NCBI RefSeq assembly: GCF_947623445.1
Contig: NC_135248.1
Location: forward strand, 10,602,977 to 10,666,976
Reading direction: 5' to 3'
Source of the DNA: Clavelina lepadiformis
Taxonomy: Eukaryota; Chordata; Ascidiacea; Aplousobranchia; Clavelinidae
Length of the DNA stretch: 64,000 nt
Part shown: positions 1 through 64,000 of the stretch, piece by piece
How positions within the stretch are numbered: position 1 is the stretch's first letter
Layout: each line of letters begins with the position of its first letter
Program-made: the position numbers and the translations under genes
The notes under the pieces: generated by a model
Seen by the model: the letters and a program-made list of their open reading frames with translations, nothing else
What the model was told of the DNA's origin: nothing
Database searches by the model: none

Positions 1-3000
1 TTACGTTTATAGAAGCTATTTAGTCCGATAGCAGAATGTCGTCCATGTTTGACGACAAAATAATTACGTCCATGTTTGTATTTTGAAGTTTATTGCGTCA
101 ACTTGGTTGATTTTCATTTCATTTCTACAGACATCATAGATTGCGGGTTTAAGCTCAAAATTACTTCTCAGCTTTTTACGCGGATAATTTTGGAAGGAAG
201 CCAGACTTTAATCAACGCGCGCCGCGTCGATTGCCAGGTGACGTCACAAACAAATAAAGAAACTCGTGGTCATTTTATTTTGATGGTGGCTGAGAAGGTC
301 GCAGCTGTAAGAACTTGTGCGTTGGCTTGGTCAGTTCAACATTTCCAGAGTTGAGTGAAAGCTTGTTCTGGTACGTTTGGTGAGTTGAACATTCAGTATT
401 TTGTTGATAGCGATAAACATGCTTATGATATTGGTATATTTTGTCCAAACTTGTTAGCTTGTCTTAACTTAATATGATGTAGCACAATTGTATTGTTGGC
501 ATCTTGCATGTTTGTAAAAGTTTGAGTTTTACCACTTTTTCCTTTTCGTTAAATGTGCGAGAGCATGTTCTTTATTGTGCTATGAGGCTATGACTAAATG
601 GCTGAAGTTTATGAGACTGTCAGTTTTAAGTTTTGGTTTATTGAATACATTTTCGGTTGACGTTTATATCTGTCATTCAAACTGGTTTATAGCTTGCTAG
701 GTTATATAAGTACAAGTTAGCTTTCAAACTGGTTTTGGCTTGTTATATTTTTGTAAACAATAACTTATGACAACATTTTTGATCAAATTTTCTAATCTAC
801 TATTATAGGCTTAAGTTTTTGTTGTAAAATATAATACGTTTTTAACTTGGAAACTTTAGATGCAAAATAGCATAAACGATATCTTCAATCGAGCCATTAT
901 GTTTGTAGGTTCAAGCGGTGATTCTCGGATCAACAAGCCGCCAATGACGTACACTTTCTAGAAAGGTTCTGTCTTCCAGCGGAACAAAGTTTTCATTCTT
1001 ATGCAGCTAATTCTCAGAATTAAGGGGCTGTAGCAAACTGTAGAATTGTTTATTACAGTTCACATAATCAAACTTTGTTTTCTGTAGTGGATCAGCTTTG
1101 TTCATGTGATTAGTGAAGTTCTCCAATCATAATGTATTCATGAAATTTCAACTACATTTGGTGTTAATTTTTGAGCTGTCGCTATTTCAACGAAAACATT
1201 TTACGTTTTATCGTTTTATCATATTCAACGTTTTATCATATTCATAATTACCTTTCCATACCTTACGTTAACTAAACTTCAATGTTTTATCATATACTGT
1301 TGATAACTAAACCTAACTGTATATGTTTTTTAGACTAAATCAAATACCCAGTAAAATCAAAGCAGCTTCGAAGACTGACTGCGTGACCTATTTCGAGTTC
1401 GGCTGAGAGTGAAATAGTCAGTTATTTTTTTGCGGTCCATTTAACAAAATTAAAGACACGTTTAAGCCGTGTGAATTATATGGTGGGCCTCTAGTGGACA
1501 CCGAATCACTCAATACTAATAGTGTTTTGGAGTTTTCAAGAAATTTTCCATGTTTATGAGGTTTAGCCACGCTACAATACGCTGTTCAAATTTTTTTCAA
1601 GCTTGTCGTTTGCTGACCTGGATGTCGTACATATTGGTTTGGTGGAGCTGCTTCGTATCCTGCTTCACCTTGTGGTTGAAACGCAGGAGAGGTCGACCAA
1701 TGGGCCTGGATCTAGAGATGACTTCACTGTGAGAGATGTCCTTTGAAATTCGGACATATGGACGTCAGCGACCTTGCCTTAGCTTTTCGAGCTAGCGTGC
1801 TTTCATGTGATAGGGTAGAGAGCTGCAGCCAGTGCGCTCGGTCACACTGCTGTTCCTGATCTTGGTGCGCCACGTGACTCCTTAACTGCGTCGCAGACAG
1901 CGCCTATTAAGGTGTTAAACACCTAAATCTAAGATCTCTATGAATTTGTTGGACGTCCTACGTAGGGCTTTAAAAAAATGTTTAGACCAATCAGAAGGCA
2001 GCATGGTTAGTGTTGTTTTCTAGCCTGGGAATTACCCTAGCAGTTGGCGTGCTTCAATATCTCAGCTCGCGTACAGAATTTGGTTAAAACTTAGCATGAA
2101 AGTAGCTAAAATTGGGTTTTTTAGACCAAAAAGTCTAGTGTTTATTTTGGGCCTCTGTTATTTTGTTTTTTTGATGGCATTTTATGGAATGGCAGTTCAA
2201 AGAATACTAAATTGACATGCAAAGTTTCAGTGAGCCCCATGGAGGATTTTTCGAGTAAACAGTCTTTTAGTAAATTCACTGCTTATAATAAAACAAACAA
2301 AGATTTTATGGCATTTTTTGGTGTTTCACCTTAAAGCGTTCAACTTTCTCTTCTGTCACGTATATGTAAGACTTCTCATTTACTAGGTTGTTTGCTTTCA
2401 TTACGATTTTGTGGCAGATGCTGCGCATCAGTGTTGGTGCTGATGACCATTGAGAACCTCATTTGTTTGCAAAATCATTCATGAGTGTACGGCCGCTTGT
2501 ACACTTAGGCAAAGTTCTCTAAAATGTATCCTTTAGTTGTACACAAACTTTCGTGCCGTCAGTTAAGGGTCTAATGAGCACGATGGGCCGTCCTTGTTCT
2601 CGATACTTTTCTGGGTTAGTCGGATAGAGAAAATAAACTCAATTGATGACCTGTTTCTATAAAGTCGCCTTATGATTCGGGATAAAAACTGTCTGCTAAG
2701 ATTTATAAACGTTCAAATTGTACTCTGGCAATAACATCGCCAACAACACTCACCAAAGAGATATCTCTACGGTTGTTACAAGCTTTTCTAGTAGCTGTTG
2801 TTGCCACGGCACTTTACAGCTCCTCGAGAGTTGTCAATTGTTTAAGCTCGTGCATCGATGGAAAACTTTGTGTTTTTCCCGGCATGTTTTTGTTTGCTCA
2901 TTAATTGCCACTGTTCCGTTTCATCACAGTAGTTATTTCAAAATTATTTACAAAACAACGTCACACCTTTTGCGGATTTCTTCTTGTCGTGCTCAGACAT

Positions 3001-3485
3001 TGGTCTGTTTCTCGATGCTCCTCCACCTACTCCACTGTTAAGAGATGTTAATGCACAGTGGTGTTGCGATCGATGTAGCACTTTTAAGTTTTCTCTGGTC
3101 CAGTTAGTTTGAGACTATAGGGCTAGGCAGTCAACAACTAGTTCTTTTTTATCTGGCCCGTACATGGACACATATTAGGTTGAGGGGAAAACGCAGTGCT
3201 GGCAGCCAAGATAGGTTCAGAAAAATGTGGTTTACAGGCGTGCTAATTTTAGCCGACGTATTCAATTAAGGTCGTAGCGACATCGACATCGTAGAAACGG
3301 TGATCAGTGGATCCACAGGATCGTTGTCTAAAGGCCCTGTTAACCCAAGCCAATCAGCTAGCGAGTAGGCACCTTTTAGATTAAGGTCGGCTGGACGGGA
3401 TATGTTTTGTATGGTGGCCATCTAGTGGACGCCTAAACATTTTTATGACTGAATGGCGCCATAAATAATTTTACTGCATCTGCTG
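1..3485. other. No recognisable gene
   Basis: I see no exon of a known family on either strand. The open frames here (for example 1550-1732 and 2718-3041, plus strand) have low-complexity composition and no domain I recognise. A short phrase about 18 bp long, reading roughly 'tctagtggac', recurs near 1491 and 3421 and suggests scattered old repeat copies. Confidence 0.5.
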
Positions 3486-3550
3486 CACTGGCTGGGTATC
3501 GAACCCGCTACCTCCATGCTAGCAGGCAAATTTTATCCAAAAGAGCTATA
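3486..3550 (-). pseudogene. tRNA-like relic
   Basis: The minus strand reads TAGCTC at the 5' side and a T-arm with GGGTTCGATACCC, which pairs as a 5-bp stem. The anticodon arm is not clear, so the isotype is unknown. Confidence 0.45.
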
Positions 3551-3731
3551 AAAGGAATTTATTTTGCTTAGAATTTCAAATATATATATTTCGTTAACAC
3601 TCAAAAAGAAAAAAGCGCTGTACACCCACTGAAACGAATCCACTCGTGACTCCCCATTCTTGCAGGACCTTCGGTTCTACATCCGGTTAATTGGTTTTTC
3701 ACCTCCCTGTATTGCATTCTTTTCTCCCCCA

Positions 3732-3800
3732 TAGCCGGGGATCGAACCTGGAACCTCAAGCACAGAGTGCAGTGTTCAAGCACACGAGCTATCAAGTTGC
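3732..3800 (-). pseudogene. tRNA-like relic, Ala-like
   Basis: The minus strand has TAGCTCGTGTG followed by GAGGTTCCAGGTTCGATCCCC, close to the spacing and T-arm of eukaryotic tRNA-Ala genes. The anticodon arm is altered. A sister copy lies at 4655-4722 in the second block. Confidence 0.5.
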
Positions 3801-3891
3801 ACACGTATATGATGTGGTGTAACAAATATAACCAACGACTATGCATCAGTTGTTAAAAATTGTAAAGGGAAAGACACAGGTCATATGGCTC

Positions 3892-3961
3892 CACAGAGAC
3901 CTGAACTTGGTAACTTTTTCTCCGATTTCTGTGATAAACGACGCAAGCTACAACGCGTCTG
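3892..3961 (-). pseudogene. tRNA-like relic, Pro-like
   Basis: This is the diverged counterpart of the unit at 4806-4872, at the same distance (about 155-160 bp) from the Ala-like unit. The B-box is reduced to AAGTTCAGGTC. Confidence 0.4.
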
Positions 3962-4029
3962 GCCTAATCTACATTTGTTAGCACATATACCATCATCACA
4001 TCAGTTAAAAAAAATTAATTGAAGTTTTT

Positions 4030-4095
4030 GAGGAATCAAAGCCAGAACCTTAGCACCGATGTCAATGACGGAAGGCGCGATCAGTTCTGTGAAGC
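4030..4095 (-). pseudogene. tRNA-like relic
   Basis: A weak tRNA-like unit, with GCTTTGATTCC in the B-box position on the minus strand. It is present only in the first block. Confidence 0.3.
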
Positions 4096-4348
4096 ATGCC
4101 TTGCTCCTGCTCTACGTTTAGCCCTTTGTTCGTCAGGATAACATTCATTTCAACTCACGGTCGATTCAACTCTGGAACTCAACCAGCGTAAGATGAAACC
4201 AAGGATAATTGAGTCCAAGGTTTCACTCCACACATGTTGGTTGGGTCATCCTGAGTTTAATTGTTCTAGAAGTATCTTCCTCGACTGTACTGTACAGAAA
4301 TCGAATTCACCTGAAACCGTTCATCAATATCATAAAAAAAGGATAAGT

Positions 4349-4419
4349 GACTCGGACGTGATTTGAACACGAAATCTTATCATCTGGAGTCGGACGCGCT
4401 ACTGCTTAGCCACGGAGTC
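4349..4419 (-). pseudogene. tRNA-Trp(CCA)-like pseudogene
   Basis: The minus strand follows eukaryotic tRNA-Trp closely: GACTCCGTGG at the 5' end, GTAGCGCGTCCGACTCCAGA across the D arm and anticodon loop with anticodon CCA, then GTGTTCAAATCACGT. The acceptor stem pairs at 6 of 7 positions, but the anticodon stem no longer pairs, so it is very likely dead. A sister copy lies at 5054-5124. Confidence 0.65.
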
Positions 4420-4654
4420 ATCATGTTGACAAACATTGTACCAAGATAAATGATGTAAACGTATACATGTAATCATTACACACATTATGTCGTGATGTCA
4501 GAAAGCTAAGTTTATACGATCATATTAAATACATATTTTCACTTTGCTGACTCAGTTCCAGTTTCGAAGGTTATTATCAGTCGGAATTACGTTACACTTG
4601 TGACCGTGGACCAGGCTGCTTATGTTTTATTCACGCATGAGTGGCTTAAGAGCT

Positions 4655-4722
4655 TAAGGCCGAGAATCGAACCTGGAACCTCCAGCACCGAGTGCAGTGT
4701 CGAGTCACATGAGCTACGAATT
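4655..4722 (-). pseudogene. tRNA-like relic, Ala-like (second block)
   Basis: Sister of the unit at 3732-3800, sharing CCAGGTTCGAT and the same flanks (a 'tgatgtaacaaat' phrase follows on the plus strand in both). Confidence 0.5.
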
Positions 4723-4805
4723 AACTCATGTAAACGATGTGATGTAACAAATGTGACCAATGTACATGCATCAGTTCGAAAAAAAAAAGATACCACCATT
4801 CCACT

Positions 4806-4872
4806 GCAGGGAGATCTGAACCCAGGATCCTTCGCACCGAATCCTGCGATTCCTATCGCGAGCTACAAATCG
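4806..4872 (-). pseudogene. tRNA-Pro(CGG)-like pseudogene (second block)
   Basis: The minus strand has TAGCTCGCG, then an anticodon region with TTCGGTGCGA and a T-arm CCTGGGTTCAGATC. This resembles eukaryotic tRNA-Pro with CGG in the anticodon position. The stems are imperfect. Confidence 0.45.
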
Positions 4873-5053
4873 TCTAACAAGCGTCCTTAATCAACACTCA
4901 TATGTTCACCAGGTGACAAAATTGAAAATAAATTAAGTTCAAGACTTTAAAAAATCGATTCCAGAATATTTGCACTGATGTAAACAACGACTTGTAGGTT
5001 GAGTCGTCCAGGAACCGTTCGTCAGTACCAAAAAACTGAGATAAAATATCAAG

Positions 5054-5124
5054 TGCCCGCTTAAGATTTGAACACGCCACTTTCTGATTTGTAGTCAGTC
5101 GCGCTACCGTTGCGCCATAGAGTC
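5054..5124 (-). pseudogene. tRNA-Trp-derived pseudogene (second block)
   Basis: The 5' half is well kept (TGGCGCAACGGTAGCGCG) and the anticodon stem CTGA/TCAG still pairs, but the loop reads CTACAAA instead of the Trp loop CTCCAGA, and the 3' side of the T-arm has been lost. It is the sister of 4349-4419. Confidence 0.6.
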
Positions 5125-5678
5125 GTCATTTTTAAAAGCTAGTACCAGCACACTCGACGACAATGAAAGGTATACATGTAATAACATCACATGCTATGTC
5201 GTGATGCAAGAAGGCAGAATTTGTACGACCCTGCTATAGATTCATTCTTTTTGCTTTGCCTTATTGCAAACATGTGTGTTTCGGAATAGACGATCCAAAA
5301 AATTCTCCCTACTGCACCGCCCCATAACCCAATTGAACCCGTCCTATAGCAGGAGCATCAGTTCCAAAAACGTAGGTGACTTGGGGCAGTTGACCAGATT
5401 TCTCCTCCCTGCATTGCGTTTTATTCACCCATGAGCTGACCGTCTATAATCTATAATCTATAATCTGGTTTTGGTACATCACATTGTGTCTGTATTATTA
5501 CATTTTTAACGGTGCATTCATGGTAAAATGAGCCCACAGCTACATTCTTGAAGAATAAAAATACGCTTACAAGCAATTAAACACTACTGGCATATGCGAC
5601 CCCTTGATGAGTATAGCCTACACGTTAATGATATTAAAACTTTCAAAGGAATTATTTTAACTATTAAAAGGAAACATG

Positions 5679-5750
5679 ACTGTCAAGGAATCGAACTCGT
5701 GACCTATTCAACGACGAGGAGGTGTATAAGGCCTGAGCTACCAACCGGCT
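5679..5750 (-). pseudogene. tRNA-like relic, possibly Thr
   Basis: The minus strand has GGTAGCTCAGGCC and a good B-box (GAGTTCGATTCC). The anticodon loop region contains CTCGTCG. The isotype is a guess. Confidence 0.4.
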
Positions 5751-5811
5751 TCTGTCAATGCCGTTAATTTCACTACATTGTACAGATGTAAATAGACAAA
5801 AACATACCCAG

Positions 5812-5870
5812 CGTGGAAGTGAATCGAACGCGAAACCTACTACTCGAAATCCTATTCAGAGAGTGTGTGC
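5812..5870 (-). pseudogene. tRNA-like fragment
   Basis: Only the B-box side is clear (GCGTTCGATTC on the minus strand). It is the last member of the array. Confidence 0.3.
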
Positions 5871-6799
5871 TTGCACTAAATTTTAGGGCTAATGGGATCT
5901 GCTTTGACACTGTTGTTTTTTGTTTATAAGTTATATGTTGTGACAGTTGACTCATTCTAAGAAACCGATTCTTGAAACACATGTGTCAAGGTTTTATTCT
6001 TCACAATAAATTTCTCACTTTTTAAGCAGTCAGGTTGGAAACTTTACTGATTTTAGAGCGAAATAAGCAAGTTAAACCATAACATTATCAATTACTATAA
6101 CCCACACACAAAACATACAAAATCTACACAGTAAATGTCAAACTGAATACAATGAAACAGAAATTAGCGCAATAGATGCAAAATAAATATGATGACGACA
6201 GAAAACAGTATGACAAACTTAATTGTAACTTATTAATAAGCCGTGCCATTTATAAAGACGCGGGTTGCAATGTTTTATTAATAAAGCTTCCATCACTAAG
6301 CTGTTATACTCCCAAATTGCTAAATATTGTTTATATGTTTTCGATAGATATGTTTTCCAATCCCACCATTACTCACAAAGTGACGCGCAGTGTCACTAAT
6401 GAAAGCTCGTTATCAGCCAATCATGGGCGGTTACTACAAATTTATTATTTATTTACTAGGTTTAAAACGTGCACGAATATGGTATTATTTTGCGAACTAT
6501 TAATTTGACGAGATGTTTGTTTCAGCAAAAATGCCAAATCACAAGTCATAGTTTCATCAGCATACCAGCAAATAATCATGGTCGAAAATCGAACGATTTG
6601 CTACGAACTATGTTGCCACCGCAACTAATCGATTTGTTATATTTATATTGTTACACAACTCTATATTAGAATTTTAATATATTTTATTATATTGAACCAA
6701 TGATATTGTTTTGCGGCCACAAGTTCGGAAACACTTAAACGAGTATTTTTACGAGCTAGTATATTATTTTATCATATTACAGTGACCGTCATTGGGACT
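5871..6799. other. No recognisable gene
   Basis: AT-rich sequence. The open frames at 6176-6508 and 6469-6669 show no domain that I recognise. Confidence 0.5.
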
Positions 6800-7255
6800 C
6801 GAGAACACAGGAAAGATTTGGAAATGACCTTCAATCTGTTTCCAATCATCAATTGGTTTCGATTGCGGTTTTTAACAAGTGACAAGTGTTACCTTGTTAT
6901 GTATCATGTTGTTTGTTTCATTTATATTGCATTAGCATTGTGTATTTTATATATTTTATTAAAAGAATTAGGTTACCTTGAGGCTTTGTATTAATAATGT
7001 TATTAACCAATAATGTTTTCCAGTGATTTAATTCCAGCCAATTATTTATATTGCTTTGTGCGGAAATATTTGGAAATGACCTTTAACCTGTTTCCAGTCA
7101 CCAATCAGCCGTGTGGCGAAATCGATTGCGATTTGTTGACAATTTCAATTTTATTATGTATCATGCAGTTGTATGGTTCATTATTTCTAGAATTTTGCAT
7201 AGAACTTCAGTTTTTTGTATATTTTGTGTATTTTATTGTAAGAATTGATCTGTGA
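6800..7255 (+). repeat. Two-copy tandem duplication, period about 252 bp
   Basis: The phrases TTGGAAATGACCTT, CTGTTTCCA, CGATTGCG, TTATGTATCATG and TGTATTTTAT occur in the same order in 6815-6970 and again in 7067-7255, offset by about 252 bp. Each copy can be read as a short hydrophobic open frame (70 and 80 residues), but the two frames have diverged and no family is recognised, so I treat this as a DNA duplication rather than genes. Confidence 0.6.
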
Positions 7256-10200
7256 TCTTTTAACCGATGGTAACGAGGGTGGTCTACAGGATTAGCCAGA
7301 ACCTGTAACCATTAAGAGCCGCGGACCATCAGTCAGAAATTAAGACCATTTAGAATGGAACATGCAAGAATTTGTGACGTAATATGCAGTGCGACGTGCA
7401 ATGCAGTAACATGATGTGAGAACTAAAAACACAGCAACGGTATAAAAATTTCAAAGATAATATAGAACACTGTTATAGAAAGTCATGTTGTTGTCGTCGT
7501 TCCATCAGAGAAGCTTGAGCGTACGTCTTAGGCACAGGATCAACAAACGACTTCTTTTGGCTGAAAAAAATATAAAACAAAATCTTGATTAAAAGTACGA
7601 AGCCATAGAATTAAAGCTGATGCAGGCCTGCTATAACGCCAACGTTAAAATTTCGCAAAAAATCTAAACGATTAATGCTGGTAAAAGCTTAAAATTGAAT
7701 GCGTTTGGTGATGTTGCCAAAAAGTCGACTGCTCTTAGTTTTTGAAGCCGTTCCACCGCGTCAAGGTGGCAGTCGTCGGAACGGTTCTTTGGGAAAGGAA
7801 AGAATCCCCCACTTCGCTACCGATGGGTGTAGAGAAGCAAGATAAAGACCGTTGTAAAAAACCAAATGCCGAATTCTACTTTTGAATATATTATATATTT
7901 TATACTTTTTTAGTATAGGATTTGGAACGTTACAATGCGACCTCCTTCTCTTAAAGCCAGGGGGAGTCCGCCCAACCGTTGATCATCGTTTCATTTCATA
8001 TAGTTACCTGTAACCTGTAAATAACCGCCGCATTCGCGCAAAATGAAACAACGAGGTTGGGCAGACAAGCATTTGGGGACCCAATAAGAAATTTTTTAAA
8101 TGTTTTCTATAAAGGAAAAGGCAAAAACAAAACAACAACTCATGACCCTACCTCATCTAAGAAATGTTGGAGGGACCTAGCCGGTATCGCGCGGTGTGGT
8201 GTGTTGTGAGAATTTTATACAAGGCAATAAGAGAAGGCATATGCTCGCGTTAGATGTTGTGGCCTATTGTTGTTGTTTCAATTTTATTTGACGGAAAATT
8301 CAGTCAACAAGACCGAAGTGCGGTCAACCTAGGATTGTTTTACTTTGTAATACTTTACCTGATAACCTGAAAAAAAATAGTTGAAACCAACACCGGTAAC
8401 TCAAACCGGCCATACAGTATGTGAATCATCTTTAAGATTGTGTTTGTTTTAGGTTGTGTTGCGAGCGAAGGCACCGATCCAACCGCTGCATTAGGTTGGA
8501 GTGCCAGAATAAAGGAAAATATAGAGTCTTATGCCTAAAATAAGATACAGTATATATAAAAAATAGAAATATAACTGCACTGGAGTCGATGGACACAATG
8601 GGAATAACTAAATAGAATTGTGTGGTTCCGAAAACAAAAACCCTAAAAGTTTAATCGCAAGATTGAAATAAAATAGTGCTGGATAACCTAAGCGAGCTGC
8701 ACCCTAGGAGCACTATTTTATCTGAGAACCCACAACAAACTCCATAAGCGTCGAATTGTTTGTGTCTGTGGCTTAATGCCCCGTCGGACCTACTTGTTAC
8801 ATTGAGTGCCGTCATCTAGGGGAGGCGCGAAATGTCGGAGGTCCCTACCCTATTCTACACGGCACTTTGTCCCCCTAGGATAGGGTTATGAGAATGCAGG
8901 CTAGTATAGGGGCGCGAGGGCAAAATGTTCTTAATTTGGGCCGGGGACACTGGATCGCTTTGGGCTTGGCGAACCCAGTGCTGCATCGGGTCCTGCACCC
9001 TCCCGACGATAAAACACAGTCAAAACACAACAATATAAGACAGAAGAACTCACTGATTCAGACTATGAGAGAATAAGACAAGCGATAAAACAATACACAA
9101 CAACAATCCCATCAATTTTAAGAGATAGAGAAAGTCATTATGCCATCGACTCCAGCACCTCCACTATCTTATTGTAGGCCTATATAAGGTAATCCCAGTA
9201 AATTTGTTACTGGTTTTAGATAACTGTCCTTTGGTTAAATCGCAAAACAGTTTTATTGAAAAAATGTTTAAAATTATCTTTGCATTTATGGTAAAATGTA
9301 AATGTAACAGGTATCAAAATAAGCAATAGTTAATCTGCTCCATATTATTATTGCTATTATGTTAACACCCACAATTATTTGCAAAATTATTGTAACAAAA
9401 ATAATATCATTGTAAACTATGCAACATATAAAGGGCCTAAGCAAACAATATATTTGAAAATTTACCTCGGATCTCCCAAACTTTACTACTTCAGGTACAT
9501 TTGGGATATACCCTAACTGAAAAAAAATTACCATCGCATTTGCATTGACGCCCTCTACCGACGACAAAAATAATAGAAAAAGAGAAGGAAGGAAGGAAGT
9601 AGAAACACACAAAAATACAAAAATACGAAATGTCCCTGTCTTTCATAGAGGTGAATTTAATGAATTCTTATAGAAGTTATATTAGTCTGATAACATAATG
9701 TCCCATTGGTATAAAATGTCCCTTTTTGCTGCACTACATGGTTTAACATTTCTACACCAGGGGCGCAATGTGCGATGGTAATGCCGCCTGAACCGTAACC
9801 TACGATGCACTGGCGCGCCGGAAACTTGTCGTCGGAATCTTTCTCTCTCTTCCGTGTTTGTCTCATCGCTACTTCTTCTCATCGTCCCTCGTTGGTTACC
9901 AGCGCGCTCCTAACATTATAAAGCCCTGCCACTAAATATTGCTTTGGTTGGTTGGTTGATTAATTTGGTTGTTGGACTTCCATGATACCTTAAAAGTAAC
10001 AGAAGGGTCAACCCATGCTTAAACAGCAAAGCCATCACCCATGATTAATAGCTTGACACCAGCAATTGATTAGTTTAATTCAGGAAACTAGTTGCTCAAA
10101 CGAGACCTACCGATGGCGAGCTATAGCTGGGTTGAGGCCGCACCGCCAGCTTCTTGATATTGAACAAACGCTATCGAAGTTATTGAAGTGGAATTGAATG

Positions 10201-13200
10201 TTGGCTAAGAGTCTGAAACAATATTGTTATTATTAGTTGACGATCGAATACACTTGCTAAAACTTTGAAGTAGCTTTTAATCGTAGCTATATGTCTAATA
10301 ATTTCATTACTGTTTTAAAGTCTTGTACGTCTTGTATGGGTACGTCTTGAAGCTTGTGTAAGATGTCACAATGTTTGGGAAACGTGAAACGTGAAAATGT
10401 TTGGTTTATACGAGAAACTATCAAGGAAATGACCTGCAAGAAATTAAAACCAGGAATGAAAATAAACAAATATCAACACCGATTCTCGGTAAAAGCGATA
10501 TTTAGCATGGTGAGAATTAGATACGGGCCCAAGAAAGACATTAAATTACCACTTACTATGGGCGTAACCACTATTAGTTACTGGTTGCACGGAAGTAGAT
10601 GAAAGTGACTAGAAGACTTGGAACTTTAAAGTAGAACCTTCAGCTGATGGAAGAAATATCTTGGGAAACGAGTATGAAAAAAATTAAAGTTTTATTTTCA
10701 GCAATAAAACGAACTCACCTGAACTATAAATTATCGTAGGATGGTGACGACCCACAAAGGGGCGATGGGGAGGACACAATCATTATCAAACTTGGCCTCC
10801 AATGACATCATAATTGTATTGTTGGCAATTATTAAGGCCCTGGAACTTTTATGAAATAGAAAAATTCCTAGAAATATTTAAAACACGCAAATATTAATGC
10901 CGTCGTAGAATATACGTCATGTTTACACGTCACCACTTGCGTCATCTGAAAAAGGGGAACTTTTGGCAACGTGACCGTAATGTTAAATAAAGCTTAAAAT
11001 ACACCCCCAACACAATCTTACTGAACTGAACAAAGCCAAAGCAGATTTATAAGTTTCTATGCTGCCTACATATACTATAGTTCTGGTACAAATCTTGACA
11101 TGTTCAGTTCACAGCAAGAAATGTTCAGATTTGCAGATTGCAGATCAGCTTTGGGGGTACAAATTTTCCTGAAACACCAGATGCCAGATATCTCGAGCTC
11201 AAATTTTGAACAGAATCCAGAGAAACTGAACATATTTAAACTGAAGGTCACTGCATGGCCAGGACAAAATAAATCAATAAACTCCAACAAAAAAACTCCA
11301 TAAAAAATCCAAAAAAATCACCAATTTACAGGCTCCAAAAATACTCTTTAACACAAACTGTACAAACGCCAAAGCGCAGAAACGCAACAACGAGACCAAG
11401 ACGCTAAAGCGCGCGCAGAGAGCAGTTGCAACAAAGCAGGAAAAAGGTTAACAACAAGAACATCGAAGTGTACAACAAAGGTCAAACAAATACCAAACTC
11501 AACAGCAAGCGCGAGCTGTGTTTCAGCATCAAACAAAATACAACTTGCAGTCCTGACCAAAAATTTATCGTTATTAAACATGTCAGACAAATCGGCCAAC
11601 AAATATGGGCCTTAAGCCAAGCAGTGACGTTTCAAATCAGCATAGACAAGCTGTTACTTCAAACCAGTCACACCAAACTGAACTCCGCTTTATTGTAAAT
11701 CCATTGTATTGTAAATTCTAAACTACTCATAACCACCAACCATCCACCTCAACTGCACGAGGTAAAAGAATGAAATTGTGGAACGAACACGCGCAGTGAA
11801 GATTCGAGAAATCTTGCGCAAATTCCTTAGCTGATGAAATAAGCGTGGAACTTGCTCCAAGGTTGACTCGAAGCAAAAAGGTGCCAGCTTCTTGCTAGAA
11901 AATTTGCGACAAGCTCTCTTATTGCTTAACAATGCCACAGCCCTACACAATAATACACTATATTGTTGTGAAATACGATTCAACTGAAACGTTTGAAACT
12001 GGTTTGAGCGGAACAACGAAATGGTTTCCGAGTTTCCAAAGTATTGAAATACTCTTGCTAACATTAAATGAAAACCAATTACGACGAATTATTCGAGCAT
12101 CAGAATGACAGTGCCTATATACATCGTATTTGCTAAAGAAAATGTCCGCTAGACGATGAAGCGGAGCTGCACAAATGGCGCTGATTTATAAATGAGATAA
12201 AAGAATGACGGAGTAAAAGTTCCAGTTTTCGATTTATTAGATTAAAATTAGCAGTTAACCTTTAAAATTTTTTCAAATATTTTAGCTTTCGCCGAAGTCA
12301 AACCTGATGCTGTGTCTTTGGCTGCTGCTTCATAATGATAGCTGTTACGTCATTAACGATCAGGCAATGTTTACAAATGTCATCAACAACTGATGCTTAC
12401 AAATCGCGTGACCTTTGTTGGAAATAGCTAAGATTACTCTTAACGACTGTGAAGTTGTTTCTGATGACGACTGATCCAGATGATAGATTACCTGATTTTG
12501 TTCCATCCGTAAATCGGTTTTGCTTCTAAACTCTTTTCGACAATTTAATTCAAAATTTTTGAAGAGATAAGTAGAATGCTTTGTATGAAGAGCGATCAAC
12601 TTCTCCGTAAAGTTTAAAGTCAATTTCCATTTTCACTCGGATCCGCACATGGCAACGCACAATGCCAGAATAATCCATACATGTAAGATTCTTAACAACA
12701 AAACCCTCGGACCGGTACCTCTTGCAAAAAGGAGTTTTATATTTTGGTGTTATTGCTTTTACGCGTTTCCGTTGGTTTCCATCGCTTCCCAACTAAGCGC
12801 AAAAAGGATGATTGTGAATGGACGTTTTTGATATGAACATCGAAGGTGGAAAATACAACAAAACAAAATAGTACTTTTGAAATCTCTTTCATTTTAACCT
12901 GGTTAATTTTAACGTTACATTCCCACAACTGTTTGCACCGGAGATAAACTCACGCTGTGCAATAAAGCTTCAGCGTAATATGCGAATGTTCCATTAATCA
13001 ACCAATTTTCCAAAGCTGCTAATCACAAACTTCTACATTTAAACAAATTGATTTCAATTTTTTCTGCTTGCACGACTGTTTATACTTATTATAGGCTACA
13101 TCGTTTGTTGAGGAATCGAGTTAAAGGCACATTCAGTTAAGAAATTAAATTAAATCCATTAAAATGTTCTTTGTTTGTTCTTTTCATTACATTTTTTCTA

Positions 13201-13727
13201 TTGTGCTTGTAGTGAGGTCATTTTTTTTCGTCATGATGACGTCGTGACATCTTACTTACTCTAGCGGCGAGCATACGGATAAAAGCAAACGTTTATGTAT
13301 TTGAACGAAAACTCCGGCTCCGCTACTATTTGCAACCACTAGTCTATTTGCACACCTTGCTCTTCATGCATTTGTCGCAAGCAACTACACGCCAGCGTGA
13401 AGTTCATGATTGCTTCGCCGTAATATGTGAAAAATATTGCAACGCGCTCAAGGGAAAAGTGACGACACATCAAGAAAGTTCGCGACTTAGCACTGCAAAG
13501 GAGTTTTTACGCGGAACTTGAAAGTTGTACATTTTCAATTATTGGAAAGATTTTAAATGCTACCATCGCGAAATGTTACTGCTTGTTAAATATTAACGAA
13601 AGGAGCGTGTTGACGAATTTGCAGTTAATTTATATTCAAGTTACTGATTATGCGAGCCAGACAGAAAAACAAGAAATTGACATTTGGAAAACCGCCAGAT
13701 AAGACCAATGTGCTCAAAATTTCTCCA
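7256..13727. other. Long stretch without a recognised gene
   Basis: About 6.5 kb with no exon I can assign. Overlapping open frames on both strands (for example 11075-12064 and 12360-12928) carry no motif I know and are not linked by convincing splice sites. A more GC-rich patch at about 8700-9010 looks like repeat-derived sequence of unknown family. Confidence 0.4.
7966..8065. repeat. Inverted repeat, arms about 25-31 bp
   Basis: The left arm (7966-7996) contains GTCCGCCCAACC and GTTTCATTT. The right arm (8041-8065) reads as its reverse complement, AAATGAAAC through GGTTGGGCAGAC, apart from a short insertion in the left arm. The spacer is about 44 bp. Such a structure could be a small foldback element or encode an RNA hairpin. 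Confidence 0.55.
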
Positions 13728-16700
13728 CTATCGGTGCTCGGGTTCATCATAGCAGGGGTCATGACAAACAGCATCAGAAAGTTCAATTGCAAAGTCCTCG
13801 GTCAAACTGGCAAAACCTTCGCGGAATACAAAGAGATGATTCTTCACGCCGACTATGCTTTCAAGCTGGTCGACGTCAAGTTTACCACGCGAGGACTGAA
13901 CTCCAAGCGCAAATATCTGAAAATTGTATATGTAGAGAGTTCTGTTACCACGTGAGAAATTTACTGGTAAAAATGTTTATAGGTTACAAAACTCAGCCTG
14001 TATAATACGGAAGCCTAAGACGCAACACTACGCGTTGCGGCTTAAGTGCACAATAAATTCAGGTCGTTGCTTGCTTATTTAGAACTTTACCAGGACACCC
14101 TTGTTTCGAAGTTTCATCACCGCCACGTCATCCTGAGATTTTCCATCAGTCAGCACAATCACCACCTCCTTTGAATCCTCTCTACTTCCCATACGTGAGG
14201 AAAATACTATGTTCAGGGCGTACCTTAAAGCCCCGCCAGTATTTGTTCCTATGTCGCAGATAGAAGCAGTTAATGTCGAAGGTCACGCTGGTAAATGCAT
14301 GTCAATGTCCACGATCAAGACATTTACCGCTTCCATCATAGGGCATGGCTCTTATCTTATTCAACAGGGCGGCTTTGCCAAATCTCTTTCCGTAGTTGAA
14401 CGGCACAAAACTCTTCCGGTTCATCAGTTCATCGGTTCGCAACTCTTTCTTCAAAACTTTACTGTTGTACCGCATCACAGCAAAGCACTTACCGTCTTCC
14501 ATGATCTCGTGCGCTCTGAAATGTCACTAAAGCTGTTATTCAATGACGTCGTAACTACGTCATTGTTTTGCTCTACCAGTTGAAGCTTTAACTTGCCTGA
14601 CTATAGTTTGGACGAAGTTGGCCATAATTCTCCAACTCGACAAACCGACTGACGACGACGAGTCGAGAATGACGAGCACGTCCATCAAAGGGTTGTCAGG
14701 ACAAGGCACTGCAATTAAACAAAGTAAAAATTTTGACGCAACTTTTCACAAGGTTCAGATTATACTTCAAAGTTCTACTGTAACAGCCGATTCCCGGGGA
14801 TGCATTGCATTGCTTCTGTAGGGTCTGACTAAAGCTTGTAATTTCCAGTATTGTTTCTGTATATGTCGCATTTCGTATTTTAACCGAAGATCGCAAAACT
14901 GTCGGCGCTCCGGCAAGCACCGGCAGCACTGCACTCCCGCCATTTCCTTCAAAGCATCCGAAGTTGAACCTACTTGAGCAGCATGGCGCTATCTCCGACC
15001 AAATTTGATCCACGAGGCAGGTCGTTGTTGGTTCATGGAGAGGTGCAACTCTGTACTTTCCCAAGCAGGAGTAGGTACATTTTGAATCGACGATCTCGTC
15101 CTCCATACACGTCCAGTTACCGTTTATAACAGGATTCAATTCAGGGCAGAAGTTCCCTGTAAAAACACATCGTTGACTTTAGGCGGGAAACGACAACGTT
15201 CAAATTTACAGGGACCATCAGGCGAAGTAGTGTTGTGTAAATAACGGGAAGTGATTGAATTTGCTCTACAACGATGCGGAAAAATATCGATTTACTTTCA
15301 CAAACTGGCAGCAAGTTCGTCCACGTCGCGTCACCTTCGACATTTTCAATGCAAGTGCTTCTTCATGACCCAATAAAGCTCGCAACTTCTGAGCATTTGA
15401 AATTACAGGTGGAACCAACCGTGTCGCCATCGCACTCGACGCTACCAAGGGGCGGAGTTAGCGGCGGTCAACGCTCTGGAAAATGGAGAAAATATGTCAA
15501 ATTTTGAGAAAACTCTACTAAGTTGCTTATATGGCACTGAATGAAGATCTTTATGCAAGCAATAGTCATAGCATAGAACTTGAGTCATTTACGTTCAAAT
15601 ATATTTTATAAAGTTTCTTTAATAATTATTGATTTTTCAAATACATTGCAATGGGCAAACATCGACAAAGTATGGCAAAGTTGAAATATGAATGATGACA
15701 ATTTGCCGTTCGTGTTTCCCACGTTAATTAAGGGTTTTGATCACAGATATTTTAAAACGCACTTACACAGGTTGGTATCTCTGTGGACCATCTTGTATTT
15801 CCGTCAAATTTCTCTTGACAAATTACTGTCTCGGACCCAATCAGACCATACCCAGGGTCGCAAGTAAACTCACAAAGAGTTGATGACGTGTAAATCTCAA
15901 ACGAACATTGCGCCTTCCCACTTGCCAGCGTAAATCTCCGGCAACGTTCTGTAAAAGAAGATTTTGCATCGTACAAAGTGTTTACTGTTCCATTGCCTTC
16001 GATTTTCAGAACAATTTTGAACTTAGCAAGCGAGTATGAATGATATATGTATATCAGGATAACTTGCCAATGTTGGGAGCTAAGCCTCATATGTAAAACG
16101 AATACAAAAGCCGAAGCAATAAAAAAATAAATATTTTGCGGAGTTGTTTGTGGGTATACTCCATCGCAAATGTATAAAAAGATTGCAGCATGGACGGAAA
16201 TGTTTACATTATGATTGTGTTTTCCATTATACCGTTGGTAGTTTTGTTTGTGAATGCACAAAGGAACATCTCGGCTTTAAATTGGATAACTTATATAACT
16301 TTCAACTCACTTTCACAAATCGGCGGTGACGTTGACCACGTGGCCACACCTGCCTCATTCTCAATGCAAATTGCACTTTCCTGACCTACCAACACTTCTG
16401 TTGGTGGACATTCGAAATTACAAACTGCTCCTACGTGGCCACCACTGCAGGTGAGGCTTCCACTGGTGAAAGAGAGCGACGGACACAATTCTATGGGTTA
16501 TAAAAATTTATAAAAAATGCTTTAAGAGCATTTCTTTGCTTAATATGATATAAGCTGTTGGCGCTCAAAACGAGCTCGTAATTATATGTTAATATCGACA
16601 ATTGAAAGAAAATTGTTCAGAGCAAGTTACTTTTGCAAAGTGGCGGATCTTCAGACCAAGCGACCATTCCTTTATCGTTATCATGACAAGATGCGACTCT

Positions 16701-16735
16701 GGTTCCCACTAACTGGTAGTTTTCGTCACAGGAAA
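13728..16735 (-). CDS. Sushi-repeat plus von Willebrand A domain protein, 5' end missing
   Basis: Predicted extracellular protein; the parts visible are sushi domains followed by one VWA domain. Exons from 5' to 3': 16631-16735 (second half of a sushi domain, cut by the neighbouring retroelement), 16311-16490, 15763-15948, 15296-15475 (decayed, see its own entry), 14974-15156, then VWA exons 14597-14708, 14328-14515, 14091-14248 and 13728-13916. The sushi exons are symmetric, phase 1 on both sides, as is usual for the family. The VWA domain keeps all metal-site parts: DSSSS in the first strand, TNTGG, and LTDGKS. The protein ends with CHDPCYDEPEHR and stop; no serine protease domain follows, so it is not an intact complement factor B despite the sushi-VWA order. 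The first VWA intron appears to use a GC donor. Matrix, adhesion or complement-like roles are all possible. Confidence 0.75.
15296..15475 (-). pseudogene. Decayed sushi exon inside the sushi-VWA gene
   Basis: This 180-nt segment has a good acceptor (TTTTCCAG) and donor (GAAA/GTAAAT), and in the phase used by its neighbours it reads as a sushi domain (GSTCNFKCSE, then STCIENVEGDATW). It has two in-frame TGA codons, one exactly where the first cysteine of the domain should be and one about two-thirds along. Its length is a multiple of three and both ends are phase 1, so skipping it keeps the rest of the gene in frame. Confidence 0.65.
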
Positions 16736-17496
16736 ATTAACGAAGCGTGGTCCGTGCGAAGAAGAAAAGGTGTGCCAAGATAACATCGAAATTTCTGCAC
16801 CCCATAAACAATTGCCAGGAGCTCCTTCCTCGTGGTGGAATAATTTCTTTCTGCTTTCGTTGAAGACCTACTTGCGTATGAAACTGGGTGCTCTTCACCA
16901 TCTACAATCTGTGACAAAACACAGCCAAGCGAAGAATTTGAAGCATCTGTATCGAGGATGAACTACTGTGTAAAGTCCGGGTATCTCAATACCGGGTTTG
17001 TCACGAGTGCGTCTTTCAACAAGTTGAATGAGTGTAAACATTTATCATTCCAGCAGAACTGTTTTTGAGGCTTCATCAAATCGTACAGTGGGGCCGCAAT
17101 TTTGGCAAAATCTCTGACAAACTTGCGATAGTATGATGCGAGTCCCAAAAACTGCCTTACATCCTTTATCGACGAGGGCACAGGCCAATTGGAAACCGCA
17201 GAGAATTTCTCCGGATCGCAGGATACACCAGATTTTGAAACCACATGACTCAAGAATCTAACTTCTTCTTTGAACAAATTGCATTTAGACGGTTTAAGTT
17301 TGAGGCCACCTGCAACTAATCGGGAAAGCACGTCGTCCAAGTTGTGCAGATGATCTTGAAAGGTGCCCATATATGATGATGTCATCCAAGTAAGCCAATG
17401 CACCATTCCATTCAACCCCATCGAGCACAATCCGCATCAAGTGCTGAAACGTGGCAGGTGCGTTTGCTAGTCCAAACAGCATAACATTAAAATTGA

Positions 17497-17640
17497 ATAT
17501 CGGTCGGTGTTATCGGTATTATCGGTATTATCGGTATTGTCGGTATTATCGGTATTATCGGTATTATCGGTATTATCGGTATCATTGGTATTATCGGTAT
17601 TATCGGTATTATCGGTATTATCGGTCGGTAATATCGGTAA
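17497..17640. repeat. Minisatellite, 9-bp unit (ATCGGTATT)n
   Basis: About 15 copies of a 9-bp unit with few variants (TCATTGGTA, TTGTCGGTA), lying inside the Gypsy fossil between its protease and reverse transcriptase parts. Because the period is a multiple of three, it is open in several frames and yields Arg-Tyr-Tyr or Asp-Asn-Thr runs, which are artefacts of the repeat. Confidence 0.9.
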
Positions 17641-19300
17641 CATCGGTCGCTGGCTTGTCAACCTTTTCCGATATACAACATAATGAGTAGGCATTAATGT
17701 ACGAAACATTTTCGCCAACAATTGGTATTAAATTTGTAACATTTGTCCCAGCCGGAATGCACTTGCTTTTATTCGTAAAATTGGCAAGTCTAACAGGCAC
17801 CAAATTTTCCTTAGTTTTTGTTACGTAGTTTGCGCCTAAGATTTCGTATTTGTCTAGTAGGCTTGCAGATCTCTGTATAAAAACGTCGTTAGACTTGGAC
17901 TTTGTCGGGCGTTTAACATTACAGGGCAACACAACCTCAGTAAACGCGGGGATAAGCAGTGACTCAATTAATGCAATCGAAGAACATTGCAAAATACCTG
18001 GTTCTCTCAATAACAGTAATGTTCCTCCACCAGCCCTGAGTGTCATCATATCATAGTCAACGATACAACCATGGTCTTGAAGAAAATCCAAACCCAGAAT
18101 ACAAGACTCCGACAAGTTCTCCGCAACAAAAAAGTCGCGAGTGGCCTCTATTCCGGCAACGGTGAAGTTTAGCTTTGCTTTTCCTGCCATCGCGATAACG
18201 GTTCCGCTCGCGCCAAGAAATCGAACATTTGAAGGGCAGTCATTTAAATCTTGAGCGGAACATTGTTGGAAAGCCAAATGAGATATGACAGTAATTGATG
18301 CACCAGTGTCAACAAGCGCAAACAAGGGCTTACCATTAATGATAACGTTAACGTTAACGTACCTATATTGTTCTGCAGAGACGGTCTGTATCTTGTAAGT
18401 GACCAATTCTCGTTTTGGCTGTGGTGATGGATTCAGGGACGGACACCTGTGCCCGCCCCGTTGGCGTTTCCCTGGCGGTTGCGTTGAATACAATATCGAC
18501 TGATGTGTCCCCTTTCTCCGCATGCAAAACACGTGCGTGATTCCCGGGGGCGAAAGGGATGAATGTGGTTAAGACCAGACCTCCGCGATATCTCCGATAG
18601 TGATTCACGCAAGGTGTCAACTTCCTGCCGCAGATCTTGGATCCTTTGTTTCATTTCCTCGAAAGCTGATGGGCCTTACTTTATTGGCTGTATTTTGGAA
18701 ACGTGTTGTTGCACATGCGCAGGTTCCATCATTAATAGCTTTTTGACAACATCTAAAAACTTTGGACACTGTACCTCCATGTTGCACGTGACCAGCCTTT
18801 TTGCTTCATGTTTGTTACGCAGTCCAGCTATTAAAGCGTTATACAAGACGTTATTCTTCGTACTTTCATCTTCCGGTTTCGGGTATGCAATTGCACCCAA
18901 ATTGACAAGGGCGTTGACGTAACTTCGATTCGTTTCACCTAATACTTGGGTTCTTTGTATAAGCTGTTGTTTGGCCTTGTTATATCGAAGTGAGCAACAA
19001 GCAACTTCATCAGCTTTGGACTTTAGTTCTTCGTAGTTAATGGTGCCGAACTCTGCACCGTTGCATTTCATTTCCAACTTCACCTCTTCCGGTAAACTGA
19101 GCATAAAAGCATGTTTTCGAGCAGCTGCTGTTGGGTCCACACTGTCGCAGAAACTTTCCAACGTTGATAAAAACGAGCTAAAACTTTCTCCAAGTTCAAA
19201 CTTCGGAGGAGGGCAAAAAAATTCATCGCGGATAAAACTCGGTCCAGATCACTTTCTTTATACACGTTTTGAAACTGCAGGTCCTGCCGTGCTCGCCAAA

Positions 19301-19657
19301 TGTTACCGGCCTCTTTCTAGTGCTGGTTCGAAGGGACCTGCAGTTAACTATCGGATTGTATTTCATAAAATGGTAAAAAGTGGGCACGTCTACACAGCAG
19401 TACATGTATCGGTAGAATGACACACGTTCGACAACGGGCAAGGCGCGCAATCACAATTATCAGTGCCTCCAGCCGAAGGCAGAAAACACAAAGGCACGTC
19501 AAACCGAGCAGAAAACAACGTAACACTAGTACAGAATATATAACGTATATAGTCGTCTCGTAACCTATATGTGTAATAAAGATTACAAAAACATACAATC
19601 CACACTATAAAGAGAATGCGATCTAGCCGATTGGTGACTAGTTTTATCATGTCGACA
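19301..19657 (-). repeat. Candidate 5' LTR of the Gypsy fossil
   Basis: On the minus strand the segment begins TGTCGACATG and ends CCGGTAACA, the TG...CA ends of an LTR. It is followed by TTTGGCGAGCACGG, the sort of start seen just inside Gypsy LTRs. No second LTR copy was found to confirm it. Confidence 0.4.
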
Positions 19658-21033
19658 ATGTGCTGTCGGTATCCAGTAGACGCAGACGCTCTTATTTGTC
19701 AAACTATTATTGAATTACTGCCATAAAACTTGCAAATATGGCAGCGCGATCGATGGGGCAAGTTTCTGGTCAACTTCCTCCTATTCTTAAAGCCTGGCTG
19801 CAGTATATGACTGAACCAGCTAGGGTAAAAACCGATTTCCACTCATACTGGCTTCCAGTGGGCCGTTCCTTTAGTGGTTTAATTTTATTAAATCATAATA
19901 TAAACAAAAAGATAAAAATCCACAAATACAAGAAAGAAATATAGGCCTAATATGAACGTGTAGGACTTTAGGTTATTGTTTTTTTTCCAATACAAATTGG
20001 ATGTTTGTTTTATTAACACAAATAACTTGCACGCGCCTACTACCGGCAAAAATACGCTTCATCAGCAGCTAGTTAGTCGCCGCGATCTACAATGTAACCA
20101 AAAATGCAAAAAAAACTGAAACGCAATAGGAACGTATAAAACTGTTGAATAAAATAACATGCAATCAAAATAAAGATTACAAAAAATCAAAAAAGTGTTT
20201 ATAGACATAGCTTGTGCAGGCCTATAGGCTAGGATGTATTTGTTCACACTAATATCATTTAACATGAATGAATCAAGGTAAATGACGAAACATGCAGAAA
20301 TAGGGTATTAAAGTTGACAGAGTCATATTTTAGAATGTTTACTTTCCAACACCTTTGCTTTGACATTTCGTCTGATAAACCAAAAAATTTTGCTGAGCCA
20401 GCAATCCTCGCGGCTAGAACCTTGTTTGATCAAGGTTGAGCGTTTCATACTCATCTTTTATAAAATAGCTTTGAAAAGTATTTAATCGGTAAATATTTGC
20501 AAATCATACATTTCCGCAAGGTTCCTGGACAAGGTTCAAACGATGAAAATTTAGCTGATGCTTCGTTTATAAAACGTCTTTGTAGCTTATTGCTGGAGAA
20601 TGAAGTATAGCCACTAACATATTCCCGTACAGCAGGTTAAAATATCTTTCATTTAGATGAAGAAAGTGTCTTGGGCTACTTCAAATCATAGCCTACCCAA
20701 CTACAGGAGATGAAAATGAGCTTGCTTGAGCCAATTTAAGTAAAGATAATACTGAAAAACTGCTGATAGATACTCGAGAATGCGTACTGCTTAAGTATAT
20801 AGTTTCGCGAGCCTCGTCGTGGTATTTTCCTGATGATATCTGCATTCGATATCGCAGCATTATTTACAACTTCAAACAAACGTATAATAGTCAGGAAGCA
20901 AGAAAAGAGCTGTCTTTCTAAGTTCTGAACCCATTTTCTCTAAATCCAAATGTTGTAAACTTTCGTTGACGCTTCTTTGCGAATTATTCTTAGTGTTGTT
21001 ATTCTGTCAAAACTTCAGTATAATTCAGTAAAA
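19658..21033. other. No recognisable gene
   Basis: AT-rich spacer between the Gypsy fossil and the racemase-family gene. The promoter of the downstream plus-strand gene should lie in its right-hand part, but I see no clear TATA box. Confidence 0.5.
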
Positions 21034-23262
21034 ATGGGAGAATCTGAGGAGTTTTTTGAGCCTGGAACAGTTGTCAAAACAATAGAAATGCACTGCGGAG
21101 GCTCTCCTATGCGCATTGTTGCGTCCGGTGTGCCGAAACCCAAGGGTAATACTTATGATGAACGTTTTAATTATCTCAAAACCAAGCAAGACTTTGTGCG
21201 TCGGTACGTTTTATGTCAATAAACAAAAATATTGCAATAGTCTATTAGCTACAAGAGTTTAATAGAGTATCTATTTTGAGCAAAGTCTTGTTTTCTTGTG
21301 CTTATCCAAAACGAAATGAAAACCAAAATGAATGCTTTGAACTGAATTTGTCACAGGACAAAGATAATAAGCTCTTGTACATATCTTCAAAAAAGATGCC
21401 ATTATCCCGTTCAATCATATTCATGGTATACAAATTGACTTTTCAGCCTACTACTTCTACCACTTCTAAGATGCATTCCATTTTAAAGATTTGTCACCAA
21501 CGAGCCTCGGGGTAACAGAGACCTGGTGGTAGCTTTGCTCATGGAGCCAGACAAGGAAGCGGACCTGGGTGTGGTTTTTTTATCCGTTGGATCTTATCTC
21601 GCTATGTGTGGTGAATCTACTCTATGCACTTGCCGGTATTTAGTGTTGTTTTCTAATTGCATCTCAATTAAGCGTAATTCCACTAAGCTTGTATACCTTT
21701 CAGCGGACCGTTTGTGCATAAGGCCTATAAGCAGAGTCGTAATAACTCGAGTCGCTTTTTGCAAACACTGGACTTGAGTTCCTTTCTAAAAAATAACTTC
21801 AAAGACTTGACTTGACTAGATTCAGTATTTCCAAAACATAGACTGGACTTGGATCGGTCCTTTTTGATTTCAGTATTAAGGTAAAACGATTTTTTTCTTT
21901 CGTTTAAACCATCAAAAGTGTAACTAGAAATAAAGCTTGCTTGTCCATGAGTGCGTTCGTGGCAGCAAAACGAAGCAAGTTTTCAACATTTTAAACGTAT
22001 ATTGTTGATATAAACTGCTTCTTTGCTTTCTGTGTGGCTTGGCTTCATATATCGATTGACTTGAGTTTTTTTGCTACATGACTCGACTCGAGTTATTTTT
22101 TCCAAAAGATTCGACTTGATTTGCGACTCGAGTTTGACGACTTGGTTACGACTCTGCCTATAACCAAAATCTCTCAGTTGGTGGTTCAGCTCAGTATACT
22201 TTTAGGTATGCCGTGGACAATGGTTTGGTGAAGTACCAAGAACCTGAGGTAAAATTTACTTTGCAATGTCCATGCGGATTGGTGGAATGCTATGTCCAGT
22301 GTGCCGATGGAAAAGCAGGAAAGGCTCGCTTTCATAGCGTGCCGTCATTTGTTCACACACCCGGTATACTGTATGCTATACACCTTACATTTCGTTTACA
22401 AAAAACAGATTTCTTTTTGCGCAAGCTGCTGCAAAGTAGGCCTACTAAAGTAACGAAGTCATGGCCATGTTTCGTGCATTTACAGGGGTCAGTTTAATGC
22501 TCCCCAACGGACAAAGCGTCAAAAGTAATGTGGTGTTTGGTGGGGCGTTTTATCTGCTCGTAGATGACTCTGAGCTTGGCTTCGATGTCAAAAAGTTTGA
22601 TTACAAGAATAATATGAGTTTGTTGGCAAACTTGGAAAGAGAAGCAAATAAGCAAGTAGGCCTAATATACCAGTTGTAGTCACCAACTTAAAATTGTCAA
22701 TATTTACGAGAATATTTTGTTTTTCGCAGATAAAAGTATCTCACCCTGACAAAGACATTAAAATTATTGCGGGATCGATTATAAAAGACAGCAGGACCGA
22801 AACATCTTACCACATAATCACCTTGATGGAGGATTGCGTGAGTTTGTTTGCAATCATGTTAAATGCAATTGGCGATAACGTGCGTATGTGATAAAAATGT
22901 GCATTATATCTTACGATTCTATCAAGATTGTTCGTGGTTTCTGTGGTTCAGGATCGACTACAAGAGCAACTCTAGATTACTTCAGTGGTCGTCTTAAGCT
23001 TGGAGAATCACGGTTGTACGCAGGTGTAATTGCTGGTGGAGCGTAAGTCTAAACTGTAAATAACATTCATTTTTACCACCACCTTTTGCGAATTTTACCT
23101 TCATCTTTGATATACAGGACACGTGCAACGCCGTTAAAAACCTGTAAGATTGGAAGATATGACGCAGTCGTCATTTCCATAGAGGCAAAAGCTTATTATA
23201 CTGGACGAAATGAGTTAACGTTTGAGTCGGATGATGATCTGAAAGGAGGGTTTGAAACCTGA
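21034..23262 (+). CDS. L3HYPDH: Proline racemase / trans-3-hydroxyproline dehydratase family enzyme
   Basis: Seven exons (21034-21203, 21489-21635, 22206-22363, 22486-22655, 22730-22837, 22927-23042, 23118-23262) give 337 residues, close to the 354 of human L3HYPDH. Landmarks in order: MHCGGSPMRIVASGVP, NEPRGNRD, MCGES (first active-site Cys), CPCGLVECYV, RFHSVPSFV, VVFGGAFY, SHPDKD, FCGSGSTTRATL (second active-site position) and KAYYTGRNEL. The family isomerises proline or dehydrates trans-3-hydroxyproline in the cytosol. The second position is Cys, as in true proline racemases, not the Thr of animal L3HYPDH. However, the His after the first Cys-Gly is Glu, and the Asp of the usual DRSP motif is Val, so activity is uncertain. 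I chose the ATG at 21034 for its AAAATGG context; an in-frame ATG at 20977 is an alternative. Confidence 0.9.
21732..22156. mobile_element. hAT-like MITE in intron 2 of the racemase-family gene
   Basis: A 425-bp element with terminal inverted repeats CAGAGTCGTAA / TTACGACTCTG, flanked by CCTATAAG and CCTATAAC (8-bp target duplication, 7 of 8 identical). The interior is rich in ACTCGAGTC-like words and codes for nothing. 8-bp duplications and CAGAG ends fit the hAT superfamily. A relative lies at 59423-59884. Confidence 0.8.
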
Positions 23263-24266
23263 ACCACGTTTTCTACGCTATTTGTATTCTAATGAAAATA
23301 GCCACACTTTGTAGGATTTTATTTAATATATGATACAATTTAATTTAATTTAATTTAAGATACAATTAAAAAGTCATTATAAAATAAAATTGTTAATTGA
23401 AACAAAGAGAAAGTTGCATAAATTGCGTAATTATTTTAGCAAGTGATTTAATGTTAAGAATGAGAGGACCAAGGAAAAATACAGACAGTTTATGTGAAGC
23501 ACAGGCTAACAGTTTGCCTTTATCGCAAACAAAAAGACATTAATATTATAAATATTTGTTTTTGTAAAGCAATAGCATTGTAAAAGTGACTGGTTTAAAA
23601 CACAGTTTTACACAATAACACAAAGTTTATCAAACCTGTCAACATCTAAGTTCAAAATTACCTACAACTACAAATATACCCCGGAACATTTCTAAAAAGT
23701 ATAACGTATCTAAGTCATAAATATTATTGGAGTCGATCTTGTAACAAATAGGTCAACTAACAACGACATTCAAACAAATTTATTGAAATCCTATTGCGTA
23801 TGGAAACATGTAAATAAGTGCAAAACCAATCTTTCAAGGTTCTACCAAGTCATAGTCAACTTCGTGTTACATGCAGATGAGCCACTCTGTCTACTTTTCT
23901 TTCAGCATTCGTATAACTAAGTAATGTCCACCATTCGATTTAGTTAAATAGTGTCACTGCACACAACTTTTGAATAAAACAAAAACGATAACACTAAATA
24001 TATTGTTAACCAAATACAGAAAAATATACATGTCTTTATAAGATACATCTCATTCAAATACAGTGACCCCAACTGACAACTACAAAGTACAATAATTTGA
24101 ACCTACTACAAACATGGACAACACAAAACCGACGACTATAATCATATATATTAATAAGACAAGATGAATGAATCCTATAAATATGATGAATAGACTCCAA
24201 TTACCTCACGTTGCTGCCAATGAATAACAATAAAATTCAGCAAATCATCCTAAAACACACAACAGA
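23263..24266. other. Spacer between convergent genes
   Basis: About 1 kb between the ends of the plus-strand racemase-family gene and the minus-strand kinase-KEN gene. It carries an AATAAA for the former and a short (AATTT)n run near 23338. No coding sequence seen. Confidence 0.6.
23383..23388 (+). terminator. Polyadenylation signal AATAAA
   Basis: Canonical AATAAA, 121 nt after the stop codon of the racemase-family gene. Confidence 0.5.
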
Positions 24267-24823
24267 CTATAAACCGCATTTTTCATAACTAACATCTATA
24301 GATCCTCCCTCAGCGCTTGGATATCTATCGGTAAGCTTTGATGCAGCTACTGGCCTGATGGTTATGGTGATTGGCACGATTCTACCTTTTTCTAATGTGT
24401 CTGGGTTTTTTCCCAAGTATAACTTTACTTCAGATTTGGGAAGGCCTTGATCCATGGACTGATCATAGAACTTTTCATAGGAGAAGAGTTCCACAATCTT
24501 TTGCTGTTCCATCTTTACTGCACGAGCTTGCAAGTGAGATGTAAACCAGACCTGAACCAAGCAACATCTGCGCGCCATCAGGGAGTTACTGTCTTTGTCT
24601 TGGTGGAGAATGATCCCATCATCAAATTTGTCTAGAACTTTCTGTATCATACTTTCACTTGATGCTGGAGGGAAATCAAAACGATTGAAACTTTCTACTG
24701 AAGTGCTTTGGCAGGATGTCTTGTGGTAAAGACAAGCGGGGGAATGGCGTAAACTTATTTCATTTTTTGGTCGAGCATGGTTGCCATACTCCAGCTGTAT
24801 TTCAAACTGATATAGCTCATTGT
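24267..24823 (-). CDS. Exon encoding an IRF association domain (IAD)
   Basis: Single 557-nt exon after a TTTTACTACAG acceptor, entering in phase 1. It follows the IAD of interferon regulatory factors along its length: LYQFEIQLEYG (first strand), FNRFDFPPAS, VLDKFDDGIILHQD, ARRCCLVQVWF (IRF5: AIRLCQCKVFW), QQKIVELFSYEKF, KSEVKLYLGKNPD (IRF: EIFFCFGEEWPD) and VPITITIRPVAAS. The IAD mediates IRF dimerisation and binds phosphorylated pLxIS motifs on adaptors. No IRF DNA-binding domain was found in the window. The unspliced frame upstream meets TAA before any ATG, and the first internal Met lies about 60 codons in. The exon therefore needs an upstream partner on the minus strand; the nearest is the last KEN exon. 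Confidence 0.8.
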
Positions 24824-27800
24824 CTGTAGTAAAAGAAAATATTACAATACTGATGGTGGTTCTTGATTAGTACATGCAGTTTATTTCCATCATTTTTAGT
24901 CTAGTAACAAAATAGAGGACTGAAGTAAAGCAACGACGTCAGATTATTTTTTTAGAAAACCTGGAATATTTTCTTTGCGAAACAAACTCATCCATTCATT
25001 GCATTCAGGGTCGATAGACTTTTTCTTTTTTTTTCTTTTGGACTTAGGACTCACAGATGGTTTCTTTTTATGCGGAGATTCATCAACTTTTAACGAAACA
25101 TTCGCCAGTTGTCGTGATATTTGTGGGGATGCAGGTGGAATCGGTGTTCTGCAAAATTGGAGCAGTAAATACAGCATAAAGCAAAACATAACATAACAAA
25201 ATTGACAGAGACAACCAACTTTAAAATATGCACAAACTTTTTATAACAAAGATAAGGCACTGTACTGAACTCTAGATTATTTACCAATATTTCACCTACG
25301 TTTTGTAAAACTCGATTGCAATATTTTTGTCTCTAAATGATTCATAAAGATGAACAAGCAACTGTGGATAAGCTCCAGTAAGACTTTCTAAAAACTTATC
25401 CCAGTTTGTAATCAGTCCGTCCATTCCTAAACATTCCTTTTCTGCATTTGACTTCTCAGCATCACGACCATGAGCTTCCTTAATTGAGAAACAAAATAAT
25501 CCCGGTGAAAACATAACCATACGCAAATCCTTGTACAGAGTGTCTATGAAAGGCATGACACGAACATACAGATGAACCACTATGGCATGTAGGATTAATT
25601 AAAACTACAAAAACTAAAACTTATGATTGCAATTGTCCAAACTTAAAAAAAGCAACAAAAGGTGAAAAGAATCTGCAAAGCTCACCATATTTCGGATTAA
25701 CGTCAGCAATTGTTGTAGGTTGCTGCATTCACTAAAATATTTGTCTGTAATAACAGGCTGGGGTAAATGGGAGCTTTGTATCTGAAATTTGGTTGTTTTT
25801 CTATCCATGCCTTTTTGGAGTAATCCACGGTCGTATATGCTTAAATGTTGTAATTTGTTTGGTGCGATGTGTCGCAGATGTGTATTTAAAGTCTACATGA
25901 AACGCTTGGGTTAGTTAGTTAAAAACCTTAGTGAAGTTAATCAATGGCAAAACAGAGAAAACAATTGATTGACTTTGTTATAATAAAACGACACCTTGTA
26001 AAATTCCACTTTTTCCTTAGAATTCCAAAAACTTGGGTGCTTAAGCACATTTGCAATCGTAAACCGATCAGCAGGATTATGCTTAATCATTCTTCGTATC
26101 ATATCACATACAGTCACATCATGTTCCTTTATAACTAAATAAAAACAAATGGATTGTCTACATCCAAAATATGCTTAAAATAGTTTAAAAAATGGTATTG
26201 TTATGACATCTCCTGCATATTGTTTTGCACTAAACACACATGATATCAAATTAATGAAGGGAGTTTAATATTATTTTGAGTCCAACTAACAAGATTTCAA
26301 AAAATATATTCTGCGTCTTAAAACCAATGTTATTCTTGACTGACCATTAGGACTTTTCAATAAAGCTTCAAAATTAGGAGTTTTTCTCTCTCGAATATTT
26401 CCTTCTTGTTTATAACCCTTACTGCCAAACGGATGAAACCCTCCAGTTACCACAAAGTGAATGAACACACCAAGAGAGAAAATATCTGCTGTCATTTTCT
26501 AAAAAGACATACTATGTATACATGACGCATATACACGAAAACTAGTTTTTCAAAGTATATGTAAATAGAACTGCACATGAATGGTAAATGAAAAGACATG
26601 TTTAGAATCTGTCCTTTATGCTTAGTCCATCATGTTCGATATTTAAAAAAACTATCACTGCTTGCCAAGACAAAGCTATACTGTAAAGATAAAATTGCTG
26701 ATATGGATATGACACAAATAATGCAACTAAATTATAATCTGTTAACAAAGGTTTTGATTGTTGTTGTCAAATATTTTCATAACATGACAACTACTGGTAT
26801 TTGTAAGCAAATTAATTGCCATGTTTTACTGGTCACATGTTTAAAACATCACTACGTATATAATTATATCCATGTGTTTTGTTCAGCATGGCAAAATGCA
26901 CAATCTAGTGATAAATACATTGTACATACCCACTTGGATCCATGATCATAGCATTCCTGGGGCATGTATCCTCGTGTGCCATTAGATTCTGTGTAGATAC
27001 CAGACTGATCTTGTAAGAGCTGCCTGCTCAGACCAAAATCTGATACTTTCACTAGTGTTTTGCCTTTGCATTTGACAATCAGAAAATTGCTTGGTTTAAT
27101 ATCTCTGTGAACTAAAAATATAATGGAAAATAACATAATTATTCCAAAGAAAGAAAAACGCCTTCGTAAATTGTATTAAGACTCACTGAGAAGTTATACC
27201 TTACCGGTGTATGTGGGAATGTTTATAATAGAAATGTTCAATTTCTGGCATATTCTACAATAGTTTTTCCTAATCCAGTATTGCCATTAAATGTCTATAC
27301 TTTCATATCCAATTATGACATGATTTAATATCAATGGCTAAATTTTGATAGCAATCAGTTCTGCAATCAGTGACTTGAAGAACTGAGTACTTATATGTAC
27401 AGACTACGCATTCTGAAATGAACAAAATTGACTGCTTGGAACAATTAAAACAAGTCTGGCTCATATCAGAAAACTGGTTGCTAAGGATGAGAAAAGGCAA
27501 AAAATGGCATTTAATGAATTTGGTTTTTAAGGAATCAGTGTTCCATAACATACATTGGTAGTTGCACATAATGCTAGTGTGAGATCATAGAAATAAGCTT
27601 TAAAACGGTAGCTAACTCGCAGTACTGTATGTGAAGAAACAATAACTCACTGATATCATTGCTGTGTAAATATTCAACTCCCTTAACTGCTTGCAAACAA
27701 ATTTGCAGTGGGGTGATATCATTGAAAAATTCCTGAGGGGTAACATTTGGTTGAGTTTCGGGTTGCATTTCTCGAGTAAATTTATTTTCCACAAACTAAA

Positions 27801-29381
27801 AAGAATAGTGTTAAATATTTATATTGTATATGATACCTTATTTACAAGAGCTCTCAAAGTCAGTTAAGTACAGCATACAACTACTTCGTTTACAAGATTA
27901 TAATGTATATTATAGCATTTAAAAACCAAAGAAAAACTTATGATTGTTAAAAAGATATATCAACCTCATCCTCACCTGCTGCACTGTTGCATCACATAGT
28001 TCCATATATATGACAATGGTCAGATCCTAACATAGAAGCACGACGCATTACAACAAATACCACAAGTTTACTTTGATGATTTACCAACTTGCTCTTTAAA
28101 TATTCATTTATTTACATTTATGTGGCATTTGTGTACATTTGTGCTTGGTATCATAAGCAGAAAGTTAGTCATACTATTTTTGGAATAATGTAAACAAACT
28201 CATTTTTAAGTATATTGGTTTACTGTACGTCTATGTATCATACTGGTATCAGTTTACTGGAAAAATAAACAAATACTTAATATCCCATAATATTTACAAA
28301 GTTTCAAAATAGCTTCTGGAAAATTGTTTCTTTTCTGTAATGTAGCTATATTTAGTCAATTACTTTATCAAAGTAATCAAAATAGTGTACGATGTTTTCA
28401 TGATTCTTGGCCACTTCTTTTAAGATTTCAATCTCATTTTTTAAATTGGTGTAAGTTGACTTGTTGACTTCTTTTCCAGCACAAAGTGATTCATCATTCT
28501 TTTCACATCTATATAATAAAAAGCATTGTTTTTGTAAAAGATATTTTCTTTGAGTATATTTCAGGTACAGGTAGTTGTAAGAAAGTATCAGTAGATGTTA
28601 ATGCTAATAGTTTATATTGGCATTTTAACTGCTGGTCTTTCAATTTATGATAAAATTAATTTTATATGCGACAGATTTGATTATTCTATTTGTTTTTTTA
28701 TTTCCTTGTTTTCTATCATGTCATTTCCTGCAATAACGTTTAGAGAGTGCAGACAAAGGTTCTATTTTGTCACTAGAATAAGTTCATCATTACATGCAAT
28801 TGGTTGTTAAATCATGTTACCAGTAAATGCTCTGCCCACTTTTTAAACCACAAAATAGTTCCCATATCCAACTATATAACATCATGGTATGGATCAAAAC
28901 TTGCATAATTTTTGGCATTGTGAGTGTTGCTTTAGTTGTTATAATGTTGTTAGAATTAGTTTTGAAATTAAATCAGCCTGTACCTATATATCTATTTTAT
29001 TTACTTATTCATGGTGAGTATTCTATTTTGTCTCAAGTCAAGTGGGAAGAACAAAGATTATAGATTATCTGTTGCAACATAGAAGACATCAATTTTCTCA
29101 CAGTGCTGTAAAAGTGCTAAATTCACAATTTTCATTTGCATGTATGTAAAAGGAAGGTGCTAATGAAATGAATTTAGATTAAGTCAGAAAACTAACAGAC
29201 GACACTTCTAAATAAATTTGTTTCATTATTAGACAGGTCACTTTGTTTTATCCCAATGGAAAAAGTTTTTAAAAGTTGGTTAATAGATCTCAGCAAAATA
29301 CATAGAATATACAACTTACACAAACACAACTCCACCCTGGCCCCCACCAGCTATCTTGCGTAGAACTTTATAAGGTGGCAT
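24267..29381 (-). CDS. Kinase-KEN endoribonuclease (IRE1/RNase L type) with predicted C-terminal IRF association domain
   Basis: Exons: 29320-29381, 28364-28508, 27976-28026, 27651-27795, 26930-27111, 26345-26498, 25995-26134, 25686-25892, 25300-25478, 24961-25148 (or to stop at 24944) and 24267-24823. Phases agree throughout; the total is 2010 nt (669 aa), or 489 aa if it stops at 24944. The kinase part has GGGQGG, AGKEV with the ATP Lys, HRDIKPSN, DFG and ADIFSLGVF, so it looks active. After VLKHPSFW comes a KEN RNase domain with IRNMEAH, matching the catalytic Arg, Asn and His of RNase L (IRNLGEH), then AYPQLLVHLY. A Lys-rich linker (KSKRKKKKK) follows, then the IAD. An in-frame TGA lies 9 nt before the ATG, so no ankyrin or luminal part precedes the kinase here. 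The kinase-KEN part is firm; the join to the IAD rests on a weak donor (CAG/GTTTTC). Confidence 0.8.
24880..24885 (-). terminator. Internal polyadenylation signal AATAAA
   Basis: Canonical signal about 60 nt after the TAA at 24944-24946, inside the predicted last intron. It would end a short kinase-KEN transcript that lacks the IAD exon. Confidence 0.45.
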
Positions 29382-31894
29382 CTTTTTTCAAGTTCTCTGA
29401 TGCACCATTCGCTCCTTTTATCAGGAAACTACTTTTTTTGCATGATTGTAAATTTCAGCTTTAAATCAGAGTTGAAATATTACAGAACTATGACTAGAGC
29501 TAATAATTATCAGCAGAATAAAAGTTTAAGGAAACCTGAATACTAACATTGGCAAACCCATAGGTTTAGGCAAACCCAAATTCAACTTTTGGCAAATCCA
29601 GGTTTATTTTTTAGACTTAGAATTTATTTGTAAAATCAGTTAATATCATTTTTAGTTTTTATGTATAAATCATGTTAATAAGAAAAACTTGTGGTTTCGG
29701 TAAAACGTTTTCGTCTATTTTAGGCAGACTGCTTAGTGATAGACTTTTTATCATCACTGACAGTGAAAAAAACCAATAGTTAAATTTAAGAACTAAACTT
29801 TGCCAATGACATTGTTAACTAAATTTATAATTCACAATCAAGTTTGCCAATGGGGAGAAAACGGTTCAATTGACACACGCCTATTAATATTCTTTAATGC
29901 CTGATCAAAATACCTCTCCAACCTACCGCCAACCTGGCAATTCACCAACTAGCTACCGTTCCATTTAATTATAACACTTGCACTTTTTAGCTCAGTGTCG
30001 TTGCCATATGATGCAAAATGCTGCAGAAATCTGCAATAAACAGTGGTTGCTGAAATACCCAGTTTTAATCTACATGCAATAGATATATTACCAAAGAAAT
30101 TCTCTCAAAACTATAATGGAATAATGGAAGTTGAACGTCCATTAAAAGCATTTAAATTAGGATAACAGTCAATGATTTTTAACACCAAGTTAAGCCGACA
30201 ACATCGATAATTTCACAAATATTGATTCCTTGGATTTTAACTTTTTTCATCGCTACTGTTTATCACATTTACCACATTTCGACTGATATGATACAAACAT
30301 TTTGGGCCAGATTTATTAACGCTATTATGAATAAAACACATCTTATTTTCCAACATGATCAGTTAACACAAAAGTTGTTTATACTATCCTATCCTATCTT
30401 ATCTTATCTTATCAAATATCTTCACGACACTGGTTTTAATATTGGCTTCAGCCTTTCTGGCGAGGCATCACAAAATCTTGTCACAAGAAATTGGTATACA
30501 AAAATTGTAAGTACAAGCCAACCGTTTTCCAATGGAGGTCAACAGCTCCATATATTTAACTAAGAATTAGGTTAGGTCTAATCGTGGTAGAAAATGATCA
30601 GAGTTTTAATATTGATGTGGCGTAAAACATATACCCTATTTTTTGGCATAAATCTCTCTGTGTTAAAACCCAAGCTCTCCATACAGCAAGCTGGTGGGGT
30701 CCTGCAGTTACTGGAGGTTTGATGTAAAGTTTATATTTCCACATTATATATCAGATGCAATTTTTGTGCCAATAACGAAACAATTAATTAAAATACTGTA
30801 CGCAAAATAATGCTGGCAATCATATCTTCCACTTGTGAAACTAAAATCTGTTAATTTTAATCTAAAAATGGATACAAAGATCGAGTCTAGTGGAGAAATA
30901 CACAACCACAGGATGTATTTGCATATTAGGCCCCAGCTACTCAAATTGTGACATCATGTGATTGTGCACTTCCGCACTAGGCCCAAAAATCAAAATACCC
31001 TTACTTAAACGGCGTCTACAAACTAACCTTAGTGCTACTTTCTCTAATAAATGTGGAGGTATGTCGATATCTAAAACGATAAACGTTTATAAGCTTCTTT
31101 GTCACACACTGCCACCAATTGTAATGATTTTATTGATTTGTTCCATTAACTTCCGTAGTGCTGAGAAATTTCGAGATGAAAGTAAGCAATCGTTAACGGG
31201 GATTTACCCTAGAAAAATACTCGATTTTCGCATTTTAACAGGGGAAACGGGAATTACCAATCATTATCTATGCATAATATTTATGTATAGACTATGATAT
31301 CAATAAAGTTAAAAATTAACCAAATTTATTTTAAACAGAAAATTGACAAATAGCATACAACCAAATAAGAAAAAATGACCTGTATATTTAGAAACAAAAG
31401 CTTAGAAATAAATTAAACTACAATTGTTGTTTATTTGCAATTTTCAAGTAAATAAATTCTGTACTGGGATTCTAAAGCGCTTGTCCCAATTACAGTATAC
31501 TGTATTGCCACGTTTAGCATAAGCTACTGTTACCTAGGCAGTGCGTCTGAAGAAATTAAAAACCACAGTTTATAAGCTAAAATCTGTCATTTGAACCAGG
31601 ACGAACCGTAGGCTTAGGCATACCATATTTTTGTGATTGAAAGCCAGGACGTTTCAGAACAACGAGCATCAGATAAATGTGGTTCATATTTTACTTTTTT
31701 CCTACTAGCCTACTATTACTGAACTGGCGAATGCGCTAACAATCAACCCACTACTCAACTACTGGGCCATTTATTGCCCACTGCAATGACGTAACATTTA
31801 CTTTCACATTTAACACAACGAAACAAGAACACGCATCAGGCATCACTATTCAGCAAGTTGGCTAAACAAAGGCAATGCTGGCTGGCCAAATGCC

Positions 31895-31985
31895 AAAGAG
31901 GGACTTTTTGGTAGACTGACCGGGACGCCGAGACAAACCCGTAAAAACCGGGACTGTCCCGGCTAAAACGGGACGTATGGTAAGC
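31895..31985. repeat. Transposon-like fragment rich in CCGGGAC words
   Basis: The words GGGACTGTCCCGG and AAAACGGGACGTATGG resemble the ends of widespread DNA transposons that close in a 'gggacgtatggt' motif. A possible opposite end, with ATACCATA, lies near 31622. Target duplication not established. Confidence 0.3.
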
Positions 31986-33372
31986 CTACGTAGGCTACCT
32001 TAGCAAGTTTGTTTAACCTAACTCCGAAACGGAGTAGCCTAAATGTTTCAATCCAATGCAAACGCGAGCCGAAATAAGCTACAATCGTTAAAAGGAAATT
32101 TTGTTATGACCTAAACTGGATTTAAAATACGGTTCGACACCTTACTTCCCAATACTGTAATCCAAATTTACCCATAAATCTTTCTTCCAACTCACTTTCT
32201 TGACAATAAGCTACGAGCGCAAAAATTATGCTGAATCAGAGTCATGCGACTGCGGAACAAATTTGCTTGCGGGCATGACACTCGTATGATATGTAGAGCC
32301 TTTCTAAGTGATCTTTACTTTTACTTACCGATACCACTCAAGAGGTGAAAGAGAAAATGTTAGGATCTCACTAAAATCCTGAAAAGGTTGAAACGAAGAA
32401 AATAGGCTTAGTTGGGCACATTCTTTTCAATTTCAGCCCCTTCAGTCTTTCAGGCTTTTAGTGTATCCTAAATGCTATGCCCGATTAATTTTGAATTAAA
32501 GGCCGGCATTTGGCAAGCATGGTGGAGCTTTTTTTCCATAATTTGTATGAAGAAACTCTCTTTCGCCTTCTACATGGATGAGTGGAAAGCCTAAATCCAC
32601 GCAACAAGATAACAACTGATCTCTATAGACCACCTCTAACAAACACGATCTCTATAAGCACACACCTGTTTATTGAAATCAGAGTTAGTAGCTCGTTAAT
32701 ATTGGATCATTAACGCCACAGCGAGACATCAGAGTAGGCAGAATACCACGCAAAAGGCAATCGTTGAGTCATAAATTTGCGTAGCGGAGGCTATAGTCAG
32801 CAAACTGTGCTGTATAGGCTATTAGACCAACTATTCAAATGCTTGTGATTTATTTCTAGCCGATATTGCTTACACGCATTGCCTGTTTTATAGCATTTCT
32901 TTGCAATAAAACAGCACATTGTACGAGTAGAACTACTGTGGTCTACTGCCGCAGCCTAAACTTATGGCGCAGACTAAAGTAAGTGGGACTTAGTTCAGTG
33001 TCAACTTTGTAGTAGACATGCCATATTTGTGAACTTGTTAGTTCATTGATGTTTGCAAAAAGATTGCTTAATGCGTTCACGATATTTTGTGTTTTAGTTT
33101 AATATATTACAATTTGTTTTTGCTTACTATGGTATAGGCTATGCTTTAAACAAACTAATATTTAAACTATTTGACTTTATTTATACATGAGAATTTGCAA
33201 ATTTTCGGTCTTATAGGTTCCAAAAATTGGGGACAAAGAGACAAAACTTTATTTATTTTTTTATGTATTTAGAAGAAAAAGGGACCAACTTAATATAGAC
33301 ATTTAACAAAATAACATCATTTAAAACTCTGTTTCTCTGTTTAACCTCAAGAAACGAGACAAAACAACCTGC

Positions 33373-33378
33373 TTTATT
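33373..33378 (-). terminator. Polyadenylation signal of elongase copy A
   Basis: AATAAA on the minus strand, about 96 nt downstream of the predicted exon 7 stop codon. Confidence 0.5.
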
Positions 33379-33473
33379 TCTTTTTAATAAAGTCGCTATT
33401 AGAATAGCTTACTGAAAGTCATAAAACAGTAGAAAAGCTGACGTCATATAATTTAGTATATCCACCATTGTCA

Positions 33474-35970
33474 TTAATCAGCGTATTTCGTACGTTTGCG
33501 AAGTGAAACGTTTTTAATTTTTCCATCACCTAAACTCACACGGGATTGTTCACCAGCAGTAGAAACCTGTATGGGTAAAAGCAAAGATTAACTTTGTTTA
33601 TTATTCGGCATTTAAAGTAAATATCCGTATAGGCTATAATTAAGCGAGCTGTGTACGACAACGTTCTGCTTATTCACACAGAAAACAAATCGTATACCTT
33701 CTTCTGTTTCGCTTTCTTTCCAACAATATAAGTTTTGTAGAAGAAATTGGCAAAAAGTGCAAGATAGGAAGCGTACATGACACTTCCCGATATTTTATGA
33801 ATAGGTGACGATGAACAACCGTACTCATCGCCCCAAACCACAATTCCGTACATGACAGCGCAACCTATTATCATTTGGGCAATCTATAAATGAAAACAAC
33901 GTTAACCTTGTTTACCAACAAAAACATGTAAAACTAACAGGAATTTTTTCCGAAAAAATCCACAAGATATGTTTTAAAAGCGAAAGAAACGAAAGTGCTG
34001 ACAAAGTGCGTTTATAATTAAAAAGTATCATGATTTATATACACATTGTTCACATATTACATTGAGTTATTGAAAATTAAAGATCGAAATCTGGACTTCT
34101 TGATAACCATTTATACCAAGGCCTACGCCACATAGACTACAACAAATGATAAGTTGTCCAATCACCTGACATCCAGTAATGACAACAGCCAAGGCACGTG
34201 GGAGTTTTATGCCTGCCGCTCGAAAAGCATAGTAGCTGTACATCAACGAATGTATGGCGTAGTTGGCTGTCATAAATATCCAACCACCTGTTGGAGAAAA
34301 TCAAGGCGCATGTAAGTATAGTGCAGTGCCAGAAAAACCGTGGTACAGGAATGAGGCGTGTCATATGGCTATAGCAATGTTATAATGCCATTACAAGGCA
34401 TTAACAGAATATGATAAATGCATTGCATGGTATCGGGATAAAAACAACTCCTCGAACAGAGAAAGGCTATAGACAATCGAAACCCAACCATAATTCATCA
34501 TAAATAGATTCCCTGTCACCAAGCTTGTCTGTCCACATTATCCAATAAATATATTTTTTTTTTTTTTAAAACCAGAATCCGGAACTATACAGTATTTACC
34601 AGGATCACCAAATTGGAATAATTGTCCTTACATAATACCTTGCTCAAAAGCATTACAGCGACAATGTATATAAACCCAACTTCCAAAATACCCTTGTTTC
34701 AAATGCGTATAGAGAGTCTAGAGACACATTACAATCGATCTATACCGTACATGATCTTTTACCAACGATGCTATTATCATACCTGGGTATTTTCCGCCAA
34801 TCATGAGCCAACAAAATAAAGCAACTGTCATATGATGATACCAGTGAAGAAAAATTAAGTTTTGCTTTCGGAACACGATGAAGGTTGTGTCAACTGCAAG
34901 AAAAACTCTGTTGTTAGAGGTTCTATAATTAAACATGATATTTGCCAATACTTCACGTGTGTTTCGTTTTACGAAAAGCGATTGTAAAACCTACAGTTTA
35001 ATAAAAGATACATATAGGAAAGTTCCACGTTTTAAGTGTTAAATTTTGGTTTAGTGTGATATAGAATCCTTTATCTTTGGACTGAGGAAATCTTTGCACG
35101 ACTCAAACTCCGCGATGACTCCTCATCGCTCGAGACCCGGTTGAAGAGCGAGCCGTTGTGCAAGCACCGATAGATTCACATCTTTTATTTTTTCGTTGTT
35201 TAAATAAAATTGCCCGAATTTGAAGCTGTTCATCAGTATCACTGAAAAGGGGCAAGTGTCGTTTACGCCGTGCATTACAACTCTAACGCCACCTGGTATC
35301 GAACACGAAGTGTAGTAGTGTTGCAGCCCAAGCGTTTTAACCACTCGGCTACCGAATCGATTTGGGTCTTGATCAAAACCAAATTAATTTTGTTATGCAG
35401 GCAACAATAAACGGAATAACTCACTGTACTCTAGAAACTTGCTCAGAGGAAAGAGCGCAGCCCAAAAGCGTGTTATGGGTCCGTAGTAAATGATTCGATC
35501 GCAAACCACCGTTGCCAAACCTTCCGTTTGAAAAGCAAACGCCATCACTGCTGACGTGCGAACAGTCCCCACTATACTGAAGATGGCCAACAACGACGAC
35601 CATATCATCATAGGCTTACGTAAACTGAAGCTGCAAAAAGGCAATTGTTTGTTGGTTTGTTTTCATAGGTATTAATTGCGTAAGCTACCTTGTTCTGTTC
35701 TTCATATATCTTTGTCCACCAAAAACCATCAGCAAATAAGCCGCGCTGCAGATTATGGGGATTTCCCATGTCTGACACAGCGAAGTCACCCAAGGCTCTA
35801 CAGGATATTTCTCCAATTCCCACTCTTAGAATAAATTCACAAAGATAAATTCTCATTTACTAACTGACATAAGCTTCAATGAACTTGAAATCCTTAAGGT
35901 CGATTGAAAATTACATACCGTTAAGGGAGAAGTTTTTCAGTTTTTCTTTCCAAGCAGGTAAATTTTGCAT
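33474..35970 (-). CDS. ELOVL6: ELOVL6-like fatty acid elongase, copy A
   Basis: Seven exons: 35919-35970, 35689-35824, 35425-35630, 34783-34893, 34166-34287, 33698-33883, 33474-33566; 301 aa. ELOVL enzymes catalyse the condensation step of fatty acid elongation in the ER membrane; the ELOVL6 type prefers C12-C16 acyl-CoA. Visible family motifs are LSKFLEY-DT (KxxExxDT across the exon 3-4 join), HWYHH (HxxHH), HSLMYSYY (HxxMYxYY) and TGCQIAQ (TxxQxxQ across exons 5-6). Between them lie hydrophobic segments such as [15 protein letters not shown]. Exon 7 gives a basic tail ending SLRKRTKYAD. A second ATG directly upstream (35973) could be the start. This copy has a distinctive WLMIGGKYPG after the His box, and an open read-through into intron 5. 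Confidence 0.92.
34067..34165 (-). other. Open read-through of exon 5 in copy A, resembling exon 6
   Basis: If the exon 5 donor is not used, the frame stays open for 32 residues (VIGQLIICCSLCGVG, then GINGYQEV) before a stop. The residues parallel the true exon 6 start ([15 protein letters not shown]), and the DNA is similar too. The other three copies show nothing similar here. It may be a relic of a duplicated exon 6, or an alternative C-terminus. Confidence 0.4.
35071..35362 (-). mobile_element. tRNA-derived SINE in intron 3 of elongase copy A
   Basis: The minus strand begins with a tRNA-like head (GGTAGCCGAGTGGTTAAAAC and the B-box GTGTTCGATACC). A body follows that is shared with 54524-54806, for example 'gcccgaatttgaa' and 'ctgttcatcag' on the plus strand. 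The two copies sit in different introns, so they are separate insertions. Confidence 0.7.
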
Positions 35971-37725
35971 CATAGTTCACCAGCGTCAAAACTTGACATG
36001 TTTATTTGAGCCTGTGGAGCTAAATAATTGTGGTTGCCTAATGCAAAAACAAGTTTGTCTCACACCAAGGAGCGCACTTAACTGAATAAGCTGATGAAAA
36101 AGTTTGAAAAACATTTCAGTGGTTATACAGGGGTAATCAGCGCCTAAAATACACATCGCAAATGTGACGGCTATTGTGAAGCGTTTGGCGAACAGTGTTA
36201 CGTAAGAAAAGAAAAAGCATGGCGTGTGCCAATACAATGTAACAGCGGTTGTAGTCTATGAGCCACGGTTTCACGCGCAATGGCTCACAATGACTATTCA
36301 GCCACGACCATGGTTCGTTCCTTGTTCAAACAGTTCTAGTATCAATTTCAGAATGATATCATGAACGGAATAGCCTAAATAATTTCATTCAAAGAGAAAG
36401 TTAACCTGTCTTTCTGACCGCGAAACATGACTTTTCGTCTGTGATGTCGCAGTGTTCGTTGAACATGTCACAACAGATATCAAAGTGCCATACATCAGCC
36501 ATAATTACCCAACCACTGAATTTTTAAAAAATTCTTTGACCGGTTTGTCTAGTAAAGAGCGCTCCTTAATCGCCAATCGCTCTTTCATTGTTAAAAAACT
36601 TTCTTCTGCACTAAACCATCTCCTCTTTAGGGGTTCGGCATCTTTTAACTACATTACCACACTATACTAAGATAGAGTGAAAGTCAAAGATTTAGGCGAT
36701 TTTCGGCGATTCCTTTATTGTCTTCGTCACTCGCCACGCTTGACTGCACTCTTGTTTGAGGTGACCGTTGCCGTTTAAATCACTTCAATAGCTTTTTACC
36801 GCAACTATAGTATAATAGGTGAGAAATATACTGCCTACGACTGGTTTTAGATCATTATTACTTAAAACTTTGCTGAATACAAACATACCGGATGTTTTAC
36901 AGTGTGTAGGCTATTATCCGTGACTTGTATCAACAGAAATGATGGGCCGCTGCTTTCAAACTATTTGGCAGTGGCCGCTGGCACTGCAAGTTGTCTATAT
37001 ATAGCGTACGTAAATCGAAACTCGAGCACGCCTATACCGCCAATCTGCTAATTTTCTTTATACATATTTATGAGCTTGGCTAAGGAAACGGAAGCAGCCA
37101 TATACCTACAATCAACGCATTGCTTTTAAAACCATAAGTTGAATCGCTTCCTATACCATACGCTAACTTGTTACTTTAAGCGTACTCTATTTCAAGGCTA
37201 TTTTGTGTGTAAGAATTGCATAACTAGTACGCTTCAATTACTAGATAGGAATCGTTTAAGTTACTGACTGTTTTAGGAGCTTAGCTATACTGTGACAGCA
37301 AACCACCACTGGTGTTTAATTTCCTTTAGCGATACATGTCTCCTTCGTTACTATTGCAGCTGAGGCTGTTGATGAAAGCTCTTTTGTCGTTGAATAACGT
37401 TGTGAAGTTTGTTTGACGCTATAAACATGATTTTCTCCCAATCCACCTATTGATTAACCACACGATTAACCATTCGATTTTATTTACACAGCAAACAATT
37501 GAACAAATAGGCCTGTATGAATGAAGATGGTGTGGAACTGTGGATGTCCCATGTCACATACAAAAGACATCGTTAGTTAATTTAAACTAAAATTTTACAT
37601 GGAGAGATCTTCGTCTGGGCCCTTAAATTTTGGTAAACCTGGTGTTAGCAAAATGTCACACAAGGAACAAACTTGGGAAATACCGAAAAGAGGAGAACTA
37701 CTGTATAACTTAAATAGTCTTATTG
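35971..37725. other. 5' flank of elongase copy A; no gene recognised
   Basis: The promoter of copy A should lie just above 35973. The open frames here are short and carry no domain I know. Confidence 0.5.
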
Positions 37726-38396
37726 GATCTATGAATTGTTTGAAAAATGCAACGTTGCGCTTGATGTAGGAACTTTGAGCCCATCATCATCCAAAGTTCT
37801 CTTGTTCAAATAAGTGTGACGAAAAAAATGAAAAAACTGTTTGAGTTTAGACAATCTAGTTAAGGTTAAATACATTGCAAAACCCCACGTTGTAGGTACT
37901 CTATATTCGGACTTTGAACACGTCGCAAGATCTGAACCAAATCGTACGACGTACAGTGACAAAGCCAACAAAAAACCTTCAGCTGTAATCACCCTGGGCA
38001 CACATGAACTGTCGCCACAGAGTATAGTCGCACAAAAAGTAATCAAATTTGGAGACAATTTAAAGCCCAGCACAGTTCCAGGAAGCAGTTTTCTTTCCTC
38101 TCATTGTGCATTTACACGAAATGTTCTCCAAACGTTCAAATCGTTTGAAGTTAAATTTGCTCTTTTACAGTAAACGTAATTCATGCAACATGTTGTATAA
38201 CTTCCCGAAACTTCATAATATAAAAATAAGCACAAATTAAATTAAAAAGCGATGTTTACAGTTAGGCTACTTATAACAGATACAAGCAAACTAAATCGGT
38301 CACGATCAGACAAAGTGTGTTATAGCTAAATTAAACCTAAATTAGGTTAAGAGGGAATGGAAAATTTTATGCTGAAATCACGAACTAAACCAACTA
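37726..38396 (+). repeat. Direct repeat R1, paired with R2 at 41366-42079
   Basis: This segment and 41366-42079 align along their length in the same orientation, with shared phrases such as 'tcagctgtaatca' and 'agcaaactaratcggtcac'. In R2 it forms the 3' flank of elongase copy B. Here it precedes only a decayed exon 7. A plus-strand frame (37841-38173) stays open, and its best-kept part is also in frame in R2. Confidence 0.7.
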
Positions 38397-38491
38397 CTAC
38401 CGTTGTTTATCTGCGTAATTTGCAAGTTTAGGCAAAGAGACTCTGTTGATTTTTCCTACGGTCAATTTCCATTCCGTAATGCGCATAAAAA
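38397..38491 (-). pseudogene. Ghost of a fifth elongase gene (exon 7 relic)
   Basis: The minus strand reads VGKINRVSLPKLANYAD, matching the exon 7 tails of the live copies (GDGKIKNVSLRKRTKYAD in A). Its upstream flank aligns with the exon 7 acceptor region of copy B, but the acceptor AG is gone (GCAA for GCAG). No exons 1-6 follow at higher coordinates. R1 lies downstream of it just as R2 lies downstream of copy B, so this is the stump of a lost or deleted gene copy. Confidence 0.65.
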
Positions 38492-39699
38492 TCAGAAATT
38501 TTGCAGATGAAAAAAACCCATATAGGCCTATGTTTAACTTGTAATCACGAAAGTCGTCATAGCATTCAAGAGTGGTTCTTAAGCGTTTGGAGTAACAAAA
38601 CCTGCAAGTTTCATAAATGCATTCACCGAACCCTTCGGTACAAGTCATAAACATGTAACCTATATCATTAGTTCACGTTAAAGGAGGCGACCTGAAATGG
38701 GCGGCGCCCAAAACGTTTTGCGACTTTAGGCCTCGGAAACTGCTTAAAACGCGTCAAAATGAAATGAATTCTCATAATAAATGAAGTGTAAATGCTAACT
38801 TTCCTACACTGGGTTGCAATTAATGCCATGAAATAACACTTGGCATGTGGATTAATCACAAAGAGTTCATGAGTTTTGTAACAAATTTCCTTTGTATAAG
38901 TATAATAACTATCTTGAAAAACATCGATAACTTAAGTTTGCTGTTACAATTATGTTACAACAAACATAAACTTCGTATCAACAACTACAATGCGAGATAG
39001 GCTTTGTTGGATGTAGCCTACATAGGATTGGCCGGTAGTTCCCAAGCGATACTCCGCAGCAAATCATGGTTGCCACAAAACCTGTGGGCAACAAACCTTG
39101 CCAATAAACGTGACTCTATACGTGAGACCGCGTACAGTGAATCACACATTTTTGTGTTTTCTCCGCCTTTTGTTGAAACTTCACTTCTTGTGATATAATT
39201 ATATCTGACTTAAACTCTATTTGGCTTTATGGAGAGGTTTTTAGCGATTTTGTTTATTAAGATATTTGACTTTAATAGTGGACAAAAATTGATTCATTGC
39301 GGACCGGTATTAACTGCCTACAAATAAGTTCATCTACAACATATTTTGTTTCAGGTTTGATTTATATTTTTTCGCATTCGTCACTGTGATTTCATACTAA
39401 CTTGTATAAACACAGATTTTAATAAATACATAAGGATACAGTAAGCAATAATCAAAAAGTGTTTTACCACTTTTTGCTAACAAAATCATTAAATTATTTC
39501 CTGAACGGAAAGTTATAGGTCGTTTACTATTTTTACTATGAACAAAATATTGTAGGTCGTCACATAACAGTGATTACCACATATTTTTATCAATATTTTT
39601 CATTTTTGAATAGTTGGATTTGCTGTGTGCAGTGATTCACTCCACCCCGGCCCCCCTTTTCTGCCTCTCACAAAACCTTGCTCAGTGCTCCCTGCAAAT
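38492..39699. other. No recognisable gene
   Basis: The place where the rest of the ghost elongase copy would be expected; I find no elongase exon here. Confidence 0.5.
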
Positions 39700-39846
39700 G
39701 TTCAGTGAAACACTGAAGCAAGTAGAGAAGTTCAAGTATCTACGAATGCAACTCACAAGTGATAGAAGGCAGAACATTGAATTGGATGGCCGAAATAGAA
39801 AAGCAAGTGCAGTGAAGCGTGAGCTTGCAACGTTCGATTTTCATTA
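39700..39846 (+). mobile_element. LINE reverse transcriptase fragment
   Basis: The plus-strand frame reads SETLKQVEKFKYLRMQL followed by TSDRR and a run of charged residues with KASAVKREL. This is the conserved 'LKQVEKFKYLG...TSDGR' segment at the C-terminal side of non-LTR retrotransposon reverse transcriptases. Only about 50 codons remain; the frame ends at 39847, so it is a dead fragment. The clade cannot be told. Confidence 0.65.
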
Positions 39847-41365
39847 AGCGAGACTTTTCTAAGACCGCAAAACTCCCAGTTTTCAACTTTCAGCGCATAA
39901 ATCTATTCATGCTGTTACGTATGTTTTCAGGCAATTTCTTTGTAGCTCACTTGCATAATGAGAACCAGGTTTTTTCACCCAGTCACGCTACCATTGCATA
40001 ATGTCCTTGGGCTAGGGATGAATGACGCTTGCTCCTGTTTTTACGTTCTAGTGAACAGTTTCGAATTCAGGCAATACCATAGATTAAAATAAAAAATATG
40101 TATTCATCGGACCCTGAAATTCGAAAATCTCAGTATCCAGGCTTCCAGCGTGATGAGAAAAGCCGAGTGGAAGTCGCGGAAGACTTTTCTCAATGAGAGA
40201 GTAAACTTAAGATTGTGATACCATATAATGCTGTAGAGTGTAACTGTAGACCATAGTATTGTTACCGTTTGCACTATCGTGCGTATAGACCCGGTCGATT
40301 ATGGGTCGTGTATTTGGTCTACTTTGTTTTAGTCGAGTACATTTTTATAATGCTTTTACTAATACGAGAACGTCTGCATCTAGGAGTATTAAAGGATAGA
40401 AAACGTAACCATATAATACGGCATTTGCGCACAGAAAAGAACACCGATTCTAAGATATAGAACAAAAAAATCTTTGCTGGCATTCTTTAACAAAGTGACA
40501 TAAATATTAAACTTTCAAAAGAAATTTAAAAGTGGACACAAACCATGTCATCACTACAGTTCTTGAAAAAAAGAACAAATTGAATTTTTAAAATGGAGAT
40601 ATGTGAAATAATTTTTTATTTCTGAAATTATTTGCAGGATCTGGAGCAATTTTCTACAAAGATGGTTGGAGTGAATTTAGTTCAAAAGTTGATTTTGTTT
40701 TTACAGCAAGCTACTTAACAAACAGGTCTATTAAAGAGGATGGGGTAGGACCCTTTATATGGAGAGATGGATGTTAGAGATACTGTAGATAGATAGGGAT
40801 CACCATACCAGAAGCACGCTACAACCAAACCTACATCGACAAGGTAAGCTGCAAAAAGACCAACAAAAAATGTTTCCATTATCTGCAATACGCTGCACAT
40901 TTCATGCTTGAACTCGAACTATGATCGAAACTTACGTCATACGAAAGACAAATGTTTGACTGCATTGCTCAATAATGTCAAGTGTCACATAGAGCCGTAG
41001 ACAGACACACCAAGTTGCACGGGTAGAAAATACGCATGGTGACAAGGCGGGATAAGGTTTAATACGTGACGTCCTTCAAAACTAACCAGTAAAGCCTAAA
41101 TGCAACGACCCAAGTGCGTGGTTGGAACAAACAGCTTTGAGAGAGAAAAAACGGAAGGAAAAGTGGTAATAATTTTCGAAGACTGATAATTTCAACGAAT
41201 GTTTTTAAATTGAAAATTCGGTAACGAACCAATAAAGCTGGTCATATCATCTGTGGGTATGAGCAGGACGACGCAACACACAAAGTTGGGTGCGAGTTAG
41301 TTTATAGCAACGCAGAAAAAATGGCTGAAGAAAAAAATGTTTGACGCTATAAGCAATCTCGTATT
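39847..41365. other. No recognisable gene
   Basis: Includes a short phrase near 40612-40650 ('gaaattatttgcaggatctggagc' in outline) that recurs in altered form near 42697-42735, more evidence of duplication between the flanks of the elongase units. No exon seen. Confidence 0.45.
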
Positions 41366-42079
41366 GGATTGATCATTGATCTGGCAAAATGTGCAAATTT
41401 GTAATGGACATTGGAACTTCAAATAAGCGCATTGTCAATCGGGGTATACCAGTTCATATAACTCTGACAAACATAAGCCACACTATTTGACTTGAACAGT
41501 CTCACGGGGTTAAATACATGGTACAAAATACCACATTGCACTCTGTGTTGGGACTTTGAACTCATTGCGGGGTTCACACCAGTACGTGCAAGTTATTTGC
41601 AAATGGTACATACAAAACTTTCAGCTGTAATCAGCTTGGGCATACACGAATGGTCACCTCAGAAAATAGTTGGACAACGAGTAATCAGTTTTTGGGAGAC
41701 CGCTTAAAGTTCGGTAAATGGTGTCAAAGTTTCTTTTACTTTTGCTATTAGTAGCGAGTTTTACACGAAATATTGTATTGTCCAAATGTCCACATAGTAT
41801 GAAATTACTATAAATTTGCGCTTGCTCAGAAAACGTGCTCATGTATAATGAGTTAATTTCTCAAAGTATACGGTATATGCTTCACAACAACGACACAAAA
41901 TAAACCATACGGTGTTCGCAGGTGGATTATACTTGTAAAAGTGGACCACAAGCAAACTAGATCGGTCACAGTTACACAAAGATTAAGCCATCTTAGATTG
42001 GATCAATTTAAAAGAAAAAGCGAATTTCACGCTAAAATCACAAACTATAAAGCATCCACCGTCGTTGTTAACCCGTATG
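41366..42079 (+). repeat. Direct repeat R2 (3' flank of elongase copy B)
   Basis: Partner of R1. The plus-strand frame conserved with R1 (SAVISLGIHEWSPQ here, SAVITLGTHELSPQ in R1) shows several synonymous differences, but in R2 it is short and no protein family is recognised. Confidence 0.65.
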
Positions 42080-45000
42080 TTAAGCACGTTTTCGTAAAGA
42101 TCCGCCGTTCATCTCCCTATCATCAACTTCCATTCGAAATTGTTGACTTGAATCAGAAACCTTCTGCACATGTAAAAACAAAAGTAAACAATGACATTCA
42201 TGTAACTGTTCCGAATGCCAGGCGGAAAATGGTAATAAACAGTAGAGCCAGTTCTTACTGGTTTCGCCTATAAGAGGGCAATTCACTTATATCAACATCT
42301 TTCTTTGTTCTGTACAAAATTGTTACCCGTATGCGTATGTATCACTCACATTCAAATGAGTTTATTTACAGCCGCATTTTATCAAGTGGATATCGATCAC
42401 ATCGCAGGGTTTTTTGCCCCAGCGTAATTTCATTCTTTTACAACAGCAATTCAAATTGCATAAAAAAATTACAGTTTTTATTTTATATTCTAAGACAAAA
42501 GATTTGCAAAATCTCTTTTCAGCAAGAAGACGGTAACAAGTCAACTTGCACATCCGCCCCGTGATTTGAAATTTAGAGTTGAACACAAATGTTATCGTCA
42601 TACACATAACAGTTATTATAACGTAGCCTAATGTAAAATGAAATTTTCAAAATGGTTCTGTCAAGCATAGATTAAATAACTGATTAAACCTTTTAATTTT
42701 TGAAATTATTTGCAAGTTCTGGAGCATTTTCCATGCTGTTTGAATGCTTATCAGTTTGTAAGCTCTCTGCAGCTTAAGAATCAAATCACTAAAACAGCAT
42801 AAACAACTTGAAAAATGCTTTAGCACTTAGCCTATCCGGTTTATTATATAAAGGTTCGTCTACAAAATCGTTTGATGTACATCATTTCATTTTTCAAATT
42901 TCCTCGAGATTCCATTGTATTGTAATAGAACTAGACTGAAATAAAAACACATTGACATTCTGACAAATCGTGTTATACCTTCTCTTGTCCCTGTTTCGCT
43001 TTCTTTCCAACAATGTAAGTTTTGTAGAAGAAATTGGCGAAAAGTGCAAGATAGGAAGCGTACATGATACTTCCCGATATTTTATGAATAGGTGACGATG
43101 GACAACCGTACTCATCGCCCCAAACCACGATTCCGTACATGACAGCGCAACCTATTATCATTTGGGCAATCTATAAATGAAAGCAACATTAACCTTGTCA
43201 AAATGCCTCGTTTACCAACAAATGGATTGGAATTGGAAGAATTTATTTTCTAATTAGCAATCAAATCATCTGAGATACCTGAGATATAGTTATAACCAGC
43301 GCAAGCGCACGCGGGAGTTTTATGCCTGCCGCTTTCAGCGCGTAGTAGCTGTACATCAACGAATGTATAATGAAGTTGACTGTTACAAATATCCAACCAC
43401 CTAAAAAAAAAATTCGGAGATGCAAATAAAAATAATACAATTCGATATATTACTTTGCATCGTTTGCGGTTTCCAAACTCTATCTGATCATTACCCACAT
43501 TTCACATATGGCCTTTATTCATGGCCCATCTCCTACCGTTTCATCTTTCGTGAAAAAAGTGACTGTCTGTATTCCAATACATTTGTTTAAGTCCAAAATG
43601 AAAATTTCCAGCGAAATGCGACATTTTTTATTTTCATACAGAAGTAGAAAAAGTAAATTAAACGAAATAAAAACTTTAACCAAAATAAACTTTATCGTTT
43701 ATAATGAATACGCGACCCCTTTAAATTTACTCCATGTGCCCTCTGGGGAGCCACGGTCACCAGTTTGGTAACTACTGCGTGTACAATTTGGAAACAACCA
43801 ACAACTTTCTAGCATGTAGTCAATAAGGGTGTAAAAAAGCGTAAAAGGGCGTAAAAAGAAGTGTGCTGATATTCACCGCATTTGAGTCATATTACATCAC
43901 GAACACATCATAAAAGCGTTGGTCGTACAGTACCTCCATATTGGCTGCTGTATATGAGCCCGGTAACAAATGCAACCGTTATATGATGATACCAGTGAAG
44001 AAATATCAGGTTCTGCTTCCTAAGTACGATAAAGACGGTGTCAACTGCAAGAAAAAGTTGTTGTTAAAAGTAACATTGATTATGTTTTCAAATGCCAAGT
44101 AACGTACCAAACAAGCTACGGTGAGCACAGTGCCAGTGGCAATTGTAGGAAAATTCTTATCAGTATAGCATCGTAATCCCAATTGTAGAAATATGTATAT
44201 AGGCTACAGCACGTTATACTTTTTAAAATCAAAACAGCAATATCCCTAGTTATATGCATGCGAAATATTTTTTGAAAACAATACATTCTGACTTCTGAAA
44301 CGGAGCAGCGCATGCTAGATGCGAAGAGATGCTGCGTTAATCTGATTCTCTCATTCATACACATAGCGCATCGTATCCTTTCGGTTTCGACATTTACTGG
44401 AGGGGAATGAGTTTTAAGAGTTTGGTGTTAACCTTGTTGTCTGCCACAAGAAAGCGGAAAGCACACACGCTTTTTAATGTCAGTTCAGTTCGGCCGTTGT
44501 TCGTGTTTAAATACTAAGTTACGCCGTCTCCATTACAGATGTTTGTTAGTTATTGAAGATTTGCGTATGGTCAGTAACCGCGTCTCATATTCCATCGTTA
44601 CAACAAATGTGCTACAAAGGAACACATAATTGAATGCAATTGCAGCTCGAAACATAGATGACTGCTGTAAAGTGTTAAAATTTTATAATAGTGATTAATT
44701 ATGAAAGCAAAATAATGGAAGCTTTTGTTAATAAAACACTTCAACTCGACTCTTAATAAACAAAATTTTGAAAATTGCGTGTCTGTCATATTAAAAATTT
44801 GTAATTAAGTTGCCCGGTCATATTGCTTTAACTGGCTTTATTGTGTTATCGCTAATTCCATTGCATCGTTTTATTAACAACGGACAATATTAATAACCGT
44901 CTGCACTTTTAAATGTTTCTCTTTTTTCTCGTACTGGTATAGTGCCACATTTATTCCGGGCGTTGTGACGTTGAGATGTCGCATGAATCAGGGTACGTTT

Positions 45001-46637
45001 TCGGTTCAAAAAACTTGGAGGTTGCCGTCAGCTTTAAGACAAACTCACTAGGTTAGAAAGCTAACTTATAAATAAGAAAACACCACATACAAATTTACAG
45101 GGAAATTTATGCTGACTCATGCGATATTTTCACGTCACAATACCTTAACAGATTTGGCACGACATCGGCATGTACGTTACGCATATAGTCGCTTCGCTTA
45201 ATACCGTATTATTATTCTTAATAAGGAAGATGCTAGTCCGAAACAAGTCTCTGCTTTTTTTGCAAATAAATGAGTTATGACCCTTTTAGTATTACTTGTG
45301 TTATTAGGAACTACTTGGTGCTTAAAGTCAACTTTCTCTAAAGCTAACGCGCCCGGTGAATATACAAATAATTATAAAGAATTCCTCTATCTAAGATCAA
45401 AAGCCGCCAATACAAACTAGGTTCTAGTTACTGTATAATTATATGATCTTAATAAAAATGAGATAAGAGTTTTAAAGAAAACATCATGGATCGAATTACT
45501 CACTGTATTCAAGAAATTTGCTGAACGCAAAAAGCCCACACCAGAAATGCGTTATGGGTCCATTATAGAAAATAGGATCACATACGACCGTATGCAAACC
45601 TCCAGTTTGGAAGGCAACCAGCATGACTGCTGACGTACGAACAGCTCCTAATGTGCTGAAGACTGCTAACATGAATGACCATATCATCATAGGCTTACGT
45701 AGGTCGAAGCTTTAAAAAAGGATCATTATAGCATGGTAGCATTGATTGTGATAGGATACATGATGTATTCTTCTTAGTCTACCGTGTTTTGTCCTTCATA
45801 TACTTTGGCCCAGCAAAAATCATCAACAGGTAGGCAGCAGTGCAGACTATGGGAAACGCCCATGTCTCATAAATAGGTAAAACCCAATCTCCAACCGCAT
45901 ATTGCTCCACTTTCCATTCTATGAATGACAAATAAAAATGCTCAATATTTTTGTGAATTATGGAACTTAGTTGGCGCAGCTAACATGCGCAATAAAGTTG
46001 GAAACGTCACATGGTAAGGGTAAAAAGGCCAATTTTATCCTGTAGTGGTGTCGTGCCTACCGTACTGGATTAATTGGGAATCAAAACGCACAGAAAATAG
46101 CCTATAGTCCAACTGTTTAAAAAGCATTTTAATTTTGTGATTGAAAACTAAATGCATAGCTATCAACCAACAGGCAATTAAAAGGTTAAAATTATGCTTA
46201 ATGTTATCTTTAACCGCACATTTTGTTATTGTTCTTTACGCATAAACATCGAATCATGAAACTTGTTTAGAAGTTGGTAGCAGGTCTTCCATTTTATTAG
46301 AATTAAACAAACAAACTATTTTGTTATTTCACATCTAAGGTGGTGCTTTGTGACATCACAGTACGGTATCTCGCATAGCAAGGATATATGACAAAATAAT
46401 AATGAGAAGTTGATGATAGAATTATTGCTTCGTTTCGAAGGAATCAAAGATTCTTGAAATTATTAGTTTTCAACTTTTCATGACGCTCCAAATTGAACTT
46501 TCACCAAATTAAATCAACCTTTTATAGAGGCAAAAGTTAAAGCTTATCAGATTTAACTTGCCACTGAACTAATAGAAACACATACCGTTAAGTAAAGCAT
46601 TTTTTAGAGTTCCTTTCCATGCCGGTAACTCCTGCAT
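42080..46637 (-). CDS. ELOVL6: ELOVL6-like fatty acid elongase, copy B
   Basis: Seven exons: 46586-46637, 45783-45918, 45504-45709, 43934-44044, 43279-43400, 42979-43170, 42080-42163; 300 aa, with exon sizes and phases identical to the other copies through exon 5. Motifs: FSKFLEY-DT, HWYHH, MYSYY, TISQIAQ (TxxQxxQ). This is the most diverged member: exon 2 reads [18 protein letters not shown] where C and D read [16 protein letters not shown], and exon 4 has [10 protein letters not shown]. Exon 7 ([15 protein letters not shown], then GGSLRKRA) ends the protein four residues earlier than in A and D. Introns are longer than in the other copies. The acceptor of exon 7 could be 3 nt further on. 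Confidence 0.9.
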
Positions 46638-48916
46638 TATACAATTTCAACAGTATAGTGTGATTAGGCCAGACTTACAAATTCCAATGTTTGCTCAAAA
46701 CCTGTTTGCTAATATACAACGTAAAGAGATGCTAAAATTATTCTCTCTGTTATAAGATAACCAACAAGCCATTCGGCAAGTAAAGGAAAAATGCTCGCTC
46801 TAAAAGACGCAACATCAACGATATTAGCTTTTTAACACTGCAGCAGGAAGTTTAAAGGCTTGATAATGTTTAACAAAACGCAAACAGAGTTTTTGGTTTC
46901 TGAAATTGCAAACCATCATATTAAACAAACTTCCGAGAAAAGACACTTCTACTTTTCCAGGAAAAATGCATATCCGTATCCACCCAGGTGCTGTGACTTT
47001 TGCTATTCTTGGCAATCTAGGTTAGTCGAACGTTGCAGTGCTGGGGTTTTCTAAGTGTTTTTGGAGAATAGAACAGTCCTCAAAACTCTCCGACGGTCTC
47101 TGAAAATTTATAGCAACAACTATGCAGCAGAAAATTAGCGGTTGGTTTTTAAAAATTCCGTTCTCTTGAACTTTTTTTACCGGTCGCCAAATTTAAACCG
47201 TATAATAAATTGACAATGCACATTTGAAGCCTGCAACACATTTACAAATTTTCATTGGCGATGAATTTGTTTCATGTGCTCGTTCTTGTCAAGTTTTTTG
47301 TTGCGTTTTGCACTTGTTTCTGCCTAAACAGATAAATATATTTAAACAACTGTTGCGTGGTCCCAAAACGACAGTAACAATTTCTAGAAAAATGGCTTGA
47401 CATAAAAAAATGTATAAGTTATAGCGCAAAACGTCCAAAGATAATAATCGGGGCTTATTGGTGATAAGAGATTATGGTCAAGTTTAAGTCGTGTAAAGAG
47501 TTTACTCAGCCCAAGGATAAACTTAAAATATGCACAAGGTTTTGTGTTTGCTTTGGGTTGTGCTTTTTACAATAAGTTTTCTAAAAAGTGGTTGCCAGTA
47601 ATTTTCAAACATCAAGCAAGCAATCAAACTAAGTAAAATGGCAGATTTCAGACGAAAAGTAGGTTTATAGAGTAAAACTTTATAAACTATTGCATAATTC
47701 AGAATCAAAATTTTTTTCGCTGTATATTTGTTTTTCACCTTGGCACAGCGTATTTTGACTTTGGAAAACTAAGCCACGTTTTATTACCGCAAACGATTAC
47801 TACGATGATGATTCTAAGTTAGTTTGTAACATTTCTGTCTAATGTAAAAACCACGTCTTCTGTTACAGTAACTTAAGCTCTTTTCTGTTACCCATCGGAC
47901 TGATGCAGTACTTATTTATATCAATTTTTCAAAAGCAAAGTATAAGACACATAGAATGTTCTATCCACAAAAAATCTAGACCTCAATTAAAAACAATTCA
48001 GTTTGAAACGAATGTACTTTTATGAAGGGCTAAATGGTAAAGTTTTGCTGATGTCAAGAAATAAGTTTATAGTGCGATTAGGTAATAATTAATCACAATC
48101 CACCACTTGACCCTGTATGATACAATGATTTATTTTATGAGCAAGGGATGCTCTTAATTGTTTGAACCAGCAATCGATGATCATAAATATCATCGATTTC
48201 TGGTTTCATGTTTCATCTGCATTTCATTGAAATGAAACATTTCATGTTTCATCAGTATGTTCATGTTTTTATCATGAAACTTTCCTAGCATTTTCATGGC
48301 GTTTTTACTGGTTATAAATCTACTCATATAGCCGATTATTTTGTTTCGTTAAAGTGATGGGCAAGTCTGAAATATTTTACCAGAGTATTCAGTTAATAGT
48401 GTTCTTTCAACTTGTTTTTTCACATGCCCCTCACTTTAGAGCTGCTTTCAGTGAAAGCTGACTATTGCATACAAGCAACACAGCCCCAGTTAATTATAAC
48501 TCAATTGTGATATTGTTACTCGCCTAAATTAAGAAACTAAACACTGCGCGGCAGGAAAGAATAATATTGTACAATCAAGTGTCTGAGACATTAGTAAGTT
48601 GCTTCAATTTTAATATGGACAAAAAACATAACTCTCATATTTGTCGTTATCAGCTGCAGTACTTAATATAATGTTTTACTAAGTGACTACTGAAAAACCA
48701 ATTTACGCTCCACTTAGGTTAGATTTCTATACTTGAGCAATAAAAAAACCTAACAAAAACGGAATTATTGTCTGCATGAAGGATGCACTAACGTATAGAA
48801 CAACTTCCTTTCCATAAAACGTTGCAATTTAATTTGCAGGCAGTTAAACATGCCTATCAACATTTGACTAACCTAGATCGGCATGGCGTACAAACTTACA
48901 AAAGAAGCAGACCAAG
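46638..48916. other. 5' flank of elongase copy B; no gene recognised
   Basis: AT-rich, with only short open frames. The promoter of copy B is expected just above 46637. Confidence 0.45.
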
Positions 48917-49466
48917 TGGTTCTTAACCTATGGACCACGACCCATAAGGTGGGGCACAAAACCAACGTATCTAGGTCACAAAAAACAGGTCATTAAAGTA
49001 AACTTTCGCCTCATTCTGATGACCTTCTGAACTCTAGCAAAATTAACTTGGTAAATAAAATCGTAAACCCGACGATTTTTTGACATATCCTGCAAGACAG
49101 TATTAGCAACAACCTTATACGTGTGCGACAACATTCAGATAGACATGGTGCGCACATGCTAAAAAAACACCATTTTAGCAAAGTTTATAACTAAAGCATT
49201 AAACTTTTCTTCCTTATGCCAATCCATTGAAAAACCAACTTCTTTTTCCGTTTGTTTTACCATAACGGTACTCAGGATTGATGCATACAATGTTTAATGC
49301 TGCATGTATGCCATACACGTACGTACGTACAGTATCGTTTTTGTACAGCTATTTCTTTTTGCTTCAAATGTAATGTTATTTACAAAATAACAAAACATGC
49401 TTGTGGGTCACGATATTGCCATTTGCAACGATGTTGGGTCACAATAGTGAAAAGGTTAAAAACTGC
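48917..49466. mobile_element. hAT-like DNA transposon remnant
   Basis: Left end GTGGTTCTTAACC followed by GACCACGACCC; right end GTTGGGTCAC, then GGTTAAAAACTGC, so the two ends are imperfect inverted repeats. This is the end pattern of widespread hAT elements. No transposase remains and no target duplication is clear. Confidence 0.45.
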
Positions 49467-52400
49467 TGTAATCGAGAGTATATAGGCTAGTTCCTGCAAC
49501 AAAAAGAACCTGCTTACTAACAAGCGTTTATGCGTGTCAAAAAAGTAGGGCTTGTCAGATGATTTCAATTTGTTGATTTTGTCCGTTGTCTTTTGATACC
49601 TTTTCCCCAGCCTGGTTACTATAGCTTACGGCGTCAAAGGGCGCAAACATTATTCCGAAGGGAACAAAAATCACACATAAGCTTATAACATGTACACGAA
49701 ATTGGCTTTTTTCCATACGCAATCTGAGTTGGCTAGCTACGATAGAATGTAAACTATTAACGGTTATTAAGTCATTGACTAAAATGCAATAAATCTGACG
49801 TTGGTAGTTTAGATGAGGGCGGCGAAGTAAGCAAAAGACTATATCTGAAAAAAAAATGTTAATTTTTGGGTTGAAAATGAAGTGAAACTAAATGTTTTCA
49901 TCGCTTATTTTTCCATTAATTGCTTCCAAGGATTTCGAGATATAGCCAAATAACTAGTAAATACACACATGCTAAAATTCCTTTCCAGAGGGAGAAGGAA
50001 CTGAAAACATAGACCCCTTCCGCGTAGTTAAGGGCCTGATCTTTCCTGGACGCCTAAATCTTCCGTATTTGAGCAGATCGAAAATAGTGAAGAAAGATGT
50101 AAATATCGATGGAGCCGGAATATTTTAGGGGCTACAGTGAAGCTGCTTGAAAACATGGGCTATTACGGACTAGCTCACGTACGCAGCAATAGCTGCAAAG
50201 TTTATCATTTTTTGCAAGCCCGAGCCAGGGACAAATTAAACAACGACGAGTATCAAAACGTCACAAAAGTTATTCAGGTTGTGATTTCGAGTTTATGATA
50301 ATAATTCGAATAATAAACCTACTGCATAATGCCAAACTCCCCAAGCACTAAAGTAGGTTATAGTTTTATAAGAAAAAGAAAAATATTGAACAAACGTGGC
50401 AAATGTAAAAATAGCATAAGCTGCAAACCGAGCACTTTCGGGGCAAGTTCTTTATACCGTGATAAATGGTGAGCCTTTCATGTCATAACTTCACTAAACC
50501 AACAATTGCCGCATGCAAGTCAGGGCTTATAACATAATAAGAAACCCTTACTGTAAACGATTACAGTTTTTCCGTTGTTAAGATAGGTTGCAATAAAATC
50601 ATATACGCGCCAAAATTGCCTAAAGCGAGTGAATCAAAACCAAATCCAAAGAACGACATAGATTTTCTTCAACGATTTCTTTATTAGCTGCGCTTTCGTT
50701 TATTAAACAGCATTTCGCACCTTGGCGCCATCGCTTGGCGTAAGCGTTTCACGGCAGAGCCGAATGATTACGAATAGGCAAGGAAATAGTCTTGCGGCCA
50801 ACCTGGCAAATAGGACAGTTTTTGACGACACAAGCTTTTGTGAAATGACTTTTACTGTAACCTCAATCATTATATTTATTGTTATAAATTGACGTTTAAA
50901 CAACCAAACTTAAAGTAGGCCTATGTGGTATTTCAATTCAATCTTTGAACATTCATTTTAATTAAACCTCCTCTTTGCTTTTAGAAAATGCCGATCCATT
51001 TCAGCATACCTGTACATTTGTACTAAGTAATATATAGTGGTTAAACTGTTAAGCAGTCATTGCCATAAGTAAGTGGTAAAAAACCCAAATTTATCGCTTA
51101 ATTATGTCGAGAATTGCGATTTTTTTACGTCACTATAACAGAAACGTAATGGATGAATTATGCATTTGGATCAAATCTGAATAGAATTTTTTGTATGGCC
51201 GATAAGTAAATAGTAATTGGTATAATAAAAGCATAGCCTACGTAAGCTTATAACAAGAACTTTTTGAGTTAAATAAGCCTAAACTAGCATACCGTTGGGG
51301 TATTTGTCATGGTTAAAGTAGATGCTAACATACCGTACTGTTTAGTCTTGGCTGTTGGCTCTAGCCTAGTACGGTACCAGTAACTGCGGTAAAAACAATA
51401 TTGCTTTACAAGTTCATGCACTGTCATTTGTGACATTCCTATGTTGAAAATAAACATTACCTGCTACTAATCACCTGCCGAAAGAGACGCATTCCATCTA
51501 AAACGCGTTAGCTAGCTTACCACTAATACCATGCCTAATACTGTACATACCTAAGTCATGAAGCATATTGCTTGTACATTGTGACATTATAATAACCGCC
51601 GTCTTTGTCATAAGAGGAGTCCAAATTTGCAATACAATTTTGGTAATAACTGCTTTACCACTATATATTATTAAAAACCATTCACCAGTATGTTTACTGG
51701 CAACTACTCTTTGATTTAAGGCCAGCTTATTTTTGGACTTGCCGCTCACTTAAAAATTTCCATATTTCCTCACTGCAGCAACAGTAGCAGGTACCAAGAA
51801 ACCTCCAAAAATGGAAGAACTTCATATCATTTAATGACGTTACTGTGGTTAAATTGAAAACCATCATGCCTTGATTGTAAAAATACAGTATTAAGTTAAT
51901 TTTCCTTTCAATTGTCACCTATATAAAGTCATAATCTTAGATTATACCGAAAGAGTACGCTCACGGGTGCGCAGGCGTCAAAAATGGAAGTTTAAAGAAA
52001 GTTTTATGGTGTAGCGGAGACAATTTGCAGCGCTAAGATTTTTTAAAGAAATACATATACAAGGCAAACTATATTCCAAAAATATCAAGCAGAAATAGAA
52101 ACTAAACGATGGTAGATTGTCTTTACAGAACTTTTAAAAGTTTTGCCAAAGTATCCTTTTTGATGTAGCCTAAAACAAAATAAGACAATAAAATGGAATG
52201 CAATAAGCTTAATGATAACACCACGGGCATGTACTCCACATCTCAATTGTAATCTACCAAAGTTTGTTTAACATGCATTAATTAGTAAACAACTATAATA
52301 AGCCATTTGGTTTCAAAGTTCATATCTTAATGAAATCGTAATGACTTCATCACTTACAGCAAGAAGATTATTATGAAGTCATCATTAAATAGACTAAAGT

Positions 52401-52859
52401 CCTCATCAAGATAATGGCGGGTGCACATACTCGCAAGGTTACAGTGCTGCCAGATTTTGCCGGCATGACGCTCCGGTACGTATGCGGGCTCCAGCAGCAC
52501 TTAATCCCTGAATTTTACCCTACAGTGCTTTTGGATGAAATACATTTATTTTATTTTTAATTTGTTTGAAACTTAACATTATTTTTAGACGATAATTATG
52601 GAATGCAAACCCAAACTGTGGCATACACAGAGCATACAATATGACGAGCTTTTGTTATATACAGAGCTACGGCACCTATAAAACTGACACAGCACCACAT
52701 TGTTTACTTCTACTGCGGTTGCTGGAAAGATTTAAGCACTGCTTGTGTGGTGACCGCAAGTTTATACAGTTTGTTATAATAAGTGATGTCAATTTCTGTT
52801 AAACGCAAATAAATCGGTTACTTTTCAGTTATTTCACATTAAGAAAACCTCGAAATTAT
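49467..52859. other. No recognisable gene
   Basis: 3.4 kb with no exon I can assign on either strand. Confidence 0.45.
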
Positions 52860-53177
52860 TGTGGTACTGTTTCCTAAACTAATTGGAAGTATATTGCTGT
52901 TGGCACTGTGTACGCTCTAACCAGCTTTTCTAAGTTACTTATAAATACCTGTGGCATGTTTAGTGACAGACTTGCACCTGGATAACAAAGGAATGACTGC
53001 CAGAATGCAACAAAGAAATTGCACAAAGATCGCTGCAATGAGTCAGTAAATTGAGACATTTTTATTTTATTTCCACCATTTATACTTTTTTGTGACATGT
53101 TCCATGTTCCTGGTGTGCCGTGTGATTTTTCTAGTGTAAAATATGTGCCGTGGCTCAATAAAGGTTGGGAAACACTG
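52860..53177. mobile_element. DNA transposon remnant, hAT-like right end
   Basis: Ends in GCCGTGGCTCAATAAAGG and GGTTGGGAAACACTG, a terminal pattern common to a large family of hAT elements. I could not find the matching left end, so the left limit is a guess. Confidence 0.35.
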
Positions 53178-53427
53178 CACTAAGTTACTATACATATTGT
53201 GCCGAAAATGTACACCAGAGTTGTGCAAATATGTCTCTTAATGCCAGCGGAAAGGGACACAATAACCAACATGAACATTCACAAAATCACAGCTGAGCCT
53301 ATATTCTCATTACAGATAATGGGTAAAAATAGTAAGCCAAGCCGAGAAAAAGACATTCTAATGTTAAACTGTATAAATAATGCATAAGCAAATTCATGCT
53401 AAAATATAACTATCTCCATTGTCGTCA

Positions 53428-53520
53428 TTGGCGGACATATTTTGATTTCAGTGTCGATTTAAATTTTTCCATTAATAGGAATTATTTGGAAGTGCTCAAT
53501 TACTTGAACCCTGCTTGATA
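53428..53520 (-). pseudogene. Decayed exon 7 of elongase copy C
   Basis: Aligns with exon 7 of copy D (60447-60539), including the acceptor (AAGCAG/GGT) and the phrase AATGGAAAAA, but the frame is broken by small length differences and stops. It is consistent with copy C ending in exon 6. Confidence 0.65.
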
Positions 53521-53626
53521 TATAAGTTAAGCAATTTGACTAACATATACGGATATCAAACGGAAAGTATCAGCACAGTAATCAACACTTAAAATATCAA
53601 ATCATGTCTACCTCCTGAAAAATCTG

Positions 53627-56254
53627 TTAGCACTGTTTCGCTTTCTTTCCAACAACATAAGTTTTGTAGAAGAAATTGGCGAAAAGTGCAAGATAGGAAG
53701 CGTACATGACACTTCCCGATATTTTATGGACGGGCGATGATGGACAACCGTACTCATCGCCCCAAACCACAATTCCGTACATGACAGCGCAACCTATTAT
53801 CATTTGGGCAATCTATAAATGAAAACAACATTAACCTTGTCAAAATACCTCGTTTACCAACAAAAACATGTAAAAATAACAGGATTTTTCCGATAAAATC
53901 AACAAGATATGTTTAATACAAGCAACTCTACTTTTGATAAATCATTTCTTTACCTGACATCCAGTAATGACGACAGCCAGGACACGTGGAAGTTTTATGC
54001 CTGCCGCTCGAAAAGCATAGTAGCTGTACATCAACGAATGTATGGCGTAGTTGGCTGTCATAAATACCCAACCACCTGTATATAGGAGTTAACGTAGTTA
54101 CACACCAAGTAATCACACACACGACCAATCCGAGTGTCTATGTCTACAACAATCTATGAGCATCTCTAATCAAGACATGAAATATGTTCATCTTAGCTTA
54201 AGAATATTTATAGCCAGCAAAAGGTTAGGAAGATTCAATGTAACGTGGTATGTTTTATCAAAGACTCAACTTCGACGCACGAGATCCCATTACCGAGCTT
54301 GTCTCAACTTAATTTCAAATGAAAGCAATAAAGCTTATTCTGTTGCGATTTTACAATATTTACGGGGTCTTACAAAATTTGGTCCTGTGATCACTGAACA
54401 GCTGTTAGGGCCATATATTTAATTGCACTGGCTTCAAAACGTCATATACACAATACTGATCCAACACCACCAAGACAACCACTGCATGTACTGTAAGTAT
54501 ATATGGTATGTTATCATAATCCTTATCCTCGGATTGAGAAAAGTCTTTGCATGACTTAAACCCAGCGATGGTTCCTAATTGCTCGAGCCCCGGTCACTGA
54601 GCTAGCCGTTTGCAAGTTCCGATTGATGCAGCGTTTGTTATTGAGTTTTTAATTAGTTTTGCCCGAATTTGAAACTGTTCATCAGGACCACTACACAAGA
54701 GCAAGCGTCGTTAATGCCTTGCTCAAAGGTTATTACGACGGTAACGCCACTGCATAGTTATCGAAAACGGGCTACAACATTGTACAAGTCCAGCGCGTGA
54801 GGCGACAATCAATCACTACTGAAGAGATTGCTGAAACATTTGTAGCAATGCTCCTTGCTGTTCACATATAGAACGCAAGTTTGGCTAAACTCGAAAACCT
54901 TGGGGATCTGAACTTAAATTATTTTATGACGGTTTGATGTTTATTTTTATAAGCTGGGCCAACTTTCGCGTATTCCTTCTGTAATAGCCGCCAGTATAGG
55001 TTAAGCTAATCTTTTGTAACTGGATTGTGTTTTGTAATTGGTTGGGTATAAATACAGTCTTTGATAGCATCTGTCACTTCATACCGCCATATTTTCCACC
55101 ATACGTGAGCCCAGCAACTAGAGCAACTGTCAGATGATGATACCAGTGAAGAAATATGAGATTTTGCTTTCGTAATACGATAAAGACTGTGTCAACTGCA
55201 AGAAGAAAACATCTGCAATTTACTTAAAAATATCATACTGAAAGTTATTTAATTACGTCGAATTATTCCTTTTTCTGCGTTCAAACCAGCAGCTTATTCG
55301 TAGGTAAGTGCACCTCACACAACCATATCTGGTCATTACGAAACGTTGTTTACTATACAGTATTCTATAAAGCAAACGTTAACAATAGCAAAGATATCAT
55401 TAAAGAGAATTGCTCACTGTATTCTATAAACTTGCTAAATGGAAAAAGCGCTGCCCAAAAATGAGTTATGGGTCCATTATAAACAATGGGATCGCAGACG
55501 ACCGTTGTCAGGCCTCCAGTTTGAAAAGCAATTGCCATGACTGCTGACGTACGAACAGCTCCTAGTATGCTGAAAACGGCCAGCAACGACGACCATATCA
55601 TCATAGGCTTACGTAGACTGAAACTTCAAAGAAATAACAAATTATTGTGTAATGACCTCATTTGAGATGAATACAACTGAATACTTAATCTACCTTGGTC
55701 TGTTCTTCATGTACTTTTGTCCACCAAATATTACAACCAAGTAAGCAACACTGCAGATTATAGGAATCTCCCATGTCTGATATAGCGAGGACATCCATAT
55801 TTCTATACGATACTTTTCTAGTTCCCAGTCTAAGTAATAAAAAATTATAAAAAAGGTGCTATCTCAAAATTCAACTCGCTCAGTATAACCTGGTGACCAG
55901 CATTTAAAAAAACGACTATTTCACTGTACGTATGTCACGCAACCTGTTGTTAAAGATAGGTGGTCAGGTTAGGTTAGTAGAATGCGTATGCAAAAGGTTG
56001 ATTTTAGCTATTTAAGGTTTTATTGGAGTTAGATTTAAATTAGAAGCTAGATTTGGGTTGGGTTTAGGTTATTATGTTATAATAGTTAACCTAGGTTAAC
56101 ACGAAGCTGTAAAAATAGCTATCGTCAATTAATACGATATAGTTTAAGCACAATACGCTTATAAACTTTAAGAAACCACAGAATAATTAAGAAACTACAT
56201 ACCGGTAAGAGAGCCATGGCTCAATATTTCTTTCCAGGGCTCTAAGTCTTGCAT
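53627..56254 (-). CDS. ELOVL6: ELOVL6-like fatty acid elongase, copy C (short form)
   Basis: Six exons: 56203-56254, 55694-55829, 55418-55623, 55085-55195, 53954-54075, 53627-53812; 270 aa, nearer the 265 of human ELOVL6 than the other copies. Motifs: FSKFIEY-DT, HWYHH, MYSYY, TGCQIAQ. The frame ends in exon 6 with KKAKQC and stop, where the other copies continue to a splice donor. The new C-terminus, KAKQC, fits the KxKxx ER-retrieval pattern. The old exon 6 donor region (CAGGAG/GTAGAC) and an exon 7 relic are still visible downstream. Closest relative is copy D, with shared exon 2-3 sequence and flanks. Confidence 0.9.
54524..54806 (-). mobile_element. tRNA-derived SINE in intron 4 of elongase copy C
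   Basis: Same family as 35071-35362: shared body words 'gcccgaatttgaa' and 'ctgttcatcag', with a decayed tRNA-like head on the minus strand. It lies in a different intron from the copy in gene A. Confidence 0.65.
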
Positions 56255-58130
56255 TCCAGGTTATCAATTACAAAATGTTTAGAGCGCATTTAAAACTTGC
56301 ATACTTATGAACTAGACTATAATAAAAATAATTGTATTACTTTGCCCCTACATTAGATTGATGGCTGGCTCTGTAGAATTTATTATGATTAAAAAATCCC
56401 ATACTTATCCTATCACGTTGGTTACAACACCATGCTTGCATAGCGTCACATTGCGTCCGGTCGTGGTTATCAAAATACCGGTAACGAAAGATAAAAAGTC
56501 TCTAACGTCTAACGAAATAAAGATGTAGAATTAGCTGGCTACAGAGGACACAACACAGTACACATCACACGTTGAACTAATAGGGTACATACTAGATAGA
56601 CACTTGATTGGATAGTAGATAGCTACCTATGATTAAAGAAGAACATTGAATAGCACTCACCCAAACTTTGCGCCCGGTTTCTTTGGCAAAAAATCTAGCG
56701 GATTTTAGATTTACAAACTTACAATTAGACTAGCATGCAAATGAAGTGGACACTCACTGTAACATAAGCTCATTCAAACATACACTAAAACTAGCTGCCA
56801 GGCCACGATCAGTATAAAAGAGATAAACTTAACCTGCCCATATACTCATTCTATTCTAACTACTGTACACGGTACAGCAGCCTACACAGTTAACGCCTCA
56901 TGAGTTTTGACTGAGCACGAAAAGAATTATTACCTCATGCTCATGACGTAATAGAGAATCATGCGCACTGTGCATGACAATGTTACAAACGAACTACAGT
57001 GAAGTGTTTATAAACACAATAACGTGATTGACACATTGTGGTAACATTCCATCAATCACGTTATTGTGTTTATACACTGCTAAAATTCTTTACCACCTTC
57101 TTTAAGCCGTTTAACTCCTACAGCCTACTTAAAACGTAATGCAGGCATATTGGCCCAAAATTTATTGAGCATGAAATTTTTACAAAACTGCGTTTTCAGT
57201 CTTACTCTGACTATAAAACGTAACAAACACATCAATATGTCGTAAATATGTGATGTTGGCAGTCAAAGTGCTGTTGGTGGCATTTCCCTAAAGAGAGCGA
57301 TTAGCATTAAGCAACATCTGACGACCAATTACCTATTTCTAATTATGTGAGCTTTTCATCTAAAATCAGTTTAGAATATTCCGTGATGCTTTCAAGTCTT
57401 TATAACTAGCGAGGCGTTAAAGCCCAAGATTGGATAAAATTCTGATTATTTTAATGAAGTACATTGCGCAGCAAATCTAGTAGTAATGGCAGGTCATCAA
57501 TACACGTGAAAATTTTGTAAGCTTGTAATTCCTAAATACTGATTCATTAACAGCCAGTTGCTAAATTTATACACTATAAGCAGATATTAATGGCAACGCA
57601 TTTGTTCTCGCGCAAGTGAAAATCGTACGAAAAACCAAAGATTTATATGTTTCCTCATTGAAAATTAAACTTGTTTGGCTGCATGTTAATATCGTAAATG
57701 TTTCAGAAAATTTTGTCAGAAGAACTTTCCTATAACATGTGACGTTGATATTAAAATATATATACTGCAGAATGAAAGTTTATATAGATTTGAAACAAGA
57801 ACACAATTAAAGGGGCCACATCTTGCCCCTATATAAAGTAGAAATAGGTACTTAGCTGTGGCGCAGTTGGAATATTATAACTTACAATCGATAAACGCGC
57901 AAAAAGTCGTACTTTCTGACGATACCTTTTAACCTTCGAGTCATTACTTTCCATGCTTCCTTTATCGAAGGCTCAGGATGAAAGTGATTGTAAAATAATA
58001 GGCCTCATTAAAAGTCGAAGGCCCAGGCCAATTGGCTTGACTGATCCCCTCTATACTAACCTACTGTCTAAGCACATATATAGCCTATCTTTTACGAAAG
58101 TCAAATTCAACTAGTTTTATTTTGAAGCAC
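56255..58130. other. 5' flank of elongase copy C, with extra sequence relative to copy D
   Basis: The distance from exon 1 to the flank block shared with copy D is about 1.9 kb here and about 0.75 kb at copy D, so roughly 1.1 kb was gained here or lost there. It contains the perfect hairpin at 57009-57074. No exon seen. Confidence 0.5.
57009..57074. repeat. Perfect 23-bp inverted repeat with 20-nt loop
   Basis: The arm at 57009-57031 (TATAAACACAATAACGTG and on) is the exact reverse complement of 57052-57074, separated by 20 nt. Just outside the arms lie CAGTG (left, after a few extra bases) and CACTG (right), so it may be a small foldback transposon. Confidence 0.8.
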
Positions 58131-58340
58131 TGCATTGTATAACTATAACATTATGCATGATGCAATTATAATGAATGTTTACTTAGCCTATATATTTCAA
58201 AATTCGAACACACATGGTACAGCACTTTCTGTCACCTAGTTTTTTGGGATACTATATTTTCTACTATTATCAATGCCAACGTTTACGTAAGTGAGCTGGC
58301 TTACGTCATAAATGGTTTATCGTTTTCACCGAAAAAGTTT
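58131..58340. repeat. Flank block shared with 63667-63870
   Basis: Aligns with the sequence upstream of copy D, for example 'aatgccaacgtttacgt' and 'tttctgtcacc'. It marks how far the C/D duplication extends. Confidence 0.7.
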
Positions 58341-60446
58341 AATCTACCCGAAGAAATATCAGTGTTGGGAATGGGATTGGAACATGGTTATGATTTTAAA
58401 ATCAAAGTGCATAGTTCCGTTTTTACTCATTTTGAAAAAAATTGTCAATAGATAAAATAAAGTGGAATGATAGCAGACTTATAACCTATTTGATCAAACA
58501 TGCATCTCAATTTGACCGTCAACAAACAGGCCGTCGAGAAAGGTTCATCATTATTATTAAACCTTTACATTTAAAGATTTCCATTTACAGCCAAAAAATT
58601 GTGTTGTCCGTAATGTCTAATTCTGTTATTATCTGTATCCAACGTTGTCAATGTCACCGCCAAATAATCTTTACACATCAGACTGAGTCTGTTACTTTGT
58701 AACACCATGTTATATTTCTTAAGTATATATCCTCGCACCACTTATCAGTAATGTTATGGCCACTCCTTTTACTCTTTACCCACGTATACATAACGTTTTG
58801 AACTTTATGTCTTATTTTTGTAACTACTCCATACGCAGTACCTATATTCTATGGCTAATACTAATTCTTACAACGTAAAATGACTGGAAGTTGACTTTTT
58901 GTATAGGCTACTGTATCATATAAGGTTGCGCTTGAAGCAACAATTGCACAAATTTTATCAATTTACTCAATTTGAGATTTATTCAGACATAACCATTTTT
59001 CCTTTTTATCTCTATGTATATTTCCTCTGGCGAAGGACAAATGTTAATAGACATACAAGCATTTTCTGCACAGCTGCACTTGTTGACCTCTTCCTACATT
59101 TATCAAGACAAATTGGTTTACAAAGTTGTGGTGAAAGGGGATTCCTTGATTTGTAGTTGGTAGTTACGTAAGCGGTTTCCAGCTATAGTTTATTGCCAGC
59201 CCAAGCTGTTGAAGAATCATTTTATAGTTAGTTACCTTTGTTAGGCTTTAGAAATTTTTGGCCCTAATTCCCAACTTTCTCTTGACACAGCGATATTAAA
59301 CGACGACAATGAAGTATTGACATAGCAAACAACTGACAACCCGGTATGTGGACGAAAACGTACGTCTAGAACATCGCATACGATGGCCACAATCTGCTAT
59401 TGAGCATGGGTATAGTATGTTACAGAGTCGTAAAAATTCGAGTTAGTGATTCGAGCTGGCATACAAATTTTTATAGGACTCGACTAGACTTGAGTCCCTT
59501 TCAAGGAAATTACATAAAAGACTTGACTTGACACCAGCCAATGTTTTAAATGACTCGACTTCACTCGAGTCGGTTCATTTTGATTGCGATTGAGCATGAA
59601 GATGAAACGAATATCTCATACAATTTTGTCCGAAATTATTAAAGTGTGACTTAGAATGAATTTATTTGTCTACGATAGCGTACCGTGCAGAAAAATGACG
59701 CAAATTTTGTACAATCACTATCTTTTCTTCTTGAGAGAAATGGTATTTTGCTTTTTATACATGGCTTGGTTTTTGATATCGACTGACTTGACTTGAGTCT
59801 TATTTATTCCAAAGACTCGATTCTTTATTACAATGCAAATGACTTGACTGGCGACTCGAGTCCAATGACTTGGTTACGACTCTGGCATGTTAGTATAAAC
59901 AATTTTGTTTTAAGCACAATGTCTACGAAAACATCAAATATGTAAATTTCTTTAGGTTGTCTAAATGTATTGCAGCATACTACTGTGAAGAAATGATCTC
60001 ATCCTTTGACTACTACTCAAAAGTATCGAACAAACACGGTGGTAGCACCGGCGCAAAATCTTCATCACATATGAAGTATTTATATTCAAACTACACCATC
60101 ACTCTCTCAAAACAAATCAAATTGAAATATTTTTTATAATCCAGTTTTGTATATTACGACGACTTGCTGTCTATATGTCGACGTTGTACATACAATGTAC
60201 ACTACTTTAAAACTGTTTATATATATTTTATGGACAGCTAAAGACACAAAGAAACAATAAACATTCACAGAATTACAGTAATTCATAGGCCATCAAGCCT
60301 AATTTCTAAACGATTTATGGGTAAAAGAAAATGATATAGGACAAAGCCTATTCGGGAACTACTACAAAAAGATATTTTAAACTAGGCCTATATAAATAAT
60401 GCATAATAAATTTTCTGTTAAAATTAATTTGTCTGCACTGTCGTCA
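58341..60446. other. Spacer between elongase copies C and D
   Basis: No gene recognised; contains the MITE at 59423-59884. The right end (about 60200-60446) aligns with 53200-53427, the 3' flank of copy C. Confidence 0.55.
59423..59884. mobile_element. hAT-like MITE, second copy
   Basis: 462 bp with ends CAGAGTCGTAA / TTACGACTCTG, flanked by GTATGTTA and GCATGTTA (7 of 8 identical). The interior carries the same GACTTGACTTGA and ACTCGAGTC words as the element at 21732-22156. Confidence 0.8.
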
Positions 60447-62912
60447 TTAATCGACATATTTTGATCGTTTGCGCAAAGACTTAATATTAGTTTTTCCATT
60501 ATTAGGCATTATTTGGAAGTGCTCTTTTACTTCCAGACCCTGCAAAATATATAATGAAGTAATTTAGACAGCATATACGGACACTAAGGAGAGCGTTATT
60601 GTAATTACACAATCAACTAATCATAGCAAAGCAAATAATTTCTACCTTCTGAAAGTTTTGTTGTCCCTGTTTCGCTTTCTTTCCAACAACATAAGTTTTG
60701 TAGAAGAAATTGGCAAAAAGTGCAAGATAGGAAGCGTACATGACACTTCCCGATATTTTATGGACGGGCGACGATGGACAACCGTACTCATCGCCCCAAA
60801 CCACAATTCCGTACATGACAGCGCAACCTATTATCATTTGGGCAATCTATAAACGAAAACAACGTTAACCTTGTCAAAAAGCCTCGTTTACCAACAAAAA
60901 ATAAGTTGAAAAAATAAGATTTTCCCGCAATAAAATCAACAAGATATTTATAATACAAGTAACTAAACTGTGAATGACAACTTTGCTAAATTATCTCATT
61001 ACCTGACATCCAGTAATGGCAAGAGCCAGGGAACGTGGAAGTTTTATGCCTGCCGCTCGAAAAGCATAGTAGCTGTACATCAACGAATGTATGGCGTAGT
61101 TAACTGTCATAAACACCCAACCACCTGCATAGTAGATAGCTGTGGTTAACGTAGTTTCCCCAAACTTCTAATCGAACCATGAGCATCTCGAACCAAGGCC
61201 TGGAATTTCATCTCAGTTTATGCAAACTTGTTGCCAGCAAGAAGTTATGAAACATACCTTGTTTATTCGATTGTATAAGCGTTTTCGATATCGGCTTAAC
61301 AAGATACTTTATGATCTTATTGCAGAGTACAATTTTTACCGAAACGAAATTTTAACTTTTAGTTATTTGTCGTGGAAAATAGAAAGTATATTTCAAAGGC
61401 TTCCTGCGCCATATGTTCCGGTACGGTATAATTAAGCATTACGTACGGCTTAAATTGATTTTTAACACCATTACATGCCGTTCAAGTAAATACGGCATTG
61501 TATTGTGATTTTCTAACTAACTAACTTTCTTACAATCTACTAGGATCATTAAGCAGTAGTTAGGGTCTTACACCTAATTGCACCACTACGAAGCGTTTCA
61601 GCACGAAGTGCTTGAATCTGGAACGCTAGGAATTTCGAGGGTGACTTTCTACTAAACACACCTGTACCGCCAAGCAGTCGCTGTCTTGAGAAATAATGCG
61701 ACGTAAGCGGTTACTCAAACGTTTATGGCAATGCATCTTGTTCTTCACATACAGAATACAAATTGGGCTGCGCTTAAAACCTGGTTTATGTTTATTTTCT
61801 TAGTCGTTAGGTTAATAATTGGTTGGGTATAAATCCAGTTTTTGATAAAAGCTGTCACTTCATACCTCCATATTTTCCACCATACGTGAGCCCAGCAACT
61901 AGAGCAACTGTTAGATGATGATACCAGTGAAGAAATATGAGATTTTGCTTTCGTAATACGATAAAAACTGTGTCAACTGCAAGAACAAAACATCTGCTAT
62001 TGAGTTGAAAATATCATACACGGGGTTAATTGATTATTTTGGTCTACATGGAAAACATTTCATACGTTTAAACTAATAGCAGCCTATTTTAAGTAAGCCA
62101 CACCCTCTGGTCATTATTGTCAAAGTTGGCTTAATATTCTATAAAAGCAACGTTAACAATAGCAAAGATAACATTAAAGAGAATTGCTCACTGTATTCTA
62201 TAAACTTGCTAAATGGAAAAAGCGCTGCCCAAAAATGAGTTACGGGTCCATTATAAACAATGGGATCGCAAACGACCGTTGTCAGGCCTCCAGTTTGAAA
62301 AGCTATTACCATGACTGCTGACGTACGAACAGCTCCTAGTATGCTGAAAACGGCCAACAACGACGACCATATCATCATAGGCTTACGTAGACTGAAACTT
62401 CAAAGAAATAACAAATTATTGTGTAATGACCTCATTGTTTTAGAATTTTAGATGAATAGAACTGAATGTTTAATCTACCTTGATCTGTTCTTCATGTATT
62501 TTTGTCCACCAAAGATTACAACCAAGTAAGCAACACTGCATATTATAGGAATCTCCCATGTCTGATATAGCGAAGACATCCATATTTCTATACGATATTT
62601 CTCTAGTTTCCAGTCTAAGTAATGAAAAGGTATTGAAAAACAAGAATGGAGGAATAGCTTCATTTCCCATATCAATCGGCTCAATACAAGTATTGACCGG
62701 GGATCAATAAAATTACTATATGAACAACCAGGTTGGTGGAGGTGGTATTGACTAATATGCGACAAAGTTATAGGATACCAACACATGCAATTATCATTAC
62801 CAGGGCTACGGGTCTGACACAGTATGCTTACAAGCGAATAAAAACTAGAAAACTACCTACCATTAAGAGAGCCATTGCTTAGTTTTTCCTCCCAGGCCTC
62901 AAAATCTTGCAT
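60447..62912 (-). CDS. ELOVL6: ELOVL6-like fatty acid elongase, copy D
   Basis: Seven exons: 62861-62912, 62479-62614, 62192-62397, 61866-61976, 61003-61124, 60646-60846, 60447-60539; 306 aa. Starts [14 protein letters not shown]. Motifs: FSKFIEY-DT, HWYHH, MYSYY, TGCQIAQ. Exon 6 splices from TTTCAGAAG/GTAGAA to an acceptor TTTGCAG/GGTCTG, and exon 7 ends [10 protein letters not shown], matching the tail of copy A. If exon 6 is not spliced, the frame ends at 60613 after [11 protein letters not shown]; the conserved tail makes the spliced form more likely. Closest relative is copy C. Confidence 0.92.
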
Positions 62913-64000
62913 TTCGGGTTGGCAATAACAAAACCTTTAGTGTGACTTTAAAACCCGAATCCTTATCTAAAATATGTATTACTTTATCCTTACATTAACC
63001 GTCGTAGACGGTCTCCTGCTAAATCAGACAAACTACAGTTGTTCTTAATACGACGTGGTTATAGTGATACATACTACTCTACTAAACTGTAAACTCAGGA
63101 AGTTAAAATGGCTCCAGAACATTTCCCGACGCATAAGAAAAAGGCACCAAAGCATATGGCCGCTGGCTTGGTTGTCTGCAATCTGCTCGCGAGACTTGAC
63201 GCGCTAAACTGAAAAAGTGTACCAACGACCCAACAGACATTCATGTTGGAAAAAGCGTTTGTTTTTTATTACTAGTAGGTTTGGAAATCTTTTGTGGTTT
63301 ACAAACCTTTGGAATTCGCAATGTCACGATTAGCGATTGGACTTTGACCCGATCGTCAGATCATGGATACTCAGTTTCCATCAAACTTCACGCAAGAGAA
63401 AGTATAGCGGCTTAGCTAGGATTGATTTGTAGTATTTAACCCAATGTTTAGAAATAAGCTACGGTAATTTACAGTTTAGGTTAGTTTTATCAATAGCAGT
63501 TTCTGACATCCGTTATGGCGGTTGTGCATTTTACACAAAACACGCTCAGCTTCCTATGATCTAAGACATTAAAATTTGATTTTGTACAGTAAATGAAGTC
63601 AAGCATTTCATACAAGCATTATACTTTTCACTCATAACACTAACCCAACTGTGTTTTTTAAACAGCTACATTCTACGGCTGTAACATTATACATGATACA
63701 AATATAATGATTGTCTACCTATATATTTCGAGTACACACGTTACAACACTTTTCTGTCACCAAGTTTTTTGAAATACTAATTTCTACTGTTATATTAATG
63801 CCAACGTTTACGTGAGTGCGCTCGTCTGGATCATAAATAATTTACCATTTTTCACCGAGAAAGCTGTTTAACCTCTGCTTCTTGTGATGAAGTATAAAAT
63901 GTTTATGACACTTTAACCTGAGCGTGTTGAAGAAAAAAACTGTTTATGGAGTGACCGATTTCAATTTAAGCAACAAAATGTAGTTGCCAAATATAGCAAA
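62913..64000. other. 5' flank of elongase copy D
   Basis: Holds the presumed promoter and, at 63667-63870, the block shared with 58131-58340. No exon seen. Confidence 0.5.

Follow-up and report, generated by a model that had tools for sequence, protein, structure and literature searches.

Predicted gene structure at the locus

The minus strand of the window (that is, the whole 64-kb stretch of DNA analysed here) carries 11 exons that, in a splice model built from the sequence, join into a single frame of 669 amino acids without a stop, in which a protein kinase domain is followed by a KEN nuclease domain, a linker and an IRF association domain (IAD). The first-pass annotation had described kinase–KEN exons and a same-strand IAD exon in one 669-aa frame, and the 11-exon model arrives at exactly this length. 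Exon 1 (29320..29381) supplies the ATG, with an in-frame TGA starting 9 bases 5' of it, and the glycine-rich loop (MPPYKVLRKIAGGGQGGVVFV), and is followed by exon 2 (28364..28508), which encodes the kinase N-lobe (the Lys of AGK and the Glu of NEIEIL), exon 3 (27976..28026; kinase, DLTIVIYMELCDATVQQ), exon 4 (27651..27795; kinase and an inserted loop), exon 5 (26930..27111; the HRD and DFG motifs), exon 6 (26345..26498; the kinase C-lobe) and exon 7 (25995..26134), where the kinase ends (HPSFWNSKEKVEFYK). The KEN domain starts in exon 8 (25686..25892), which runs up to IRNM, and its remainder lies in exon 9 (25300..25478), which completes R360-N361-x3-H365 and, if left unspliced, runs into a TAG at 25298-25296.

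Exon 10 (24961..25148) encodes a basic linker (KSKRKKKKK) and then an IRF-like tail, EWMSLFRKENIP; unspliced, it would reach a TAA at 24946-24944. Its donor (24960..24961, CAG/GTTTTC) is weak and leaves phase 1, and an alternative in-phase donor, absent from the earlier annotation, lies at 24988/24987 (TGA/GTTTGT). Exon 11 (24267..24823) begins at a phase-1 acceptor (CTTTTACTACAG) and holds the entire IAD, including the stop codon. Between exons 10 and 11 lies an AATAAA (24880..24885) that could direct early polyadenylation and yield a short form lacking the IAD; the variants TATAAA and CATAAA lie before it.

The start of exon 9 at 25478 is supported by the models of kinase–KEN paralogs, six of seven of which place a phase-0 intron identically, between R-(N/D)-M and xxH; the seventh, L021, gave a different result at this intron and its model is doubtful. 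A start at 25543 was rejected, as it breaks the frame. The phases of exons 9 and 10 agree at their join (phase 2 on both sides), but given that the GTs within exon 10 cover all three phases, phase agreement alone is weak evidence for a join.

The kinase–KEN part and its relatives

Searched as a whole chain against Pfam, the predicted protein scores 155 bits for Pkinase and 22.8 bits for KEN (Ribonuc_2-5A), the latter narrowly below the cut-off of 23.3; one paralog reaches 26.9. When the genome was scanned exon by exon with the KEN model of Pfam, a sole locus was found, at C4:5.50 Mb, and the window locus was missed. Residues 13–410, spanning kinase and KEN, align with solved IRE1 chains (phmmer, E 5e-32). 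The active-site residues of the kinase (Lys, Glu, HRD and DFG) are retained in the sequence, and the KEN catalytic residues, which in yeast IRE1 are R1056, N1057 and H1061 (PMC3149027), are present as R360, N361 and H365; in an alignment of six paralogs, in which the L021 row derives from the doubtful model, the same columns hold R, N or D, and H. At the position of yeast Y1043, where replacement by phenylalanine carries an approximately tenfold cost (PMC3149027), the window protein has a serine, 13 residues before the KEN Arg by spacing counted from the IRE1 alignment. Neither a lumenal sensor or membrane segment nor N-terminal ankyrin repeats (that is, the 2-5A-binding part) were found, as the ATG sits at the kinase just downstream of the in-frame TGA and the frame has nothing before the kinase.

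The genome contains at least 18 kinase–KEN copies: the window gene and 17 other KEN exon matches, 13 of which fall within C9:13.8-14.4 Mb. Spliced models were made for seven relatives; beyond the conserved exons they are approximate. All seven share with the window gene two kinase introns (model positions 135 and 196), and six of the seven share the KEN intron. Four relatives stop within ~10 residues of KEN and three continue for ~17 to 50 residues; unspliced exon 9 of the window gene would likewise stop right after KEN, at FYKT. An IAD was detectable in none of the seven fetched.

An IRF association domain exon

The assignment of exon 11 to the IRF association domain, already proposed in the first-pass annotation, is borne out by the Pfam IRF-3 model (47.4 bits, cut-off 27; profile positions 2-177 of 180) and by a profile of seven other IADs from the same genome (88 bits, E 2e-25). 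Searched alone against solved structures, the exon retrieved no IRF and one chance-like match (phmmer, E 0.08); a profile of eight IADs retrieved IRFs, plus two chance-like matches. Structure prediction from the single sequence gave a mean pLDDT of 30. The domain is 20–26% identical to the other IADs of the genome and is without most of the C-terminal tail found in the other IRFs, yet its frame is intact over ~185 codons despite this strong divergence. R570 falls in an alignment column with a retained arginine that we take to match the adaptor-docking R285 of IRF3, and for what we take to be the IRF3 dimer residue, R211, a clear counterpart was not seen in the window IAD. The exon would be poor at starting translation by itself, as had been noted before, with its first in-frame Met ~58 codons in.

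A candidate phase-1 acceptor, picked by eye, lies just before the domain in all eight one-exon IADs of the genome. No IRF DNA-binding exon was detected in the 64-kb window with two same-genome profiles (the top hit, at E 0.12, is on the other strand) or with Pfam; within the fetched 10 kb, each of the seven other one-exon IADs has such an exon, most of which also served to build the profiles. In a Pfam genome scan the nearest DNA-binding domain on C9 lies 7.8 Mb away and adjoins its own IAD. Two IADs at C4:18.96 Mb were considered as orphans without a DNA-binding domain and rejected, given that both possess one. In sequence, exons 10 and 11 together resemble the final two exons of an IRF gene.

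Predicted joins between exons 9, 10 and 11

The exon preceding the IAD could be read in five IRF genes, and in these it apparently ends at the same phase-1 position as the disputed donor 24961/24960. The end of exon 10 (EWMSLFRKENIP followed by a G residue split in phase 1) can be compared with FLDVLEKLNMP-A, IVDVLVELKIP-C and WVDILNQSGIE-G in three IRF genes. Of the 3,565 open phase-1 GTs in the window, 4 reach its tail score, itself among them; at 12.0, against 17.0–23.5 for the three IRF tails (each left out of its own profile), the likeness is weaker than that among the IRF tails. Exon 10 scores as coding, at a level that one of 359 stop-free windows from the rest of the 64-kb window reaches, and the stretch directly before its acceptor scores as intron; exon 10 therefore seems to need an upstream exon. 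Composition contributes to this coding score, as another frame of the exon also scores 0.23, compared with 0.34.

Donor strength was judged against a by-eye selection of 40 trusted donors, to which paralogs contributed 25, the window gene 8, IRF genes 5 and the C4:5.50 Mb locus 2. The set is small, repeats some positions and draws only on introns at conserved positions. The exon 10 donor falls below all 40 on the intron side and, as a 9-mer, scores above one of them, with 44% of window GTs at least equal; the exon 9 donor likewise outscores a single trusted donor as a 9-mer, with 36% of all GTs equally good, and seven of the 40 on the intron side. The IAD acceptor scores above 24 of 29 other acceptors. 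The earlier view that a weak donor makes the join of exons 10 and 11 the main doubt thus holds in part: the donor is indeed weak, no better than a chance GT, but IRF genes appear to use its position, and on the sequence evidence we would shift the main doubt to the join of exons 9 and 10.

Alternative gene arrangements

We consider it unlikely that two genes lie here, with the kinase–KEN gene ending at the TAG at 25298-25296 and exons 10 and 11 forming a downstream, same-direction truncated IRF gene, perhaps in an operon with a trans-spliced leader, that encodes an IAD-only protein. The four relatives that stop so soon after KEN would fit such an arrangement, as would an in-frame start inside exon 10 (the Met of EWMSLF) that opens 195 amino acids, although five out-of-frame ATGs lie ahead of it and the stretch 5' of exon 10 is not coding by score, which counts against an independent start at that place. 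Among tunicates, operons with leader trans-splicing are known from Ciona and Oikopleura, and the 147-base gap passes one inferred Oikopleura operon cut-off (413 bases) but exceeds those for Ciona (68 and 84) and the value applied to the Oikopleura reference set (60) (PMC7986045). Between the TAG and exon 10, AATAAA and ATTAAA are absent, although the variant TATAAA is present.

An end of the kinase–KEN gene within exon 10 (at KENIPGFLKK), with polyadenylation after the AATAAA at 24885 and the IAD exon left as a decaying IRF remnant or a minor-isoform exon, seems to us rather improbable. Such an end would make use of the in-frame TAA and the AATAAA (24885-24880) and is consistent with the weak exon 10 donor and with the loss of most of the tail of other IRFs; however, a decaying exon is at odds with a frame kept intact for so long despite great divergence, with the strength of the IAD acceptor and with a donor that sits at the IRF-gene position. 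That exons 10 and 11 look IRF-derived could also mean that they belong to an ordinary IRF gene with DNA-binding exons far upstream and the kinase–KEN gene nested in its intron. This appears highly improbable, as no such exons were detected in the window and the nearest DNA-binding domain listed on C9 sits beside its own IAD. The entry phase also differs: it is 2 for exon 10, but apparently 1, judged by eye, for the pre-IAD exons of the five readable IRF genes.

A probable chimeric kinase–KEN–IAD gene

The locus on chromosome 9 probably holds a chimeric ascidian gene, in which a member of the multiplied kinase–KEN endoribonuclease family has gained the two 3'-terminal exons of an IRF gene (linker tail and IAD), without the DNA-binding domain, and encodes one 669-aa protein. 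We infer a transcript in which exon 9 is joined to exon 10 and exon 10 to exon 11. The fusion proposed in the first-pass annotation is thus upheld with reservation: the IRF-like positions of donor and acceptor, the coding character of exon 10 and the failure to detect a DNA-binding exon in the window favour it, and the weakness of both junction donors and the absence of a detectable IAD from the seven relatives count against it. Use of the stop and AATAAA that follow exon 10 may additionally give a shorter product lacking the IAD.

With nothing before the kinase in the frame and a basic linker, the protein would be cytosolic or nuclear. By analogy with IRE1 and RNase L, gathering of kinase–KEN units would switch the nuclease on, and the IAD might provide the contact (that is, with a phosphorylated adaptor, another IRF or itself), replacing a lumenal or ankyrin sensor; such IAD-driven nuclease assembly, suggested in the first-pass annotation with phospho-dependent contacts, is plausible. 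As a tentative extension, which we hold to be possible rather than probable, the protein could be a one-polypeptide immune effector whose IRF module is the sensor arm: the IAD would dock on phosphorylated adaptors or IRFs and gather kinase–KEN units to destroy RNA directly, without 2-5A or transcription, and the kinase may phosphorylate partners of the IAD. In vertebrates, signalling through adaptors and IRFs and RNA decay of the RNase L type are separate arms of innate immunity. If true, the protein would be a new domain combination that joins the two in the sister group of vertebrates, an RNase L-like effector that gained a new trigger through exon shuffling, and a natural test of whether an IAD can drive assembly when detached from DNA binding.

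Comparison with known systems

The window protein shares with IRE1, its best sequence match among solved structures, the order of kinase then KEN in one chain, the kinase active-site residues and the KEN R-N-x3-H, and differs in having no lumenal or membrane part, a serine at the Y1043 spacing and a C-terminal IAD. RNase L is similarly a kinase–KEN nuclease without a membrane part, and an immune role is probably common to both, whereas the window protein is without ankyrin repeats and carries the IAD at the opposite end; no RNase L chain was among the best 60 of 2,506 solved-structure matches. The IRFs (with an IAD of the IRF3/5/4 type) resemble it in the whole IAD, the phase-1 exon boundary and the similar end of the preceding exon, but in the window protein a DNA-binding domain was not detected, most of the C-terminal tail is missing and the IAD is fused to a kinase–nuclease.

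No kinase–KEN–IAD protein was found among the matches listed in a search of open-access papers, judged on title and the start of the abstract, and the KEN fusion partners named in a HEPN survey are kinase, ankyrin, CCCH, UBI and BRCT, with no IAD among them (PMC3710099). The same survey describes an expansion of solo KEN in Oikopleura dioica, with KEN apart from the kinase; there too, the expansion of KEN proteins is specific to a tunicate lineage (PMC3710099).

Gene model and domains

Rebuilt from the sequence, the exons for the kinase, the KEN nuclease domain and the IRF association domain (IAD) lie on the - strand from 29381 to 24267, as the first-pass annotation had described, and, with exon 9 starting at 25478, the eleven exons form a single frame of the same length as claimed there (669 aa). 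This exon start is supported by the kinase–KEN paralogues, given that 6/7 models place a phase-0 intron at that codon (R-N/D-M, then xxH), with only the model of the relative L021 differing; splicing therefore completes the R-x4-H motif. Chain residues 13–410 align with IRE1 (E 5e-32) and the Pfam Pkinase score is 155 bits; the Pfam KEN family scores 22.8 bits, narrowly below its cut-off of 23.3 (one paralogue reaches 26.9). The kinase Lys, Glu, HRD and DFG are all kept, as are Arg360, Asn361 and His365 of KEN. Of the yeast IRE1 residues R1056, N1057, H1061 and Y1043 named in PMC3149027, the tyrosine differs, a serine standing at the corresponding spacing in this gene. Exon 11 (24823–24267) matches Pfam IRF-3 at 47.4 bits (positions 2–177 of 180) and a profile of the seven other IADs from this genome at 88 bits, and a profile of all eight matches the solved IRF5, IRF4, IRF9 and IRF3 domains together with two chance-like chains.

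The joins between exons

All eight one-exon IADs, including that of the window, have a candidate phase-1 acceptor just before the domain (picked by eye from several AGs, with least certainty for the IRF loci L031 and L029). Of the seven other IRF genes, five have a readable preceding exon (L028, L030, L032, L033 and L034; none was found in L031 and L029), and its presumed closing donor is a phase-1 GT in 5/5. Tails of this exon in three IRF genes (FLDVLEKLNMP, IVDVLVELKIP and WVDILNQSGIE) resemble that of exon 10 (EWMSLFRKENIP). Against a profile of these three tails, the end of exon 10 ranks fourth among 3565 open phase-1 GT positions on both strands of the window, and 3/8859 positions in the fetched loci score as high when the three references are excluded. 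We regard the likeness as suggestive, not strong, because the score of 12.0 falls below the 17.0–23.5 that the three IRF tails reach in leave-one-out scoring. Taken together, exons 10 (25148–24961) and 11 resemble the 3' end of an IRF gene, and the proposed donor (24961/24960) would then occupy the inherited position. This donor is indeed weak, as remarked earlier (1/40 trusted donors score lower as a 9-mer and 0/40 on the intron side; 44% of the window's GTs do at least as well). A better-scoring donor 27 bases upstream (24988/24987; 9/40 trusted donors lower, 5.6% of window GTs as good) is in phase and keeps the frame, and a GT at 25054 has a fair score and is out of phase. The IAD acceptor scores above 24/29 others.

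The main doubt on the fusion is now the join between exons 9 (25478–25300) and 10 instead of that between exons 10 and 11. In favour of the join, exon 9 exits in phase 2, which is also the entry phase of exon 10, whereas the readable IRF pre-IAD exons appear, by eye, to enter in phase 1. Against the join, no further exon was seen after KEN in the relatives, and exon 9 read without splicing ends immediately (FYKT*, TAG at 25298–25296). The exon 9 donor (AAC/GTAGGT) likewise is weak as a 9-mer (1/40 trusted donors lower) and scores in the low to middle range on its intron side (7/40 lower). The exon 10 acceptor scores above 12/29 others. Coding scores again speak for the join: exon 10 has 0.34 bits per codon, a value reached by 1/359 stop-free windows elsewhere in the window and helped by lysine-rich composition, as the remaining two frames, which contain 6 and 3 stops, reach 0.23 and 0.09. 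The stretch directly upstream of its acceptor is intron-like (-0.36 to -0.46 over three frames); the IAD exon scores 0.20.

Alternatively, the kinase–KEN and IAD parts could be separate genes of an operon resolved by leader trans-splicing, which we consider improbable. Such resolution is reported for Ciona (median gap 1 base; inferred cut-offs 68 and 84 bases) and Oikopleura (medians 31–57 bases; cut-offs 413, inferred, and 60, hard) in PMC7986045. Here, 147 bases separate the KEN stop from exon 10. Neither AATAAA nor ATTAAA occurs from the exon 9 stop down to 24885, a point in favour of the exon 9–10 join, although the variants TATAAA (25245) and CATAAA (25072) are present. The AATAAA at 24885 lies about 60 bases from the IAD acceptor, a gap that would fit an operon; however, a break there leaves the IAD without an in-frame ATG for about 58 codons, in line with the earlier claim that this exon cannot start translation by itself. 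With a leader on exon 10, the first in-frame ATG (195 aa) would instead come only after five out-of-frame ATGs.

Relatives in the genome

In the genome scan (209.06 Mb, 95 contigs), a 53-aa exon 9 query from L021 matched at least 18 places: 13 at C9:13.8–14.4 Mb, two on contig C4, one each on C2 and C6, and the window. The C9 matches (at least 13, C9:13815539-14376427, outside the window) form an array on one strand, and the array together with the C2, C6 and C4 copies is a predicted expansion of RNase L/IRE1-like genes. Scanned exon by exon, the Pfam KEN model matched solely at C4:5.50 Mb and missed the window. Among the 7 of 17 non-window loci fetched and modelled, two kinase introns are common to 7/7 and the KEN intron to 6/7, with the remaining introns in fewer; the frame ends within about ten residues after KEN in four (L021–L024) and continues for roughly 17 to 50 residues in the three that lie in the C9 cluster. 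The genome scan for the IAD scored 17 candidates and gave 11 matches, none of which coincides with any of the 17 other KEN exons; in the seven fetched loci, searching with profiles for an IAD found nothing above chance.

Two profiles from this genome detected no exon for an IRF DNA-binding domain across the 64 kb of the window, their best match (E 0.12) lying on the + strand. Each of the seven other one-exon IAD genes has such an exon on the same strand within the fetched 10 kb, with the caveat that most of them also went into the profiles; two further IRF loci, whose IADs are split (C9:2.81 Mb and C4:22.72 Mb), stand outside this comparison. Five divergent IRF genes are clustered on both strands at C4:18900000-18970000, outside the window.

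Proposed mechanism

In IRE1 and RNase L, the nuclease is switched on by assembly of kinase–KEN units. One Arg is invariant across the eight IADs (R570 of the fused chain), which we take to correspond to R285 of IRF3; R211 of IRF3 has no clear counterpart in the window IAD, which also lacks most of the C-terminal tail present in the other IRFs of this genome. Activation through kinase–KEN assembly is described for IRE1 (PMC3149027), and in IRF3 the phosphorylated pLxIS motif of adaptors docks, via R285, on a basic surface of the regulatory domain, while dimers form via R211 (PMC7672473). We suggest that the IAD of the fused protein would dock on a phosphorylated partner; this seems more likely than IRF3-style self-dimerization because the R285 match is kept, an R211 match is unclear and the tail is mostly missing. 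The linker motif KSKRKKKKK is a possible nuclear signal. In a survey of the HEPN superfamily, the fusion partners given for KEN are kinase, ankyrin, CCCH, UBI and BRCT, and expansions of KEN are noted in Oikopleura (PMC3710099). Among the papers listed by searches of an open-access library, none was seen to describe a KEN–IAD protein. The kinase–KEN–IAD arrangement would be a variant on a known kind, with a predicted, unproven join.

Neighbouring features

A gene of the proline racemase family has exons at 20959–22679 (+ strand; one of two ORFs above cut-off) and points towards the 3' end of the predicted fusion gene. On the - strand lie LTR-retrotransposon-like remains, scanned as they stand (16963–18568; aspartyl protease above cut-off, reverse transcriptase and RNase H matches weak), and two ORFs with Sushi (SCR) repeat matches (14696–16276; one above cut-off, one just under). 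Four diverged copies of a repeat unit (33704–35835, 42985–45871, 53369–55843 and 60388–62628; about 75–97% identical in pieces) are perhaps tandem fatty acid elongase genes, given that one copy overlaps a weak, below-cut-off ELO-family match (62475–62852).
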